Shown: positions 1-64,000 of the stretch, piece after piece
How positions within the stretch are numbered: position 1 is the stretch's first letter
Layout of the letters: the number at the start of each line of letters is the position of its first letter
DNA from: Cenococcum geophilum 1.58
Lineage: Eukaryota > Ascomycota > Dothideomycetes > Gloniales > Gloniaceae
Reading direction: 5' to 3'
NCBI GenBank assembly: GCA_001692895.1
Contig: KV748200.1
Coordinates: forward strand, 317,343-381,342
DNA: 64,000 bases
Translations under genes and position numbers: made by a program
Notes under the pieces: generated by a model
Databases searched by the model: none
The model's input: only the letters and a program-made list of their open reading frames with translations
What the model was told of the DNA's origin: nothing

Positions 1-129
1 TCGTTAACACCAGCTCAGCATCGCTACTTAAAGCTGCTTTTCCGCACAGAAACATAACGACACATCTGTCAAATTTCACATACTATAAAAGGCGTCAGAA
101 TCTTGCTAATGTCTCGCCGTATCAAATTT

Positions 130-2073
130 TAGTCAAAAAAGAAGATTAGCAGCGTCTACAGCAACGGAAGATACGAGGAGGCGGAAAAGGCTTTTATGCA
201 AGTGACAGAGACTCAAGAAAAGGAGCTTGGAGCGGAGCATCCTTCCACGCTGACCAGCATGGCCAACCTGGCGTCGACGTACAGCAATCAAGGGCGGTGG
301 AAGGAGGCCGAAGAGCTAGAGGTGCAAGTAATAGAGACAAGAAAGAGGGTGCTTAGGGCGGAGCATCCTTCCACGCTGGACAGCATGGCCAGCCTGGCGT
401 CGACGTTTTGGAATCAAGGGCGGTGGAAGGAGGCTAAAGAGCTAAAGGTGCAAGTAATGGAGACAAGAAAGAGGGTACTTAGGGCAGAGCATCCTTCCAC
501 GCTGGCCAGCATGGCTAACCTGGCGTCGACGTACAGGAATTAAGGGCGGTGGAAGGAGGCCGAAGAGCTGGAGGTGCAAGTAATGGAGACAAGAAAGAGG
601 GTACTTAGGGCGGAGCATCCTTCCACGCTGGCCAGCATGGCTAACCTGGCGTCGACGTACAGGAATCAAGGGCGGTGGAAGGAGGCTAAAGAGCTAGAGG
701 TGCAAGTAATGGAGACAAGAAAGAGGGTACTTAGGGCAGAGCATCCTTCCACGCTGGCCAGCATGGCTAACCTAGCGTCAACGTACAGGAATTAAGGGCG
801 GTGGAAGGAGGCCGAAGAGCTAGAGGTGCAAGCAACGGAGATAAGAAAGAGGGTGCTTGGGGCGGAGCATCCTTCCACGCTGGACAGCATAGCCAGCCTG
901 GCGTCGACGTACAGGGATCAAGGGCGGTGGAAGGAGGCCGAAGAGCTGGAGGTGCAAGTGATAGAGACGAGTTTAAGGGTGCTTGGGGCGGAGCATCCAG
1001 ACACGCTGACCAGCATGGCCAACCTGGCGTCGACGTACAGCAATCAAGGGCGGTGGAAGGAGGCCGAAGAGCTGGAGGTACAAGCGATGGAGACGAGTTC
1101 AAGGGTACTTGGGGCGGAGCATCTAGACACGCTGACCATTATAGCTAACCTGGCGTTGACGTACAACAATTAAGGGCGGTGGAAGGAGGCCGAAGAGCTT
1201 TAAGCTAAAGAACTAGAGATATGCTCGAGGGTGCTTGGGGCAGAGCATCCTTTCACGCTATTCAGCATGGCCAACCTGGCGTCAACATACAGCAATCAAG
1301 GGCGGTGGAAGGAGGCCGAAGAGCTACTTGTGCAAGTGATGGAGACGAGTTTAAGGGTACTTGGGGTGGAGCATCCAGACATGCTGACCAGAATGGCCAA
1401 CCTGGCGTCGACGTACAGGAATCAAGGGCGGTGGAAGGAGGCTGAAGAGCTAGAGGTGCAAGTAATGGAGATAAGAAAGAGGGTACTTAGGGCGGAGCAT
1501 CCTTCCACGCTGGCCAGCATGGCTAACCTGGCGTCAACGTACAGGAATTAAGGGCGGTAGAAGGAGGCCGAAGAGCTAGAGGTGCAAGCAACGGAGACAA
1601 GAAAGAGGGTACTTGGGGCAGAGCATCCAGACACGCTAACTAGTATAGCCAACCTAGCATTAACGTTTTGGAATTAAGGGCGGTAAAAGGAGGCTGAAGA
1701 GCTAGAGGTGTAAGTAATAGAGACAAGAAAGAGGGTACTTGGGGCGGAGCATTTAGACACGCTAGCCAGCATGGCTAACCTGGCGTCGACGTTTTAGAAT
1801 TAAGGGTGGTGGAAGGAGGCCGAAGAGCTAGAGGTGCAAGTGATGGAGATAAGTTCAAGGGTTCTTGGGGCGGAGTATCCTTCCACGCTAACCAGCATAG
1901 CCAACCTCGCCTTTATATAGAAGTCCCAAAGTTGCAATAAAGAGGCCATCTTACTAATGAAAAATTGCTTCAAGCGACGAAAAAAGATCCTTAGCCCTCA
2001 GCATCCTAACATAGAGAAGTCGCTTAAAACTCTAAATAAGTGGCAGAGGGAGAATATAGAGGCTAGACTTTAA
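130..2073 (+). pseudogene. Decayed TPR (kinesin-light-chain type) repeat gene, C-terminal part of an NLR-like protein
   Basis: Fourteen tandem units of exactly 126 bp (42 codons) run from about 196 to 1,915. Each encodes a TPR pair of the type 'GAEHPSTLxSMANLASTY.NQGRWKEAEEL', the pattern found at the C-terminus of fungal NB-ARC/patatin-TPR proteins and kinesin light chains. Open stretches are 196-543, 574-795, 826-1173 and 1231-1551. The usual C-terminal cap of such proteins follows (KNCFKRRKKIL.PQHP, then a stop at 2,071). The N-terminal effector and nucleotide-binding domains are absent, so the gene is either truncated or begins upstream of the window. Stops replace the glutamine codon of NQG again and again (CAA to TAA near 541, 793, 1,171, 1,549, 1,675, 1,801) and at least one TGG has become TAG. 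All are RIP-type transitions, and they grow denser toward the LINE. TPRs in such proteins bind proteins and may sense non-self. The specific role cannot be read from the sequence. Confidence 0.85.
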
Positions 2074-2274
2074 AGCTACTTTATTTAGTAGATTATATAG
2101 ATACTTTTTTATATCTAAAGTAGCAAGTCTAGACTTTAAAATTAGTACAAATGCAAAACGATTAAGCTGCGTAAGTATGCTTATAAGAAATACCTAACGG
2201 TAATTAAAGTGACTTGGCACTATTGTCGCCACCACAAGTAGGGAGGGTGGCCGACCCGCACTAGCTACACCCTT
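2074..2274. other. Spacer with hairpin after the TPR pseudogene
   Basis: No gene. A hairpin with arms GCTACTTTA (2,075-2,083) and TAAAGTAGC (2,116-2,124) encloses a T-run just after the TPR stop codon. It may be a 3'-end structure of the old gene. The rest of the spacer shows nothing recognisable. Confidence 0.4.
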
Positions 2275-2400
2275 GTGAAGTAGCGAGGGTATAGCTTATA
2301 GTAAGGGTCTACAACTTTTAAAAGAGGAGGATATTTATCTTAGACATTCTTTTAATCAAATCCTAGTCTTTTATTTAGCTAGTTCCCGCTATAAGGCGGC
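2275..2400 (+). repeat. Left copy of direct repeat flanking the LINE
   Basis: Positions 2,321-2,400 match 14,056-14,136 without gaps over about 80 bp. Every difference is a transition and nearly all have the left copy carrying T or A. A shorter match (GTGAAGTRGCGAG) lies just upstream in both copies, at 2,275 and 14,018. The left copy abuts the LINE 5' side and the right copy abuts its tail, so this may be an unusually long target duplication. It could also be a fragment of the LINE leader. Confidence 0.6.
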
Positions 2401-2689
2401 CCCTACGGCCCACTAAACGAAGCCCCGGAGCCCCAATAGCTGCTTTGACCCCTAAACGCGTATTAGTAACACTACCTCTAGAACCACTAGTAGCTTTACT
2501 AAGACGTATAAAGAAACTAAGCGTAAAGGTGTAAGAGGCCTAGTAGTCGCTAAGGACACAATCTTAAAGATTAGTATAGTTTAAGCAACAGACAACCGCA
2601 CTATAAACTAAACTATAAGCTATATAGTATATACTGCCCCTATTTCCTATAGTAAGAGCCTCTACCTTACCTAAATGTAAAGGAGGAGG

Positions 2690-3780
2690 TATTAATTATA
2701 ACAAAATTTATTAACTTATTAAAAGCCTTAAAGAAACTATAGTATAGTAGAGTAATATCATTATAAACCAGAATAGTATTATTAAGAGTATTAGAAACGA
2801 CCTAGTAGATATTAAATTGGAATAGTAAAGCCTTAAAAAGTAAAACGCTAAACTCTAAAAGGCCATCTAGTCCTTATAAGCGCAACTAAATACTCCCTTA
2901 GCTCCAATATAATTATAGGCGTTAGTAGCGGCCAGTAGAGGCATAGCAGGGGTAGAGGTAACTTAGCCACAAATAATAAACGCTAGGAACTCTAAAGAAC
3001 CCAATTAGCAGCTAGTGATAGACGTTAGCTAAGTAGGTAAGGAGATAACAGAGAAGATAGCTACTACTAAAGTAGTAAAGTAAACCATTATATAAGGTAT
3101 AAAGGATATAGACAGGCTTATAGGAGCTATACTTAAGGACTTCCGCGTATAGTAAATAAGAGACAGCGTAAGCATTATTAGATTCTTGGTAGAAAAAGAT
3201 AAAGAAGCTATGTTTAGGCAGATGACTACCTAATAGCTTAAACCGTATATCTCTAGGGCGAGGCTTGTCGGACCTAAGTAGTATATAGTTAAGGCGGACT
3301 AGGTTAAAGTACCTTTAGCGATAAATATTAATAGCGGAAAAGTAAGTAAGTTAGCTATAGAGCGCTTTGGGGTAGAGAATAGTATAGAGGTATATATAAT
3401 AAGATAGCTCGGACAACTAAGGCCACGCGGCCAGCATATATTAGTAATTATTAAAGTAGCGACAAAGAGGATATAGAGAAGCTGCTCACGTCAAACAATA
3501 TATTATTTAGGGGAGGTATAATTATTATATTGCCATTTAAGGAATAACGCACCCCTATAGTATACTATAAATATAAAAGGTTTAGATATAGGGCTAGAGA
3601 CTATATATAACCTAATACGTGCGAAATATATAGGTGGGAAGGCTATTTCTGGTGTAAGATAGTTAATCTACACTGCGTAAACTGTTAGGGTCCTTACTAA
3701 GCCTTATACTATAAATGCCTAGTATATAGAAAAGAAATAAATAGGATTTTTATACAATAGCGTTATAAATAGAGAACTTT
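2690..3780 (+). pseudogene. LINE ORF1 (gag-like, zinc knuckles) remnant
   Basis: A string of short open pieces ends in cysteine clusters at about 3,570-3,720. In the plus-strand frames one reads a CxxW/CxK..HCVNC..PY..CYKC-like pattern typical of the CCHC knuckles at the end of fungal LINE ORF1. ORF1 proteins bind the element RNA. No long open frame remains. Confidence 0.6.
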
Positions 3781-4788
3781 AGATTCTCTAGGTAAATATA
3801 AAGAAGTGTAGAGAAGTGTAGTATACGCTATATAATAACAAAGCGCTAGCGGACTTTTACTTTATTTTAGGCTAGGAGCCTTACTGCTTTCTCTTAAATA
3901 GGGAAGTGGTACTAGCTAGCTTAAATCCCTAGTAAATAAGGTTTGTCCTAATAGGCAGGCAGTAGCGGTATCCCCTAGTTAGGTTATATATCTAGGCGTC
4001 TAAAGAGCTAGCAGCTATATAGCTATAGGTAGATTTAGCAGATATTACGATAGTAGTGGCGTACGTCGGCTAAAGGAGACTTATAATTATATCGGTATAT
4101 ATTCTAGATAGATATTTAAGGAAAACTAAGAAAGAGAACCTAAAGGAGCTCTCTAGTAGGCTAGAGATAATTAATAGTCTAATTTAGGGTAAACTATTGC
4201 GCAACCTATATACTAAGGTGGTAATTATAGGCGACTTTAATCGGCACAATCCGCTATAGGGAGGAAGTTATATTAGTACCATATTAACGCAGGAAGAAAG
4301 CGCGCCAATTATTAACTTTATAGCAGACCGGTTACTCTAGAGCCTACTTCTAATAGGAGTACTTATATTTAAGAGCGACGTGGGGCGGATATTAATAATT
4401 AACCTTATACTTATAACCTTAGGCCTAGTAAGTAAACTAATAAAGTACGCTATTTAGGAATATAAGTATGGGTTAGACTATAGAGCCATCTACATTAGCT
4501 TTTAGGTTAATATAGACACATAGGAGAGCTAGGAGAGGCTGCTTATTAAGAATATAAACTAGGACAAGATTTAAGAAGATATAAAGCGATAGAAAGAGAT
4601 GGGATTCCCTATAGAAGATATAGACGAAATAGTTAACTACCTTAATAGGTAGGTTAACAAAGCCCTTAAAGTATACTACTAGTGGGCTAAGCTATTACTG
4701 TATATAAAAAGATGGTAGAACGAAGACCTTATAATGCTAAGGAAGTTATATATATACTAGAGGAACAGGAATAGTACAATACGGAAAC
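3780..4788 (+). pseudogene. LINE ORF2, 5' part: endonuclease domain
   Basis: The APE-type endonuclease is identified by the signature GDFNRHNPL.GG at about 4,227-4,262, a hallmark of LINE endonucleases (GDFNxHHxxWGG). The tryptophan codon within it is now a stop, as expected from G-to-A change. The linker ahead of the reverse transcriptase (RWW.E-type motif, here near 4,710) follows. The frame is then interrupted by the Copia 3' LTR at 4,789 and resumes at 10,792. Confidence 0.75.
4784..4788. repeat. Copia target-site duplication, left (GAAAC)
   Basis: The five bases GAAAC before the left LTR match GAAAT after the right LTR (10,792-10,796), apart from one C/T change of the RIP type. Confidence 0.8.
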
Positions 4789-4951
4789 TGTTAAATTATA
4801 AGGGGATATTACGTAGCTACGGTTCGTAGATAGTATAATAATTATTATTTTTAATTCTTAATAGGAATAAGGAAAGGGGTAAGGAACCTAGGGTTCCTCA
4901 CCGCGCTAGGGCCATGTCAATACGTAATGGCAACTTGCCTTATTCCCAACA
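4789..4951 (-). repeat. Copia 3' LTR
   Basis: 163 bp, TGTT...CAACA. It pairs with 10,629-10,791. It is the 3' LTR because the element is antisense. Confidence 0.9.
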
Positions 4952-5126
4952 CTAGCAACTCTTCTTTTTATAGTTACTATCTATATATATATAAATAGAT
5001 AGGATATAATAATACCTAATAGTGTATAATAATACCAGACAGTATATAACAACACTAAATAATATGCGACAATATACGACAATGCGGTAGTTAGTAGGAT
5101 TTAGCGGATAATATAAAGACATAGGG

Positions 5127-5142
5127 GCCGCTAAGGCGCTAG
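5127..5142 (-). repeat. 16-bp match to the G2 LTR inside Copia
   Basis: On the minus strand this reads CTAGCGCCTTAGCGGC, identical to 51,183-51,198 in the left LTR of Gypsy element G2 and to its partner in the right LTR. Confidence 0.6.
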
Positions 5143-5162
5143 TAGTAAGCGAGCCAATAGCA

Positions 5163-5187
5163 ATTTTCCATCCCGGTAATGGAAAAT
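5163..5187. repeat. Palindrome P1 in Copia 3' region
   Basis: The arms ATTTTCCAT and ATGGAAAAT flank a 7-nt loop. A related hairpin, GATTTTCTAT/ATATAAAATC with an ACCGGGC loop, occurs in Gypsy element G4 at 58,187-58,213, again just before palindrome P2. Confidence 0.65.
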
Positions 5188-5260
5188 CCTAATTAGCCAG
5201 CTTAACGACTAGTGTTAGCAAAACTCCACACTGCTACCCAAATCGATTAGGCGTGGCGCT

Positions 5261-5320
5261 CTTAGCACAAATCTAACTAATTAAACAACTTTAACCAGTG
5301 GTTAAAGTTCTATAAGATCT
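5261..5320. repeat. Shared module (palindrome P2), copy in Copia
   Basis: The hairpin has arms AACTTTAACC (5,287-5,296) and GGTTAAAGTT (5,300-5,309). It is preceded by ATCTAACTAATTA. The same ~60-bp core occurs in Gypsy elements G2, G4 and G1 (see 56,832, 58,242 and 58,755). Here it lies about 300 bp inside the 3' LTR. Confidence 0.75.
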
Positions 5321-8300
5321 TAACTTCTCTAAATTTCCCTCTTAACCCAACCTTTAACTCATATATATAGAGTATTTATATTAATAAACGTCTCTAGTAC
5401 CTTATTTAGGTTTGCCTTTGTTATTATATCTACTAGGTTATCTTAGCTATTAATCTATCGGATCTTAAAGAGTTCTTAACGCTTATAGAACTACTAAAGT
5501 GCCATAATATTAATTATAAGGCGTTTTTATTTTGTGGTACTAAGCTTAACTAAACACTTATAAAGGGAATATAAGTCAGTGCACACGATTATAGGGATAG
5601 CGGGAAGTTTAAGTTGGTCTATAATTATCTTAAGGGTAGTTCCAATTACAATTGCTATATTAACTCCGCCAACCATTCTATATATCTCTAACGCTAGAAC
5701 GCTTTAAGTAACGCACTTGCTTTTAGTTAAGCTCTAATAAATAAGATTGCCGTAGATTGTAAAGTTATTCTCTTTAATAGATTTATTCGCGATAATAATC
5801 TTATATCTTAGTTAGGAGCTAAAATCTTTATTATTTATAAACAATCTATTAACAAATACGAAGAGCTTAGTGGTAGGAAGATTAATAGGCATATAGAGTA
5901 GTCCCCAATTAAGATAGTTTATTTGCTAGGAAAGATATTTATTTAGGGTAAGAATATTATCCTTAGTTGGTTCCTAGTATTAGGCGGCAACGGAGAGATT
6001 AAATAAAGCCTTAGGTTAATAGATAAAAGCAATATAAGCTCCGCAAGCGCGTTGCTCTATATATCCTTACTTTAAGGAATTAACGTTAATAACGTTAATC
6101 TTCTTACCTTAACCCTTCTAGCATAAAGTAATAGAATCCTTATTTAGGGAGAGGATATATCTATTAAAGAGTAATAGTATTATTAAATTAAGCTTTTCTT
6201 TTGGCTTTGCTATAAGATTTACCTTTACTAGCTTATCTTCTTTAAGAGCTGAGAATTAGTCGTCCCCTAAGATAATTATATTATTAGTTTATATACCAAC
6301 AATTCTAAATAGAGTTCCTATAGTTATAATAAGGAAGCAGGGATTAAATATAAAAGTAGTTATTAAAAGCTTCTCTTTATAGTGCTTACTGTAGGTAGCC
6401 CACTAGTAAGTTTCTACCTCTATAATTCTATATAATGGCTTAAGCATAACCATAATCATATCTTTAGGATACTGGTAGCGAATTTACTCTAGAAGGTATG
6501 CTAATATTAAGCGCTAAAGGTGCGTTTCTAATTAGGTATAGGCTTAAGTAATATCTTACAAATAAACCGCTATTCTATTCTTTATTAAGAAGGGAGCTAG
6601 CGCAATAATAACTTACTAATTAGCTTGTTAAATCGTAGGAGACTGCGTAAAAATTACCTCCTTACTATTATCGTTGTAGCCTTAGATAATAAGTCTTGAT
6701 TTCTTAAATAGGGCATTAGTAGCTTTACCCTTAATCTCATTAACTATTCTTAACTTAAAGATGCGAACTCTATCGAACTTAGTAGGGTTATACTTCTCGA
6801 ATTTAAAGATTCCTCTTGTAATAAGACTATCGATCTCCTACTTATTGGATGCTTAGAAAGGAGCTCCTGGAGTTATAATACAACCTTCCTTTTAGAGCTG
6901 TTTTGCGAGTTTAAAGTCAGCCTTTTCCTTAGCTGTTATAAAGGCCATTAATAACTTAACTCTATTTTTAATGGCGGCAACAAATTATTCTTTAAAATTA
7001 ATAAGATGTTGGCGATTTCGTAATCCCTTCGGGCGACCTCTGCCGCGTCGTGGTTATAGCGTATCTACTATAATTATATCGGGATCGTAGTCGCCTTTTA
7101 GAGTATATTAATTATAATTTTCTTCTAGGGCATCTTCTAGGGCATCCTATAAAGGCTTAGAATTATTATTTTTATAGTAAGGCTTAATAACAGTTAAATG
7201 GAATTAAGTAGGTCCGTAAGGCATCTAAATAGTGCAAGTTTAACCATTAATTATAATAAGTTAGTGTAGGCCTAACTATTCTCCCTTTTTACGCTATACG
7301 CGTACCTTAGACTAGAGTGGCAGATTAAGTATAGTTAAGGTGTTTAGGCTATTTCTTATTCCTAGTGCGTTGTTAACCTAGTGTGTGGCGTAGAGACGTC
7401 GCACCTTCTTTGTTACCTTATAAATAGCCTTAGCTTATTATATAATAAAGGGAGATAATAGAGAATCGTTAGTTATTTAAGGGTAGGCACTAAAGACTAG
7501 TAATGTAGGTACGAGTCTATCCGGGCCAGCGGAATTGTTAATAGCTTTAACAGCTATTTATAAGGTAAGTTCTTCGCTAGCGTCTTTTAGTTTTAAAGAG
7601 ATAATCTTATATACGCGGCGTAATAGTGCGTGATATTGTTTTACTTTTCCGATACTATTATATGCCTTAATAGGGACTTCCTTAACCTTAATTGCTATTG
7701 CCTTTATCTATTATTAAAACTCTATAAATAAGAAGTTCTTTTCTATATCATAAACGATTTAATTAGGGGGTCCTAAATAAATATTAATCTAGCATAACTA
7801 AAGGGTCTCCTATGCATTTTTAGCTAATATATCTTTTAAGAAACGCACGGCTTAGAAGGAGGTTAAGAAGTTAATAACTTAGAGCATTAGCTTGCCGCTA
7901 AGATATATAACGTTAATAATAATACAGAAGTTAAAGTTATAGTTATCCTTAAGGGTAAACTTAAATTGGCTAGGGGACTTCTGGTTTATTTAGTAGTAAT
8001 AGTAATACTTTATAAGATACTTAATTGCCTTAACCTTAACTTTATGGCCTACTTACTAAAGAACCCTAAGCAATTAATAAACAGATAGGTGGCTAAAATA
8101 ACGGTATAGTTAGCGTAATTCCAACTTAGTTAAATGGCTCTAAGTAATACTCTTTTCTAGTTAATAAAGGAGTAACTAGGGGTAACCCTACTTACGTATA
8201 ACGGGCACCCAATTATCTCCCTAAATAAGTATATTCTTAAGGTTATTAAGCCTAACGCCTAACTTATTTATATCTTTAATGTAAAATAGAAACGGAGTGT

Positions 8301-10628
8301 TTATAGGAATAATATAAAAACTAATATACTCTAAGGGGGTTTAAACCCTAATTATGCCGAGAGAGATTATAGTACCTTTGCTAAAATGAATTGTATACTA
8401 GCCTACCGTTAAATAGTTAATTTAAACAGAGCTATTAAGCTGCTAAAGGGCTCGAACTTAAGGTTCTCCTACTATAGATACTCTTACGGCTTTAGTATCC
8501 AGTATAATACTATAGAAGACGTTTACTAAGTATTTATCGTTAAAGGAAAACGCGGAGCTCTCCTTTGGCTCGTTAAAGATATTTAACTTTATAATAGAAT
8601 GGAGCGTAAATTGGTTATTAAGGATAATAATAGTTTATATACTATTTACCTTACCATACTTAGTAAAGTATTNGTTAGGNAAGTNGNNCTTAATTTCNAT
8701 ATCTATAAGNAGCTNTTTAGTNTTATTAACNTNACCNTTAAGATCTTTTANNCCTTTATATTAAACTAGGAAGCTTTAAAAGTAGGCCACAGTGACTTCG
8801 CAATTTTTAACATTTCTTATACTCTAACGGAACTTATTATATGCCTCTTTTCACTTATTAAGGGAGTGTCTAGTTAACTAGCAATTTAGCTTCTTACAAA
8901 CGTAGTATTTTTTTTAGCGATTACTTTAAAATAAACCTCCATAAGGACCTCTATAATTACCTTATAGTTAACGTTAATTATACCCTCTTCCATATTCCCT
9001 ACTGCGGCCACTATATATTTAATCAGTCCAGTTATAATTGTATTAGTCGGGAATACTTAATTAGGTAAGATTTTCGGTATAGAACTATTAAGATTCTTAT
9101 ATTTATATCGCAGTACCTATAGCGGAGCGTAGCTTAGTATATACTCCTTTAAACGTATCTATAGGTTTATATAGCGCTAAGTTGCACTTAGGAACGTTAT
9201 AGCATGCTAAGATAACCTAGTCCCTTAGGCTGTTCTTATTTTAGTAAGTTTTAGTAAGGCTACGTTAGATTTTCTAAAGTTTATTAAAGAGTAGTTAAAG
9301 GCACTCTAAACAAGTCTTTATTAGGTTAGAAGCAATAACTCTTTAGAATATAGTCTTCCGCCATTTGGATATATAAAGTTGGCGATTCTTATTAGTCTTA
9401 AAGTAGGCTCTAGTGAGCTAAAGCATTGTATTAAAGTTATAGTTTTTACCTATAATATAGTCGTAATAAAATATTGCCGCCCGTCCCTTTAATATAATAG
9501 AGAAAGCGTAATAGTACTAGTGGCGTTAAATTTTAACCTTATTATAACAGTTATAAAAGACCTATAGTTTTGCTCTAAGTATGTCGTACAGTTCTCCTCT
9601 AAACTTCTTCTCTTTGTCCAAATATACCTTTATTAGATTTATGACTTCTTGTAATAAAGGCTTACCGGTTAGCTAGAGTGGAGAAGGTAAAGGTAGAGCA
9701 ACTCTAAGTAGGAGAGTACCTCTAGGTAGGAGAGTAGCTTTAAGTAGGGGGTTAGCGTTCTAGGGGTTTTAATATAAATTAAAGTTGCCTTCTAAAGAAT
9801 ATGGGTTATTTTTAGGTTTCTATAGTTAATGTATAATCTTAGCTTCCGTCTATATTAGTTCTTCTATACTAGTAATAACGGCCTAAATATTACTAGCAAT
9901 TGGGTTACCATTCTTAGTAACGTATACCCTATTTCTATAGAGGAAGTCTTAAAAGTCCTAAACAATATTAACGTTGCCAAGTACCTAGGTATCAGCAGTC
10001 CATCCTATAAAATCCTTCCTAAAATACTCCTATAGTTATAAGTCGGCGTAGTATTTATTTTGGTAGAATATAATATAGTATAGGAGAAAGCCGTTAACTT
10101 GTTTTACGGTATAAGTTATTATATTAAAGGCGAATTCGTTCTAATCTTCATTAATGAGTTTCGCGTACTTAGCTACCCCTAGTAGTAAGGAGTCTTTTTA
10201 GTTATTTAAGGTAGGCGTAGCTATGTTTTTAGAGGGAGGGAAGTATTATTAGTGTAGGGATTGTTATTTGGTACGCGTTCGTAATATATATTTATTATTT
10301 AGTACGCGTTTATTATTTAGTACGCGTTTATAACATATATTTGCGGTTATAGGGCTTAGGATTAGTTCTAGCCTTAAATCGCGAAGACTTATAAAGCGTA
10401 TTATTCTGCGTAATAGACGCAAGAATCTGTAATCTTAGAAAGGCTTAGGACTAGTTCTGGCCTTTAAATCCTTAGATTTATAGAAGAGTTCTATTTAAGG
10501 TTTAGGACCAGTTCTAACCTTAAAAAACAGCTTCCTCTAGCATAAGTAGCACTAGTATAGTAGCTCGTCTCTTCTTAGTAAAAACCTAGCTGTTCTATAG
10601 TATAACTATAAAGTTAACCACTAATTAG

Positions 10629-10791
10629 TGTTGGATTATAAGGGGATATCACGTAGCTACGGTTTGTAGATAGTATAATAATTATTATTCTTAATTCTTA
10701 ATAGGAATGAGGAAAGGGGTAAGGAACCTAGGGTTCCTTACCACGCTAGGGCCATGTCGACACGTAACGGCAACTTGCCTTATTCCCAACA
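10629..10791 (-). repeat. Copia 5' LTR
   Basis: 163-bp partner of 4,789-4,951. Target duplication GAAAT follows at 10,792-10,796. Confidence 0.9.
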
Positions 10792-13690
10792 GAAATAAAG
10801 AAGGGACGACCCTAAACTATATAATATTGTAGTAAGAGTAAAGAAGCTCTTTTATAGAACTATTCGGCGATATAGGAAGCTCTACTAGGACAAATTCCTC
10901 GGTAATAATAACAATATATAAAAAGCGTCGAAATACCTTAATCCGTAGGCTATATCTGCATTTACTAGAATACTGTTAATTAAAAAGGCTAAAGAATAGG
11001 GAGAGGTTATTATAGAGAACCATAATATTATAAGAGAACTACTCTAGGTATTTTTTCCGGTCCTACCGCCATATAAATAAGAGGAGGACGCCACGGCTAG
11101 CTATAACTAATTGCCGTAGGAGCCCATCGCTAAACACAAGGTTAAAGCAGCTATATTTAGGGCTAGCCTAGACAAGGCTCCTAAAAGGGACGGCCTACCA
11201 GCTAGGGTATAGTAAGAGTTATAGCCTATACTAAGCGGTAAGATTACTACTCTTTTTACCAAATCACTTAAGATAGGGAAAGTACTATAGAAATAAAAGG
11301 TAGTAAAGATCGTGTCGCTATAAAAGCCGAAGTAGGGGGACTATACGGTAGCAAATAACTATAGGCCGATCTCCTTCCTCCTAACGCTAGGAAAAGCACT
11401 TAAATCGCTAGTGGTGGAGAGGATAGTATACCTAGTGGAGGAACATAGCCTACTACTTAAGACATACTTTAGAGCTAGGAAGTAAAGGTTAATAATATAT
11501 ACGCTATTATATCTCTATAAGGACGTATTTAAAGCGTAAAAAGAAAAAAAGACGCTATCTCTAGTATTATTTAATATTAAGGGTGCGTATAATAATATAG
11601 CTATAAAGCCGGAAATTAGGAGACTACGGCAGCGTTAAATACCTTTAATAATTATATAATAGGTGTAGGACTTCTATATAAACCGTTAAGCCTATATCCT
11701 AGTTAATAGATATATATTAAAGGTACAGGCGCTCCCATAGGTGGGTCTTCCATAGAAATTAGCACTAGCCCTAATACTCTTTCTATTCTTTAACGCGGAT
11801 TTTATATAAAGTATACCCAGAAATAGCAGCTCTATAGCCTTTATTAACAACTACTCGGTATAGGTTATAGGCCCTATAGCGGAGGAAAACACGCAGATTA
11901 TCTAAGGCGAGATTATACCAATGCTTAAGAAATAGGAGAGGACTAGTAGAGCTTAATTTAAAGCAAAGAAAACGTTATTTATCCACCTTACTAGATATAA
12001 AGAAGTGGGTAGGGATACTACTACGCCGCTCTAATTTAAAGGAAAAGGAATCCCCCTAATACAGGAAGTTAAAATCCTTAGGGTAATTCTTAATAAGGAG
12101 CTATAGTTTAAGGCACACCTAATAGATAAGGTAGGCAAGGCCACTAAGATAGCGCTAGCGTTATGTAGATTAAAGGGACTGCAGTTTAAGAGCGTTAAGC
12201 AGCTAGCTAAGAGCTTAGTTCTATTAATAGTAGACTATACGTCGCTAATATAGTACCTATTTATAATATAAGAATTAATATAGCTCCTTTAATAGGCGTA
12301 GAGGATTATAGTATAAGCTATTATTAGGGGGTTCTATACCGTCGCTTTACTAATAACGGAGGTAGAAGCCGGCTTACTCCCTCTTAAGTAAAGGCTATAT
12401 AACCAGGCCATCGCGTTCTAGGTGTTAATCTATAAACTAGGCAAATTATACCCTTATTAGATAATTCGAAGACAGAGGCTCTATAGATAATACCGATCGC
12501 CGCTCTAGAGGATAGTAAAGATATGCGAGGATGTCTAGGTAAATAGGGTGCTAGAGGTTAAACTATATATATACCTACTGTAGGTAGCTAAGCCTAATAT
12601 AGTAATATATAAGGACGAAGAGTATACTTAAGCTATTATTAAAGACTATAAGCCAGGGTAGGTTAATATATACGTTAATACATCGGTGCGTAATAGTAGG
12701 GCAGGAGTTAGTGTATATACTACGCCATCTAAAGCAATACTCTTAAAAATGGTAGTAAGCTTTAATTAGGCCGACGCTTACCTTATAGAGCTTTTAGTAA
12801 TTAGTAAAGCAGCTAACTAGCTATAGGACTCCACGTGTACGGCTATTAACTAAGTAGGTTTTCTAATACCTGCTTCTAGTATAAGAATATTCTCCAACTT
12901 GTAATTAGCGTTACTATTAGTATAAAGCTAGAGGGCTAGAGCCTACTAGGAAGTAGTTATAGAGATCTTAAAAAAGCTTTAGCTAAACAATGTTACGCTA
13001 TACTAGATTCTAGGCCATTTAGGGTTTATAGGAAATAAGAAGGCTAATAAGCTTGCTAAAGTAGCAATAAGACTAAAGAGCGAGGAGCTACTATAGAGAG
13101 ACGGCCTCCTATGGTACCTTATAACGCAAGCCTTAAAAAAAGCCAAAATAATAATAGAACCGCTTTTATTAGGAAGATCTAATACAGGCAAGTTTATAAG
13201 GAAGATTAACGCAGCACTCTACCTTAGAAAGGCTATAGGATTATATTAGCAGCTAATTAGCTTAGAAGCTGCTATTCTTACGTAGCTATAGACCGGCAAG
13301 TTATTTCTAAAAGAATATCTCCACAAAATTAATACATTAGAGACGGCGTTATATAACTATAGGCTTATAGAATTAATACAGCACTTCCTCTTCTCTTATA
13401 GGAGGTAGATATAGTAGAGGTTTAAACTAAAAGAGCAGTATAGAAATTAATTTAGGGATCTATTATATATATTAGGAGGCTACTTATACAGACAAAAAGG
13501 AGGTAGAAATATTAACGGCCTAATTAAGCGCTAGAAGCTAAACATTAGTATAGTTAAAGCTATAATTAAATTTACAAAAGAGACTAGACATTTATACTTA
13601 AGCGTATAAGATATAGAGAGTATAGAAGCCAACATTAATAAGCAAAAACTCTTAAGAATCCCTCCTCTAATTATCTAACCAAATATACCG
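10792..13690 (+). pseudogene. LINE ORF2, 3' part: reverse transcriptase and RNase H
   Basis: The reverse transcriptase shows FNIKGAYNN at about 11,570 (family FDxKGAFxNV) and the catalytic box as FINNYSV at about 11,838. The usual FxDD aspartates there read Asn, which fits G-to-A change and would destroy catalysis. The RNase H begins near 12,660 with YVNTSVRN (family YxDASVRNG), again Asp to Asn. The C-terminal LGGYLYRQKGGRNINGLI.R stretch near 13,470-13,540 is typical of Tad-like ORF2 ends. Stops are frequent. Confidence 0.8.
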
Positions 13691-14017
13691 CGAGCCTCCT
13701 CTACACGTGCCTCTACTAGTACGTCGCCGATTAAGAAGCGCATAACGCTGAAATAGCCCTGCGAACACAAGGCGTCAAAAACTACTTACCTAGGCTCGCC
13801 TCTAAACTCTAACTTTCTTCTAATAGTAACACATTACTTTCCTTTATTTTTTCCTTAGTTAAGCATGGTGTTAGGTAATAAATATATAGTTCTCATAGTT
13901 GGCTTCTAAACTAGAGCATGCATGTTAATGGCAGGAAGTATTTAGTTAGCGCTCTATAACGGCCCATACCCTAGATAGTGCATGGCCATAATAGAATATA
14001 CATACATACATACATAC
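13691..14017 (+). other. LINE 3' UTR and CATA-repeat tail
   Basis: Non-coding stretch ending in about five CATA units (13,998-14,017), a short tandem-repeat tail of the kind LINEs use instead of poly(A). The right flank begins directly after it. Confidence 0.7.
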
Positions 14018-14136
14018 GTGAAGTGGCGAGCTGAATTTTCAAAGGAGAACTCTTGAAAGAGGAGGATATTTATCTCAGACATTCTTTTAATCGAATCCTG
14101 GTCTTTCGTTTAGCTAGTTCCCGCTGCAAGGCAGCC
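14018..14136 (+). repeat. Right copy of direct repeat flanking the LINE
   Basis: Partner of 2,275-2,400. It is the less mutated copy, and normal base composition starts here. An ATG at 14,053 opens 70 codons across it, but nothing resembling a known protein is seen. Confidence 0.6.
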
Positions 14137-14240
14137 TACTATAATTATAACTTGATAGAATCACGGGGGAGAGAGTTGAGATGCGTAAACAATCGATTCA
14201 TTGCGGCACGGGGGGTTTTGCGCCACTCAGGGAGGGACGT

Positions 14241-14345
14241 TACGTCAGTACGCCTTACGTGGTGAGTGTTTATGGCTCTGCTGCACAAATTCGTGCTGCC
14301 ACTTCCAGTAGAGAGCTCATCTCGATTAAAGGTTGAGTGAGATGG
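14241..14345 (+). repeat. Diverged repeat fragment, copy 1
   Basis: About 70 bp aligns with 18,559-18,674 at roughly 70% identity, with shared blocks GTGAGTGTT and GAGCTCAT. In one frame both copies stay open and read VSVxxxAxxxRAATSxxELIS. This may be a relic of a duplicated exon, but I do not recognise the family. The rest of 14,137-14,624 shows no gene. Confidence 0.35.
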
Positions 14346-14624
14346 GACTGTTGTTCTGATTTGCTGTAATAGGTCCAACTTACTCCACTGGAGAAAAACA
14401 CTCTCACATTTCAGAAAGCTGATGAAGTTTATTCTCATCTTTCAGCACCAAAATCATACTAATAAGTACTACAGCCATCTAAAAACATTCACGGAGGCAC
14501 ACCGAGGACACCAAAACTTCAGTTTATATATAATCCAACGGTGCAGGGCGTAGTATGAGAATCAGGCAATGTGCTTGGCAATGTCACAAGATTGTCATGA
14601 AAATTAACCTTACGAAAATTCATT

Positions 14625-14801
14625 TCATAAGATAGAACACTTCCGAGGAAGACCACAAGGTCCTTCCTTGTCGTGGTCTACCTCCCCTGCAGGTGCTGAG
14701 CTATTCTGTGTTGTTCCAGCCGCTTCTGGTGGATTTGTATTTTCCGAAGCATTCTTTGTAACTCCGTTCCCTCCTACAGCTGTCCTTTTCCCGCCATCTA
14801 G
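14625..14801 (-). other. In-frame post-stop extension of the quinone oxidoreductase, ending in a CaaX-like box
   Basis: After the TGA at 14,802-14,804 the same frame stays open for 58 codons and stops at 14,625-14,627. The stop context is TGA-CTA-G, matching the UGA-CUA context that supports ribosomal read-through in fungi and animals. The extension is Gly/Ala/Thr/Pro-rich like a flexible linker and ends CGLPRKCSIL. The last four residues, Cys-Ser-Ile-Leu, fit a CaaX prenylation box (Leu favouring geranylgeranylation), with a second Cys six residues upstream. Alternatively a 63-nt in-frame intron (14,750-14,812, GTCAGC...CAAAG) would remove the stop, though its branch site is poor. It could still be chance. 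Confidence 0.5.
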
Positions 14802-15689
14802 TCAAGCGAAGCTGACCTTGGATACAGCACCGTAAAAGGCCTTACCCTGCTCCTGAGCGAGCTCCAACTCTTTAGCAGTGGGTTGGCGAGAACCGTCCGC
14901 ACCCTAATTAAAACAAAACTCAGCAACCGGAATATAGGTGAGGTGTTAAGGACATCTAATCTGCTTACAGAAAAAGTACCAGCACCCCAAGGCGAGCCGC
15001 CGCGGACTTCACTCACGTCCGCCAACAAAGCGAAAGTTGTCTTGTAACCAAGTGGCACGTAGATGATGCCGTGGTGAGCTAGAGTGCTCATAGCCGCAAT
15101 GGCAGTGGATTCTTGGCCCCCGCCAGGCTATATCTCATATTAGGCGCTTGTGATGATGAACGAGTCTTCGATGGGGAGAACATACAGTACCGGTGGACAC
15201 GAAAACACCCGCATATTTCCCCCAGTACGCTCCCGTCTGCCATTGACGCCCAGTGCTGTCCCAGAAGGCCTTCCACTGTGCTGGGAAATTACCGTAACGA
15301 GTGGGGATACCGAACAAGAAGGCGTCGTATTGCTCGAGAGTAGCAGGGTCCTTCAAGACTTCAATCTCCGCTGATTTTGGTGGAGCGTGCATCTTGCCGA
15401 GAATTTCTTCAGAAAGTGTCTCAGGGATCCTTTAATGCTAGTGAGTATTTTTCTGGGTTGTACGGAATTCGAAAAGCGGGCACACACTGATAGAGGGTGC
15501 AAGAGCCACCTGCGGCCTCAATACCCTTCTTCTCGGCCTCAGCTAGCTTCTGAATATGGCCATACATGGAGTACTGCGCAATTACAAACTATTAGCCATA
15601 CCACTGAGATGGAAAGTCGGAAAAACAGAGCTGAAAGTTGTATTATATCAACGGTAGCATACGAAGACAATTGCAATCTTGGGAGCCAT
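14802..15689 (-). CDS. NAD(P)H:quinone oxidoreductase, WrbA / Alt a 7-like flavodoxin-fold protein
   Basis: Five exons (15,663-15,689; 15,488-15,573; 15,186-15,429; 14,969-15,127; 14,802-14,903) give 205 codons plus stop, the family's usual length of about 204. All four introns are GT-AG, 58-89 nt. The product starts [16 protein letters not shown], the FMN phosphate loop of WrbA/Pst2/Ycp4 proteins. It has [10 protein letters not shown] at about residues 80-89 and STGTPGGGQE at 116-125, both FMN-site segments. The family reduces quinones by two electrons with NAD(P)H as donor, protecting against redox cycling. Members include the fungal minor allergens Alt a 7 and Cla h 7 and yeast Pst2, which is cytosolic to membrane associated. 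The start is fixed by the conserved MAPKIAI and by the first 27-nt exon. See the separate entry for the open frame after its stop codon. Confidence 0.95.
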
Positions 15690-16514
15690 GTTTAAAAGTA
15701 AGGCAGCGTTCGATCGGTCTGAAAGGTTCAATTGAGAAATAGAGGAATTGGGAGATCGGGAAATTGAGCAATAGAGTAGAGAACTGCGGTGTAGGAAGAG
15801 TATGAGAATGGAGTGACAACGAAGGGTGAGGGGCAGTTTATATGGCGTCAGCTAGCGATAGAGAAGCATAGACTTCCGACGTGCATCCGAGCCCGGCGGC
15901 ATGCTTGGCGTCTCAGCAGGGTTGCTTACATCACCCTTACAAATGGAGGGCGCCAGAAATGTCAGCGGGGCTCTTCGTGCTGCGACCGCGCTGTCATTCC
16001 GTCCAGTTGTCAGAAAGTATAATCAAATTTGTCAGCCTGATACCCCGCCCTGCCGCCAACATCGCCCGTGACCTGCACACTGTGTGCCTGGCAAGGAAGA
16101 CCATACTAACCGGATAGGGCAAGCCTTCTGTGTCTGCGGGGGATCGTCCGCCCATCTGCCGTGGCGCACATGGCGGCGCTCACAGCCTTGGCATCTTCAC
16201 AAGCTTTTGCGACAACGAGCTCTCGAGCTGTCTCGAGCTGTCTCGAGCTTCTACGAACCACTTGAAGAATATAAATAATGTCTGCGCCGCAGCCATTGTA
16301 TATTGTTAATTGCCAATCCTATCAACAATCTAGTCCTCGTGCAGATATATAGATATATATGTACATGCTCTCCGCTTGCCTGGGCCCGGATATCTCCACC
16401 CCCGCCCGAGTGATGCCCCCGACCCATCTTCTTCCCGTTGTGCGCCGACAGCGAAACGTAACAAACCGGACGCGCGGGACGACAAAGCAGCTTCGTGATA
16501 TCGATGAGAATGAT
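15690..16514. other. Intergenic region between the quinone oxidoreductase and DUF3712 genes
   Basis: This is upstream sequence of the minus-strand oxidoreductase gene and downstream sequence of the DUF3712 gene. Short open frames here have no protein-like features. The only structure seen is the 10-bp tandem repeat listed at 16,221. Confidence 0.6.
16221..16250. repeat. Three 10-bp tandem repeats (TCTCGAGCTG)
   Basis: TCTCGAGCTG occurs twice and then TCTCGAGCTT, head to tail, each with a palindromic CTCGAG core. It could be a binding-site cluster or a simple repeat. Confidence 0.7.
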
Positions 16515-17758
16515 TCACAGCGCTGTAATGTTTAACCCAATTTCGGCGAGAGCACTGCCGACGTCCAGATCGACGTGCAGTGTGTTGGACTGAATCGCAG
16601 CTTCATAATATTCAAGATGCTGCCCGTTGCTGACGGACGAGTTGCCAACAATGTCAAGCGGCAACATTCCATTCTTGAACGACGACGTAATCATCCCTAT
16701 CACCAACGACTGGTTGACGGTCGAGCGCATGGGAACTACATTGTCGCCAGGCCTGAGGACAAGGTCCGGGAGCAACGACTGTCCGATTGGCGTACCCTGA
16801 ACTGAGAGGTCCAATGTGACATTGCCGAGATCGACAGTTAAAACCGATGGGTTAGGTATTGAAACAGTGCCATTCATGTTGGAGCCGTCTGACGCGTTTG
16901 TGGTCAGGATATGGATGCCGGTAATGTTGAAGCCGCTAAGCTTGTTCAAACCTAGAGAAAGAACCTTTAGTAGGTAGTTAAATGCAGGGCAACGAGACCT
17001 CGGACCTTTCATTGTTACAACCTTGTTATAATCGACGTTGATTTTTGATAGGCCCTTCTGATGTAGACCGGTCCGCCCGCGGATAGCAATACGAAATTCA
17101 TCGCTGTTCATGACGACTTTGTTATAATCAATGAATTGATCCATGTTAGTGATATTTAGAGTTTGATCCACGGTAATAGTCGTTTCGTGTTCGACATTAG
17201 TTTTCGGGATTTCGACGTATCCAAAGGGTATAATATTTGGCTCAGTGTCCTCTAGAAAGAGAGCGGCTTGGAATGCGTCCAACGTGGGATGAAAGCTGCT
17301 ACCGCTACGTGCAACGCTGACTAGTTTCAGATGGATTGTCGAAGAAGTAGGGTCGCTGATATCTTGCACTTGGATCTCGAGCGTGGAAGCATTGACATCG
17401 TGTTGGGCTTTCTTAGGGATAGCCACGTATATACTGGAATCGGTTAGATGCAGTACTGGCACTTGAGTTGAAGATGGCGGGGCAATGCATCGGAAAGCAT
17501 TCTTGTGAGTAAATGAGGACGGAGATGTGCTTACATTGGTAGAACTATGACAAGAACAATCACGGCGAGGACCAGGCCATCGCACCACCAGAATTTTCTG
17601 CAGTGATTTTTCGCTCTTGGACGTAGGCCGGGTGTGTTTCCAGGAGGGAAAAGGGCAGCGCCGAAACCTCTTTTCTTTGGAAAGCTCGACTCGTTTACTG
17701 AGCTAGAGGGCGCGAGTTGGTCGGTCGTCTCCTTCACTGTAGGTTCATCTTTCTCCAT
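16515..17758 (-). CDS. DUF3712-type protein with N-terminal membrane anchor
   Basis: Exons 17,535-17,758, 17,006-17,433 and 16,515-16,951 give 362 residues. Intron 1 (17,434-17,534) has a GTAAGC donor and a CTAAC branch site. Intron 2 (16,952-17,005, 54 nt) is in frame with a TACTAAAG branch, so its retention would also keep the frame open. The start MEKDEP was chosen over an upstream in-frame ATG at 17,821 because it begins the charged cytosolic head usual for the family. Residues 1-56 are polar. A single hydrophobic helix spans about 57-78 (FWWCDGLVLAVIVLVIVLP), followed by a long beta-rich part with repeated N-x-S/T sites (NITNMD, NMNGT, NSSVSNG). This is the layout of fungal DUF3712 (PF12505) proteins, predicted type II membrane proteins of secretory or vacuolar membranes with no proven biochemical role. 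The family call is by recall of sequence pattern. Confidence 0.85.
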
Positions 17759-18449
17759 AGCGAGCAGAATTGGGAGTTGAGAAGGGACAAACAAACTGGA
17801 ATGGCAGTGAAAGCAAACCACAAACTATCGGTGCTCCAGTATTGTTAAAGCATGTGGAAGCACAGGCGGGGAGGCAAACGAATTAAGAATATGGAGCAAT
17901 GGACGTGAAGCACATGCTAGCGGGAGCGGACAGGAAATACGACGAAAGACTAGTTGGACCTTAGACTGGCAGGCCGGACGCTGGCAGATTGAGTGGCAAT
18001 CCTGATTGTTTGCATTATAGCCAATCAGCGCCCAGCAAGAGAAGCTTAAAGAGGAAGTTGCCCGAGATGATGTCTTGCGCGCGACCGGGGCAACTTTGCG
18101 ACAAAGGAGCCAGAAGCGTATGCTCGAGCCTCCACGACGAAACCGATGAAAGCAGCCACGCAGGAGTTCATGTAATTGATGCTGATTGTTGTTGTGACTG
18201 ATTGGATCTGGATGCATTGACTTGCCTCCCTACTTGCCTCCTTGCTTGTCTGCTCTGCATTCGCTTGCACCCATTCATTGGAAATCTGGCGCGCCACCGC
18301 ATGCCTACCCAACATTTCTCATCCACAAGACGAACTGCGCAAAATAATTCTGTTGCCACAAAGGAACCAAGATCCATGTCAGAGCAGAGCGTCGCCCGAA
18401 ACGTTGCTGCTAGCGTCATGGCTCGGCGGTTGCGGCGCGGCACAATCGC
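17759..18449. other. Intergenic region upstream of the DUF3712 gene
   Basis: No gene. AGCCAATCAG at about 18,019 is a CCAAT box usable by the HAP complex. A pyrimidine-rich stretch of CTTGC-type repeats (18,215-18,265) produces open frames on both strands that I regard as non-coding. Confidence 0.5.
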
Positions 18450-18824
18450 ATGAAATTTAGCCAAGTGTGGGGGAGTCGATCAAGATCAAGACAGGGAGGG
18501 CAAGGTCTGGCCTTGTTCCTGAGCGCTGAGCCCGACATGCCTGCTATTTTCTCAGCTCTACATGTTAATATGCCTCACGCAGTGAGTGTTCATGCCCCCG
18601 CCGTAAGAACCCGAGCTGCTACCTCCGGAAGTGAGCTCATTTCAGGCCTTACAATTGAGTACTTTAGTGAGATGAAGCCACTCTTTCAATTTATTGTGCT
18701 AGGACTGGCCTGGAATGAAGCTGGGACTCCTCTTGCGCGCTTGTACTGTGAAGCAAAGATTCCAATCTTCGAGAGGGCTGACGAGGTTTGTTATCATCTT
18801 TTAACATCAGAGCCATACCAATAG
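18450..18824 (+). CDS. Doubtful 124-codon open frame overlapping repeat fragment
   Basis: An ATG-initiated frame of 124 codons with no recognised domain, signal peptide or membrane segment. It contains the diverged repeat shared with 14,241-14,345 (here 18,559-18,674), so at least part of it is older duplicated sequence. No flanking introns are obvious. It may be a small hypothetical gene, an exon relic or chance. Confidence 0.2.
   Translation: MKFSQVWGSRSRSRQGGQGLALFLSAEPDMPAIFSALHVNMPHAVSVHAPAVRTRAATSGSELISGLTIEYFSEMKPLFQFIVLGLAWNEAGTPLARLYCEAKIPIFERADEVCYHLLTSEPYQ
18559..18674 (+). repeat. Diverged repeat fragment, copy 2
   Basis: Aligns with 14,241-14,345 at about 70% identity. Changes cluster at third codon positions in the frame reading VSVHAPAVRTRAATSGSELIS. 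Confidence 0.35.
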
Positions 18825-19347
18825 GTGTAATGGCTCATCTCCGTACTCCTCGCTGATGACGAGCGCATAATCGATATTTGCGTACTCAAGCTTATCCTCC
18901 ACCATCGGATGAGCATCCTTCTGGTTTGGTAGTTGGAACAAAAACATGTTAGTTGGCACACATCGGCACTCTACATACACGTATTGGCGTCGGAACGCAA
19001 CGCTCACATGAAATGGGTGCTTGCGTCGCTTGAGGAAGCTCTGAGCTGGATATATATAGCGAGCAGACTCACTGTGGTTCTCGTCGAGCCCAAGAAAGCT
19101 CTCAACGGCTTTTCATCGCTGTGGTGCTTTGCCGGGGAAAAGGTCTGCTGCTTTCGATCAGGAGTTTGTTTTTTTAGTCGTATGCAGAACGTACTCCCTC
19201 GGTGCCAGGTCATCAGGGAAGTTTCCCTTCCGCGGCTAAACTTCGGACAGCTACCTTGGTCTAGCGTCGGTTCTACACTGAGACTATCCGAGACTTTTAA
19301 TTCACAACACGCCCCCTCCTGATTTAAATAATACCCCATCGGAGCTA

Positions 19348-20363
19348 ATGGATAGTAGCGAAGATGTCGACGACTACATGTCCATGGTGATAATGGAGCC
19401 TACAAAACCCGAGAAGGAGACATCTATTCAGCGACAGGCCCGGAAGCGGCGTGAGGCAGGTGAATCCCTAATGCTGTTTCTGTGTTCTCTATTATCTTAC
19501 TAATATATATTCTGTAGGCTGAACTTAGAGCTCGTGTGAAATCGAAGGCCGAGAAGGAAGCAGACGAAGCGGCTGCAAGAGAGACCGCCCTGGCGACGTC
19601 GTTGGACATTTCCAACAAAGGTTTTAAGATGATGGCAAAATTTGGTTTCAAGCAAGGCGACACTTTAGGGGCGTCCAAAGATGGGCGTGCTGAGCCTATC
19701 AATATAGTCATGAAGGAAGACAAGGGTGGTATTGGACTCGACGCCGAGAAAAAGAGGAAATTTCGAGAGGAGATTGAGCATGAAGCTAAACGGGTCAAAG
19801 CAGAAGAGGGCGAATACAGGGAACGAATGAGATCGGAAAGAGAAGAGAGAAGAAAGGAAGGCCAATTGATCAATGCTCAAAAAGTTGCCGAGAGATTGGA
19901 TACTGAGGTAAAGGAGAATGGAATTCTTGCAGAGAAGTCAGATCAACTACCAGACCGCCAAGGGAAATGTTGGACATCTAGGGGATCTACAGAAACCCTG
20001 AAGAGCATGAACGTCTTGTGGCGCGGTCTATTGCGGCGTAGACTGGAGAAGGAAAGAGAGGGGAGAATGCGTTATGACCTAGCCCAGAGCCGCTCACGAC
20101 TCCCAACCTATACTGACCCCGATGAAGACGAAGACGATAGGCGGGCATTCGGCAGGGAGGAAAAGTGGAACATACTTGAGGAGGAGTTGGAAGAAGAGGA
20201 CCCGCAGTTGGAAGAGTTTAATGCATTGCCTGTCACCGAACGACTTGAGAGGTTGGTACTCTACCTACGCGATACACATCACTACTGCTTCTGGTGTAAG
20301 TACCAGTATCATGATGCAAGTATGGACGGATGCCCTGGAACTACAGAGGACGAACATGATTAA
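19348..20363 (+). CDS. G-patch domain protein, GPATCH11/CCDC75-like (G-patch plus DUF4187)
   Basis: Two exons, 19,348-19,455 and 19,518-20,363, give 317 residues. The acidic N-terminus MDSSEDVDDYMSM resembles the DYMSD start of GPATCH11. Residues 37-66 are a charged helix. The G-patch runs about 68-108 (NKGFKMMAKFGFKQGDTLG...EPI). A long Lys/Glu/Arg-rich coiled coil follows, then NVLWRGLLRRR and RLPTY.DPDED. The C-terminal DUF4187 motif is HHYCFWCKYQY...GCPG...EHD, a zinc-binding-like CxxC...C...H set. G-patch proteins activate DEAH-box RNA helicases. Human GPATCH11 is linked to RNA processing and kinetochore assembly, so a nuclear splicing-related role is likely. The intron is of GC-AG type (see that entry): only that junction gives the family sequence QARKRRE-AELRAR, while a GT donor 4 nt downstream would lead straight into a stop. 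Confidence 0.9.
19456..19517 (+). other. GC-AG intron of the GPATCH11-like gene
   Basis: The 62-nt intron begins GCAGGT after GAG and ends TGTAG. GC donors make up about one percent of fungal introns. The nearby GTGAAT donor at 19,460 would leave one extra base and create GGC-TGA across the junction, so it cannot make the conserved protein. Confidence 0.75.
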
Positions 20364-21371
20364 GAAATACGATTTACACACTACTTCCGGACATTGAATA
20401 TCACGGACATGCCATTACGGTTTACCGGGCGCTGTAGGAAGGTAATAGCTTGCGATATGGTATGCGAAAGCCGAACTGCCCGTGCTAGCCGCTCCGTGTT
20501 CTCTGCATGATCTATCTTGTATTGTTGACGGGTACACCGTGCCTATGTCCGGACTTGTCTGTTTGGAGCTAGAGGTATCGCATGTTTTGGATCAGTAAAA
20601 TGCCACATGGTCGACTGAATCTCTAATTCACGGGCGTGCCTCTGCGGTAGATTAAATGCATAGCCCGCCCGACGAGCTATCGCAATGAAGGTTCCAGCGA
20701 CCCAATGGTATGCAGTTGCTTTGTAGGTTCTCTTTGAATACCTAGCTGGATTCAGTTCGAATGACTCATTGATAGTGTATTTGCGCTTAGAGAAGGCAAA
20801 CCCATTAAGAGCATTTATGTGATTGTGCACTACGCTGCTTTGGTTTGGCAAAAGTAATGTTTTGCTGATCAAGGGATCTATGCTCAAACCTCCTTCCCCA
20901 GGCAGACAACGTCAGACGGTTTGCCACAGCTTGAGCCTGTCCTAGCCAAACCCCCTAGAAAAATAGCCTCAGAATTTTGAAATTAAAGTTAAACAGACTT
21001 AGCAATCTAAGTTAATTAATTATTAGCATATACAATCATTCCAATATTATTAATACCCAGGTACTTTTTAATAAATAGTTTATATCCCTTAACACGTCAA
21101 GGTCCTCAGAGTAAGTGGTCCGTGCGGAATACCGTTTTTAAAAAAACAACGCGTATATCTATATAGAATTCAATCGTCACACCGCCACCATGCTTTCCAA
21201 TCGTGCTAGAATTAATGTAGATCTTGTTCAGAAGACCTAATATAACCTTCCCCCAAATAAAATGGCGAAAAGAGCCCCCCAAACCCTAACCGTTCCGAAT
21301 TCGAACCTCTATTAATAATTAGGCTATCCCACCCCCCGACAGATGCCGCTAGCTCTAACGTTAATATATAC
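20364..21371. other. Intergenic, turning AT-rich toward the piggyBac relic
   Basis: A minus-strand open frame of 114 codons (20,543-20,887, start MSIDPLISKT) has no recognisable domain and I do not call it a gene. From about 20,940 the composition becomes AT-rich, suggesting transposon-derived sequence, but no ends are visible. Confidence 0.4.
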
Positions 21372-21690
21372 AACCCTTTCGAGTTATTCAGACCGTTCTT
21401 TACGGATAAGATTATGGATAAGCTTATAGAGTGGACAAATAAGCACACGGAGCTCTATCCGCTAGATAAGGAAGCAGAACACCTACGCGCATGGCAGCCA
21501 ACATGCAGACAGGAGCTCTACGCGTACTTCGGAGTGCTTATTCATATAGGAATTACTATAGAGCCGGCCATCAAAGACTACTGAAAGGATTTAAACACAC
21601 ATAGCAGCCTCATATTCCTGAGTACAGCCACCAAATTTAGCTGATCTGATTGGTTGACCCTTATCGATGACCTGAGGACCCGAATTGATG
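21372..21690 (+). pseudogene. piggyBac-type transposase fragment
   Basis: The frame reads NPFELFRPFFTDKIMDKLIEW...RAWQPTCRQELYAYFGVLIHIGITIEPAIKDY, the N-terminal start of the DDE_Tnp_1_7 domain (PF13843) of fungal piggyBac transposases. A stop at 21,582 replaces the expected Trp after KDY and two more follow within 130 bp. Similarity fades after about 21,620 and the catalytic aspartates are absent. No TTAA-flanked terminal repeats were found. It is a short dead piece of a DNA transposon, in the spacer upstream of the tRNA. Confidence 0.7.
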
Positions 21691-21817
21691 TGTTAAGGGA
21701 TAAAGAATGACAGGCTACTGAGTAGGCTGGTGGAAATGATACATATGATGCTCTATGAGGAAGAATCTAAGGGGCTCAGTGGCCTGAGAAGGTATCTACA
21801 AGATGGCCCACGCGCCG

Positions 21818-21841
21818 TCACGTGACCTATCACGTGACACG
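21818..21841. promoter_or_regulatory. Paired CACGTGA motifs
   Basis: Two CACGTGAC boxes about 14 bp apart (TCACGTGACC and TCACGTGACA). CACGTG is the core site of bHLH factors. It lies in the spacer before the tRNA. A regulatory role is a guess. Confidence 0.3.
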
Positions 21842-21939
21842 CCGCTGAACTCAAAGAGGCTGCCCAAGTACCCCTACCAACGAAGAATAACGTGCTTAAA
21901 AAGGAAAGCCTGCATGAACATAAAAAATGAATAGTGGCA

Positions 21940-22045
21940 TAGTCCCGACGGGGCTCGAACCCGTGACATCCGCATTACCAGATGGTGGTCATATAAGTCT
22001 GACGAATTATATAAGAACGGCGCGCTACCACTGCGCCACGGGACT
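21940..22045 (-). tRNA. tRNA with intron, probably tRNA-Ile(UAU)
   Basis: On the minus strand the acceptor stem AGTCCCG/CGGGACT is perfect. The D arm is GCGC-AGTGGTA-GCGC and the T arm ACGGG-TTCGAGC-CCCGT, with discriminator A. The anticodon loop reads CTTATA before a 34-nt intron (21,976-22,009) inserted after position 37, giving anticodon UAU. tRNA-Ile(UAU) carries an intron in many fungi. The anticodon stem CCGTT/TGCGG has one G-U pair and one U-U mismatch, so the isotype is less sure than the tRNA call. A T-run (ATTTTTTA) just past the 3' end is a Pol III terminator. Confidence 0.88.
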
Positions 22046-22626
22046 TAGAAACCCAAAGGGATTTCTCGAATTGATTTTCGAAAAACTTTCTACGACCTTC
22101 CCAAATTTTGATAAATATAGACGATGACTATGCACAACCCAAAACAGAATATGAAGAGGAGTTGGGAGAGCAACTTTCTGTGTAGGGTACCTGACGCTTG
22201 CCATTTATAGTAAGGTTGGGTCTTGATTGCATTGCAGTGTGATTGTGCCCGGGCGGCTCTGGCGGAGAGCGGGAGAAGCCGCTTCAACGTCACTTGGCCA
22301 CGGCAGGGCTAGCTAGGGACCTACAATATAGCTGCATTCCTTGTCCGTCAAATATAACCACTACTCACATCCGTTTCTTCTACCTATCATAAAGCATTTA
22401 GTTTGCACGCAGCTAGTGGCTGCACTTCAGGTATGAATCCCTCGGGGCCGATTGCGACCAGGAAGGTTCCAAGTCGCTTCATCCAGTGCTTTCCTCGGCC
22501 AGTTTCTTTTCATTTTGCACATCTCTTTGTTAGGATTATTTACTTTGCTTGAACTTCCTTGAATTACGCGCTATCATAATTTACAAAAAAAAGGCTTATT
22601 CCTCGCATAGATCTCGTGCTTCAACG
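22046..22626. other. Intergenic region between tRNA and DPP5-like gene
   Basis: Likely holds divergent promoters for the minus-strand tRNA and the plus-strand peptidase gene. An in-frame ATG at 22,549 precedes the chosen start of the peptidase. I see no other structure. Confidence 0.5.
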
Positions 22627-25014
22627 ATGACAGTTCGGGCGACAAAGTTCACGCCGGAGGTCCTCCTCAGTGTTCCAAGGCGGTCCGCAGGTGTACCCAA
22701 TACAGACGGATCTCGAGTCTTATACACCACCTCCACTTACTCCTTTGCAGAGCACTCAAAGACCTCCGAAATCCGGGTGCTTGATGTTGCTACTCAGAGA
22801 TCCACTCTCATAACTGACTCGGATGGAGCGAGTGAACCCAATTGGCTCGGCGATGACCATGTTCTTATTTTGACGCCTGGTGACAAAGGTTCCACAAAGG
22901 TCAAAGTTGGACAAGTCGAAAACTTCAAGAAAAGGTCAGTCATGCCAAACCGCTCGTTATATATCCCTTCGACTTAGTTGCGACTCGAAAATTCCTACGT
23001 TACCACATATCACTGAACCGAGCCTCGCAATTTGTCCCGTATTGATTAGTTTAACCTGTGTAATTGAGTCATCTGTTTTCCTAAACATTGGCTTAGACCC
23101 CTCAGGCTGAGAAAATTATAGCAGCTACACAGCTGGCATAATCGATGCACCTGCGAGCAACGTAAAACTTCATTTGCTAGAGGAAAATAAATTCGCATTG
23201 GCAATAACCGCGCAGGCCAACCCAGACGGTGATTTGTATAACCCTGAAACCGCGCCGAAGCCACACTCTTCGGCTAAATTGTACAAGTCCCTATTCGTTC
23301 GGCACTGGGATACTTATATAACACCAAATCGAAGTGCCATATGGCTGGGAATGATCTCAAGACCCTCGCCAAGAACTCACAGCTACGCTCAATATAGCCT
23401 TTCACCACTAGTAAATGCGCTGAAGGGAACTGCTTTGGAATCTCCTGTTCCGCCTTTTGGCGGTAGTGACCACTTTGATATCAGCTCCAGTGGATTGATA
23501 TTCGTCGCGAAAGACCCTGACTTGAATCCGGCCACACATACCAAAGTCAATGTTTATTTGATTCCAACAACAAGTTTCTTAGATTCAGCTCTTCCGAGCC
23601 CTAAGAAAATAGATATTTTCGGATTTGAAGGTGCAAGTACTGCGCCGGTCTTCTCTCCCGATGGCAAGCAAGCAGCTTTCTTGTCCATGCGGCAAGACGG
23701 ATATGAATCGGATAAGAACCAGCTATTCGTTGTTCCCGACATTCGCCGGCCATCATGGGTTATACACGCCTTTGCTTCGGAAGATAGAAAAGGAAAGTGG
23801 GACCGCAGCCCACAAACGATAGCGTGGAGCCGTGATGGCAAACAACTGTATCTGTTGGCAGAAGACAAAGGCAGAGTTTGCCTTTTCTCAGTGCCATTGG
23901 TGGACTTGATCAAGGCATCACTTCCACAGCTCATATTTAACAGTGGTACCATAACCGGTGAGAAATATTCTTGATTGATACTTCTTCCAAATTTAAATTT
24001 GACTTGTCATTAGATGTTCGGCCTTTGGTAACTGGAGATGTATTTATGTCCTCAACGAGCTTGGTTGACAACAGCACCTATCACTTGATTGATCGCTCCC
24101 AGCGCCACAACATCATTTCCTCCAATTCACGTGATGGATCTATGTTTGGACTATCCCGAAAGCAAGTCGCAGAGATCAGCTGGCCAGGGGCGGCGAAGAA
24201 CACGCAAGTGCATGCTTGGGTTGTCAAGCCATCTACATTCAACGAAACGGAAAAATATCCTTTAGCCTACCTCATCCATGGCGGGCCTCAAGGGTCATGG
24301 ACCGATGGCTGGAGCACCCGATGGAACCCAGCAGTCTTTGCCGAGCAAGGCTATGTAGTCATTTGCCCCAATCCCACCGGGAGTACTGGCTACGGTCAGG
24401 ATTTTACAGACGCCATTCAGAACCAATGGGGTGGGCTGCCTTACCAAGATATTTCCCAAGGTTTTGATTGGATCCAGGAGAATCTTCCATACGTAGACAC
24501 GGGTCGGGCCGTAGCGCTCGGCGCGTCTTATGGTATGTAAAGCTATCGCCTGAAACGCTAGTCTATTAATACGAAAACAGGTGGATATATGATAAATTGG
24601 GTCCAGGGCCAGCCCTTGGGTCGTAAGTTTAAGGCTCTCGTAACGCATGATGGTGTCTTCAGCATGGCTGGGCAGATGGCGAGCGAGGAGCTGTATTTCC
24701 CTTTTCATGAATTCAACGGGGCGCTCTGGAACAACCGAGAGGATTGGCTTAAATGGGACCCCTCGGCGTATACACATAACTGGGCAACACCTCATTTGGT
24801 CATCCACAGTGAGCTGGACTACCGGTTAACTTTGGCCGAAGGCTTGGCGGCGTTCAACACCCTCCAGGGACGAGGAGTTGAAAGCCAGTTCCTCACGTTT
24901 CCCGACGAAAACCACTGGGTCTTGAAACCAGAAAATTCTCTAACTTGGCATAGGGTTGTGCTGAACTGGATCAATAGTCATGTTGGACTACCGCTCTGTT
25001 CTGAAAGTAGCTAG
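22627..25014 (+). CDS. Dipeptidyl-peptidase 5-like serine peptidase (prolyl oligopeptidase family S9C)
   Basis: Exons 22,627-22,934, 23,122-23,957, 24,014-24,532 and 24,581-25,014 give 698 residues. The N-terminal part (to about 420) is the beta-propeller that restricts access to the active site, with repeats such as FSPDGKQAAFLSMRQDG and AWSRDGKQLYLLAEDKG. The C-terminal alpha/beta hydrolase begins near 440, with oxyanion region HGGPQGSW (about 470-477), nucleophile Ser553 in GASYGGYM (split by intron 3), Asp634 in HSELDYRL and His666 in DENHW. The triad is complete, so the enzyme should remove N-terminal dipeptides. No signal peptide follows MTVRATKFTPEV, so this is an intracellular type rather than the secreted DPPV allergen. 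Introns 2 and 3 are 56 and 48 nt. Intron 1 (187 nt) is long for this gene and could hide a tiny exon. The MTVRATKF start matches the family better than the upstream ATG at 22,549. Confidence 0.94.
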
Positions 25015-25642
25015 AGAGAGTAACATAGAAGGGAGGCAATGGCTACTGATGTTTGAGAATTGAGGACATTATGCTTTAGGGTCCTGTAGATTTGGCGAAA
25101 TAGAAATGTCGTGTTTCATCAACTATGGGGATGAAAAGAAATGTAAACGTAAATCGGGTATTTCGTGACATGAGCCGCCAGGGCCTCTTCCCATCCTAAG
25201 ATAAATAGAGTTTGAAGAGTCTATCGAGAAGTGCGCCGTGGGTTGGAAGAACATTCTATGGACAACGCCACGAGCGGTGGACTAGATCCTGCTACGCCAA
25301 CCAAGAAGCGCCTTGCCATTTCGAGGAAGAAGCCCCAGGGAGCTAGACATAATACTCACCAGCACGGCATGCTATTCCAGTATCGCAAGAATACACCATT
25401 ATTTGACGGTTGAGATTTTAAATTATTTAAAGATGCGCACTAAAATGGAAATCTATAGGATTTTCGTCGTGCTGACCGGAGGATGCGACCCAACCGAATT
25501 CCCGGAGACAAACCTTTGAATGCTCAAACAAGCAAGAGTGCTCTCCCTCCCCGACTCCTCACGCGCCTTTTCGCTAAATGCAGTGCACAGATAACCGAAG
25601 CATTCCTGTCAAACGCATGATTTCAAGTGGCCTTGGAATGAC
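25015..25642. other. Intergenic region between converging DPP5-like and F-box genes
   Basis: Shared 3' region of two converging genes. An open frame of 60 codons at 25,231-25,413 has no recognisable features. Nothing else seen. Confidence 0.5.
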
Positions 25643-27237
25643 TTATGCCGAGATAGAGAGCCAATTTTTTCTAACCCCATCAAGGAATTCTCCTTCATCA
25701 ATGCGCTCAAATAACCCTTCTTCATCTTTGCCATACAGTCCAGTTGTACCATAAGGCCCCTTTTGGGACAGTGTGCGCGAAGCAGGCCATGCACCTTCCG
25801 AAGCTAGTTCAGCAAGCTGGAAGTCACCATGGACAGAGCTTATGCGCGGCTCGAAGATGAAGTCGGCAAAGAATAGTTCGACGGATAAACCCTTGGGCAC
25901 ATAAGATCTTGCCCGAGCTGACACGAGCCGACGAGCTTGCTGAAGCAATTGTTGGAGCGTCTCCTGAGCGCCAATGCTCGATCGGCCGTCTTTATGGCCG
26001 CAAAGCCGTGCTGCCCGGACTTGACAGTCTCCTTCCCAACGGACATTCTCATTAGCAAAGAGAGCAGAGCACATGGAAGGAACAGACAAGGACACCGTTT
26101 CCAACCGTGGGCAACCGGTGAGAACTGTGCATATATGCTCGCTGTCGGGGAGAGAGCCGGGATGGGGATGCCAGAACCCATCATTAGATCGAGGAGAGTG
26201 CTCTAGAACTCTCAGCGTTGATCGAGAAGACTTGACGATGGACATAACACCTTGAATCAACAACGGTTAGCCCCAATAGTCCAATAACTTGGATAAAGTG
26301 TGTCACGCGAAACCTACCGTCTATTGAGATTGTCGAATGGCAAGTCAGGTGGAATTCTTCGAGCCTCGTGGCTGTACGTGAAATGGCTTGAAGATCCTGG
26401 TCATTGATCGGCATGAACGTGGAGTCACCGAATATTTTCAACTTGCGAAGTCGGCTGAAGTCTACGCAGCCGGACGCTAGTGGGTGCATATCGACCTGAT
26501 TCTTCGGATCCTTTACTTGTGCAGCCGTGAGATCTACAGCGAGCAACTCCAGCGACTGGAGCGGAGCCCCATTGCAGAGGAGCAGTTGCCCCCATTCTTT
26601 TGCGCCAAGGTGTCGCAGAGTTGTCCAGGGCAAGCTGACAGACGTTAGGTTTGCACAGCTACGCAGAACACGAAAAATCTGCTGGTCCGTCTCAGAGACG
26701 TAGAAGCCATTGAACCACATACGACGAATCTTAGATGCCACTGCAGGATAATCGGAGAGCAGCTTGACTGTGCGGTTCAGAGAGCAGAAAGGGTCTCGAT
26801 AGACAGCTATGCCCGAAGGGTTCTCAATCAGTTCGTAGATGTCGTACTTCTCTAAGGTACGAGTTAGCAGGGGATTCATCTTGGGTGTCAGCAAGTAGCA
26901 GCTTTTAGTGGGAGGGTGAATGCGCACCTCGTTTCTGGGACAGCTCAGCCCAACGCTCAGAGCCTCTCCAGCGTCGGATGTAGACATCCTTCAGGGCATA
27001 GTTGAGAGCCCACTCGTGCCATGTCCAACAGACTAGGCGGATCGAGGCAGTAGCATCCCACTTCAGCATGTCCGGGGGAACAGGCCCTCTGACGTACCGC
27101 TGGAGAGGAGCTTTCTGGAGCGGGAGGGGAGCCTGGGAGAGGCCAAAGGTAAAAGTGGCTCCATTGCGCTCGTTGAGCTTAGTGGCAGCTTCAAGGATTT
27201 GGGAGAGGACTTCGTAGGGGAAGTTGTTGATGTGCAT
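25643..27237 (-). CDS. F-box domain protein, leucine-rich-repeat-like C-terminal part
   Basis: Exons 26,928-27,237, 26,318-26,851 and 25,643-26,250 give 483 residues. The F-box is at the start (MHINNFPYEVLSQILEAA, with VCWTWHEWALNYALKDVYIRRW completing it by about residue 95). Leucine-rich motifs follow (LTSVSLPWTTLRHL, LRKLKIFGDS, LEEFHLTC, LRVLEHSPRS). Intron 1 (26,852-26,927) has a GCTAAC branch site 9 nt before its AG. Intron 2 (26,251-26,317) has a GTAGGT donor and a GCTAACC branch. Both keep the conserved sequence in frame. F-box proteins recruit substrates to SCF ubiquitin ligases through Skp1. The repeat part usually selects the substrate, which cannot be inferred here. The C-terminal KGPYGTTGLYGK...FERIDEGEFL segment is a conserved tail I recall from fungal orthologues. 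Confidence 0.9.
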
Positions 27238-28400
27238 TGAAGTTTTTATCTAGGACAGGGTGTGGCGACGTATATGAGAAGGCTTGGGATGAAGTAGTGA
27301 TATGTAATGGTTAGAGGGTAGTGGGTAACGTGTAATGTGTAATTGGTACGCTATTGCGTAAAGAGTAATGATGATGTTGGAATGTGGAGAAGGGAGATAA
27401 ACTTTGAGGAAGCAGCGGGCAGACATTATATCTTCACCCAGAGGCAAGCGCGGAGATTCCGCAGTGAATCTCGGCGGACATGGCAAAGCGTAGCGACTTA
27501 GTCAAGGACAGCACCGGATGGCGAGATGGCGAGATGACGAGATGGCGAGCTGGGTTGGTAGCTGGATGGGTAGCTGGGTAGCTGGGTAGTAGCAGCAGGC
27601 TAGGCGTGCGCGGCCGATTGGCGGAGGGCGGGCCGCAGAGGTCATTCTGGCAGGGTGAATGACTGTTTAGAGGGAAGAAATTGCGAGATCGCTGTGATGA
27701 ATTGGGTGCATTGGCCCTGCGTAGCGCGCTGGTTTCTCTGGGTCATAGAAATCCCAAAAATCGAAAACCTCGCCAGCTGGGCAGATGCGGCTTCATGTCA
27801 TGCTCCCTTAGCGAAACCCGTTTCCTAGATCCCGTGCCTGTTCCATGACTGGTTCTCGCGCCTACCCGGCCACTCCCAGCGCCCTCCCCAGTGCCCCTTC
27901 CCCAGCGCCTTCCCCAGCGCCCTCCTCCGCCTCAGCCCAGCCCCTGGTGAGCGCACGCCCTGGTGCTGCAGGCTGCCGGGAGCCCCGTCTGGAGGCAAAC
28001 CGGCGCACCGACTCCATCTTGCTCAGCATCGCGAAACCTAACCTGATCACATGCAGTGCAGCGTCTGGCACGCTGCTTGCTATTACTTCATGGATTCCTT
28101 CTTCGCTCCTTTACGCTCCACCAAAAGCAATCTATTACCCCCAGGAAACTGCCCCTCCCGACCGCTGGGCTACCCCAGCGACGTCAGACGTCGTGGCTCA
28201 CCGTGTGCAGTCCTCTTAATCCACCCGCCCTGCATCGTCCGTCGTCTCGCCCTCACCATCGAACCCGATTTTGGCCGTGCTCGAGGTGGAGAAGGTCGCT
28301 GGTTTGCGTACAAGTCTGCTACGGCGTCTCCTCAGCGCATTGCTTCACCGCTTCGAGCTTGCTCGACAGCGCACCGAGTAAGTCATGGCCCCGTTGATAG
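27238..28400. other. Upstream region of the F-box gene, with simple repeats
   Basis: An imperfect 8-bp repeat (GATGGCGA, four units, 27,517-27,548) leads into GGGTAGCT-type repeats to about 27,593. An open frame at 27,845-28,219 begins with an Ala/Pro/Ser run (PSAPSPAPSPAPSSA) and lacks any domain. It overlaps open frames in other phases and on the other strand, so I treat it as GC-rich noise. No convincing gene here. Confidence 0.5.
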
Positions 28401-28926
28401 GGAAAACATACTGTAGATGGTATAACACCTTCTCTGCAGAGCCGGTTTTCCATGTACAAGGGTATGGACAAAGCGAAGCTTCTCATACATCCTATGCCAA
28501 GAGGCTAGCAATACGCCCCCCTTGTAGTCTGGACTAAAGCACCGCTGCTCATGCGTGTTTTTACAGATCAAACGGAGCGTTAGACCCTCAGTAGCACAGA
28601 CGCTAACTGCGAGGCTGGCGGACTCTCGATACCTACTAGAGCGGTTTTTCGAGAAAATGACGCGTAAGGTTAGTATACCGATTAGTAAGGGGACGCCGTC
28701 AATTGAGGTTATACAAGGGTTCCTTACTACAGTACCATACCTAATTCATCCAATATTAAGTCTCTCATCGTCTTGTCGCTCGAATCCAACGCGTTTGGTA
28801 GTATAAATAACTAATATCAATAGGTGCTTGATAGTACTTTAAGTTAACCACGAGGGTTTTATCTGAGTGAGAGAATATGTCTCTTTAAATATAATTCTAA
28901 CTCTATGTGAAACCTCCGTGAAGTTC
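28401..28926. other. Transition zone into the right AT-rich block
   Basis: Normal composition gives way to AT-rich sequence. An 83-codon frame at 28,555-28,806 shows no known domain. The stretch may be a transposon edge, but no terminal repeats were found. Confidence 0.35.
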
Positions 28927-29095
28927 CAAACTTAGTTGAATTAGCTCTTTAGTTGTTTGATCCACGGATCCACCAACTTGAGCCTACTAGTTTGCTTGCT
29001 AGTGAAGCCCTAAACTTAGTTAGATTAATCTCTCAGTCGTTTAATCTATTGATCTAAACCTACTAGTTCGCTTACTAGAGAAGTGAGGCCTAACT
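28927..29095. repeat. Diverged tandem duplication, two units of about 85 bp
   Basis: AAACTTAGTTGAATTAGCTC at 28,928 recurs as AAACTTAGTTAGATTAATCT at 29,012. Both units continue through GTTTGAT/GTTTAAT, CCTACTAGTTxGCTTxCTAG and a GAAG end. No coding potential. Confidence 0.6.
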
Positions 29096-29909
29096 ACTTA
29101 GGCCCCCAATATTACTATTGTCTTTAGTAGTATACTACTCCATATCCTGCAGTTCTTTAGCTTATTCTTTTCCTACTCTAACTCCTTGATCCTGGTTAAG
29201 TTGTTTCTAACTCTAGCCTTGCCCCGTTTTTAATAAGCTTGTTGCACTAGACATACTTTTATTTATTGTAAGGTGCAGGCTCTACGCCACCACCCGGAGG
29301 TAACACGTCACCTGACATTTATTATATTATAACACTACCCTCTTCTCTTTTAAGGTTCAGCCTAAAATTTACTCCGTTACAGCTAGCATTAGATAAAAGT
29401 CTACCCCACCTATATAAGTTTTATCGGTTATTAGCTTTATTTAAACTTCATTTAATATACCTTTTTAGATTTCTACTACTTATTACCTAATAAACTTGAT
29501 CCAGAGCTTAGCCGAGACTGAGCGAACTTCACGAATTTACGCCCTATTTGTATTGCAATATGTTTACCCCTGCCGATATCGCAAATATCGCTCTTTTAGT
29601 TTGTAGAGGACTCCACACGCATCTAATGCATCTAATTTGGAGCCTCGAGCGAGCTGTATTGGCGGAGGAGTAGCAGTTACAAGCTTCTGCATCTGGAACC
29701 GTAGAGCTCTGCGGAACGAAGCTCAGGGGGAGACGTGCACGGAGCTCTACCAAAGCCTCTGCAAGAGCTCTGCCCAAGCAGTGAATGGAGCACGCAGTGC
29801 GTAGGGGGGGATCCAAGGGGGTCTCCCCCTTAAACCTCTGCTCGAAGCCTTGTACGGAGCTCTAAAGCTCTACTAACACGCAGCACTAATAACTAGGAAG
29901 TTTCACAAT
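29096..29909. other. Non-genic repeat-derived sequence
   Basis: No gene seen. From about 29,690 the sequence is scattered with AGCTCTAC/AGCTCTGC words related to the 12-bp arrays that follow. An open frame on the minus strand (29,544-29,816) shows no recognised domain. Confidence 0.4.
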
Positions 29910-30005
29910 CGTCTCTACGAACGGCTCTACAATCGCTTATACAATCGTCTCTACAAACGTCTGCACGAACATCTGCACAAACGCCTGCACAAAACTCTAT
30001 ACAAA
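29910..30005 (+). repeat. Degenerate 12-bp tandem array A (8 units)
   Basis: Eight units of exactly 12 bp with consensus CGTCTNYACAAA. Examples are CGTCTCTACGAA, CGGCTCTACAAT, CGTCTGCACGAA and CGCCTGCACAAA. The period is four codons and reads RLYE/RLYN/RLHK in an open frame lacking an ATG, so protein coding is not supported. Confidence 0.75.
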
Positions 30006-30245
30006 TTTGTTTACAAGGCCTTTAAGAACAAGCCTAAACATAAGCTCTACATAGAGAAGCTCTGTACAAAGCTGTCAACCCAAATCGGACTTGCTTACTA
30101 TTTTCAGCTGCTTACTCTCGTATATCTCACCGCTCAGCTGCTTACCCTCATAAGTCTTACCACCTGTCTCTGTTGCATACACCTATCTCACGTATATATA
30201 GAGGCCCTAGAGCCACATTTAATAGACAGAGTTCTCATTCCTGAT
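30006..30245. other. Spacer between the two 12-bp arrays
   Basis: Contains a ~31-bp duplication beginning CAGCTGCTTAC (about 30,107 and 30,137) and a TATATATA sequence near 30,194 followed by a leader-like stretch, resembling an LTR promoter. No ends could be defined. Confidence 0.35.
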
Positions 30246-30440
30246 CGTCCGTTTAACAAAAGCTCTGCACGACGCTTTGCTCAAAGCTCTACTTGAAGCT
30301 CTACACGAAACTCCGCTTAAATCTTAGCACGGAGCTCTATCAAACCTCTACTTAAACCTCTGCACGACGCTTTACTCAAACTTCTATCGAACCTCTATAT
30401 AGAGCTCTATCAAACCTCTACACGGAACTCCACTAAAGCT
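30246..30440 (+). repeat. Degenerate 12-bp tandem array B
   Basis: A second run of 11-12-bp units built on ANCTCTAC (AAGCTCTACTTG, AAGCTCTACACG, ACCTCTACTTAA, ACCTCTGCACGA). It is less regular than array A but clearly related to it. Confidence 0.65.
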
Positions 30441-30568
30441 CTTGTCGACCGTAAAAATCAGGTCAGAAAAGGAGGACTCGTGTGTAGATTGACCAACGAA
30501 GAAAAGAGACTATATACATAAGGTGGGTGAGTCATAGGCACCCCTAGCAGTGATCGGCAACAGGTCGA
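30441..30568. repeat. Segment bounded by inverted TGTCGACC/GGTCGACA
   Basis: About 130 bp starting TGTCGACC and ending GGTCGACA, sitting just after array B. The ends are inverted and also fit the TG...CA rule of an LTR. No matching target duplication was found, so its nature is open. Confidence 0.35.
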
Positions 30569-30838
30569 CAACTTTATAGAAGCTCTACTAAAGCTCTACT
30601 AACACGTAACACTAATATACCAGGAAGTCTCTATAATAATTTTTATAAATATCTCTATATTAATAAAGGTTTAATATCTTAAAGCCCTCCGGTGCTAGCT
30701 TACTAGGCAATTTAATTGTAGCCGTAGGTTATCTAGTAAACCTCACCATTATCTCATTAAAGCTGTCGATCGGTTGACCAAAAGATAAAAAGAATAATGA
30801 CTCCATCCCATTGCAAGAGGAGCTCTAGAGCCTCACTA

Positions 30839-30959
30839 TCCCTTGTAACGGTGACGTCCTAGAATCAAAAGTATGTGTATGGTGACAGCTTTGATCATAT
30901 TGATTCTATTAGCTAGCTCTTATCGACAACCGTAGGACGAATTCTACCGTTGCAAAGGA
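30839..30959. mobile_element. 121-bp MITE, Tc1/mariner-like, TA target duplication
   Basis: Terminal inverted repeats TCCCTTGTAACGGT and ACCGTTGCAAAGGA (14 bp, two mismatches), flanked by TA on both sides. A second inner inverted match (GTCCTAG versus GTCCTAC) extends the fold. There is no coding capacity. It shares the TCCCTT terminus and TA target with the MITE at 50,312. Confidence 0.7.
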
Positions 30960-31176
30960 TATACACTAGGTAGGTGGCAAAGGCTGACGTCGATACTGAC
31001 GTCGATTTGAAACTGTCACCTCATTGCCACTTGATCGACATTGCCATTCAGTCGGTAATGGGTAATGGAAAGGTAATGGAAAGGTAATGGAAACGGTATG
31101 AGGTCACAAGGTGATAGGAAACTGGAATAGGAACAGGGTAATCACCAAAATCCGACCTGGATCGACAAAAGCTGAC

Positions 31177-31379
31177 TGTTACGGCACTGGCAGAAGATGG
31201 CAGACTGCAGGCAGTTATGGTCACGTGACTGGAGGATCGTATAAAACTTCGAGCGGCGCCGCTATTCTTCTCCTTCCCTTTCTCTAGCTTTGGATCCTCG
31301 TTAATAGACAATCTAATCGTACGGGCTTGCATGCGTTCTTCCCGCTGTGCTCGTGCCTCGATTAACTGAATCGCTAACA
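31177..31379 (+). mobile_element. Solo LTR of the G5 Gypsy family
   Basis: 203 bp, TGTTACGG...CTAACA, similar end to end to the G5 LTR at 62,125-62,342. It keeps a TATAAAA box and a CACGTGAC motif and is much less AT-shifted than the elements around it. The flanks CTGAC and CTCAC differ at one base, so the target duplication is uncertain. It is a fossil left by recombination between two LTRs. Confidence 0.75.
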
Positions 31380-31825
31380 CTCACTATAGATCAAGGTATG
31401 ACGTACTTCCTAAACGCCTCGCCCAAGGGAGTCGTTAACGGCTTAACTTTCTCAAAAACCTGACGTTTGACACCCTCCAGTGGAGATTGTGAGGTATAGA
31501 AGAAGCGCTTAAGTTGATCCTATCGTTTTTAAGCAAATAATAAGCTGATTAAATGTTTGGGATCTATTGGCCAAAGGTCTCGCACCTAAAGGTGCCTACC
31601 TCTACAGGTAGTCCTAGTCGCCTACCTATTTAGCAATTTTAATTGTTACCAGTACCGCCTCCCTTAGCGATTGGTTATCTACCTCCTTTTATATAGAGCT
31701 TAAGTATAAGTACGGTTATAAATCTTCCACCTATATATAGTAGCCAACTTAATACGCAGCTTAACTATAGTACCCCATATATTATAACAGGCTACTTATT
31801 TTCCCGGACAGGATCCGTATAGTAA
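31380..31825. other. Spacer between solo LTR and G1
   Basis: No gene or repeat end recognised. AT-rich from about 31,640. Confidence 0.4.
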
Positions 31826-31830
31826 CTCTT
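31826..31830. repeat. G1 target-site duplication, left (CTCTT)
   Basis: Identical to CTCTT at 59,162-59,166 beyond the G1 right LTR, 27 kb away. Confidence 0.85.
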
Positions 31831-32022
31831 TGTTACGGCACCGTAACGCGTAACCTGGACAGGGAGCCTAGTTAGGGGTTTGGCTAAGGACTTGGCGTTA
31901 TAACGCGTATATGTTACGTCTTTACCTCCTGTATATACCTCTCCTCTTCTTCTTAGCTTAGTATCTTCGTAATATAGCATTCTACAAGCTTCGGTTTAGA
32001 GGCATTTGTACGAGCCGTAATA
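31831..32022 (+). repeat. G1 5' LTR
   Basis: 192 bp, starts TGTTACGGC. The 3' half matches the G2 LTR and the 5' half does not. Confidence 0.88.
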
Positions 32023-35000
32023 TTATACTAAGCTCACCCTATTCTGCCTGGGAAGGCCTTAATAATATCCCACCCTAAAAGAAACTTCGTCTGCAATAAC
32101 GCGTTAACGTGCTATACTTAGACACTAAAACAACTCTATACTGCCTGGGAAGGCCTTTGTAATATCCTACTCTATTAGCTAGATAGGACTAGACCTATAC
32201 CCCTAGAATTAAAACCAAAGCGTATAATACTAACGAACCTTAGGAAGCTAATAATAGTACCTAAAGTAAGCTTATCTAAAAGAGCTGCCCTAACCTAAGA
32301 AGAACATAAGATTTAATTAGGATCCGAAATTAAAGATAATAATAATATTATAGACGTATATAAATAGATTTGTGCCCTAATGGCTAATTAGGAAGCCGAT
32401 TATTTCTAAGCTTAAAGTATATAAAAGACTTTATAAGAGATTCTGGATAGCCTTACGGCCCTATAAAGTAGCTTAGCTCCCCCTTTTAGAAGTCCTAGTC
32501 GTTTTATCTACTTAACTAAATATAATACACTAGAGAGTACGGATACGATAATAAAGCAATTAAAGTTTATTAAGCTCCTTAACCCCTAACCACTATCTAA
32601 TAGGATAGACCCTACCTTTAAGAATTAGAGGATTTAAGTACGAGGAAAGCTCCGCGTTAACTATAACCATTTCCTTTCTAAAGAAGCTAAAATACTTTAC
32701 CTCTTTAGTTGAACTATAGGGGACGCCTAACGGCACCTTTAAGCTAAGTTTAAGGATAATTCCCCTATCCAATTTACATCTGTTAATAAGATACTATAGT
32801 ACCTAGCTACTATTTATGTTAACCTAAATAAAGTATAGGATGCCTAGTATAACTATAATCGCCTAATAATAAAACTAAACTAACCCTTTACTAAATTCTA
32901 GACTTAATTCCTATACCTTATAGGAGAAGGCTAAGTCCCCCTTAAAAATTACTAATTGGACCTATACGATAAACTGATAATTAGGCTATAAGAGAAGATT
33001 ATAGTAACCTTAGACGACCTGCCAAACTATAAAAGACTCGTGGCTTATTATTTATTATTAGATTTAGAACTAAAGCAAATTAACGCCCACCTTAATTGGT
33101 AAAAGCGACTCTAAAACCCATTAACTATACCTATAGGAGCTAGAGTAGGAAGATAAGCTACTGCGGTCCCTGCTCTAAAAGCGGTTACTACTACGTATCC
33201 ATAAGCCTCGCCTAACCCACTGCGTCCTACGCCCTTAACTAGTAATCGCCGTAATATCTTAATTGACCCTGCTACGGTTATATGCTATAACTGCGATAAG
33301 GATAGTTACTTTACCTTATCTTGCCTAGAGCTAAAGGATATAGGCGATATTAAGAAGATAGAGGAAGGAGAGATATCCGATAAGTTGGGAAAAGAAGAAC
33401 CCTAGGGAAAGACTCCCCCCTAGTGTACCCTATTAATCTTAAAAAGATTAATCTAAGTTAGTTAATAGGTGGAAAACACTTTATAATTCTATATATAGTA
33501 TCTTAAAATAGATATAGTGTTAATATAACCGCCTTTATTAATACTAGAGCAAATAGCTTTACCTTTATAAATACTGCCTATATAAATAATGTTGCTAAGT
33601 TTCTAAATATAAAAGCCACTAGACTAGAAAAGCCTGTCTAAGTAAAAGGATATAACAGTTAGGCCGGTAAGCCAGTTACCTATATCTTAAAGTTGTATAT
33701 CGCTCTTAATAGACAATACTAGTATAGTATCCCCTTTTGCATTCTAGACCTAGGGTCCTATAATATAATCCTTAGCTAAAAATAGATATCCTATTTTGAT
33801 ATTTAGCTAAATATATAATAAAGATAATTTATCTAGCCAGAGGATAAACTGAAATTACCTTTTTTTATTAGGGAAATCTAAACTAACCGTAACACTAGCC
33901 GTAAGGGCTAACCCTACTTACTAGTAGGATGTTAGGGACCGCGACCTAGCCTTTACCTAAGAAGATGCCCGTCGCGAGGCTAGAAGGAACTCTTTTATAC
34001 TAATAAAGATACTCCCCTAGAGCGCTATAGTTGACGAAGACTCTATATACGGTAGTGGGATAAATAGCGATATAGACAATGTCTAAATTACGTAGATTTA
34101 ACCAATATAGAAGAGAACATACTAATAGGATATAAGAGATAACCTCTAAAAGATGCAATAAGAGCTAAAAAGAGTAATAATAACGCCTTTACCCCGGAAG
34201 CCCCTAAGGTCCTATATACCCCTATTATTATACAACCCCCCCATAGTAAATATCGCGGCAATTAGCGCTATAGCATTCCATTTTAATATATATAGAAGGG
34301 ATAATAAGGTTTTTATAACTAGCTTGTATAAAATTAACCAGATTATTAATAAGAGGAAAGAAAAGCTAGCTAAGGAAACTGATAAGGAACTAGTTAAATG
34401 CCTCTTCCCTATTATTTATGCGGGATATAAGAATGCATTCTTAAAAGCGGCTTTAAACAAGTTACCTCCTTACTAGATATACAATTATAAGATTTAATTA
34501 GAAGCTAATAACTCGCTAAGATATAGCCCTTTATACTAATAATTAACGGATAAGCTAAAAGTAATAAAGTAGTACTTAATTAAGAATCTTAATAAAGGGT
34601 TTATTAAGCTAAGCTAAGCCCCTTTTAATTCCCCTATCCTATTTATAAAAAAGCCTAATAAAGGCCTTTATTTCTGTATTGACTATTAAAAGCTAAACGA
34701 TATTACTTAAAAGAATTAGTATCCTATTCCTTTAATTAATAAAACTCTTATACATTTAAGCTAGGTAAAGATCTTTACTAAACTTAATATCCGCCAAGCT
34801 TTCTACTAAATTAGAATAAACCCTGCATCTAAAGATTTAATAATATTCCGTACCTATTATAGGTCCTATAAATATAAAGTCCTTTTTTTAAATTAATAAA
34901 TAGGCCAGCTATATACTAAAGGTATATAAATAATGTCCTTTTTAACTATCTTAATAAATTCTGTATAGTATACCTAGACGACATCCTTATATACTTAGAC

Positions 35001-35233
35001 AATAAACTTAAGTATAAAGTTTATGTAAAGAAGGTCCTAGAGAGACTACGGAACGTAGGCTTATAAGTTAATATTAAGAAATATAAATTTAGAGTAAAAC
35101 ATATAAAGTACCTTAGGTTTATTATTACTATAAAAGGAATTAAAGTTAATCCTAAAAAGGTTAAAGTAATTTATAACTGGAAACCCCTTTATACCGTAAA
35201 AGGGATCTAGTCCTTTTTTAGTTTTTATAACTT

Positions 35234-35238
35234 CTACC
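35234..35238. repeat. G3 target-site duplication, left (CTACC)
   Basis: CTACC, repeated at 43,030-43,034. The G1 reverse transcriptase sequence resumes directly after the second copy. Confidence 0.85.
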
Positions 35239-35661
35239 TATAACGGAACCTTATAGCAAGTACTATAATAGGCTCGTTAATAGGCTAGGTATATAGGTAA
35301 TATAAATTAAAGTTAATAACGTAATAATAACTAGTGGAGTGGTTGCCTAATAGATTAACTCTAATTGTATTCTAAGAATTACTATAAGGAAGGAACTATC
35401 TAGGTAGGGACTAAGGGTCCTTAAATATACAACCATACTCCTATAAAATCCTCCTTATATATAATATACGTATTATACGTATTATATATACGTTCCTTTT
35501 ATATACTATATATACTACGTACAACGTTATATAACCTTAGCTACTATTTCTTATTATATAGTTTTACTGACTCTATCCTAGACCGTGCCTAAATTAACTA
35601 ACTAGCTTCTTTTAACTCCTCTCTAAGTAGTTATAACATTATACTTAAAGCGTCCGTAATA
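35239..35661 (-). repeat. G3 3' LTR
   Basis: 423 bp, TATAACGG...GTAATA. Partner at 42,607-43,029. Confidence 0.88.
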
Positions 35662-38600
35662 CTATCTCCCTCCTCTTTATCTTTATTCTTAAAGATCTTA
35701 AACATCTTTAAGTTGTTTATTAGAGGTATAATATCTATCTAATTAATTAAGTTAATATTATTACTTATTATGCCTAAAGCTCTCTCTTCTTCGCAAGCGC
35801 AACGTCGTGCCCGTACTATTGCTGTGATATTATCTCTTAGTAAGATTATACCGTCTCTATATTCTCGCTGTTTAAAAAAGGGGTTAGTTTACGTTACGTT
35901 AGCGAACCTATCTTTATAATAACTATCCTCTTACTTAAAGTGCACTAAAGCGAATATTTGTTCGTCCTGTAATGTTCGCTCTATCTCTAATACTAAATAT
36001 ACGCGTCCTATTACTCTTAATAGTCGTCTAGTTCCCTAATTAATTTATCTTAAGGTCTTATGTTTAATCTGCTGCTATATAGCTATATAGTAAACTGTCT
36101 TAGGCTCTTGCTAAGCTAGAATATTTTTATAACGTAGAGTAAAAGGCTCTTAAAGCCTGTATTGGGGCGTCTACTTAGTTACTCCGTCTTAAGAAGGTAT
36201 ATAAGAAGGTTTATTTTAAGGAGTGGAAACTTATAGAATAAGGTCTATAGGAACTTAGTAATAAAAGAACGGACTTTTTTCTAGCTAAGAAGGAAATAGA
36301 TCTAAGTAGTTTAGCAACTGCTCTTTTTAGGTCCCCCTTAGGTAACTTATTTTTTAGTAATCCTTCTTTATTAATACTGCTTAACCTAATTTCTTTTAAT
36401 ACTTCTATACCTTTCCTATAGCGTTTTTTAAATTCTCTAGTAGCTCCTAGGTAGTCTCGTTATAGCTTATCTACTTTACTTCGTACTATATTTTATTATT
36501 AATGTCCTTATAACTTACGATCTTTAAAACTTGCCACTTATCTTCTTCTTACCCTTTATATATGTCTACCTTATAAACCAGTGGCTTAATATTCCTATAT
36601 ACCGGTTTTAGCATCGCGATATACTATATAGGGTAGATTTTTATTTTAGCTGGTAGGTTTAACTTAAATATAACTAGTAAAATCCTCTATTTAATTTTAA
36701 AAGGTCCTAGTCTAACGTGGTCTAACTTTTTACTTAGTTGTTAACTCTTAAAATTTTTATATAGTAGCTATACTTTATTTCCCTCCTTAAGATCTAGTCC
36801 CTTAGATCTCTTAGCATTATAGTACTTTTTTATTCTCTACTATACTACTTTTACTATTTCTATAAGGTTTATATAAAGATTTATTAGTATCTTTATCCTT
36901 TCTTTAGCTATACTACTTATTTTCTTTACTTATTATGGTAATAATAATATTCTTAGCTCGTATCCGTAATTTGTCTTAAATAGTAATATGCCTATCCCTT
37001 TTTATAGTGTTATATTATATATAAACTATATAACTAGTAATAATAATACCTAATTATTCTGTGTGTAGTTAATATAGTGTTTTAGATACTGCTCTAGTAT
37101 CTAATTTAACCTTTCCGTTTAACCGTCTGTCTGCGGATAATATACGGTAAAAGTTGCTACCCTAACCCCTTATTCCGCTAAAAATACCTCCTAAAATACT
37201 AATATAAATCTTAGATATCTATTTAATATAATTTTACTTAGTACTCTGTATCTTGTAAATACTTCTTTAATATAAATTCTAGTAATATCTTCTGCTAATA
37301 TTTCTTCTATATATGCTATAAAGTATCCCTACTTTATAAGCTTATCTATTATTACTAAGATTATATTATAATCTTATCCGGTAATAAGATCTTTTAACTT
37401 TAGCAACTTAATAATAAAGTCCTATAATATAACCTCCTATAGTCTCTCTAGTGTTTTAATAGGTTGTAGCCCTCTATATAGCTTATACCTTATTAGTTTA
37501 TTTCTTTAGTAATCTAAACATTCCTTTATAACTTTTCGCGCTAAGCTTTAGATTTTATTAATAATATACTCTTCTTAGAGTCTTAACACTAAGCCCGTGG
37601 CTCTATTATGTCCCTAAGTTATTCCCTTATAGAAATCTTCTATAAAGTGTTCTGCTATACTTTTTAGGATATACTTTACTTCTTGATTTTCGTATATATC
37701 CATTTATAGATCTTTTAGCTATTTCTCTAGAATTTTTTATACCTAAAAGCTTTCTAGTAACTCATAAATTCTTTCTAGTTTTTCTTAAGTTACTATAATT
37801 TTTAGATAATTATATCTAATTAATCTATCTGTGTCTTTTTGCAGTAAAGCCCCTAATAGCTTTTTAACTTAGAGTATCTGCTTATATATTATCTGTACCC
37901 TTAATATACTAAATCTTAAAATAGTATTCTATAAGCATCTCTGCCTATCTAACCTATCTTTAATTAAGTTCCTTTATTATTAGGAATCCTATTAGGTTCT
38001 TATAATCTATCTTAACTATAAATAGTTTTTCTATACCTTATAAGAATGCTTTTTATTTCTTTAATACTGTAACTATACCTAATAACTCCTTATTATAGAT
38101 ATTATAGTTTAACTCTAGTAGTGCTATCTTCTAACTATAGTATGCCACTAGGTGCTATCTGTCTTAATATTTTTATATAAAGTATACCCCTAGTATATAG
38201 TCTAATGCGTTTATTTCTACAACCGTTTCTAGTCCTAGTTAATAGATTTTAAGAACTGGTTCTTAGGTAAATAACTCTTTAACTTTCTTAAACGATTCTT
38301 ATTATTCCTCTTCCTATACCTATAGTTCTTCTTTTTTTATTAGTCGCGTAAATAGTTTAATATCCTTTAACTATTGCGCTATAAACCTTCTATAGTAATT
38401 ATAAAACCCTAGGAACGATCTTAGCTACATAACGTTCTCTAGTTTTTACCAATTTACTATAGCCTCAATCTTCTTTAGATCTATACTAAGTTAGCCTAGT
38501 TTAATAATAAATTTAACAAAATTAGTCTTCCTAGTAAAGAACTTATATTTTTTAATTACTACTAGCATTTATTCTTTTTATAGTCTCTTTAAGACCTATT

Positions 38601-41600
38601 TAACGTATTCCCTGTATTCTTTCTTAGTTATTAAGTAGATAATAATAATATTAAGATATACTATAATAAATTAATTTAAGTGTTCTTCTAATATATTGTT
38701 AATACGCTTCTAGAACGTTGCTAGTGCGTTTATAAGCCTAAATTACATAATTAATGGTTTATATAGTCCTTCCTTTAACCTAAAGGCTGCTTTTTATTTA
38801 TTGCCTTCCTTAATCCTAATCTAATAGTATGCCTATCTTAGATCTACCTTTATAAAGATTTATACATTACCTATTCTATCTTAGATTTCGCTAATTAAGG
38901 GTAAAGAATACCTATCCTTCCTAGTAATGCTGTTTAACTATTAATAGTCGATGCATAGCCTTAGTTTACCATTTTTCTTTAGTACGAATAGTACTGGATA
39001 ACCCGCTAATAACTATAATGGTCTAATATATCCCTTTTATAAGTTTTCTTAGATAAACTCTTTTAATACTCTACCCTTTTCCTTAGTAAGCTTATAGATT
39101 GGAAAAAACCTTAGACTTATTTCTAGTTCTAATTCTATCTTATAGTCCTATACTATATACTTTAATAGCTTTTTACTTTCTAGTGACTATAGTTTCTTGC
39201 TATACTTATAATATCTCTTTAGTATATAACCTAATCCTTTTTCTATTTTCTTATAGGTCGCTCCTACTTAGTATTATACTAACTTAGCTTATTATCGCAT
39301 CTTATATTATTAAGTATCCTTAATATTAACCTGACCTATAATCTAATTAATCTTTAGATTATATTCCTATAACTAAGGCATTCCTAATACTGCCTTATTA
39401 TTCCCTAATGGTAATATATTAAAAGACATCTCAATTTATCTTCCTTTAATAGTTAACTAAATAGGTCCTATTTTAAGATTAATAATGCCTCCTCTATAGG
39501 CTATTAGATCTCCTAAAATTATTACTAATAAATAAGGGTGTTCCTTCTTCCTGTATAGTAACCCTATTCTTTTAACTGCTATTAGTAAAATATAGTTCCT
39601 TATTACCCTACTATCTATTAATACTTTAAGCTATTAATCTTACCATTTAATTTATAAATTTAGGTGTTATCCTTAAATTTCTTTAAGGGTTTAAGGCTCT
39701 ATTACTAGTTCCCTCTAGTTTTATAGGCCTCTACTTTTCCTAATTATTAGCTACTTAATCCTATTTATACTTAGTCTACTTTTAGCTAATACTTAGTTCG
39801 CTTTTTATCTTTAATATAATATAGATACGTTTTCTCTAGGCATTCCCACCACTATTATTTATTTAGGCATTTTTCCGTAAGGAATCTTCCTAGCTAAAGT
39901 ATTAAGTCCCTTTAGCTTTATACTTTTACTAGGTGCTAACTATATATATACTTAGCGTTTCTATATTTTATCTTATCTAGTGCCTAATATATTCTTATTA
40001 GGTACTTCTAGTACTTATCTTTTAGTGCTCTATATATATTATACGCATTATCTATATATACGATCTATACTAACATATAATATGCTTAGTATCTTAGGTT
40101 AACTCTCGGCTTATCTTTATCCTTAAGTTTAAACCTTTCTTATATTAATCTAAACATTGCGGCTTTATTTACAGGTACTAAAATTTACCTTTTACTTCTC
40201 TAGTCCTCTAATTACTCCTTTAGATCCTTTAATATTATAATTAAGGCTCCTTTAATATAACTTATAGCCTTTTCCGTAATTAGGTAGTCTTGGATAACTT
40301 TTTTATCTAACTATATATAGAAATCTTCCCACTTATTATTATGTCGTTGTCTATACCACTTTTAGTATAGCTTTTTAAGTATATACGGCTTATCCGTAAG
40401 GAAGTATCTTCTTATTACTATATTATAACAGCCTTTAGTATATTGTTCTTCGAACCTAGTTAGAATCCTTAAATCCTCTTCTTATTCTAGTTTAGTAAGC
40501 TATTTAGCTCTTAGTATGCCTGCTCTAGGCCTATTAGTAATTCTTTATATAGGTGCTCTGTCCCTTATATAACCTAGTATACTAAATCTCTTATCTAGTT
40601 TCTAATTTTGCCATAAGGTAATTCTTACTCTAAATTCCTCTATAGTTTCTTTCTTTTTACGTCTTACGAGTAGATCCTTAAAGTCTTCTTACTTCTTAAT
40701 CTTATCAATAGTCCTTATTTATGTCTTAAAGTCTTAGTTTTATAGGATTTTTAATCTTAAGCTTTACTCCTACCTTAGTCTAACTAGGCTTAGGTATTCT
40801 TATCTTATTTTAAGAGTTTTAAATCTTACTTATCTCTTCTTAAGAATCTTATGCCTATAGGAAACTCTATCCTAAGCTTATTTATATATTTTTAAACTAA
40901 GCTATTGCCCTACTCTATTGGTTTCTATCCATTATAGGTCCTTAGGTATACCTTATCTTATCTTAAAAATCTTAGTTATCTCTTATTTTATCTTAAGAAT
41001 TTTAAGCCTTAGGCTTTTTGCCTTTATTAAGTAATAAATTAGCACTAGTAGTTATCTACTTACTTAATCTCTGTAAGATACTCTCCCTTTTATCTTATAA
41101 AGCGATAGATACTATATCTAACGGTATTATAATACCCATTACTAAACCTTACTTTATAGCGGTCTTAGTCTCTACTTTTAATATAACTTCTCTAAGGTTT
41201 ACACACTTCTAGTAAGCTACTCTTATTACCTTATTGTCTGTAAATATTTCGCCTATGTTAAACTTATCGTCTTTAATATCTAATCTGCGTAATAGTTCGT
41301 TGGTTCCCTTATATTCTAAGGATTTTAGCTTCTATAGCTAATAGCTTACGCTATACTTAGCGTCTTTATAAATTTAGTATGCGTTATTATAACAAAACGT
41401 AAAACTTTTAATTAAATACTCTTTTGTTTCTTGTAGTATACTATTATCCCTCTATATATATATATTTTCTACTAGTTAGGTTCCCTTTATTATATAGTAA
41501 CTCTAACTATCTTTATAATCCCTTATAAAGTAACCTTATTTTCCACAATTTATATAAGCTCTGTTTTTAAACTATTAACTTTACTATAGAGTCCGCATAA

Positions 41601-42606
41601 ACGTCTTCTACTACTAAGATCCCTAGTTTAGCCTCTACTCCTTAGTCCTATAATTACTAGATCTTTAACCTTTAAGTTTCTATAGTTTCTTACTTTATCT
41701 CTTATAGGCTTCTTTAGTACCGCTTAGGTCCATTAACTCTACGCCATACTATAGTTTCTAACTTAGCTTTAGTTGTTGCGTATTCTACGCCTTATATAAC
41801 TATAAAACTCTATCCTAACCTCTCTTAGCCTATTCCCTTTAGTAAATCCGATTATTAATTTTAATTGCTTAATCTATTAATTCCTGTAAGGTATCCGCAT
41901 CTTCTATTAGGATAATTACGTCCTAGACTTTAGCCTTAAGTCTTTATTTATACTATGCTATAAGCGCCTTATTATTCCACTTAACTTATATAGTTAACGT
42001 CTGGAACTATATTATATACTTAATTGCTAAGGTTCGCTGCGTAATGTCTTAGAGTTTTCTTTCCGCTATAGTTACTGCCTCTAGGTCTCTAAATATTTAT
42101 ATAAGTCGCTCTATAAACCCTTTTTAATTTAAGAATATAAACCATACCTCCTAATTAGTAGTTATTATTTTATTTACCTATATTTCCGTAAGGTAAGGCT
42201 TAAACCACTTAAGTACCCTTCCTAATAGGAATAGTCCCGCATATGCTATTTAATCCATAGGTATTAGTAGCTTTGCCCCTTCTTATATAACTTTAAAGTG
42301 CATTTGCGTAAGAAATCCCTTAAGCTTTACTCTTTCTCTTAAGAATCTCTTAATTAATAGTAACTTAATTTTTACTACTCCTATTTTATTAACCCTTTCT
42401 TTTAGCGCCGTATTATTAGTTATTAACTAGTTAACTATCTCTTATAATTATCTAACCGTTATAGGTTGCTGTAAGTTAGTATCTGCTATACTAGTGTCAC
42501 CCCCTAACCTTAAAGTAGTTGCCGCCGTTAATAGCGTTGTGGTGGCAGCTTTTAGTAGCATATTATTTAACTTTCTATATTTAATACTATAACTAGATAG
42601 TAATTA

Positions 42607-43029
42607 TATAACGGAACCTTATAGTAAGTACTACGATAGGCTTGTTAATAGGCTAGGTGTATAGGTAATATAAATTAAAGTTAATAACGTAATAATAACT
42701 AGTGGAGTAGTTGCCTAATAGATTAACTCTAATTATATTCTGAGAATTACTATAAGGAAGGAACTATCTAGGTAGGGATTAAGGGTCCTTAAATATATAA
42801 CTGTACTCCTATAAAATCCTCCTTATATATAATATACGTATTATACGTATTATATATACGTTTCTTTTATACACTGTATATACTGCGTATAACGTTATAT
42901 AACCTTAGCTACTATTCCTTATTATATAGTTCTACCGGCTCCATCCTAAACCGTGCCTAAATTAACTAACTAGCTTCTTCTAACTCCTCTCTAAGTAGTT
43001 GTAATATCGTACTTAAAGCGTCCGTAATA
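42607..43029 (-). repeat. G3 5' LTR
   Basis: 423 bp, same length as its partner. CTACC follows at 43,030. Confidence 0.88.
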
Positions 43030-44198
43030 CTACCGCTAGTTTACTATAACTATAGAGTTATAGCTAAGCCTCTTATACGACTTACCTAAAAAGATACGCC
43101 CTTTATCTTTAATAGTAACTATATAAAAGCCTTTAAAGAGTTAAAAAAGCGGCTTATTTCTTCTTTAATCCTTTATTACTATAACCTAGACCTTAAATTA
43201 ATGTTAAAAACGGACGCTTCTAACAGAGTTATAGCGGGAATCCTATTATAGCTATATTAGGACGGCGAATAGTACCCTATTACCTTTTTCTTAAAAATAA
43301 TAAACCTAGCTAAGTGTAACTATAAAATACACAATAAAGAAATGCTAGCTATTATTTAATTACTATTCTAATAGCGCGTGGAGCTTAAAGGTATAAACTC
43401 CTGGATTAAGATATATACAGATTATAAGGCCCTAGAGTACTTTATAACTATAAAGCAGTTTACTAAATAGTAAGCCTAGTAGGCCAAAGTACTCTCCTAA
43501 TTCTTCTTTACGATTATATATTGTTCTAGTAAGTAAGACTCTAAGGCTAATACTTTAACTTAAAGAGAATAAAATATAGGACCCTAGGACGAGCTAAAGA
43601 CCTAGTACTAGATACGCGCGCTTTTCTATCCCAAATAGCTCAACCTATAGATTTTTAAGGAGCTAGACTCCTAGTAAAACGAGCTAGCACTAATAGAGGA
43701 GTCCTTAGACAAACTAATAGGGCTAATTAACCGCCTCCTAACTATAAACCGTACGGCTAATACCCTAAAGGCCCTCCGCAATTAAGCTATAAGAGGAGAC
43801 CCCAATTTTAAAATAGAGGAAGGATTGCTCCTATATTAAGAGCGGCTTATAGTCCCTAACGTTAATAATCTATAGACTAAACTAATTCGCGAAGCCTATT
43901 GCTAAGTCTTTATAGTATACCCTAGCAAGAACAAGACCCGTAAAATTATTAGTGGCCGCTACTACTGGCCTAGAATAGCTATAGATATTAATTAATATAT
44001 ACAGAACTGCAACAACTACTAAAGAGCTATAATCCTATAAGATAAGACCCTAGGACTATTAAAACCGCTCCTAATACTAGAGCGCCCTTAGTAATATATC
44101 TTTATAAACTTCTACGAACTACCTATAGACCATAATGGATATAATATAGTTATAATCCTAGTCGACCGCTTTAGTAAGCGCCTATTTTTAATCCCCTA

Positions 44199-44442
44199 TA
44201 TAAGGGGGCAAGGTGCTTTAAGGCAGCTTTAAAGGAAATAAGATTCTATTAAGAGCTAAGTTATATAGACCTTATAAGTAATAAGACGTTCGGACCAGGA
44301 ATAGAACAGGTTTAGGTCGACGTGGTTAAGATATAGGGGTAGCCGTGGTACGTGCACGTGCTTCGAGAGGCTTTAATAGAATTCTACTATCGTCAAGTGT
44401 TTTACTGAGACGTCCTTACTGTAACGGGATAGTCCCGTTACA
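44199..44442 (+). mobile_element. Solo LTR (244 bp) inside the G1 integrase region
   Basis: Comparison with G2, which lacks this segment, delimits the insertion. The flanks CCCTA (44,194-44,198) and CCCTG (44,443-44,447) form a target duplication differing by one transition. The 3' end is a perfect palindrome, TGTAACGGGA-TAG-TCCCGTTACA (44,420-44,442). No other member of this family is in the window. Confidence 0.7.
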
Positions 44443-45494
44443 CCCTGCCATAAGAATATTAATGCTAAAGAGGCGGCCCGGCTATATATCTACTACATTT
44501 ACTAAATTTACGGACCGCTAGATACTATTATATCTAATTATAGGCCGCAGTTTATATTAGCCTTTTAGAATGAGTTTACCTAGATCCTAGGCATTAAGCT
44601 AAAGCTCTTTATAGCGTATTACCCTTAGACAGTTAAATAGAGATTATAAATTAGTATTTAGACTAGAGACTCCAGCCCTTTATTAACTACTTTTAGAATA
44701 ACTAGTCTAAACTGCTCCCCCTAATAGACTATACCTAAGCGACCCTACCCTATAACTCCACAGGGTTTGCCCCTATTTAGCTAGAAATGGGCTACTTACC
44801 CTATATAAGCTTTAACTGGAAAAGACTGAAAGAACCCTAGACTATACGTGAGAAACTATCCTATAGTAAGGCCCAGCAGTATACTAAACGCTTAAAAGAG
44901 GCCTAGACGGTAGCCTATAAGAACTTAGAAAAAGCCTAAAGGTTAATAGAATAGTAAGCAAATAAACACCGCTAGAAACCTAACTTTACCCCTAGTAATA
45001 GGGTCTAGGTTATAATAAAAAATTAAAGGACTAAGCGGCCTAGCCGTAAGCTAGACTACTAAATAGTAGGACTATATAAGGTCCTAAAGAAGGTAGGCAA
45101 CTTATATAAGGTAAAGCTCCTAAATTTAATTAGAGTTTACCCTATTTTCTTACTAGATAAATTACGGAAAGCTATAAGTAACCTATTACCCAGGTAGAAG
45201 AACGAGCCTCCCCTACTAATTTAAGTTAGTAGTGACAATAAATAGGAAGTTAAGGAAATACTAGCATATAAGCTAGTGTAAGGAGCGCTAAAATACCGTA
45301 TTTAATAGAAGGGCTATAACTTAAACCTAACTTAGTACCCCGCTTAGAACTTTATAGGCTGCCTCTAAAAGCTTAAAGAGTTTTATAATTAATATACTAA
45401 CTTACCTAAACCCCTAAAGTACCTAAATAAGTAGATAGAATATTAATATAATAAAGATAATAAGTTACCAGAAAAGTATAGAAATAAAAACGCC

Positions 45495-45499
45495 CTAAG
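45495..45499. repeat. G4 target-site duplication, left (CTAAG)
   Basis: CTAAG, repeated at 58,686-58,690. Confidence 0.85.
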
Positions 45500-45724
45500 T
45501 GTTAGGTAAAACCTAAGTAAATAGTTATATAGCCGTAAAGTACGGGCGACCCTAGGGCAACCTAGGGGTAACTCACCCGTAAGGTACGTGCTCTATACAT
45601 ACCTAGGGAAAACCCTTCCTACCTCGCACATAAACTCCTCCTTTTCCCTTAAGGATTTGTCTCTGTCTATATAATATACCTATTGTTCTATTATTAGACT
45701 CCCTATCTATATCCTTACCTTATA
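45500..45724 (+). repeat. G4 5' LTR
   Basis: 225 bp, TGTTAGG...CTTATA. Partner at 58,461-58,685. Confidence 0.88.
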
Positions 45725-48700
45725 TTTAAATCCTTACTAATCCCCTTAGGAGGATAGCCGGTTTAATTTTTCTATAATACCTCCGAAAAGAAAACCAACG
45801 CCTATACCTAATAGTAATACGCTAGCGATATAACTGCAGAACGCCTTAGGATCTAGTGCAGACGAAACTACTAAAAGTATACTAACAGCATCTAAGCCAT
45901 TTTCTAAATCTTAAAACGATTAGATATCTACAAACGCTAAAGACTAGTTTAACTTATACACCTAGGCTTAATAGGAGCTTAGTAAGGTTACTAGCGTCCT
46001 ACCTAATACCGCTAATATAAAGGAGTTAGATAAGCTGGCTAAGAAAATAGCCAACTTATAGAGTATTATTAATTCGATAAAGCTCTTCTGTTGCCTCTCT
46101 AGTAAAGAGTATAAGTTACGTAGTAAACGCATACGCCAAACAAATCTTAACGCCCTAGTTAAGAAGTTACTACCTAATATTAGCGGTACTACTTAATAGC
46201 ATTTTAACCGGTGGATCGCCGCAGTTAAGAACTAATTCGAGGTTAATAACGCTGACTATAACTATAAGCGACGCACGCGCTGGGCCATTAAAGGTCTTAT
46301 AAAAGAGAAGATAATCGCCNAACTAGTTTATNGCCGGTTAGGCACTAAGGATAAGGGTCCTTTACTATAGGACGAATTTAAGACTATGGTCTAAGACCAG
46401 ATCAGAAACCCTATAGTAAGACGCTTTAATAACGCTATAATATACTATACGGCTATTATAAAGGAGAACTAGAGGTTAACGTCTTCCTAGCCTATATACG
46501 TAGCTTAGAGGACCTCTTCTTATATACCCCTTTTATTAATCCCAAACAATAGGTAGACTTTTAGTTCTTATATCTCCCAGCCTACCTATAAGTAGAGCTC
46601 TTCCGCCAGAACTTCGCCTAACGGGTAAGAACTACTAAAAACCTCTTTAACGAAATCCGTTATATAGAGTAATTGCTTAATACTATAAAGCTTATAGAAG
46701 ATCGCGTAAGTAGCAGCGGCAAATTATTGCGTATAAAGCGCGGTCGCAGTATAGGCTTTATAGAGTTAGGCTTAGGGAACAGAACCTAAAAAGGGCGACG
46801 CTTTTCTAAGCAACCTCCTAGGGAGACCACTTAAAAGCTAGATAGCTTAGGGGACCCCCTAGACGCTAGTGCTACGCAGGCGAGTTAAAGGACCGTAGGC
46901 GGCTACTGTAAGGAATACTAGAAGCAGGCTAATAAAGAGAAGTTAGCTTAGGCTTTAGAAAACCTAAAGCCCTAGTAGCGCATCTCTCTTAACTGCAACT
47001 AGGGCCTAATATAGAGGGAGAGAAGAAATATATTATGGTATATGTTGTAATAAATACGCCTTAGGGCAAAGTCCGCCTATGTGCTTTATATAATAATAGG
47101 TGCTAAATTAACCTTATTAATTAAGATATTGTCCGTAGGTTTAACCTGCCTATACGCTACGCATTACGTTTACGTAAACCTATTGCACGTTTTCTTAATA
47201 GTAACTAGATAATAATCTAGAGTACCTATAATCTAACAGTTATCACTAGCGACTCCTAGGGTACCTTTTGCACTATTAGCCTATAGACCTTTTAGGGCGG
47301 CTTATTTAATGGTTATAATATAGTTTTTAGATGGGATTGGCTCGCGGAAGTAGATCTATTAATTAGCTTCGGTTCTAGTACTTTAGACCCTAAATACCTC
47401 TAAATAGTTACCCTTAACGCTCTCCTAGTAGATATTAAGACTAGTAAAATAGTCTATTTACTATAGCTAGAAGACTCTTTCTCTACGCTGGTTATAAATA
47501 TAATAGAGGACCTGTTGTTACTAGTAGCGAGTACCTATGCAGACCCTCCGGACGTAGAGATACCAGTTATAAATATAGTAGAGAACCTACCGTCACTAGC
47601 AGCGAGTACCTATAAAGACCCTCCGGTGCCGGCGCAGATCACCTATATATAAGGGAGAGGTAATTAAAACCCTAAAACTATTAAGTATACTATAGCAGAG
47701 CTATATACACTCTTAGTACGAGTATACCTATAAAACGCATATTAGCTACACCCTTCTCTCTACTAGCTCCTGGAAGTATACTACTATATAATAGTCGCCT
47801 TAACCTCTATAGCCCCCGGCCTACTAGATATATATAAGGAGGAAATTAATGTCTTCTTTAATAAGCTAGCAAGTATACTACTGTAGAACTTTAAGTACGA
47901 CCATGCGATTAACTTAAAAGAAGGCAAAACGCCACTATAAATGCCCCTTTATAACCTCTTATAAAAAGAGTTGCAGATCTTATAAGAGTACCTAGACAGT
48001 ATTCTTAAAAAGGGCTAGATTAGGCCCAGTAAGTCGCCTACTAGAGCGCCTATCCTCTTTATACTAAAAGTAGACAGTATAATACGGCTATATGTCGACT
48101 ATAAACGCCTAAATAAGATTACAATTAAAAATCAGTACCCCCTACCGCTGGTTAGCGAACTCTTTAATAGGCTTAGCTATATAAGGATATTTATAAAGCT
48201 AGATCTTCGTAATACATACTATAGGATTTGTATTAAAAAGGGAAATAAATAGAAGACCGTATTTAAAATATACTACGGTCACTTTAAGTACCTAGTAATG
48301 TCCTTTAATCTTACTAACGCCCCTATGACTTTTTAGAGCTATATTTATAAAGCTCTAGGAACCCTAGTAGATACTATCTACGTAGTTTACCTAGATAATA
48401 TTTTTATCTACTTAAATAATAAGGACAAGTACGTTAAGCACGTTAAGTAGGTACTACGACAGCTCCGCGCTTGGGGCCTATACGCCAAACTATTAAAATG
48501 TATTTTTTATATTAAGAACGTTAAGTTCCTAGGCTTTATTATTACCCCTAGGGGTATTATAATAGACCCTAACCGCGTAAAAGTTATTAAGGAATGGCTT
48601 AAGCCTAAGTCCTATAAGGACATCTAGGTCTTCCTTAGCTTTACTAACTTCTATAAGCGATTTATCTGGAACTACTTAGATACTATATACCCCCTACACG

Positions 48701-50311
48701 TATATCTTATATAGGCACATCGCGACCTAACGTTAGATGGGGAGAAGAAGAAGAAGCGTAAGTTAAAAGGGCCTACTAAGTAGTATTAACCCTGGTCCTA
48801 GCCTAATAACGCGCAATAGGCGTTTTATAAGCTACGCGCTGCGTTTATATAGGCTCCTCTACTTCGCTACTTTAACCCTAACCTACCCCTAATAGTAATT
48901 ACTAACGCTTCTAATTATACCTATAGCGGTATACTTCTGCAGCCTTTAGGGTAAGAAGATTAACTCCACTAGTACCTAATCGCCTATTATAGTTAAAAGC
49001 TTATTAGCCTAAAAGTATGGTATAATACGCATAACAAAGAACTACTCGCTATAGTACAATGCTTTAAAATGTAGCGCCATTACCTTAAATATGCCGCGTA
49101 TATAACGCGCATACTCTATAATTATAATAATCTTAGGTACTTTATAACCGCTAAAAGCTTATCTACTTGCTAGGCCTGGTACGCTAAGGAACTAGCTAAG
49201 TTTGATTTTGAGATTAAATATAAGCTAGGTAAGATAAATCCTGCTAATATACTATCCTAGCGCCCGGATTATACTAAAGGCTTTAAAGATAGTAGTAAGA
49301 GGATAATCCTTAATACCATACTGCCTATATTATAGCAAAAGTTGCGGATTATAGGCCTTATAGGCGGCCTTAGTGCTACTATACTATACTAGTAAGTAGC
49401 ATGCGTGTAGTATACGAGCGACCCTTGCAAACTTGGCGCTAGCGGACTAAAGCGTTCTGCTATTCTTTTTAAGACCACTTTAACCGGCCTAATAGCGCTT
49501 AACCCTAGGGAAGACCCCTTGGCCTAGGTTATAGTCCCCTATAATAACCTAGTAAGTCACCTATATATTATATGTTACTTTACTAGCACTAACTTTACGC
49601 AGAGTCTCGTGCCACGGCAAGAGGTAGTAGTAGCTACTTTAGCTAAAACGGCGTTTACGGAACACCCCCCTAAGTCACTAGTTAATTTTATTCGTGGAGT
49701 ATAAAAAAAGGACGCCTTTACACGCTCTATATGTAATTAGTTAACCTAGGAATAAGTTCCTACTAGTAATAAGGACTATACCCTTAATAATTAAGGACTC
49801 CTAAGGTAAAACAATAAGGTCTAGGTGCCGAATTATATACTATTATAATAGGAGATCCTTAAGCAGAATTATAACGATCCTATAGGCGGCCACTATAGTT
49901 TTAACCGTATCTTTAAGGTAATCGCGTAGAAGTATGCTTAGAATAGCCTTACCTAGGACCTCCGCAAATACTTAGATAATTATAATACCTACTAACGCTC
50001 CAAATCGCGCCGCTATAAACCCTATAGTAAGCTATAGCCTCTCTAGGCCCCCACCCGAGCCTAGCGGCATTATTTACTTAACTTTATTACGGATCTTTTA
50101 GAGTCTAAGACTCCTAATAGCGTAGAGTATAACTCCGTCCTTATTTTTATAGACCATTTTATAAAGCTAGTGCGCTACTATCTAGTGTATAAAATAATTA
50201 ATGCTATATAACTCGCAGAACTCTTATTTAAAGTCTTTATATAAATAGGGCCTTTAGATAATATTGTCTTTAATAGGGGTAGTATATTTATAAGCGAGTA
50301 CTAGAGCACTA

Positions 50312-50480
50312 TCCCTTACACAAATAAACACGCCCTATAAAATGCAGCCCGTGCGCACCAATTAATAGGGTGCATATATAGGCGGTAAGTCGTTCTGCCG
50401 TATCACCAAACTAAAACTCTTAAAAGTTTTAATATTTTGCGCACGGGCCACAGAATATAGCACCCTATCCGTGCAAGGGA
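50312..50480. mobile_element. 169-bp MITE, Tc1/mariner-like, in the G4 integrase
   Basis: The ends TCCCTTACAC and GTGCAAGGGA are inverted and flanked by TA (50,310-50,311; 50,481-50,482). A second inverted pair, CCCGTGCGCA (left) and TGCGCACGGG (right), lies inside. The integrase-like sequence on either side is continuous once the segment is set aside. No coding capacity. Confidence 0.8.
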
Positions 50481-51104
50481 TATACTACTATCTCCGCGTT
50501 TAACGTAAACTTAGCACTATATTCTACCCGTAGATAGATAGTTAGACGGAGTATTAGAACTAGGAGCTTAAGGTATACCTATATATATTTACAAACTAGG
50601 AATAGTCTAATTAGGCCTCCCTACTTAAAGAAGTAGCCTTTACCTATAACTCTAAGGTCTATACTATAATAAAGCATTCTCCTATTAAGCTCGCCTATGG
50701 CTAGCTACCAAACGTCCTAAACGGAGTCCTATAGCGTCTAAGACGCCTAGTAAAGTAAGGAGGGGTCTAAGTTAACAAATATCCAACTTATAGAGACGCA
50801 TCTATAACGCCTGCGCCTTATATATAAGGCAGTGGCGGCGTCAATAATGTACGCCTAAAAGCTTTAGGCAAAATACTATAATCGTTACCACCTAGCCAAA
50901 CACTTCGCCGTTAGTAAAAGAGTCCTACTCTCCTCCAAGAACATCCGCATAAAACGTCCCTATAAAAAGCTTAACTATAAGTTTATAGGACTATTTTAAA
51001 TCTTAGAGCGTGTAGGGTAGCAAGCATATAAGCTAGAGCTTCTACCTACTATAGCACGACTCTACTTAGTCTTCTATATCTCCCTACTAGAGCCTTATAA
51101 GTCA

Positions 51105-51109
51105 CGCCC
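51105..51109. repeat. G2 target-site duplication, left (CGCCC)
   Basis: CGCCC, repeated exactly at 57,298-57,302. Confidence 0.88.
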
Positions 51110-51320
51110 TATAACGGCGCTATCGCACGTTACCTGCTAAATTCTGCCATATTCTGCCGACCTGCGATTAGCCCGCCTAAAGCTAGCGCCTTAGCGGCTT
51201 ACCCTATATATTTGTTTACATCGGTCCTAGTAACCCCTTTTCCTTCTCTTTAGCTTAGTATCTTCGTAATACAGCATTCGTTTAAGCTTCGGTTTAGAGG
51301 CATTTATTTAAGCCGTGATA
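51110..51320 (+). repeat. G2 5' LTR
   Basis: 211 bp, TATAACGG...GTGATA. It contains the 16-bp block (51,183-51,198) found also in the Copia element. Confidence 0.88.
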
Positions 51321-54300
51321 TTATACTAAGCTCTCCCTACCTTGCCTAGGAAGGCCTTAATAATATCCTACCCTAAAGAAACTTCGTCTGCAACAACGTA
51401 TTAACGCGCTATACTTAGACACTAAAACAACTCTATATTGCCTGGGAAGGCCTAAATAATATCCTACCTTATAAGCTAAATAGGACTGGACCTGTACCCC
51501 CAGAATTAAAACTAAAGTGTATAATACTGACGAACCTTAGGAAGCTAACAATGGCACCTAAAGTAAGCTTATCTAAGAGAGCTGCCTCTACCTGAGAGGA
51601 ACCTAAGATCTAATTAGGATTAGAAATTGAAGACAATAATAATATTATAGACATACGCGAGCAGATTCGCGCCCTTATAGCTAGCCAGAAAGCCGATTAT
51701 CTTAAAGCGAGAAATATATAAGAGACCCTATAAGAGATCCTAGAAAGCCTTACGGCCCTATAAAATAGCCCAGCTTCCCCTTCTTAAAGCCCTAGCTAAT
51801 CTATTCACTCTACTAAATATAATATACTAGGGAGTACGGATATAATAACGAAGTAATTAAAGTCTATTAAGCTCCCTAACCCCCTACTACTGTCTAACGG
51901 GATAGACCCTACCTTTAAGAATTAGAGGATTTAAGTACAAGAAAAGCTCTGTGTTAACTACAACTATTTCCTTTCTAAAGAAGCTAAAATGCTCTACCTC
52001 TTTAGTTGAACTACTGGGGACGCCTAATAGCACCTTTAAGCTAAGTTTAAGGACGACTCCCCTATCTAATTTATATTTGTTAACGAGATAATATAGTACC
52101 TAGCGGCTATTTACGTTAACCTGAACAAAGTACGGGATGCCTATTATAACTATAATTACCTAATAATAAAACCGAACTAACCCTTTACTAAATTCTAGAC
52201 TTAATTCCTATACCTTATAGGAGAAGGCTAGGTTCCCCTTAAGAACTACTAATTAGACCTATATAATAAGCTAATAATCCAGCTATAAGAAAAGATCGCT
52301 ATAACCTTAAATAACCTACTAACCTATAAAAGACTTGCAGCTTATTACCTATTATTAGACTTAGAACTAAAGCGGATTAACGCCCGCCCTAATTAGTAAA
52401 AGCGACTCCGTAATAATTAGAACTCGCCAGCTATACTTATAGAAGCTAGAGTAGGAAGACAAGTTATAACTACTCTTATACTAAAGGCGGTTATAACTAC
52501 ACACCGGTAAGCCTTACCCGACTAGCTACGTACCAAGCTATTAACTAGTATTTACCGTAATACTTTAATTAACCCTGCCTTGGCTATATACTTTAACTGC
52601 AATAAGTAAGGTTACTTTGCCTTATTCTACCCGGAGCTAAAGGATATAGGCGATATTAAGGAGATAGAGGAAGGAGAAACGTCCGATAAGTTAGGAAAAG
52701 AAAAACCCTAGGGAAAGACTCCCCCCTAGGGTACCCTATCGATCTCGAAGAGATTAATCTTAGTTAGTTAATAGGTGAAAAGTATTTCACGGTTTTATAT
52801 ATAGTATCTTAAAATAGATATAGAGTTAATATAACCGCCCTTATTAACACTAGAGCAAATGGCTTCGCCTTTATAAATACTGCCTATATAAATAATGTTG
52901 CTAAGTTTCTAAATGCAGAAGCTATCTAACTAGAGAAGCCTATTTAGGTAAAGGGCTATAACGGCTAAGCCAGTCGGCCTATTACCTACGTCTTAAAGTT
53001 ACATATCGCTCTTAACGGACAACGCTAATATAGTATCCCCTTTTGCATCCTAGACCTAGGGTCCTCTAATATAATCCTTAGACGAAAATAGATATCCTAT
53101 TTTAATATTTAGTTAAACGTATAAAAAAATGGTTTGTCTAGCTAGAGGATAGACTAAGGTTGCCCTCCTTTATTAGGGAGATCCGAACTAACCGTAAGAT
53201 ACTAGCCGTAAGGGCTAATCCTACCTACCAGTAGGATATCCGGGCCCGTAACCTAGCCTTTACCTAAGAGGACGCCCGCCGCGAAGCTAGAAAGAACTTT
53301 ATACTAATAAAGATACTCTCCTAAAGCGCTATATTTAAAGAGGACTCTATATATAGAAGTGGGACAGATAATGACGTAGATAATATCCAAATCGTATAGA
53401 TTTAACCGTTATGGAAAAGAATATATTAATAGGATATAAGGGATAACCTCTAAAAGATATAATAGGAGCTAAAAGGAGTAATAATAACGCTAGTACCCTA
53501 GAAGTCCCTAAAGTNANATACGCCCCTATTNTTAGNTAACCCCCCTACNATAGANATNGCCGNAATTAGCGCTNTAGNNTTCTACTTTAATATATACCGG
53601 AAGGACAATAAGGTCTTTATAATAAGCCTATATAAGATTAACCGAATTATTAATAATAGAGAGGAAAGGCTANATNAGGAAACCGANNAGGAACTAGTTA
53701 AACGCCTCCTTTCTACNATTTATATAGGCTATAAGGATATATTCTTAAAGGCGGCCTTAAATAAGTTACCCCCCTACCAGATATACGATTATAAGATTTA
53801 ATTAGAGGCCAATAACTCGCTAGGCTATAGCCCCCTCTACTATTAATTAACGGATAAGCTAAAAGTAATAAAGTAGTACTTAATTAATAACCTGGATAAA
53901 GGGTTTATCGAGCCAAGTTAAGCCCCTTTTACTTCCCCTATCCTATTCGTAAAAAAGCCTAATAGAGGCCTTTGTTTTTATATTGACTATTAAAAGCTAA
54001 ACACTATTACTTAAAAGGACCGGTATTCTATTCCTTTAATTAACGAGACCCTTATATGTCTAAGCTAGGTAAAGATCTTTACCAAACTTAATATCCGCTA
54101 AGCTTTCTACTAAATTAGGATAGACCCTATATCCAAAGATTTAACAACGTTCCGTACCCGCTATAGTTCCTATAAATATAAAGTTCTTCCTTTTAGACTA
54201 ATAAACGGACCGGCTATGTATTAAAGGTATATAAATAACGTTCTTTTTAATTACCTTAACGAATTCTGCATAGTATACCTAGACGACATTTTTATATACT

Positions 54301-56831
54301 TGGACGATAAACTTAAGTATTAAGTTTATGTTAAGAAGGTCCTAGAGAGACTATGGAACGCGGGCTTATAAGTTAATATTAAGAAATGCGAGTTTGGGGT
54401 AAAACGTATAAAATACCTCGGGTTTATTATAACTATAGAAGGAATTAAGGTTAACCCTAAGAAGGTAAAGGTAATCCGTAACTAGAAGCCCCCTTATATA
54501 GTAAAAGGAATCTAGTTCTTCCTTAGTTTTTATAATTTCTACTACTAGTTTATCTATAACTACGGAATTATGGTAAAACCTCTTGTATAACTAACTAGAA
54601 AGGATACACCTTTTGTCTTTAATAATAGCTATATAGAGGGCTTTAAAGAGGTAAAAAATCGGCTTATCTCTTCCCTAATCCTTTATTACTATAACCCAGA
54701 CCTTAATTTAATGCTAGAAATAAACGCCTCTAATGGGGTTGTAGTAGGAATCCTATTATAGTTATATCTAGACGGCGAATAGTACCCCGTAGCTTTCTTC
54801 TTAAAGATAATAGACCCGGCTAAGTGTAACTATAAAGTACACGATAAAGAAATACTAGCTATTATTTAATTACTTTCCTAATAGTGCGTAGAGCTTAAAG
54901 GTATGAACTCCCGGATTAAGATATATATAGATTATAAAGCCCTAGAGTACTTTATAACTATAAAGCAGCTTATAGGGCGATAAGCCTAGTAGGCCGAAAT
55001 ACTCTTCTAATTCTTCTTTACGATTATATATTATTCTAGCAAGTAAAACTCTAAGGCTAATGCCCTAACCTAAAGAGAATAAGATGTAGGACCCTAGGAT
55101 AAGCTAAAGACCTAATATTAGACGCGCGCCTTCTTCTATCCAGAATAGCTTAACCCGCGGATTCTTAAAAAGCTAAACTTCTAGTAAAACAAGTTAGCAC
55201 TAATAGAGGAGTCCTTAGATAAGCTAATAGGGCTAATTAACCGCCTCCTAACTGCAAACCATACGGCTAATACCTTAAGGGCCCTCCGCGAATAAGCTGT
55301 AAAAGAAAACCCCAATTTTAAAACATAGGAAGGATTGCTCCTATACTAGGAGCAGCTTATAGTCCCTAATATTAACAATCTATAGACCAAACTAATCCGC
55401 AAAGCTTATTACTAAGTCTTTATAGCATACCCTAGCAAGAATAAGACCCGTAAAATTATTAACTACCGCTACTATTAGCTAAGAATAGTTATGGATATTA
55501 ATTAATATATACGGAACTGCAAAGACTGCTAAAGAGCTATAATCCTACAGGATAAGACCCTAGGACTACTTAAGCCACTTCTAATACTAGAGCGCCCTTA
55601 GTAGTATATCTCTATAGACTTCTATAAACTACCTAAGGACCGTAACGGATATAATATAGTTATAGTTATAGTTAACCGCTTTAGTAAACGCCCGTTCTTA
55701 ATTCCATATTATAAGAATATTAATGCTAAAGAGGTAGCCTGGCTATATATCTATTATATCTACTAAATCTACGGACTATTAGATACTATTATATCCAATT
55801 ATAAGCTATAGTTTATATTAGCCTTCTAGAATAAGTTTACCTAGATCTTAGGTATTAAGCTAAAGCTTTCTATGACTTATTACCCCCAGACAAACGGTTA
55901 GATAGAGATTATAAATTAGTACCTGGACTAGAGGCTTAGGCCCTTTATTAACTATTTTTAGGATAACTAGTTTAAACTACTACCCTTAATAGACTACGCG
56001 CAAGTAACCCTACCCTATAACTCCATAGGGTTTACCCCAATTTAGCTAGAAATAGGATACTTACCCTATATAAGCTTTAACTAGAAAAGGCTAGAAGAAC
56101 CCTAAACTGTATAAGAGAAGCTATCCTATACTAAGGCCTAATAGTACGCCAAATAATTGGAGGAGGCCTAAATAGTAGCCTATAAGAACCTAAAAAAAGC
56201 TTAAAGGTTAATAAAATAGTAGGCAAACAAACACCGTTAAGAGCCCAATTTTGCCCCTAGTAATATAGTCTGGGTTATAATAAGGAATTAGAGGACTAAA
56301 CGACCTAGCCGTAAGCTAGACTACTAGATAGTAGGACCATATAAGGTTCTTAAGAAAATAGGCAACTTATATAAGATAAAGCTCCCAGACTTAATTAGGG
56401 TTTACTTTATCTTCTTATTAAATAAGTTACGGAAAGCTATAAACGACCTATTACCTAGATAAAAGAATAAGCCTCCCCTACTAGTTTAAGTAAACGGTGA
56501 TAATAAATAGGAGGTTAACGAAATACTGGCCTATAAGATAGTATAAGGAGCGCTAAAATACCATATCTAATAAAAGGGCTACAATTCTAACCTAACCTAG
56601 TACCCTACGTGGAACTTTATAGGCTGCCCCTAGAAGCTTAAAGAATTTTATAACTAATACCCTAATGCGCCTGGACCCCTAAAGTACCTAGACGAATAGA
56701 TGGAATGCTAGTATAATAAAGATAATAAGTTACCGGAAGAATATAGGGATAAAAACGCCCTAAAGCCCTAATATAGCTGTCTGCCAAATTCTGCTATATT
56801 CTGCCGTTTTCTACCAGTACCGTAAAATTTC

Positions 56832-56892
56832 AGATATCTAGGAACTTTAACCGCCGGTTAAAGTTGTTTAATTAGTTAGATCCGTGCCAAGA
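56832..56892. repeat. Shared module (palindrome P2), copy in G2
   Basis: AACTTTAACC-GCC-GGTTAAAGTT, a hairpin with perfect 10-bp arms, followed by GTTTAATTAGTTAGAT. It lies about 200 bp before the G2 3' LTR and is the reverse complement of the Copia and G4 copies on this strand. Confidence 0.75.
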
Positions 56893-57086
56893 CTTTTAGC
56901 GGCTACTCTTTCTAGCCTAGTGCTTCTACTTAGCCTATAATCGCCCTTTATACTTAGTTAGGACGGACTTATATCCCCTTTATCTCCTTATCTTATATTT
57001 TTATAATCCTACGTTTATAAGCCTAGTGCTACCCTATTTTTTTTAACTAAGCCTAAGGGCAGGCTTTCTTTTAAAGAGGGGGGTAA

Positions 57087-57297
57087 TGTAACGGCGCTAT
57101 TACACGTTACCTACCAAATTCTACCATATTCTACCAACCTGCGATTAGCCCGCCTAAAGCTAGCGCCTTAGCGGCTTACCCTATATATTTATTTACATCG
57201 GTCCTAGCAACCCCTTTTCCTTCTCTTTAGCTTAGTATCTTTGTAATACAGCATTTGTTCAAGCTTCGGTTCAAAGGCATTTATTTAAGCCATAACA
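57087..57297 (+). repeat. G2 3' LTR
   Basis: 211 bp, TGTAACGG...ATAACA, preceded by a polypurine tract (AAAGAGGGGGG). CGCCC follows at 57,298. Confidence 0.88.
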
Positions 57298-57853
57298 CGC
57301 CCTAGGTTTTAACCCCTAGTAGTAAAAAAGCTTAAGAAAGGCAGCTAGGAAGTAGAAGTAATTATCGCTTACTAAGATCGTGCTAGACAACTATAGTACC
57401 TTATTAAATAGCTAGGATGGCTAAATAAGTACAATAAATAGAAATATAAGACAGAACTTAAGAATTATTAACAACTGCTGGATAAGTACTATAAGTGGGA
57501 CACCCTAGCCTTATAGCTAAAGCGCAGGCGAAAAGTAAGCGCCGCTATTAAAATATAACCTACATTAAAGCGGAATAAACGACGTCTAAAGGGATTAAAG
57601 AATAAGTAACAATTGCTATAACTCGCAGGCGAGGCCATGGCGTATACTAACAACGAAGCTTAATTTAGAAAGCACCCTTCCTAAACCTAGTCCGTTACTC
57701 TATACTAGCTAAGCAGATTATTTATATATTAGAGAATAGGCCCGTCTATAACTAGGGTCTATTTAACTAGGGTTTACAACCTACTAGTAACCTACTAGTG
57801 GTAACCTATACTAACAACTTATACACTATTCCACGTATATACTACACAGATAA

Positions 57854-58081
57854 CGTATAAGGCTAAAGTATAGGTCAGCGGTAGGTCTAATGGGTATATA
57901 GCCTCACCGTCCTAATCTGGCTATATATAAATAACCTATAACCTACCCGCGAAGTATATACGGCGCTACGCCGGTATAGCGTAAGGCTAAAGTAGGGTTA
58001 GCGGTGGATTTAATAGGTATATAGCCTTACCGTCCACGAATCTAACTATATATAAATAACCTATAACCTACCCGCGAGGTA
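57854..58081 (+). repeat. Tandem ~120-bp duplication in the G4 3' UTR
   Basis: 57,854-57,957 and 57,980-58,081 align closely. Both contain AAGGCTAAAGTA and end in ATAACCTATAACCTACCCGC. Differences are mostly transitions. Confidence 0.7.
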
Positions 58082-58186
58082 CCAGCGACTTACCTATATA
58101 AGCGAGCTTTAGAATATTTCTAGTCTACTAAATTTAGGCGACGGTATTAAGCTTTATTAGCCCTACCTATTAAATAGACCAATTAG

Positions 58187-58213
58187 GATTTTCTATACCG
58201 GGCATATAAAATC
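58187..58213. repeat. Palindrome P1, copy in G4
   Basis: GATTTTCTAT-ACCGGGC-ATATAAAATC, related to the Copia hairpin at 5,163-5,187 in arms and loop. Confidence 0.55.
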
Positions 58214-58241
58214 GCTACTAGCTTAGTTAAATGCGGGGGAG

Positions 58242-58305
58242 TCTTAGCGAGGCAAATCTAACTAATTAGATAACTTTAACCGCCAGTTAAAGTTCCTTAA
58301 TATCT
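58242..58305. repeat. Shared module (palindrome P2), copy in G4
   Basis: ATCTAACTAATTA then AACTTTAACC-GCC-AGTTAAAGTT. It lies about 160 bp before the G4 3' LTR, in the opposite orientation relative to the element compared with G1, G2 and Copia. Confidence 0.75.
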
Positions 58306-58460
58306 TCGCGCCGCGCATATATACTACCCGTCTCTCTATACACAAAATTAAGACGCTCTTTCCCCTCTAAATTTTTTCCTTACTAAGGTTTTTTATGGGG
58401 TTTTATTAAGGCTTAAGTATATAAAGGATCGGGGACGACCCTTTTTAAAGGGGGGGGCAT

Positions 58461-58685
58461 TATTAGGTAAAACCTAAGTAGATAATTATATAGCTGGAAG
58501 GTATGGGCGACCCTAGGGTAACCTAGGGGTAACTTACCCGTAAGGCACGTGCTCTATACATGCCTAGGGAAAACCCTTCCTACCTTGCATACAGACTCCT
58601 CCTTTTCCCTTAAGGATTTGTCTCTGTCTATATAATATACCTATTGTTCTATTATTAGACTCTCTATCTATATCCTTACCTTATA
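58461..58685 (+). repeat. G4 3' LTR
   Basis: 225 bp, same length as its partner, preceded by a G-rich polypurine tract. CTAAG follows. Confidence 0.88.
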
Positions 58686-58754
58686 CTAAGGCCTAAGGAA
58701 TAAAGCCTACTATAATATATAGCCACCTAGATTTACGCGTTATGTAAGGCCTTT

Positions 58755-58815
58755 AGATGTCTAGGAACTTTAACCGCTAGTTAAAGTTTTCTAATTAGCT
58801 AGATCCTTACTAAGA
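58755..58815. repeat. Shared module (palindrome P2), copy in G1
   Basis: AACTTTAACC-GCT-AGTTAAAGTT then CTAATTAGCTAGATC. It lies about 155 bp before the G1 3' LTR, in the same relative orientation as in G2. Confidence 0.72.
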
Positions 58816-58969
58816 GTTTTAGCGGCTACCCTTTCCACTCTAGCGCTTTTACGTAACCTATAGTTGCCTTATATACTTAGTCCAAACGCACTTATATCTC
58901 CTTTTCTTTAGTTTTACTTTGTTTCTAATAAAGCCTAAAGGTAGGCTTTCTTTTAAAGGAGGGGGGTAA

Positions 58970-59161
58970 TATTATAGCACTATAACGCATAACCTGGATA
59001 GGGAGCCTAGTTAGGGGTTTAGCTAAGGACTTAGCGTTATAGCGCGTATATATTACATCTTTACCTCCTATATATACCTCTCCTCTTTTCCTTAGCTTAG
59101 TATCTTTATAATATAGCATTTTACAAGCTTTGGTTTAGAGGCATTTATATAAGCCGTGACA
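58970..59161 (+). repeat. G1 3' LTR
   Basis: 192 bp ending GCCGTGACA, preceded by polypurine AAAGGAGGGGGG. CTCTT follows at 59,162-59,166. Confidence 0.88.
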
Positions 59162-59720
59162 CTCTTAGCAGTAGCTTTACTCTCCAAATCTTTTACTAGG
59201 TTTAATTCTGCTAGTATAAAATTAGTGACTTAGAGCTTGTTTTTAGTGTTATAGATTTTAATCTTAGGGCCGTATACCAATTGCATTATAATTAAGCTAT
59301 GCTTAAGTTATAATCTACACTTACATCGTAAGTCTTAGCGTGGTGTTATATATAAAAATATTTAATTATAAGGTTTGGAAGGGGTTATAATTTAATTAAA
59401 TTGTAGGTATTATAATATAAAGTCTCCACGGCGTAGTGGTATAGTAAGTTCTATAATTACTTTAATTTAATTTGGAGCTAGCTAATATAATTATACCACT
59501 TTTCCCAAAGTTCTTAAGTGGCCTATTAAGCCACAATGCAAATATATAGATTTAATATAACTTAGGGCGTTAAAAATAAGATACGAATAATAGGATTAAT
59601 TTAAAGCCTTACTAATACGTGATTTAATAGAAAAAAACCTTTTTTTAATGTTTTTAATACGCTACTAATAGGAACTAAACCTACGACCTTATACTGCCTA
59701 ATTAGGCCAAGGGCCTTAGT

Positions 59721-59799
59721 GGTAATATAGTAAGGCTTATAGGGCTCTACGGTAATATAACGAGGCTTATAAGGCTCTGTAGCGATATAACAAGACTTA
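59721..59799. repeat. 30-bp tandem repeat, 2.6 units
   Basis: GGTAATATAGTAAGGCTTAT starts unit 1 (59,721) and GGTAATATAACGAGGCTTAT unit 2 (59,751). A partial unit AGCGATATAACAAGACTTAG follows at 59,781. Confidence 0.7.
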
Positions 59800-59886
59800 G
59801 CGCTAAGTATTAAAAGAAATTAAGGCTGCTTAGTTACTATAAGAGAGCTATAGTACTTAAGGTAATATTAAACTTTAGAAGTATTA

Positions 59887-59948
59887 ATTATTTAAGGTAT
59901 CTCTATTACTATAGTAGTCTCTATAGTAATAAAGACACCTTAAATAAT
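59887..59948. repeat. 62-bp near-perfect palindrome
   Basis: Two 28-bp arms (59,887-59,914 and 59,921-59,948) differ at two positions, both transitions, around a 6-nt loop TAGTCT. The outer bases are ATTATTTAAGG and CCTTAAATAAT. Confidence 0.8.
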
Positions 59949-60050
59949 ATTACGGAACCCCACCGCAGGGGCCTCTATAGGAGAGCTCTATGCTCTTGCG
60001 TACACCTTATATATAGCTTATATTAGCTACGCGTAGGTATATTACCTCCT

Positions 60051-62124
60051 TACGCCCTCGACCCTTATAATTAATTGCGTAATATCTTATAAACTCCTCA
60101 AATATATACACTCTATAGCCACTACCCACGTCCTATAACATTACGTTGCGCCTTTTTACTACTAACGCTTAGCCTATAACTAATTCTACGTCTTTATAAT
60201 ACTGCAGGCGCTACTAAAAGCAACGTGTTTATAAATTACCTTACTTTATACTTCTAAGGAACCCATAATAGTAAGATAATATTCCTTATTAGCTACTATA
60301 TTAAACCTAAAGAATAATCTAATACCTATACTTAACCTACAACGCTAATTAATCCTAGGAGAATTTAATTTATTAGCCTTAGCCTTAACCCCTAAGGAGA
60401 TAGACACTAATAATATTTTATCTTTTATTAACTATATAACTACGGATAAGTAAATAAAAGGGCTACTACCTATTAAAATCAAAATATAAAACGCCGAGAT
60501 ATTTATAAAAATAGTAGCATAAGAACCTAATAAATATTATTACCTTTTATAGAACTACTACCTAAAGCTTATATAAGCTAAAATGCGTACTATTTAAGAT
60601 TATAATATTATCTAAGACCTATAAGCTTATAAGGCGCTCGCCGATAATATATATTAAAAAACTAAAAATAACCTCCGCGTATCTAAATGCAACGTCTAAT
60701 AGTTAAAGAAGGCTAATATTATACTAATTGCTACAGTTACTAAAAAAGAAGGCATAATTAAATACCTATAATCTTAGCTTAACGAGTATATTTATAATAA
60801 CGCTAGATACCTTTTTACTATATATAACGCCACTTAAGTCTCTTTACGCCCCTAGTAACTTTACCTACTTAACGCTTAATAAAGGGTTAGCGCTAAGCAG
60901 CTTTACCTAATAGGAACCCCTACTAAAGCAGTAATAATAAAAGCTATAATAATTGGACCTAAGCTACTACTATAGGGTCTAATATATACTACCCTAATCC
61001 TTTAATCTTTTAGGGAGACCGCAAGAAATATAGCTACTAGAAGATATAAATCCGTAAAAAGCTAACTTAGAGTACCTACCTTTTTCCTACAGAAAATACT
61101 AAGATTGGTTATATTATTAGGTAAATAAAAGGTATACTATTTAATAGACTCTTCGCCTAATGGGAGACTAGTAGCCCCTAAAAGTGGCAGTCCTATTAAG
61201 AAGTCCTTAATAATCTTAACCTAATATACCGCGACTATAACCTACTAGCCACCAACTAAGTGCTCTAAAGATAAGCCCTACTAAATTATTTAACGAGTTT
61301 TATATTAAATTCTAGAAATATACCAAAGCCTTTACCTAAGACGATACTAAAGACCAGAAAGATCTCCTTAAAAAAGTTACTTATTACCTTAGTTACGCAG
61401 CCGCTAGCTATAACTATAATAATATTTATAATATAGTAGCAGCTCTATAGAAGATTAAATAACAACTAAACTAAATTACTATTACTAACCCTTACCTAAA
61501 GACCTCCTTATAGAAGCCCTCCGGACCTACTAAACCTATATATACTAAGCTACTAACGCCTACTACCTTAAATACTACTAGAGCTAATATTAACCTCTTT
61601 ATATTAACCTTTCCGTAAAAACTCCTAAATAGAGAGCGCGAGCTACTCTGGAAACTAGGACGCTGCTATAAATACTATTAAGAAAGCTATTACTGCGATA
61701 ACCTAAACTGCCTAATAGCTAGGTTTAGTAGCTGTCGCTTAATACCTAACCTAATACCCTAAACGCTAAATATATTACTATATACTACTACCATATAAAA
61801 TAAAAACGTAGTAATAGCGGTAGAGTTAGATATAAAAGTAGAAAACGCTAAGTCCTAGCTTTAAGTTGTGGGTTAAAACGCCCTAATAATAGAGGGATCT
61901 ATATATCGGCTTACTTAATAGATAACTTAGTAAAGATAAATAGACAGAAATAGATAGTTTTGCCTATAATAGGAACTACTGCTAAAAAATAATATAAAAG
62001 CCGTTTTATAATTAATTGCGGAGCTATTAATAAATTTATAGATATCTAATTTATGCGTACTTATAACCTACCTACCTTACCCCTTACTAAAGCCCGCGCC
62101 CTATAACTCGCTAATAGTAGTTAT
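60051..62124 (+). mobile_element. Gypsy element G6, gag to protease part only, broken, interrupted by G5
   Basis: Plus-strand pieces have a gag-like composition, a cysteine/histidine cluster near 61,670-61,740 resembling a zinc knuckle, and a retroviral-type aspartic protease start near 62,020-62,100 (CGAINKFID followed by a YNLPTLPL-like stretch, compare Gypsy CGAxxNFID). The sequence is cut at 62,125 by the G5 LTR. The left end and the rest of pol are not visible. It is broken many times. Confidence 0.6.
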
Positions 62125-62342
62125 TGTTACGGCACTTGGCAGATCTCCGCACCGGTAAGTTGCCACAGATTACCGCATATTGCGGTCACGTGACGCGAAG
62201 ATCTTATAAAACATCGAACGGCGCTGCTCTTCTTCTCCTTTCCTTTCCCTAGCTTTAGATTCTCGTTTATAGACAATCTAATCGTACAGGCTTGCGCGTC
62301 CCCTTTGCCGTGCCCATGCCTCGATTAACTGAGTCACTAACA
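62125..62342 (+). repeat. G5 5' LTR
   Basis: 218 bp with a CACGTGAC box, TATAAAA and a pyrimidine-rich leader, the same landmarks as in the solo LTR at 31,177-31,379. Confidence 0.82.
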
Positions 62343-64000
62343 TTATCTAAAGCTCACTCTACTCTTTCTTCTTAAGAAGGAACTTAAATATATCTATAAG
62401 ACTACAAACAGAATAAGAACATAGAATAGGACCCTAAGGATATTACTAGGACCACAAGGACAGGACCTAAAAGAAAAGAACAGAACCCTAAGGAAAGGAC
62501 CCATAAGACACGCACAGACTAGAACCCCTAAAGAAATTACCCGGAATTACCTAATACTTCTACCACTATGCCACGAAATATAGTAGCAGGTAAAGCAGCT
62601 GTAGGACCCTTAAATACTTTAGATAAGGAAATAATTAACGTTTTAACCCCCTAGGCGGAGCTTATGGCTGCTAATACCGAAATTAAACAACTGCGAGAGC
62701 TGCTTAAAGCTAGAGATACCCCTATATCTAATAATAAGTTATTATTAGACAACTAAAGACTTACTATAGTCCTTTAGGCCCTATCTTAGTACCTTAGTAG
62801 ATTTACTAAGGCCTATATAGCACCAATGCGGTCGGTAAAGGTTGCGGACCCCCTATTACTTACGGACGGAACTAACCCTATATTTAATAATTGGAAGCTT
62901 TAATTACGGGATAAGCTTAAAGTTAATATAGACTACTTCCCTAANGCCNNAGCCAGAATGGCCTATNTNTTNNGCNGTACTAGNNGAGANNCCTAGACGT
63001 ATTTACGCCCGCGATATACTAAAGACTTAGTAGACCCCTTTATCTTTAAAGAAGAAATAATTAAATACTTATCTTCTATTTATAAAGACCCTTTTAAAGT
63101 ATAAAACGCCCGCCTTAGCTATAAAAGCCTAAATATAAAAACAACGGAGACCTTTTTAGCCTTCTAAACCCGCTTTCTATACCTAGCTAAATAGGCCTAG
63201 ATCCCCTAGGAAGACCTATTGCCAGACCTCTTTAATAAGCTTACCCTGGACCTACAGTGGGCTATATTACTAGCTTATACTACGGCATAGACGTTAAAGG
63301 AACTTATAGACTATTGCCTAGCTATTAACTAAGGCCTCCGTTAAATTAAGGCACGCGCTAATCGGCTAAAAACTAGAAACCTTGCAACCTAGGCCGTAAA
63401 TACTGCGAGTACGGCCCGTAGTGCCCTGGCATGATTAGCAACTCCTATAGTTAACCCGGCAGCTAGCCGCGCAGCTACCCCTGCTGCGGGCCCGGTGTAC
63501 ACACGGCCTATATATAGCGACCCCCGTATATAGGCCCTTAGCGATTAAGGAGCTTGCTTCTCGTGCGGTTAAATAGGCTACCCTATAAGGAACTACCTAA
63601 TAAAGGTAAAGATAAATGAGGTCTTATTAATTTAGGAGGATAGTGCGGAGCTGGAAAAAGAGGAACCTTAGAGAAAGACTCCTTTCTAGGGTTAAAAGGG
63701 ATTAATATGTTACATATTAATCTAGGTTGGCTAGTTAGTAGAAAAAGCTACACTATCCTTTATACTTTATTTTGTAATAGATATTAAGTTTTAACCTCTG
63801 CTTTAGCTAACTTAGGAGCAAATGCCTTTACCTTAATTAATATAAACTGCGCTGTAAAACTGGCTAACTTTTTAAATATACCCCTTAAAGAACTGCCTAA
63901 ACTAATCCCTATTCGCGGTTATAACGGACGGATAGGGCCACCTATTATAACTATCCTGTGGATCTACCTCTACGTTAACGGACGAAGGTAGTATAATATC
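62125..64000 (+). mobile_element. Gypsy element G5, 5' part, broken, runs off the window
   Basis: 5' LTR 62,125-62,342 (TGTTACGG...CTAACA), then gag from about 62,570 (start-like ATGCCACGAAATATAGTAGC; retrotransposon gag core near 62,830-63,400), a cysteine-rich knuckle region near 63,550, and the beginning of the protease region after 63,750. The candidate target duplication GTTAT (62,120-62,124) cannot be verified because the right end is outside. It lies inside G6. Ambiguous bases at 62,945-62,992. A solo LTR of the same family lies at 31,177. Confidence 0.8.

What the first reader, a model, noticed from the sequence alone, without database searches (positions are those of the whole stretch)
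14625..14812. Possible stop-codon read-through (or alternative splicing) adding a CaaX tail to a WrbA-like quinone oxidoreductase
Seen: the 205-codon gene ends in TGA-CTA-G, and the same frame then stays open for 58 codons, ending CGLPRKCSIL before a TGA. Known: UGA-CUA is the context described for efficient ribosomal read-through in fungi and animals, and fungi use both read-through and alternative splicing to make C-terminally targeted isoforms of metabolic enzymes, mainly to peroxisomes. A C-terminal Cys-Ser-Ile-Leu fits a prenylation box, and from memory the yeast relative Ycp4 is lipidated and membrane-bound. Inferred: the gene makes a soluble form and a minor membrane-anchored form, the anchoring counterpart of cryptic peroxisomal targeting. 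A 63-nt in-frame intron (14,750-14,812) would give the same tail by splicing.
Basis: partly seen in the sequence, partly recalled or inferred. Interest (0 to 1): 0.82.

Follow-up and report, generated by a model that had tools for sequence, protein, structure and literature searches.

The report
Leaky stop may lipid-anchor quinone reductase
A probably fungal gene for a quinone-reducing enzyme ends in a leaky type of stop signal followed by an in-frame tail that looks like a lipid-attachment tail, so one gene may make both a soluble and a membrane-anchored enzyme, which remains to be shown.

Summary
On the minus strand a five-exon, 205-aa WrbA/Pst2-type quinone oxidoreductase (15689-14802) ends TGA-CTA-G. 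The frame stays open for 58 more codons, ending GPCGLPRKCSIL, a CaaX box with a second Cys six residues upstream. It looks non-random: of 1,670 stop trinucleotides in 14000-32000 only this one is followed by both >=58 open codons and a CaaX end, and TGACTAG occurs at 2 of 10,397 stop trinucleotides of the window. The tail has coding-type three-base periodicity, though its codon-usage score is not significant. Candida albicans Ycp4, a paralogue, carries a CAAX tail (PMC4556627). Best reading: read-through makes a minor lipid-anchored isoform. Five scans of viral and prokaryotic collections gave no orthologue, so conservation, the decisive test, is untested. A recent nonsense mutation in a Ycp4-type gene is not excluded.

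The parts
15663..15689 (-). exon 1 of the WrbA/Pst2-like quinone oxidoreductase (ATG at 15689)
   Evidence: splice model giving an unbroken 205-aa protein
15488..15573 (-). exon 2
   Evidence: alignment to Pst2 5mp4
15186..15429 (-). exon 3 (the intron before it, 15487-15430, ends in AAG)
14969..15127 (-). exon 4
14802..14903 (-). exon 5, to and including the first stop; encodes the C-terminal QGKxFYxxVxK stretch shared with Pst2
14802..14804 (-). first stop codon, TGA
14798..14801 (-). CTAG directly after the stop: the UGA CUA(G) read-through context
   Evidence: context described in PMC4207609 and PMC4973966
14628..14801 (-). 58-codon in-frame extension; no Phe, Trp, Tyr or Met
   Evidence: open frame; periodicity G = 19.4, p = 0.0035; composition
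14655..14657 (-). Cys codon six residues upstream of the CaaX Cys (possible S-acylation site)
   Evidence: sequence; function inferred
14628..14639 (-). terminal Cys-Ser-Ile-Leu, CaaX-type prenylation box
   Evidence: sequence; CSIL described as a prenylation end in plants (PMC12609287 passages)
14625..14627 (-). second stop codon, TGA
14619..14624 (-). AATGAA directly after the second stop, possible poly(A) signal
   Evidence: role recalled and inferred
14774..14845 (-). best in-frame alternative intron: GTAAGG donor, TTGAC branch-like site overlapping the stop, acceptor GACAG (ending 14780) or CTGTAG (ending 14774); 66 or 72 nt
   Evidence: 93 of 2,000 shuffles hold such a candidate
ACAAAG)

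Best explanation
One gene makes two forms of a flavodoxin-like NAD(P)H:quinone oxidoreductase. Most ribosomes stop at the first TGA and release the complete 205-residue soluble enzyme. A small share insert an amino acid at UGA, because it sits in the leaky UGA-CUA-G context, and translate 58 further codons. That adds a hydrophilic linker ending in GPCGLPRKCSIL. The terminal Cys is then prenylated (geranylgeranyl is favoured by the final Leu) and the upstream Cys may be S-acylated, so this minor form sits on a membrane, probably the plasma membrane, where it can reduce membrane quinones. SHOWN here: the gene, the stop context, the open extension, its periodicity and the CaaX end. INFERRED: that read-through happens in this organism, its level, the lipidation, the location and the benefit.
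For: (1) Exact TGA-CTA-G. CUA after UGA was sufficient for efficient read-through in Ustilago maydis, and a G at the next position is noted in many of the genes of that study (PMC4207609); in human cells the consensus alone gives about 4% (PMC4973966). (2) Joint rarity of length and CaaX end, and rarity of TGACTAG. (3) Codon-position structure of the extension, G = 19.4, p = 0.0035; six windows of the core give 6.0 to 18.4; three stretches starting at 14626, 14560 and 14500 give p 0.30, 0.06 and 0.20. (4) The shift in base composition fits the second stop better than the first (LLR 8.6 versus 3.5; best 13.4 at 14658, inside the extension), and AATGAA follows the second stop. (5) The host fits: 62% identity to Pst2, TIGR01755 193.5 bits against a cut-off of 132.5. 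C. albicans Ycp4 has an extension of about 90 aa ending in a CAAX box and gave a plasma-membrane signal as a GFP fusion (PMC4556627); yeast Ycp4 is listed with Ras1 and Ras2 as a substrate of the acyltransferase Erf2 (PMC5364179). (6) CSIL ends the Arabidopsis enzyme PGL2, described as prenylated, and a ROP1 fusion (PMC12609287). (7) The 205-aa form aligns with Pst2 to residue 197 of its 198, so the first stop is a sensible end.
Against: No orthologue in five scans of viral and prokaryotic collections, so conservation is untested. The in-frame codon-usage score is not significantly above shuffles (13% of 2,000 reach it). 154 of 3,000 shuffles are open too. 6.0% of 397 windows in the AT-rich and 2.7% of 621 in the gene-rich region reach the same periodicity. 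The base before the TGA is T: a passage of PMC12233894 says U there goes with lower read-through in mammalian cells and that A at -1 and -2 raises it in yeast; here these are T and C. No RNA structure after the stop beyond chance (z = 0.09). Pst1, Pst2 and Pst3 of C. albicans also gave plasma-membrane signals, so a lipid tail may not be needed to get there. A coding tail does not prove read-through: splicing or a recent nonsense mutation would leave the same trace.
Confidence: 0.55

Rival explanations
1. Alternative or constitutive splicing of an in-frame intron removes the stop and joins the CaaX tail. The best candidate is 14845-14780 or 14845-14774; the unspliced mRNA makes the soluble enzyme.
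For: GTAAGG donor, TTGAC branch-like site 22 or 28 nt before the acceptor, frame kept, 66 or 72 nt, within the size range of this gene's introns (58-89 nt). Fungi use both splicing and read-through to attach cryptic PTS1 signals (PMC4973966 passage, citing Freitag 2012, which I did not read).
Against: 93 of 2,000 dinucleotide shuffles hold such a candidate. The stretch is not intron-like: GC 0.51-0.52 against 0.37-0.43 in the four introns of the gene, purine 0.63-0.66 in the last 35 nt against 0.37-0.57.
Confidence: 0.17
2. Recent nonsense mutation: the gene was a Ycp4-type enzyme with a constitutive CaaX tail, and the TGA is new in this lineage (or a sequencing error), leaving the tail as a remnant.
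For: C. albicans Ycp4 has a CAAX tail. The tail has coding-type periodicity but low GC3: 19 of 58 against 31.1 expected from the core, whose own 58-codon windows do not go below 0.52, as could follow relaxed constraint.
Against: The mutation would have to fall at the end of the conserved domain and, by chance, in front of CTAG (TGACTAG: 2 of 10,397 stop trinucleotides). The remnant has no further stop and its CaaX end is intact. 58-codon windows with GC3 of 0.33-0.34 occur in 4 of 6 other open frames tested, so the low GC3 is not exceptional.
Confidence: 0.16
3. Chance: an ordinary gene end with an accidental open frame in its 3' UTR.
Against: Length plus CaaX end in 5 of 60,000 simulations, before counting TGACTAG; periodicity; a family member with a CAAX tail is known.
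Confidence: 0.12

Closest known systems
Ycp4 (flavodoxin-like quinone reductase of Candida albicans and Saccharomyces cerevisiae)
   Same: same enzyme family; in C. albicans an extension of about 90 aa ending in a CAAX box and a plasma-membrane signal (PMC4556627 passages); the yeast protein listed as an Erf2 substrate (PMC5364179 passage)
   Different: in the passages I read its tail is described as part of the protein, with no mention of a stop before it; here the tail lies behind TGA-CTA-G
Pst2 and E. coli WrbA (NAD(P)H:quinone oxidoreductase type IV)
   Same: the 205-aa form: 62% identity to Pst2; TIGR01755
   Different: the solved Pst2 chain (198 residues) ends within a few residues of our first stop and has no tail
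UGA-CU(A)(G) read-through genes: Tpi1, Rpe1 and Art1 of Ustilago maydis; human LDHB and MDH1
   Same: same kind of stop context, and a metabolic enzyme with a targeting signal in the extension (PMC4207609; PMC4973966)
   Different: these add a peroxisomal signal; here it would be a lipid anchor, and nothing has been measured
Drosophila Syx17 read-through extension
   Same: an extension with a farnesyltransferase signal, in a ribosome-profiling set (PMC3840789 passages)
   Different: signal predicted by a server in that paper; an animal gene, not a quinone reductase

Membership tests
NAD(P)H:quinone oxidoreductase type IV (WrbA/Pst2) | full-length match to the curated family model | tested here: met
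   TIGR01755 193.5 bits, cut-off 132.5; NF002999 200.4, cut-off 141
NAD(P)H:quinone oxidoreductase type IV (WrbA/Pst2) | FMN binding and quinone reduction | not testable with these tools
   needs the protein; 62% identity to Pst2 suggests it
Ycp4-type CAAX-tailed flavodoxin-like protein | C-terminal extension ending in a CAAX box in the translated frame | tested here: inconclusive
   the box is present but behind a stop codon
Ycp4-type CAAX-tailed flavodoxin-like protein | lipidated and membrane-bound | not testable with these tools
   motif only
UGA-CUA(G) functional read-through genes | UGA followed by CU(A)(G) | tested here: met
   TGACTAG at 14804-14798
UGA-CUA(G) functional read-through genes | open in-frame extension with a targeting signal and signs of coding | tested here: met
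   58 codons, CSIL end, periodicity p = 0.0035; but codon-usage score not significant
UGA-CUA(G) functional read-through genes | context and extension conserved in orthologues | tested here: inconclusive
   no orthologue found in viral contigs or prokaryotic genome contigs; no fungal genome collection was on hand
UGA-CUA(G) functional read-through genes | extended protein detected | not testable with these tools
   needs ribosome profiling, a reporter or mass spectrometry
alternative splicing past a stop | in-frame GT-AG intron with branch site spanning the stop | tested here: inconclusive
   14845-14780/14774 qualifies, so do 93 of 2,000 shuffles; not intron-like in composition

The most novel reading that the evidence does not exclude
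Programmed stop-codon read-through serves as a lipid-anchoring switch: a single quinone-reductase gene does the work of an untailed Pst2-type and a CAAX-tailed Ycp4-type enzyme, and the share of anchored enzyme is set by termination efficiency. PMC4207609 (passage) argues that sorting by read-through at UGA CU is likely regulated by oxygen, through hydroxylation of a ribosomal proline; for an antioxidant enzyme that would be a direct feedback.
Probability: 0.45. Interest if true: 0.75.

Novelty: new variant of a known kind. Interest (0 to 1): 0.6.

Why it matters
The fungal read-through cases that I read about send enzymes to peroxisomes. If the tail is translated here, the same leaky stop would deliver a lipid anchor, which widens what read-through is used for. 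It would show how a fungus can have soluble and membrane-bound quinone reductase from one gene. It also suggests a cheap genome-wide screen: ORFs ending TGA-CT whose extension ends in a CaaX box.

Tried and rejected
Orthologues: three scans of viral contigs (11, 2 and 165 pattern matches) and two of genome contigs (594 and 114 pattern matches) confirmed no relative at tblastn E <= 1e-3. These collections hold viruses and prokaryotes, so this says little about fungi. No whole genome is held for the window.

RNA stimulator downstream of the stop: not supported (fold z = 0.09; no Rfam match at E <= 1 in 14550-14950).

Codon usage: the in-frame score of the extension is -0.037 (other two forward frames -0.123 and -0.110; core 0.184), reached by 13% of 2,000 shuffles. 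In the same call the reverse-strand frames score higher (0.214, 0.396, 0.380); the background used there was the forward strand's composition (A 0.33, T 0.17), which does not fit the reverse strand, so I do not use those values.

GC3: low in the tail (19 of 58; core windows of 58 codons 0.52-0.64) and tempting as a sign of rare translation, but 4 of 6 other open frames contain 58-codon windows as low as 0.33-0.34, so I dropped it. Those six were stop-to-stop frames, not checked gene models.

Literature: ten searches listed no paper that I recognised as describing a fungal read-through CaaX isoform or a WrbA-type enzyme extended by read-through. Four of these lists were cut (15 of 57; 15 of 26; 10 of 105; 20 of 50), one search found no paper, and only open-licence PMC papers are held. 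Of 13 papers opened I saw found passages, and of PMC4207609 also one whole section. PMC10822820, PMC9348620 and PMC8778642 added nothing that I rely on. Freitag 2012 was not read.

Recalled, from no call: the fungal splice-site and branch-site preferences behind 'good' and 'weak'; that the QGKxFY stretch is the last helix of the fold; AATGAA as a fungal poly(A)-like signal.

Full report
WHAT IS THERE. The feature lies on the minus strand. A gene starts at ATG 15689, has four introns (15662-15574, 15487-15430, 15185-15128, 14968-14904) and encodes 205 aa to a TGA at 14804-14802. The protein is a type IV NAD(P)H:quinone oxidoreductase: TIGR01755 193.5 bits against a cut-off of 132.5; best solved relative yeast Pst2 (5mp4, E 5.5e-77), 62% identity. 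The alignment runs to residue 197 of the 198 of Pst2 and to residue 201 of our 205, so the 205-aa form is a complete enzyme. The small introns and this relative make a fungal origin likely; the organism was not identified.

THE TAIL. After TGA comes CTAG, and the frame stays open for 58 codons (14801-14628) to a second TGA at 14627-14625. The peptide is [58 protein letters not shown]: a hydrophilic, probably disordered linker without Phe, Trp, Tyr or Met, then a Cys, basic residues and a CaaX box whose last Leu favours geranylgeranyl transfer by the CaaX rule (PMC12609287 passages; PMC11152559 passages, which do not mention CSIL). CSIL ends the Arabidopsis enzyme PGL2, described as prenylated. 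A second Cys near the CaaX Cys resembles dually lipidated proteins; yeast Ycp4 is listed among Erf2 substrates (PMC5364179 passage).

IS IT MORE THAN CHANCE. In 14000-32000 (both strands), 122 of 1,670 stop trinucleotides are followed by >=58 open codons, and 7 of the 1,315 with >=4 codons end in a CaaX-like box; one does both, this one. In a first-order Markov simulation 3,002 of 60,000 reach 58 codons, 113 end in CaaX and 5 do both. TGACTAG is found at 2 of 10,397 stop trinucleotides of the window. The CaaX pattern was set after seeing the case. 154 of 3,000 dinucleotide shuffles of the extension are open, so length alone is weak. The codon positions of the extension differ in base composition (G = 19.4, p = 0.0035); six overlapping windows of the core give 6.0 to 18.4, and three stretches starting at 14626, 14560 and 14500 give p 0.30, 0.06 and 0.20. 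6.0% of 397 windows in the AT-rich region and 2.7% of 621 in the gene-rich region reach the same value. The composition change fits the second stop better than the first (LLR 8.6 versus 3.5; best 13.4 at 14658, inside the extension; 300 permutations, 95% point 7.1, maximum 11.4), and AATGAA follows the second stop. Against: the in-frame codon-usage score is -0.037, with a shuffle mean of -0.096 (13% of 2,000 reach it). Taken together I judge it likely that the tail is, or recently was, translated.

HOW IT COULD BE JOINED. Read-through: CUA after UGA was sufficient for efficient read-through in Ustilago maydis, mainly through the first two bases, and the authors note a G at the next position in many of their genes (PMC4207609). 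In human cells UGA CUA (G) alone gives about 4% (PMC4973966). Two features do not help: no stable RNA structure follows the stop (z = 0.09), and the base before it is T, which a passage of PMC12233894 links to lower read-through in mammalian cells. A better candidate is 14845-14780 or 14845-14774 (GTAAGG, TTGAC, GACAG or CTGTAG), where the branch-like TTGAC overlaps the TGA itself. 93 of 2,000 shuffles offer a candidate of that quality; its GC (0.51-0.52) and purine content are unlike the four introns of the gene (GC 0.37-0.43), and it would cut out [14 protein letters not shown] (the 72-nt version keeps one Gly), six residues of which Pst2 shares. Intron 2 of this gene seems to use an AAG acceptor, so AAG ends cannot be ruled out here. 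I rank read-through first, splicing and a recent nonsense mutation next, chance last.

WHAT IT WOULD DO. C. albicans has four such enzymes; Ycp4 carries an extension of about 90 aa ending in a CAAX box. GFP fusions of the four gave plasma-membrane signals (Pst2 and Ycp4 expressed from a strong promoter; some cytoplasmic GFP was seen too), and reduction of ubiquinone is proposed to protect the membrane (PMC4556627 passages; PMC5753163 passages). Pst1-3, for which the passages mention no CAAX box, were at the membrane as well, so a tail is not the only way there. A read-through isoform would give one gene both forms. Stiebler et al. argue that sorting by read-through at UGA CU is likely regulated by oxygen; for an antioxidant enzyme this is attractive but untested.

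PRECEDENT. Read-through and splicing of cryptic peroxisomal signals in fungi are described (PMC4207609; PMC4973966). A predicted farnesyltransferase signal in a read-through extension was reported for Drosophila Syx17 (PMC3840789 passages), and prenylation sites were among the features screened in human extensions (PMC4359377 passage). In ten searches of the held library (four of the lists cut) I saw no fungal case of a CaaX box behind a leaky stop. Hence 'new variant of a known kind', if real.

LIMITS. No fungal genome collection was on hand; five scans of viral and prokaryotic collections gave no relative.

Noticed in passing
2001-14000 and 32001-64000: Long AT-rich stretches (GC 0.26-0.40 per kb, against 0.41-0.57 in 14001-32000) flank the gene-rich part; they recall the repeat-rich, mutated compartments of filamentous ascomycetes (recalled, not tested). 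The gene studied lies at the edge of one.
   Followed up: no
15430-15487: Intron 2 of the quinone reductase appears to end in TTAAAG, an AAG acceptor, with no YTRAY branch-like site found in it. By eye I saw no other acceptor that keeps the frame.
   Followed up: partly
21940-22045 (-): A tRNA by Rfam (51.5 bits, 106 bases, so probably with an intron) that ARAGORN, run with the bacterial code, did not report.
   Followed up: no
16515-17702 (-): A 395-codon open frame with DUF3712 (124 bits), upstream of the quinone reductase gene on the same strand.
   Followed up: no
19518-20363 (+) and 23111-24540 (+): A G-patch plus DUF4187 frame, and a PD40 frame overlapping a Peptidase_S9 frame, probably one gene joined by an intron.
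   Followed up: no
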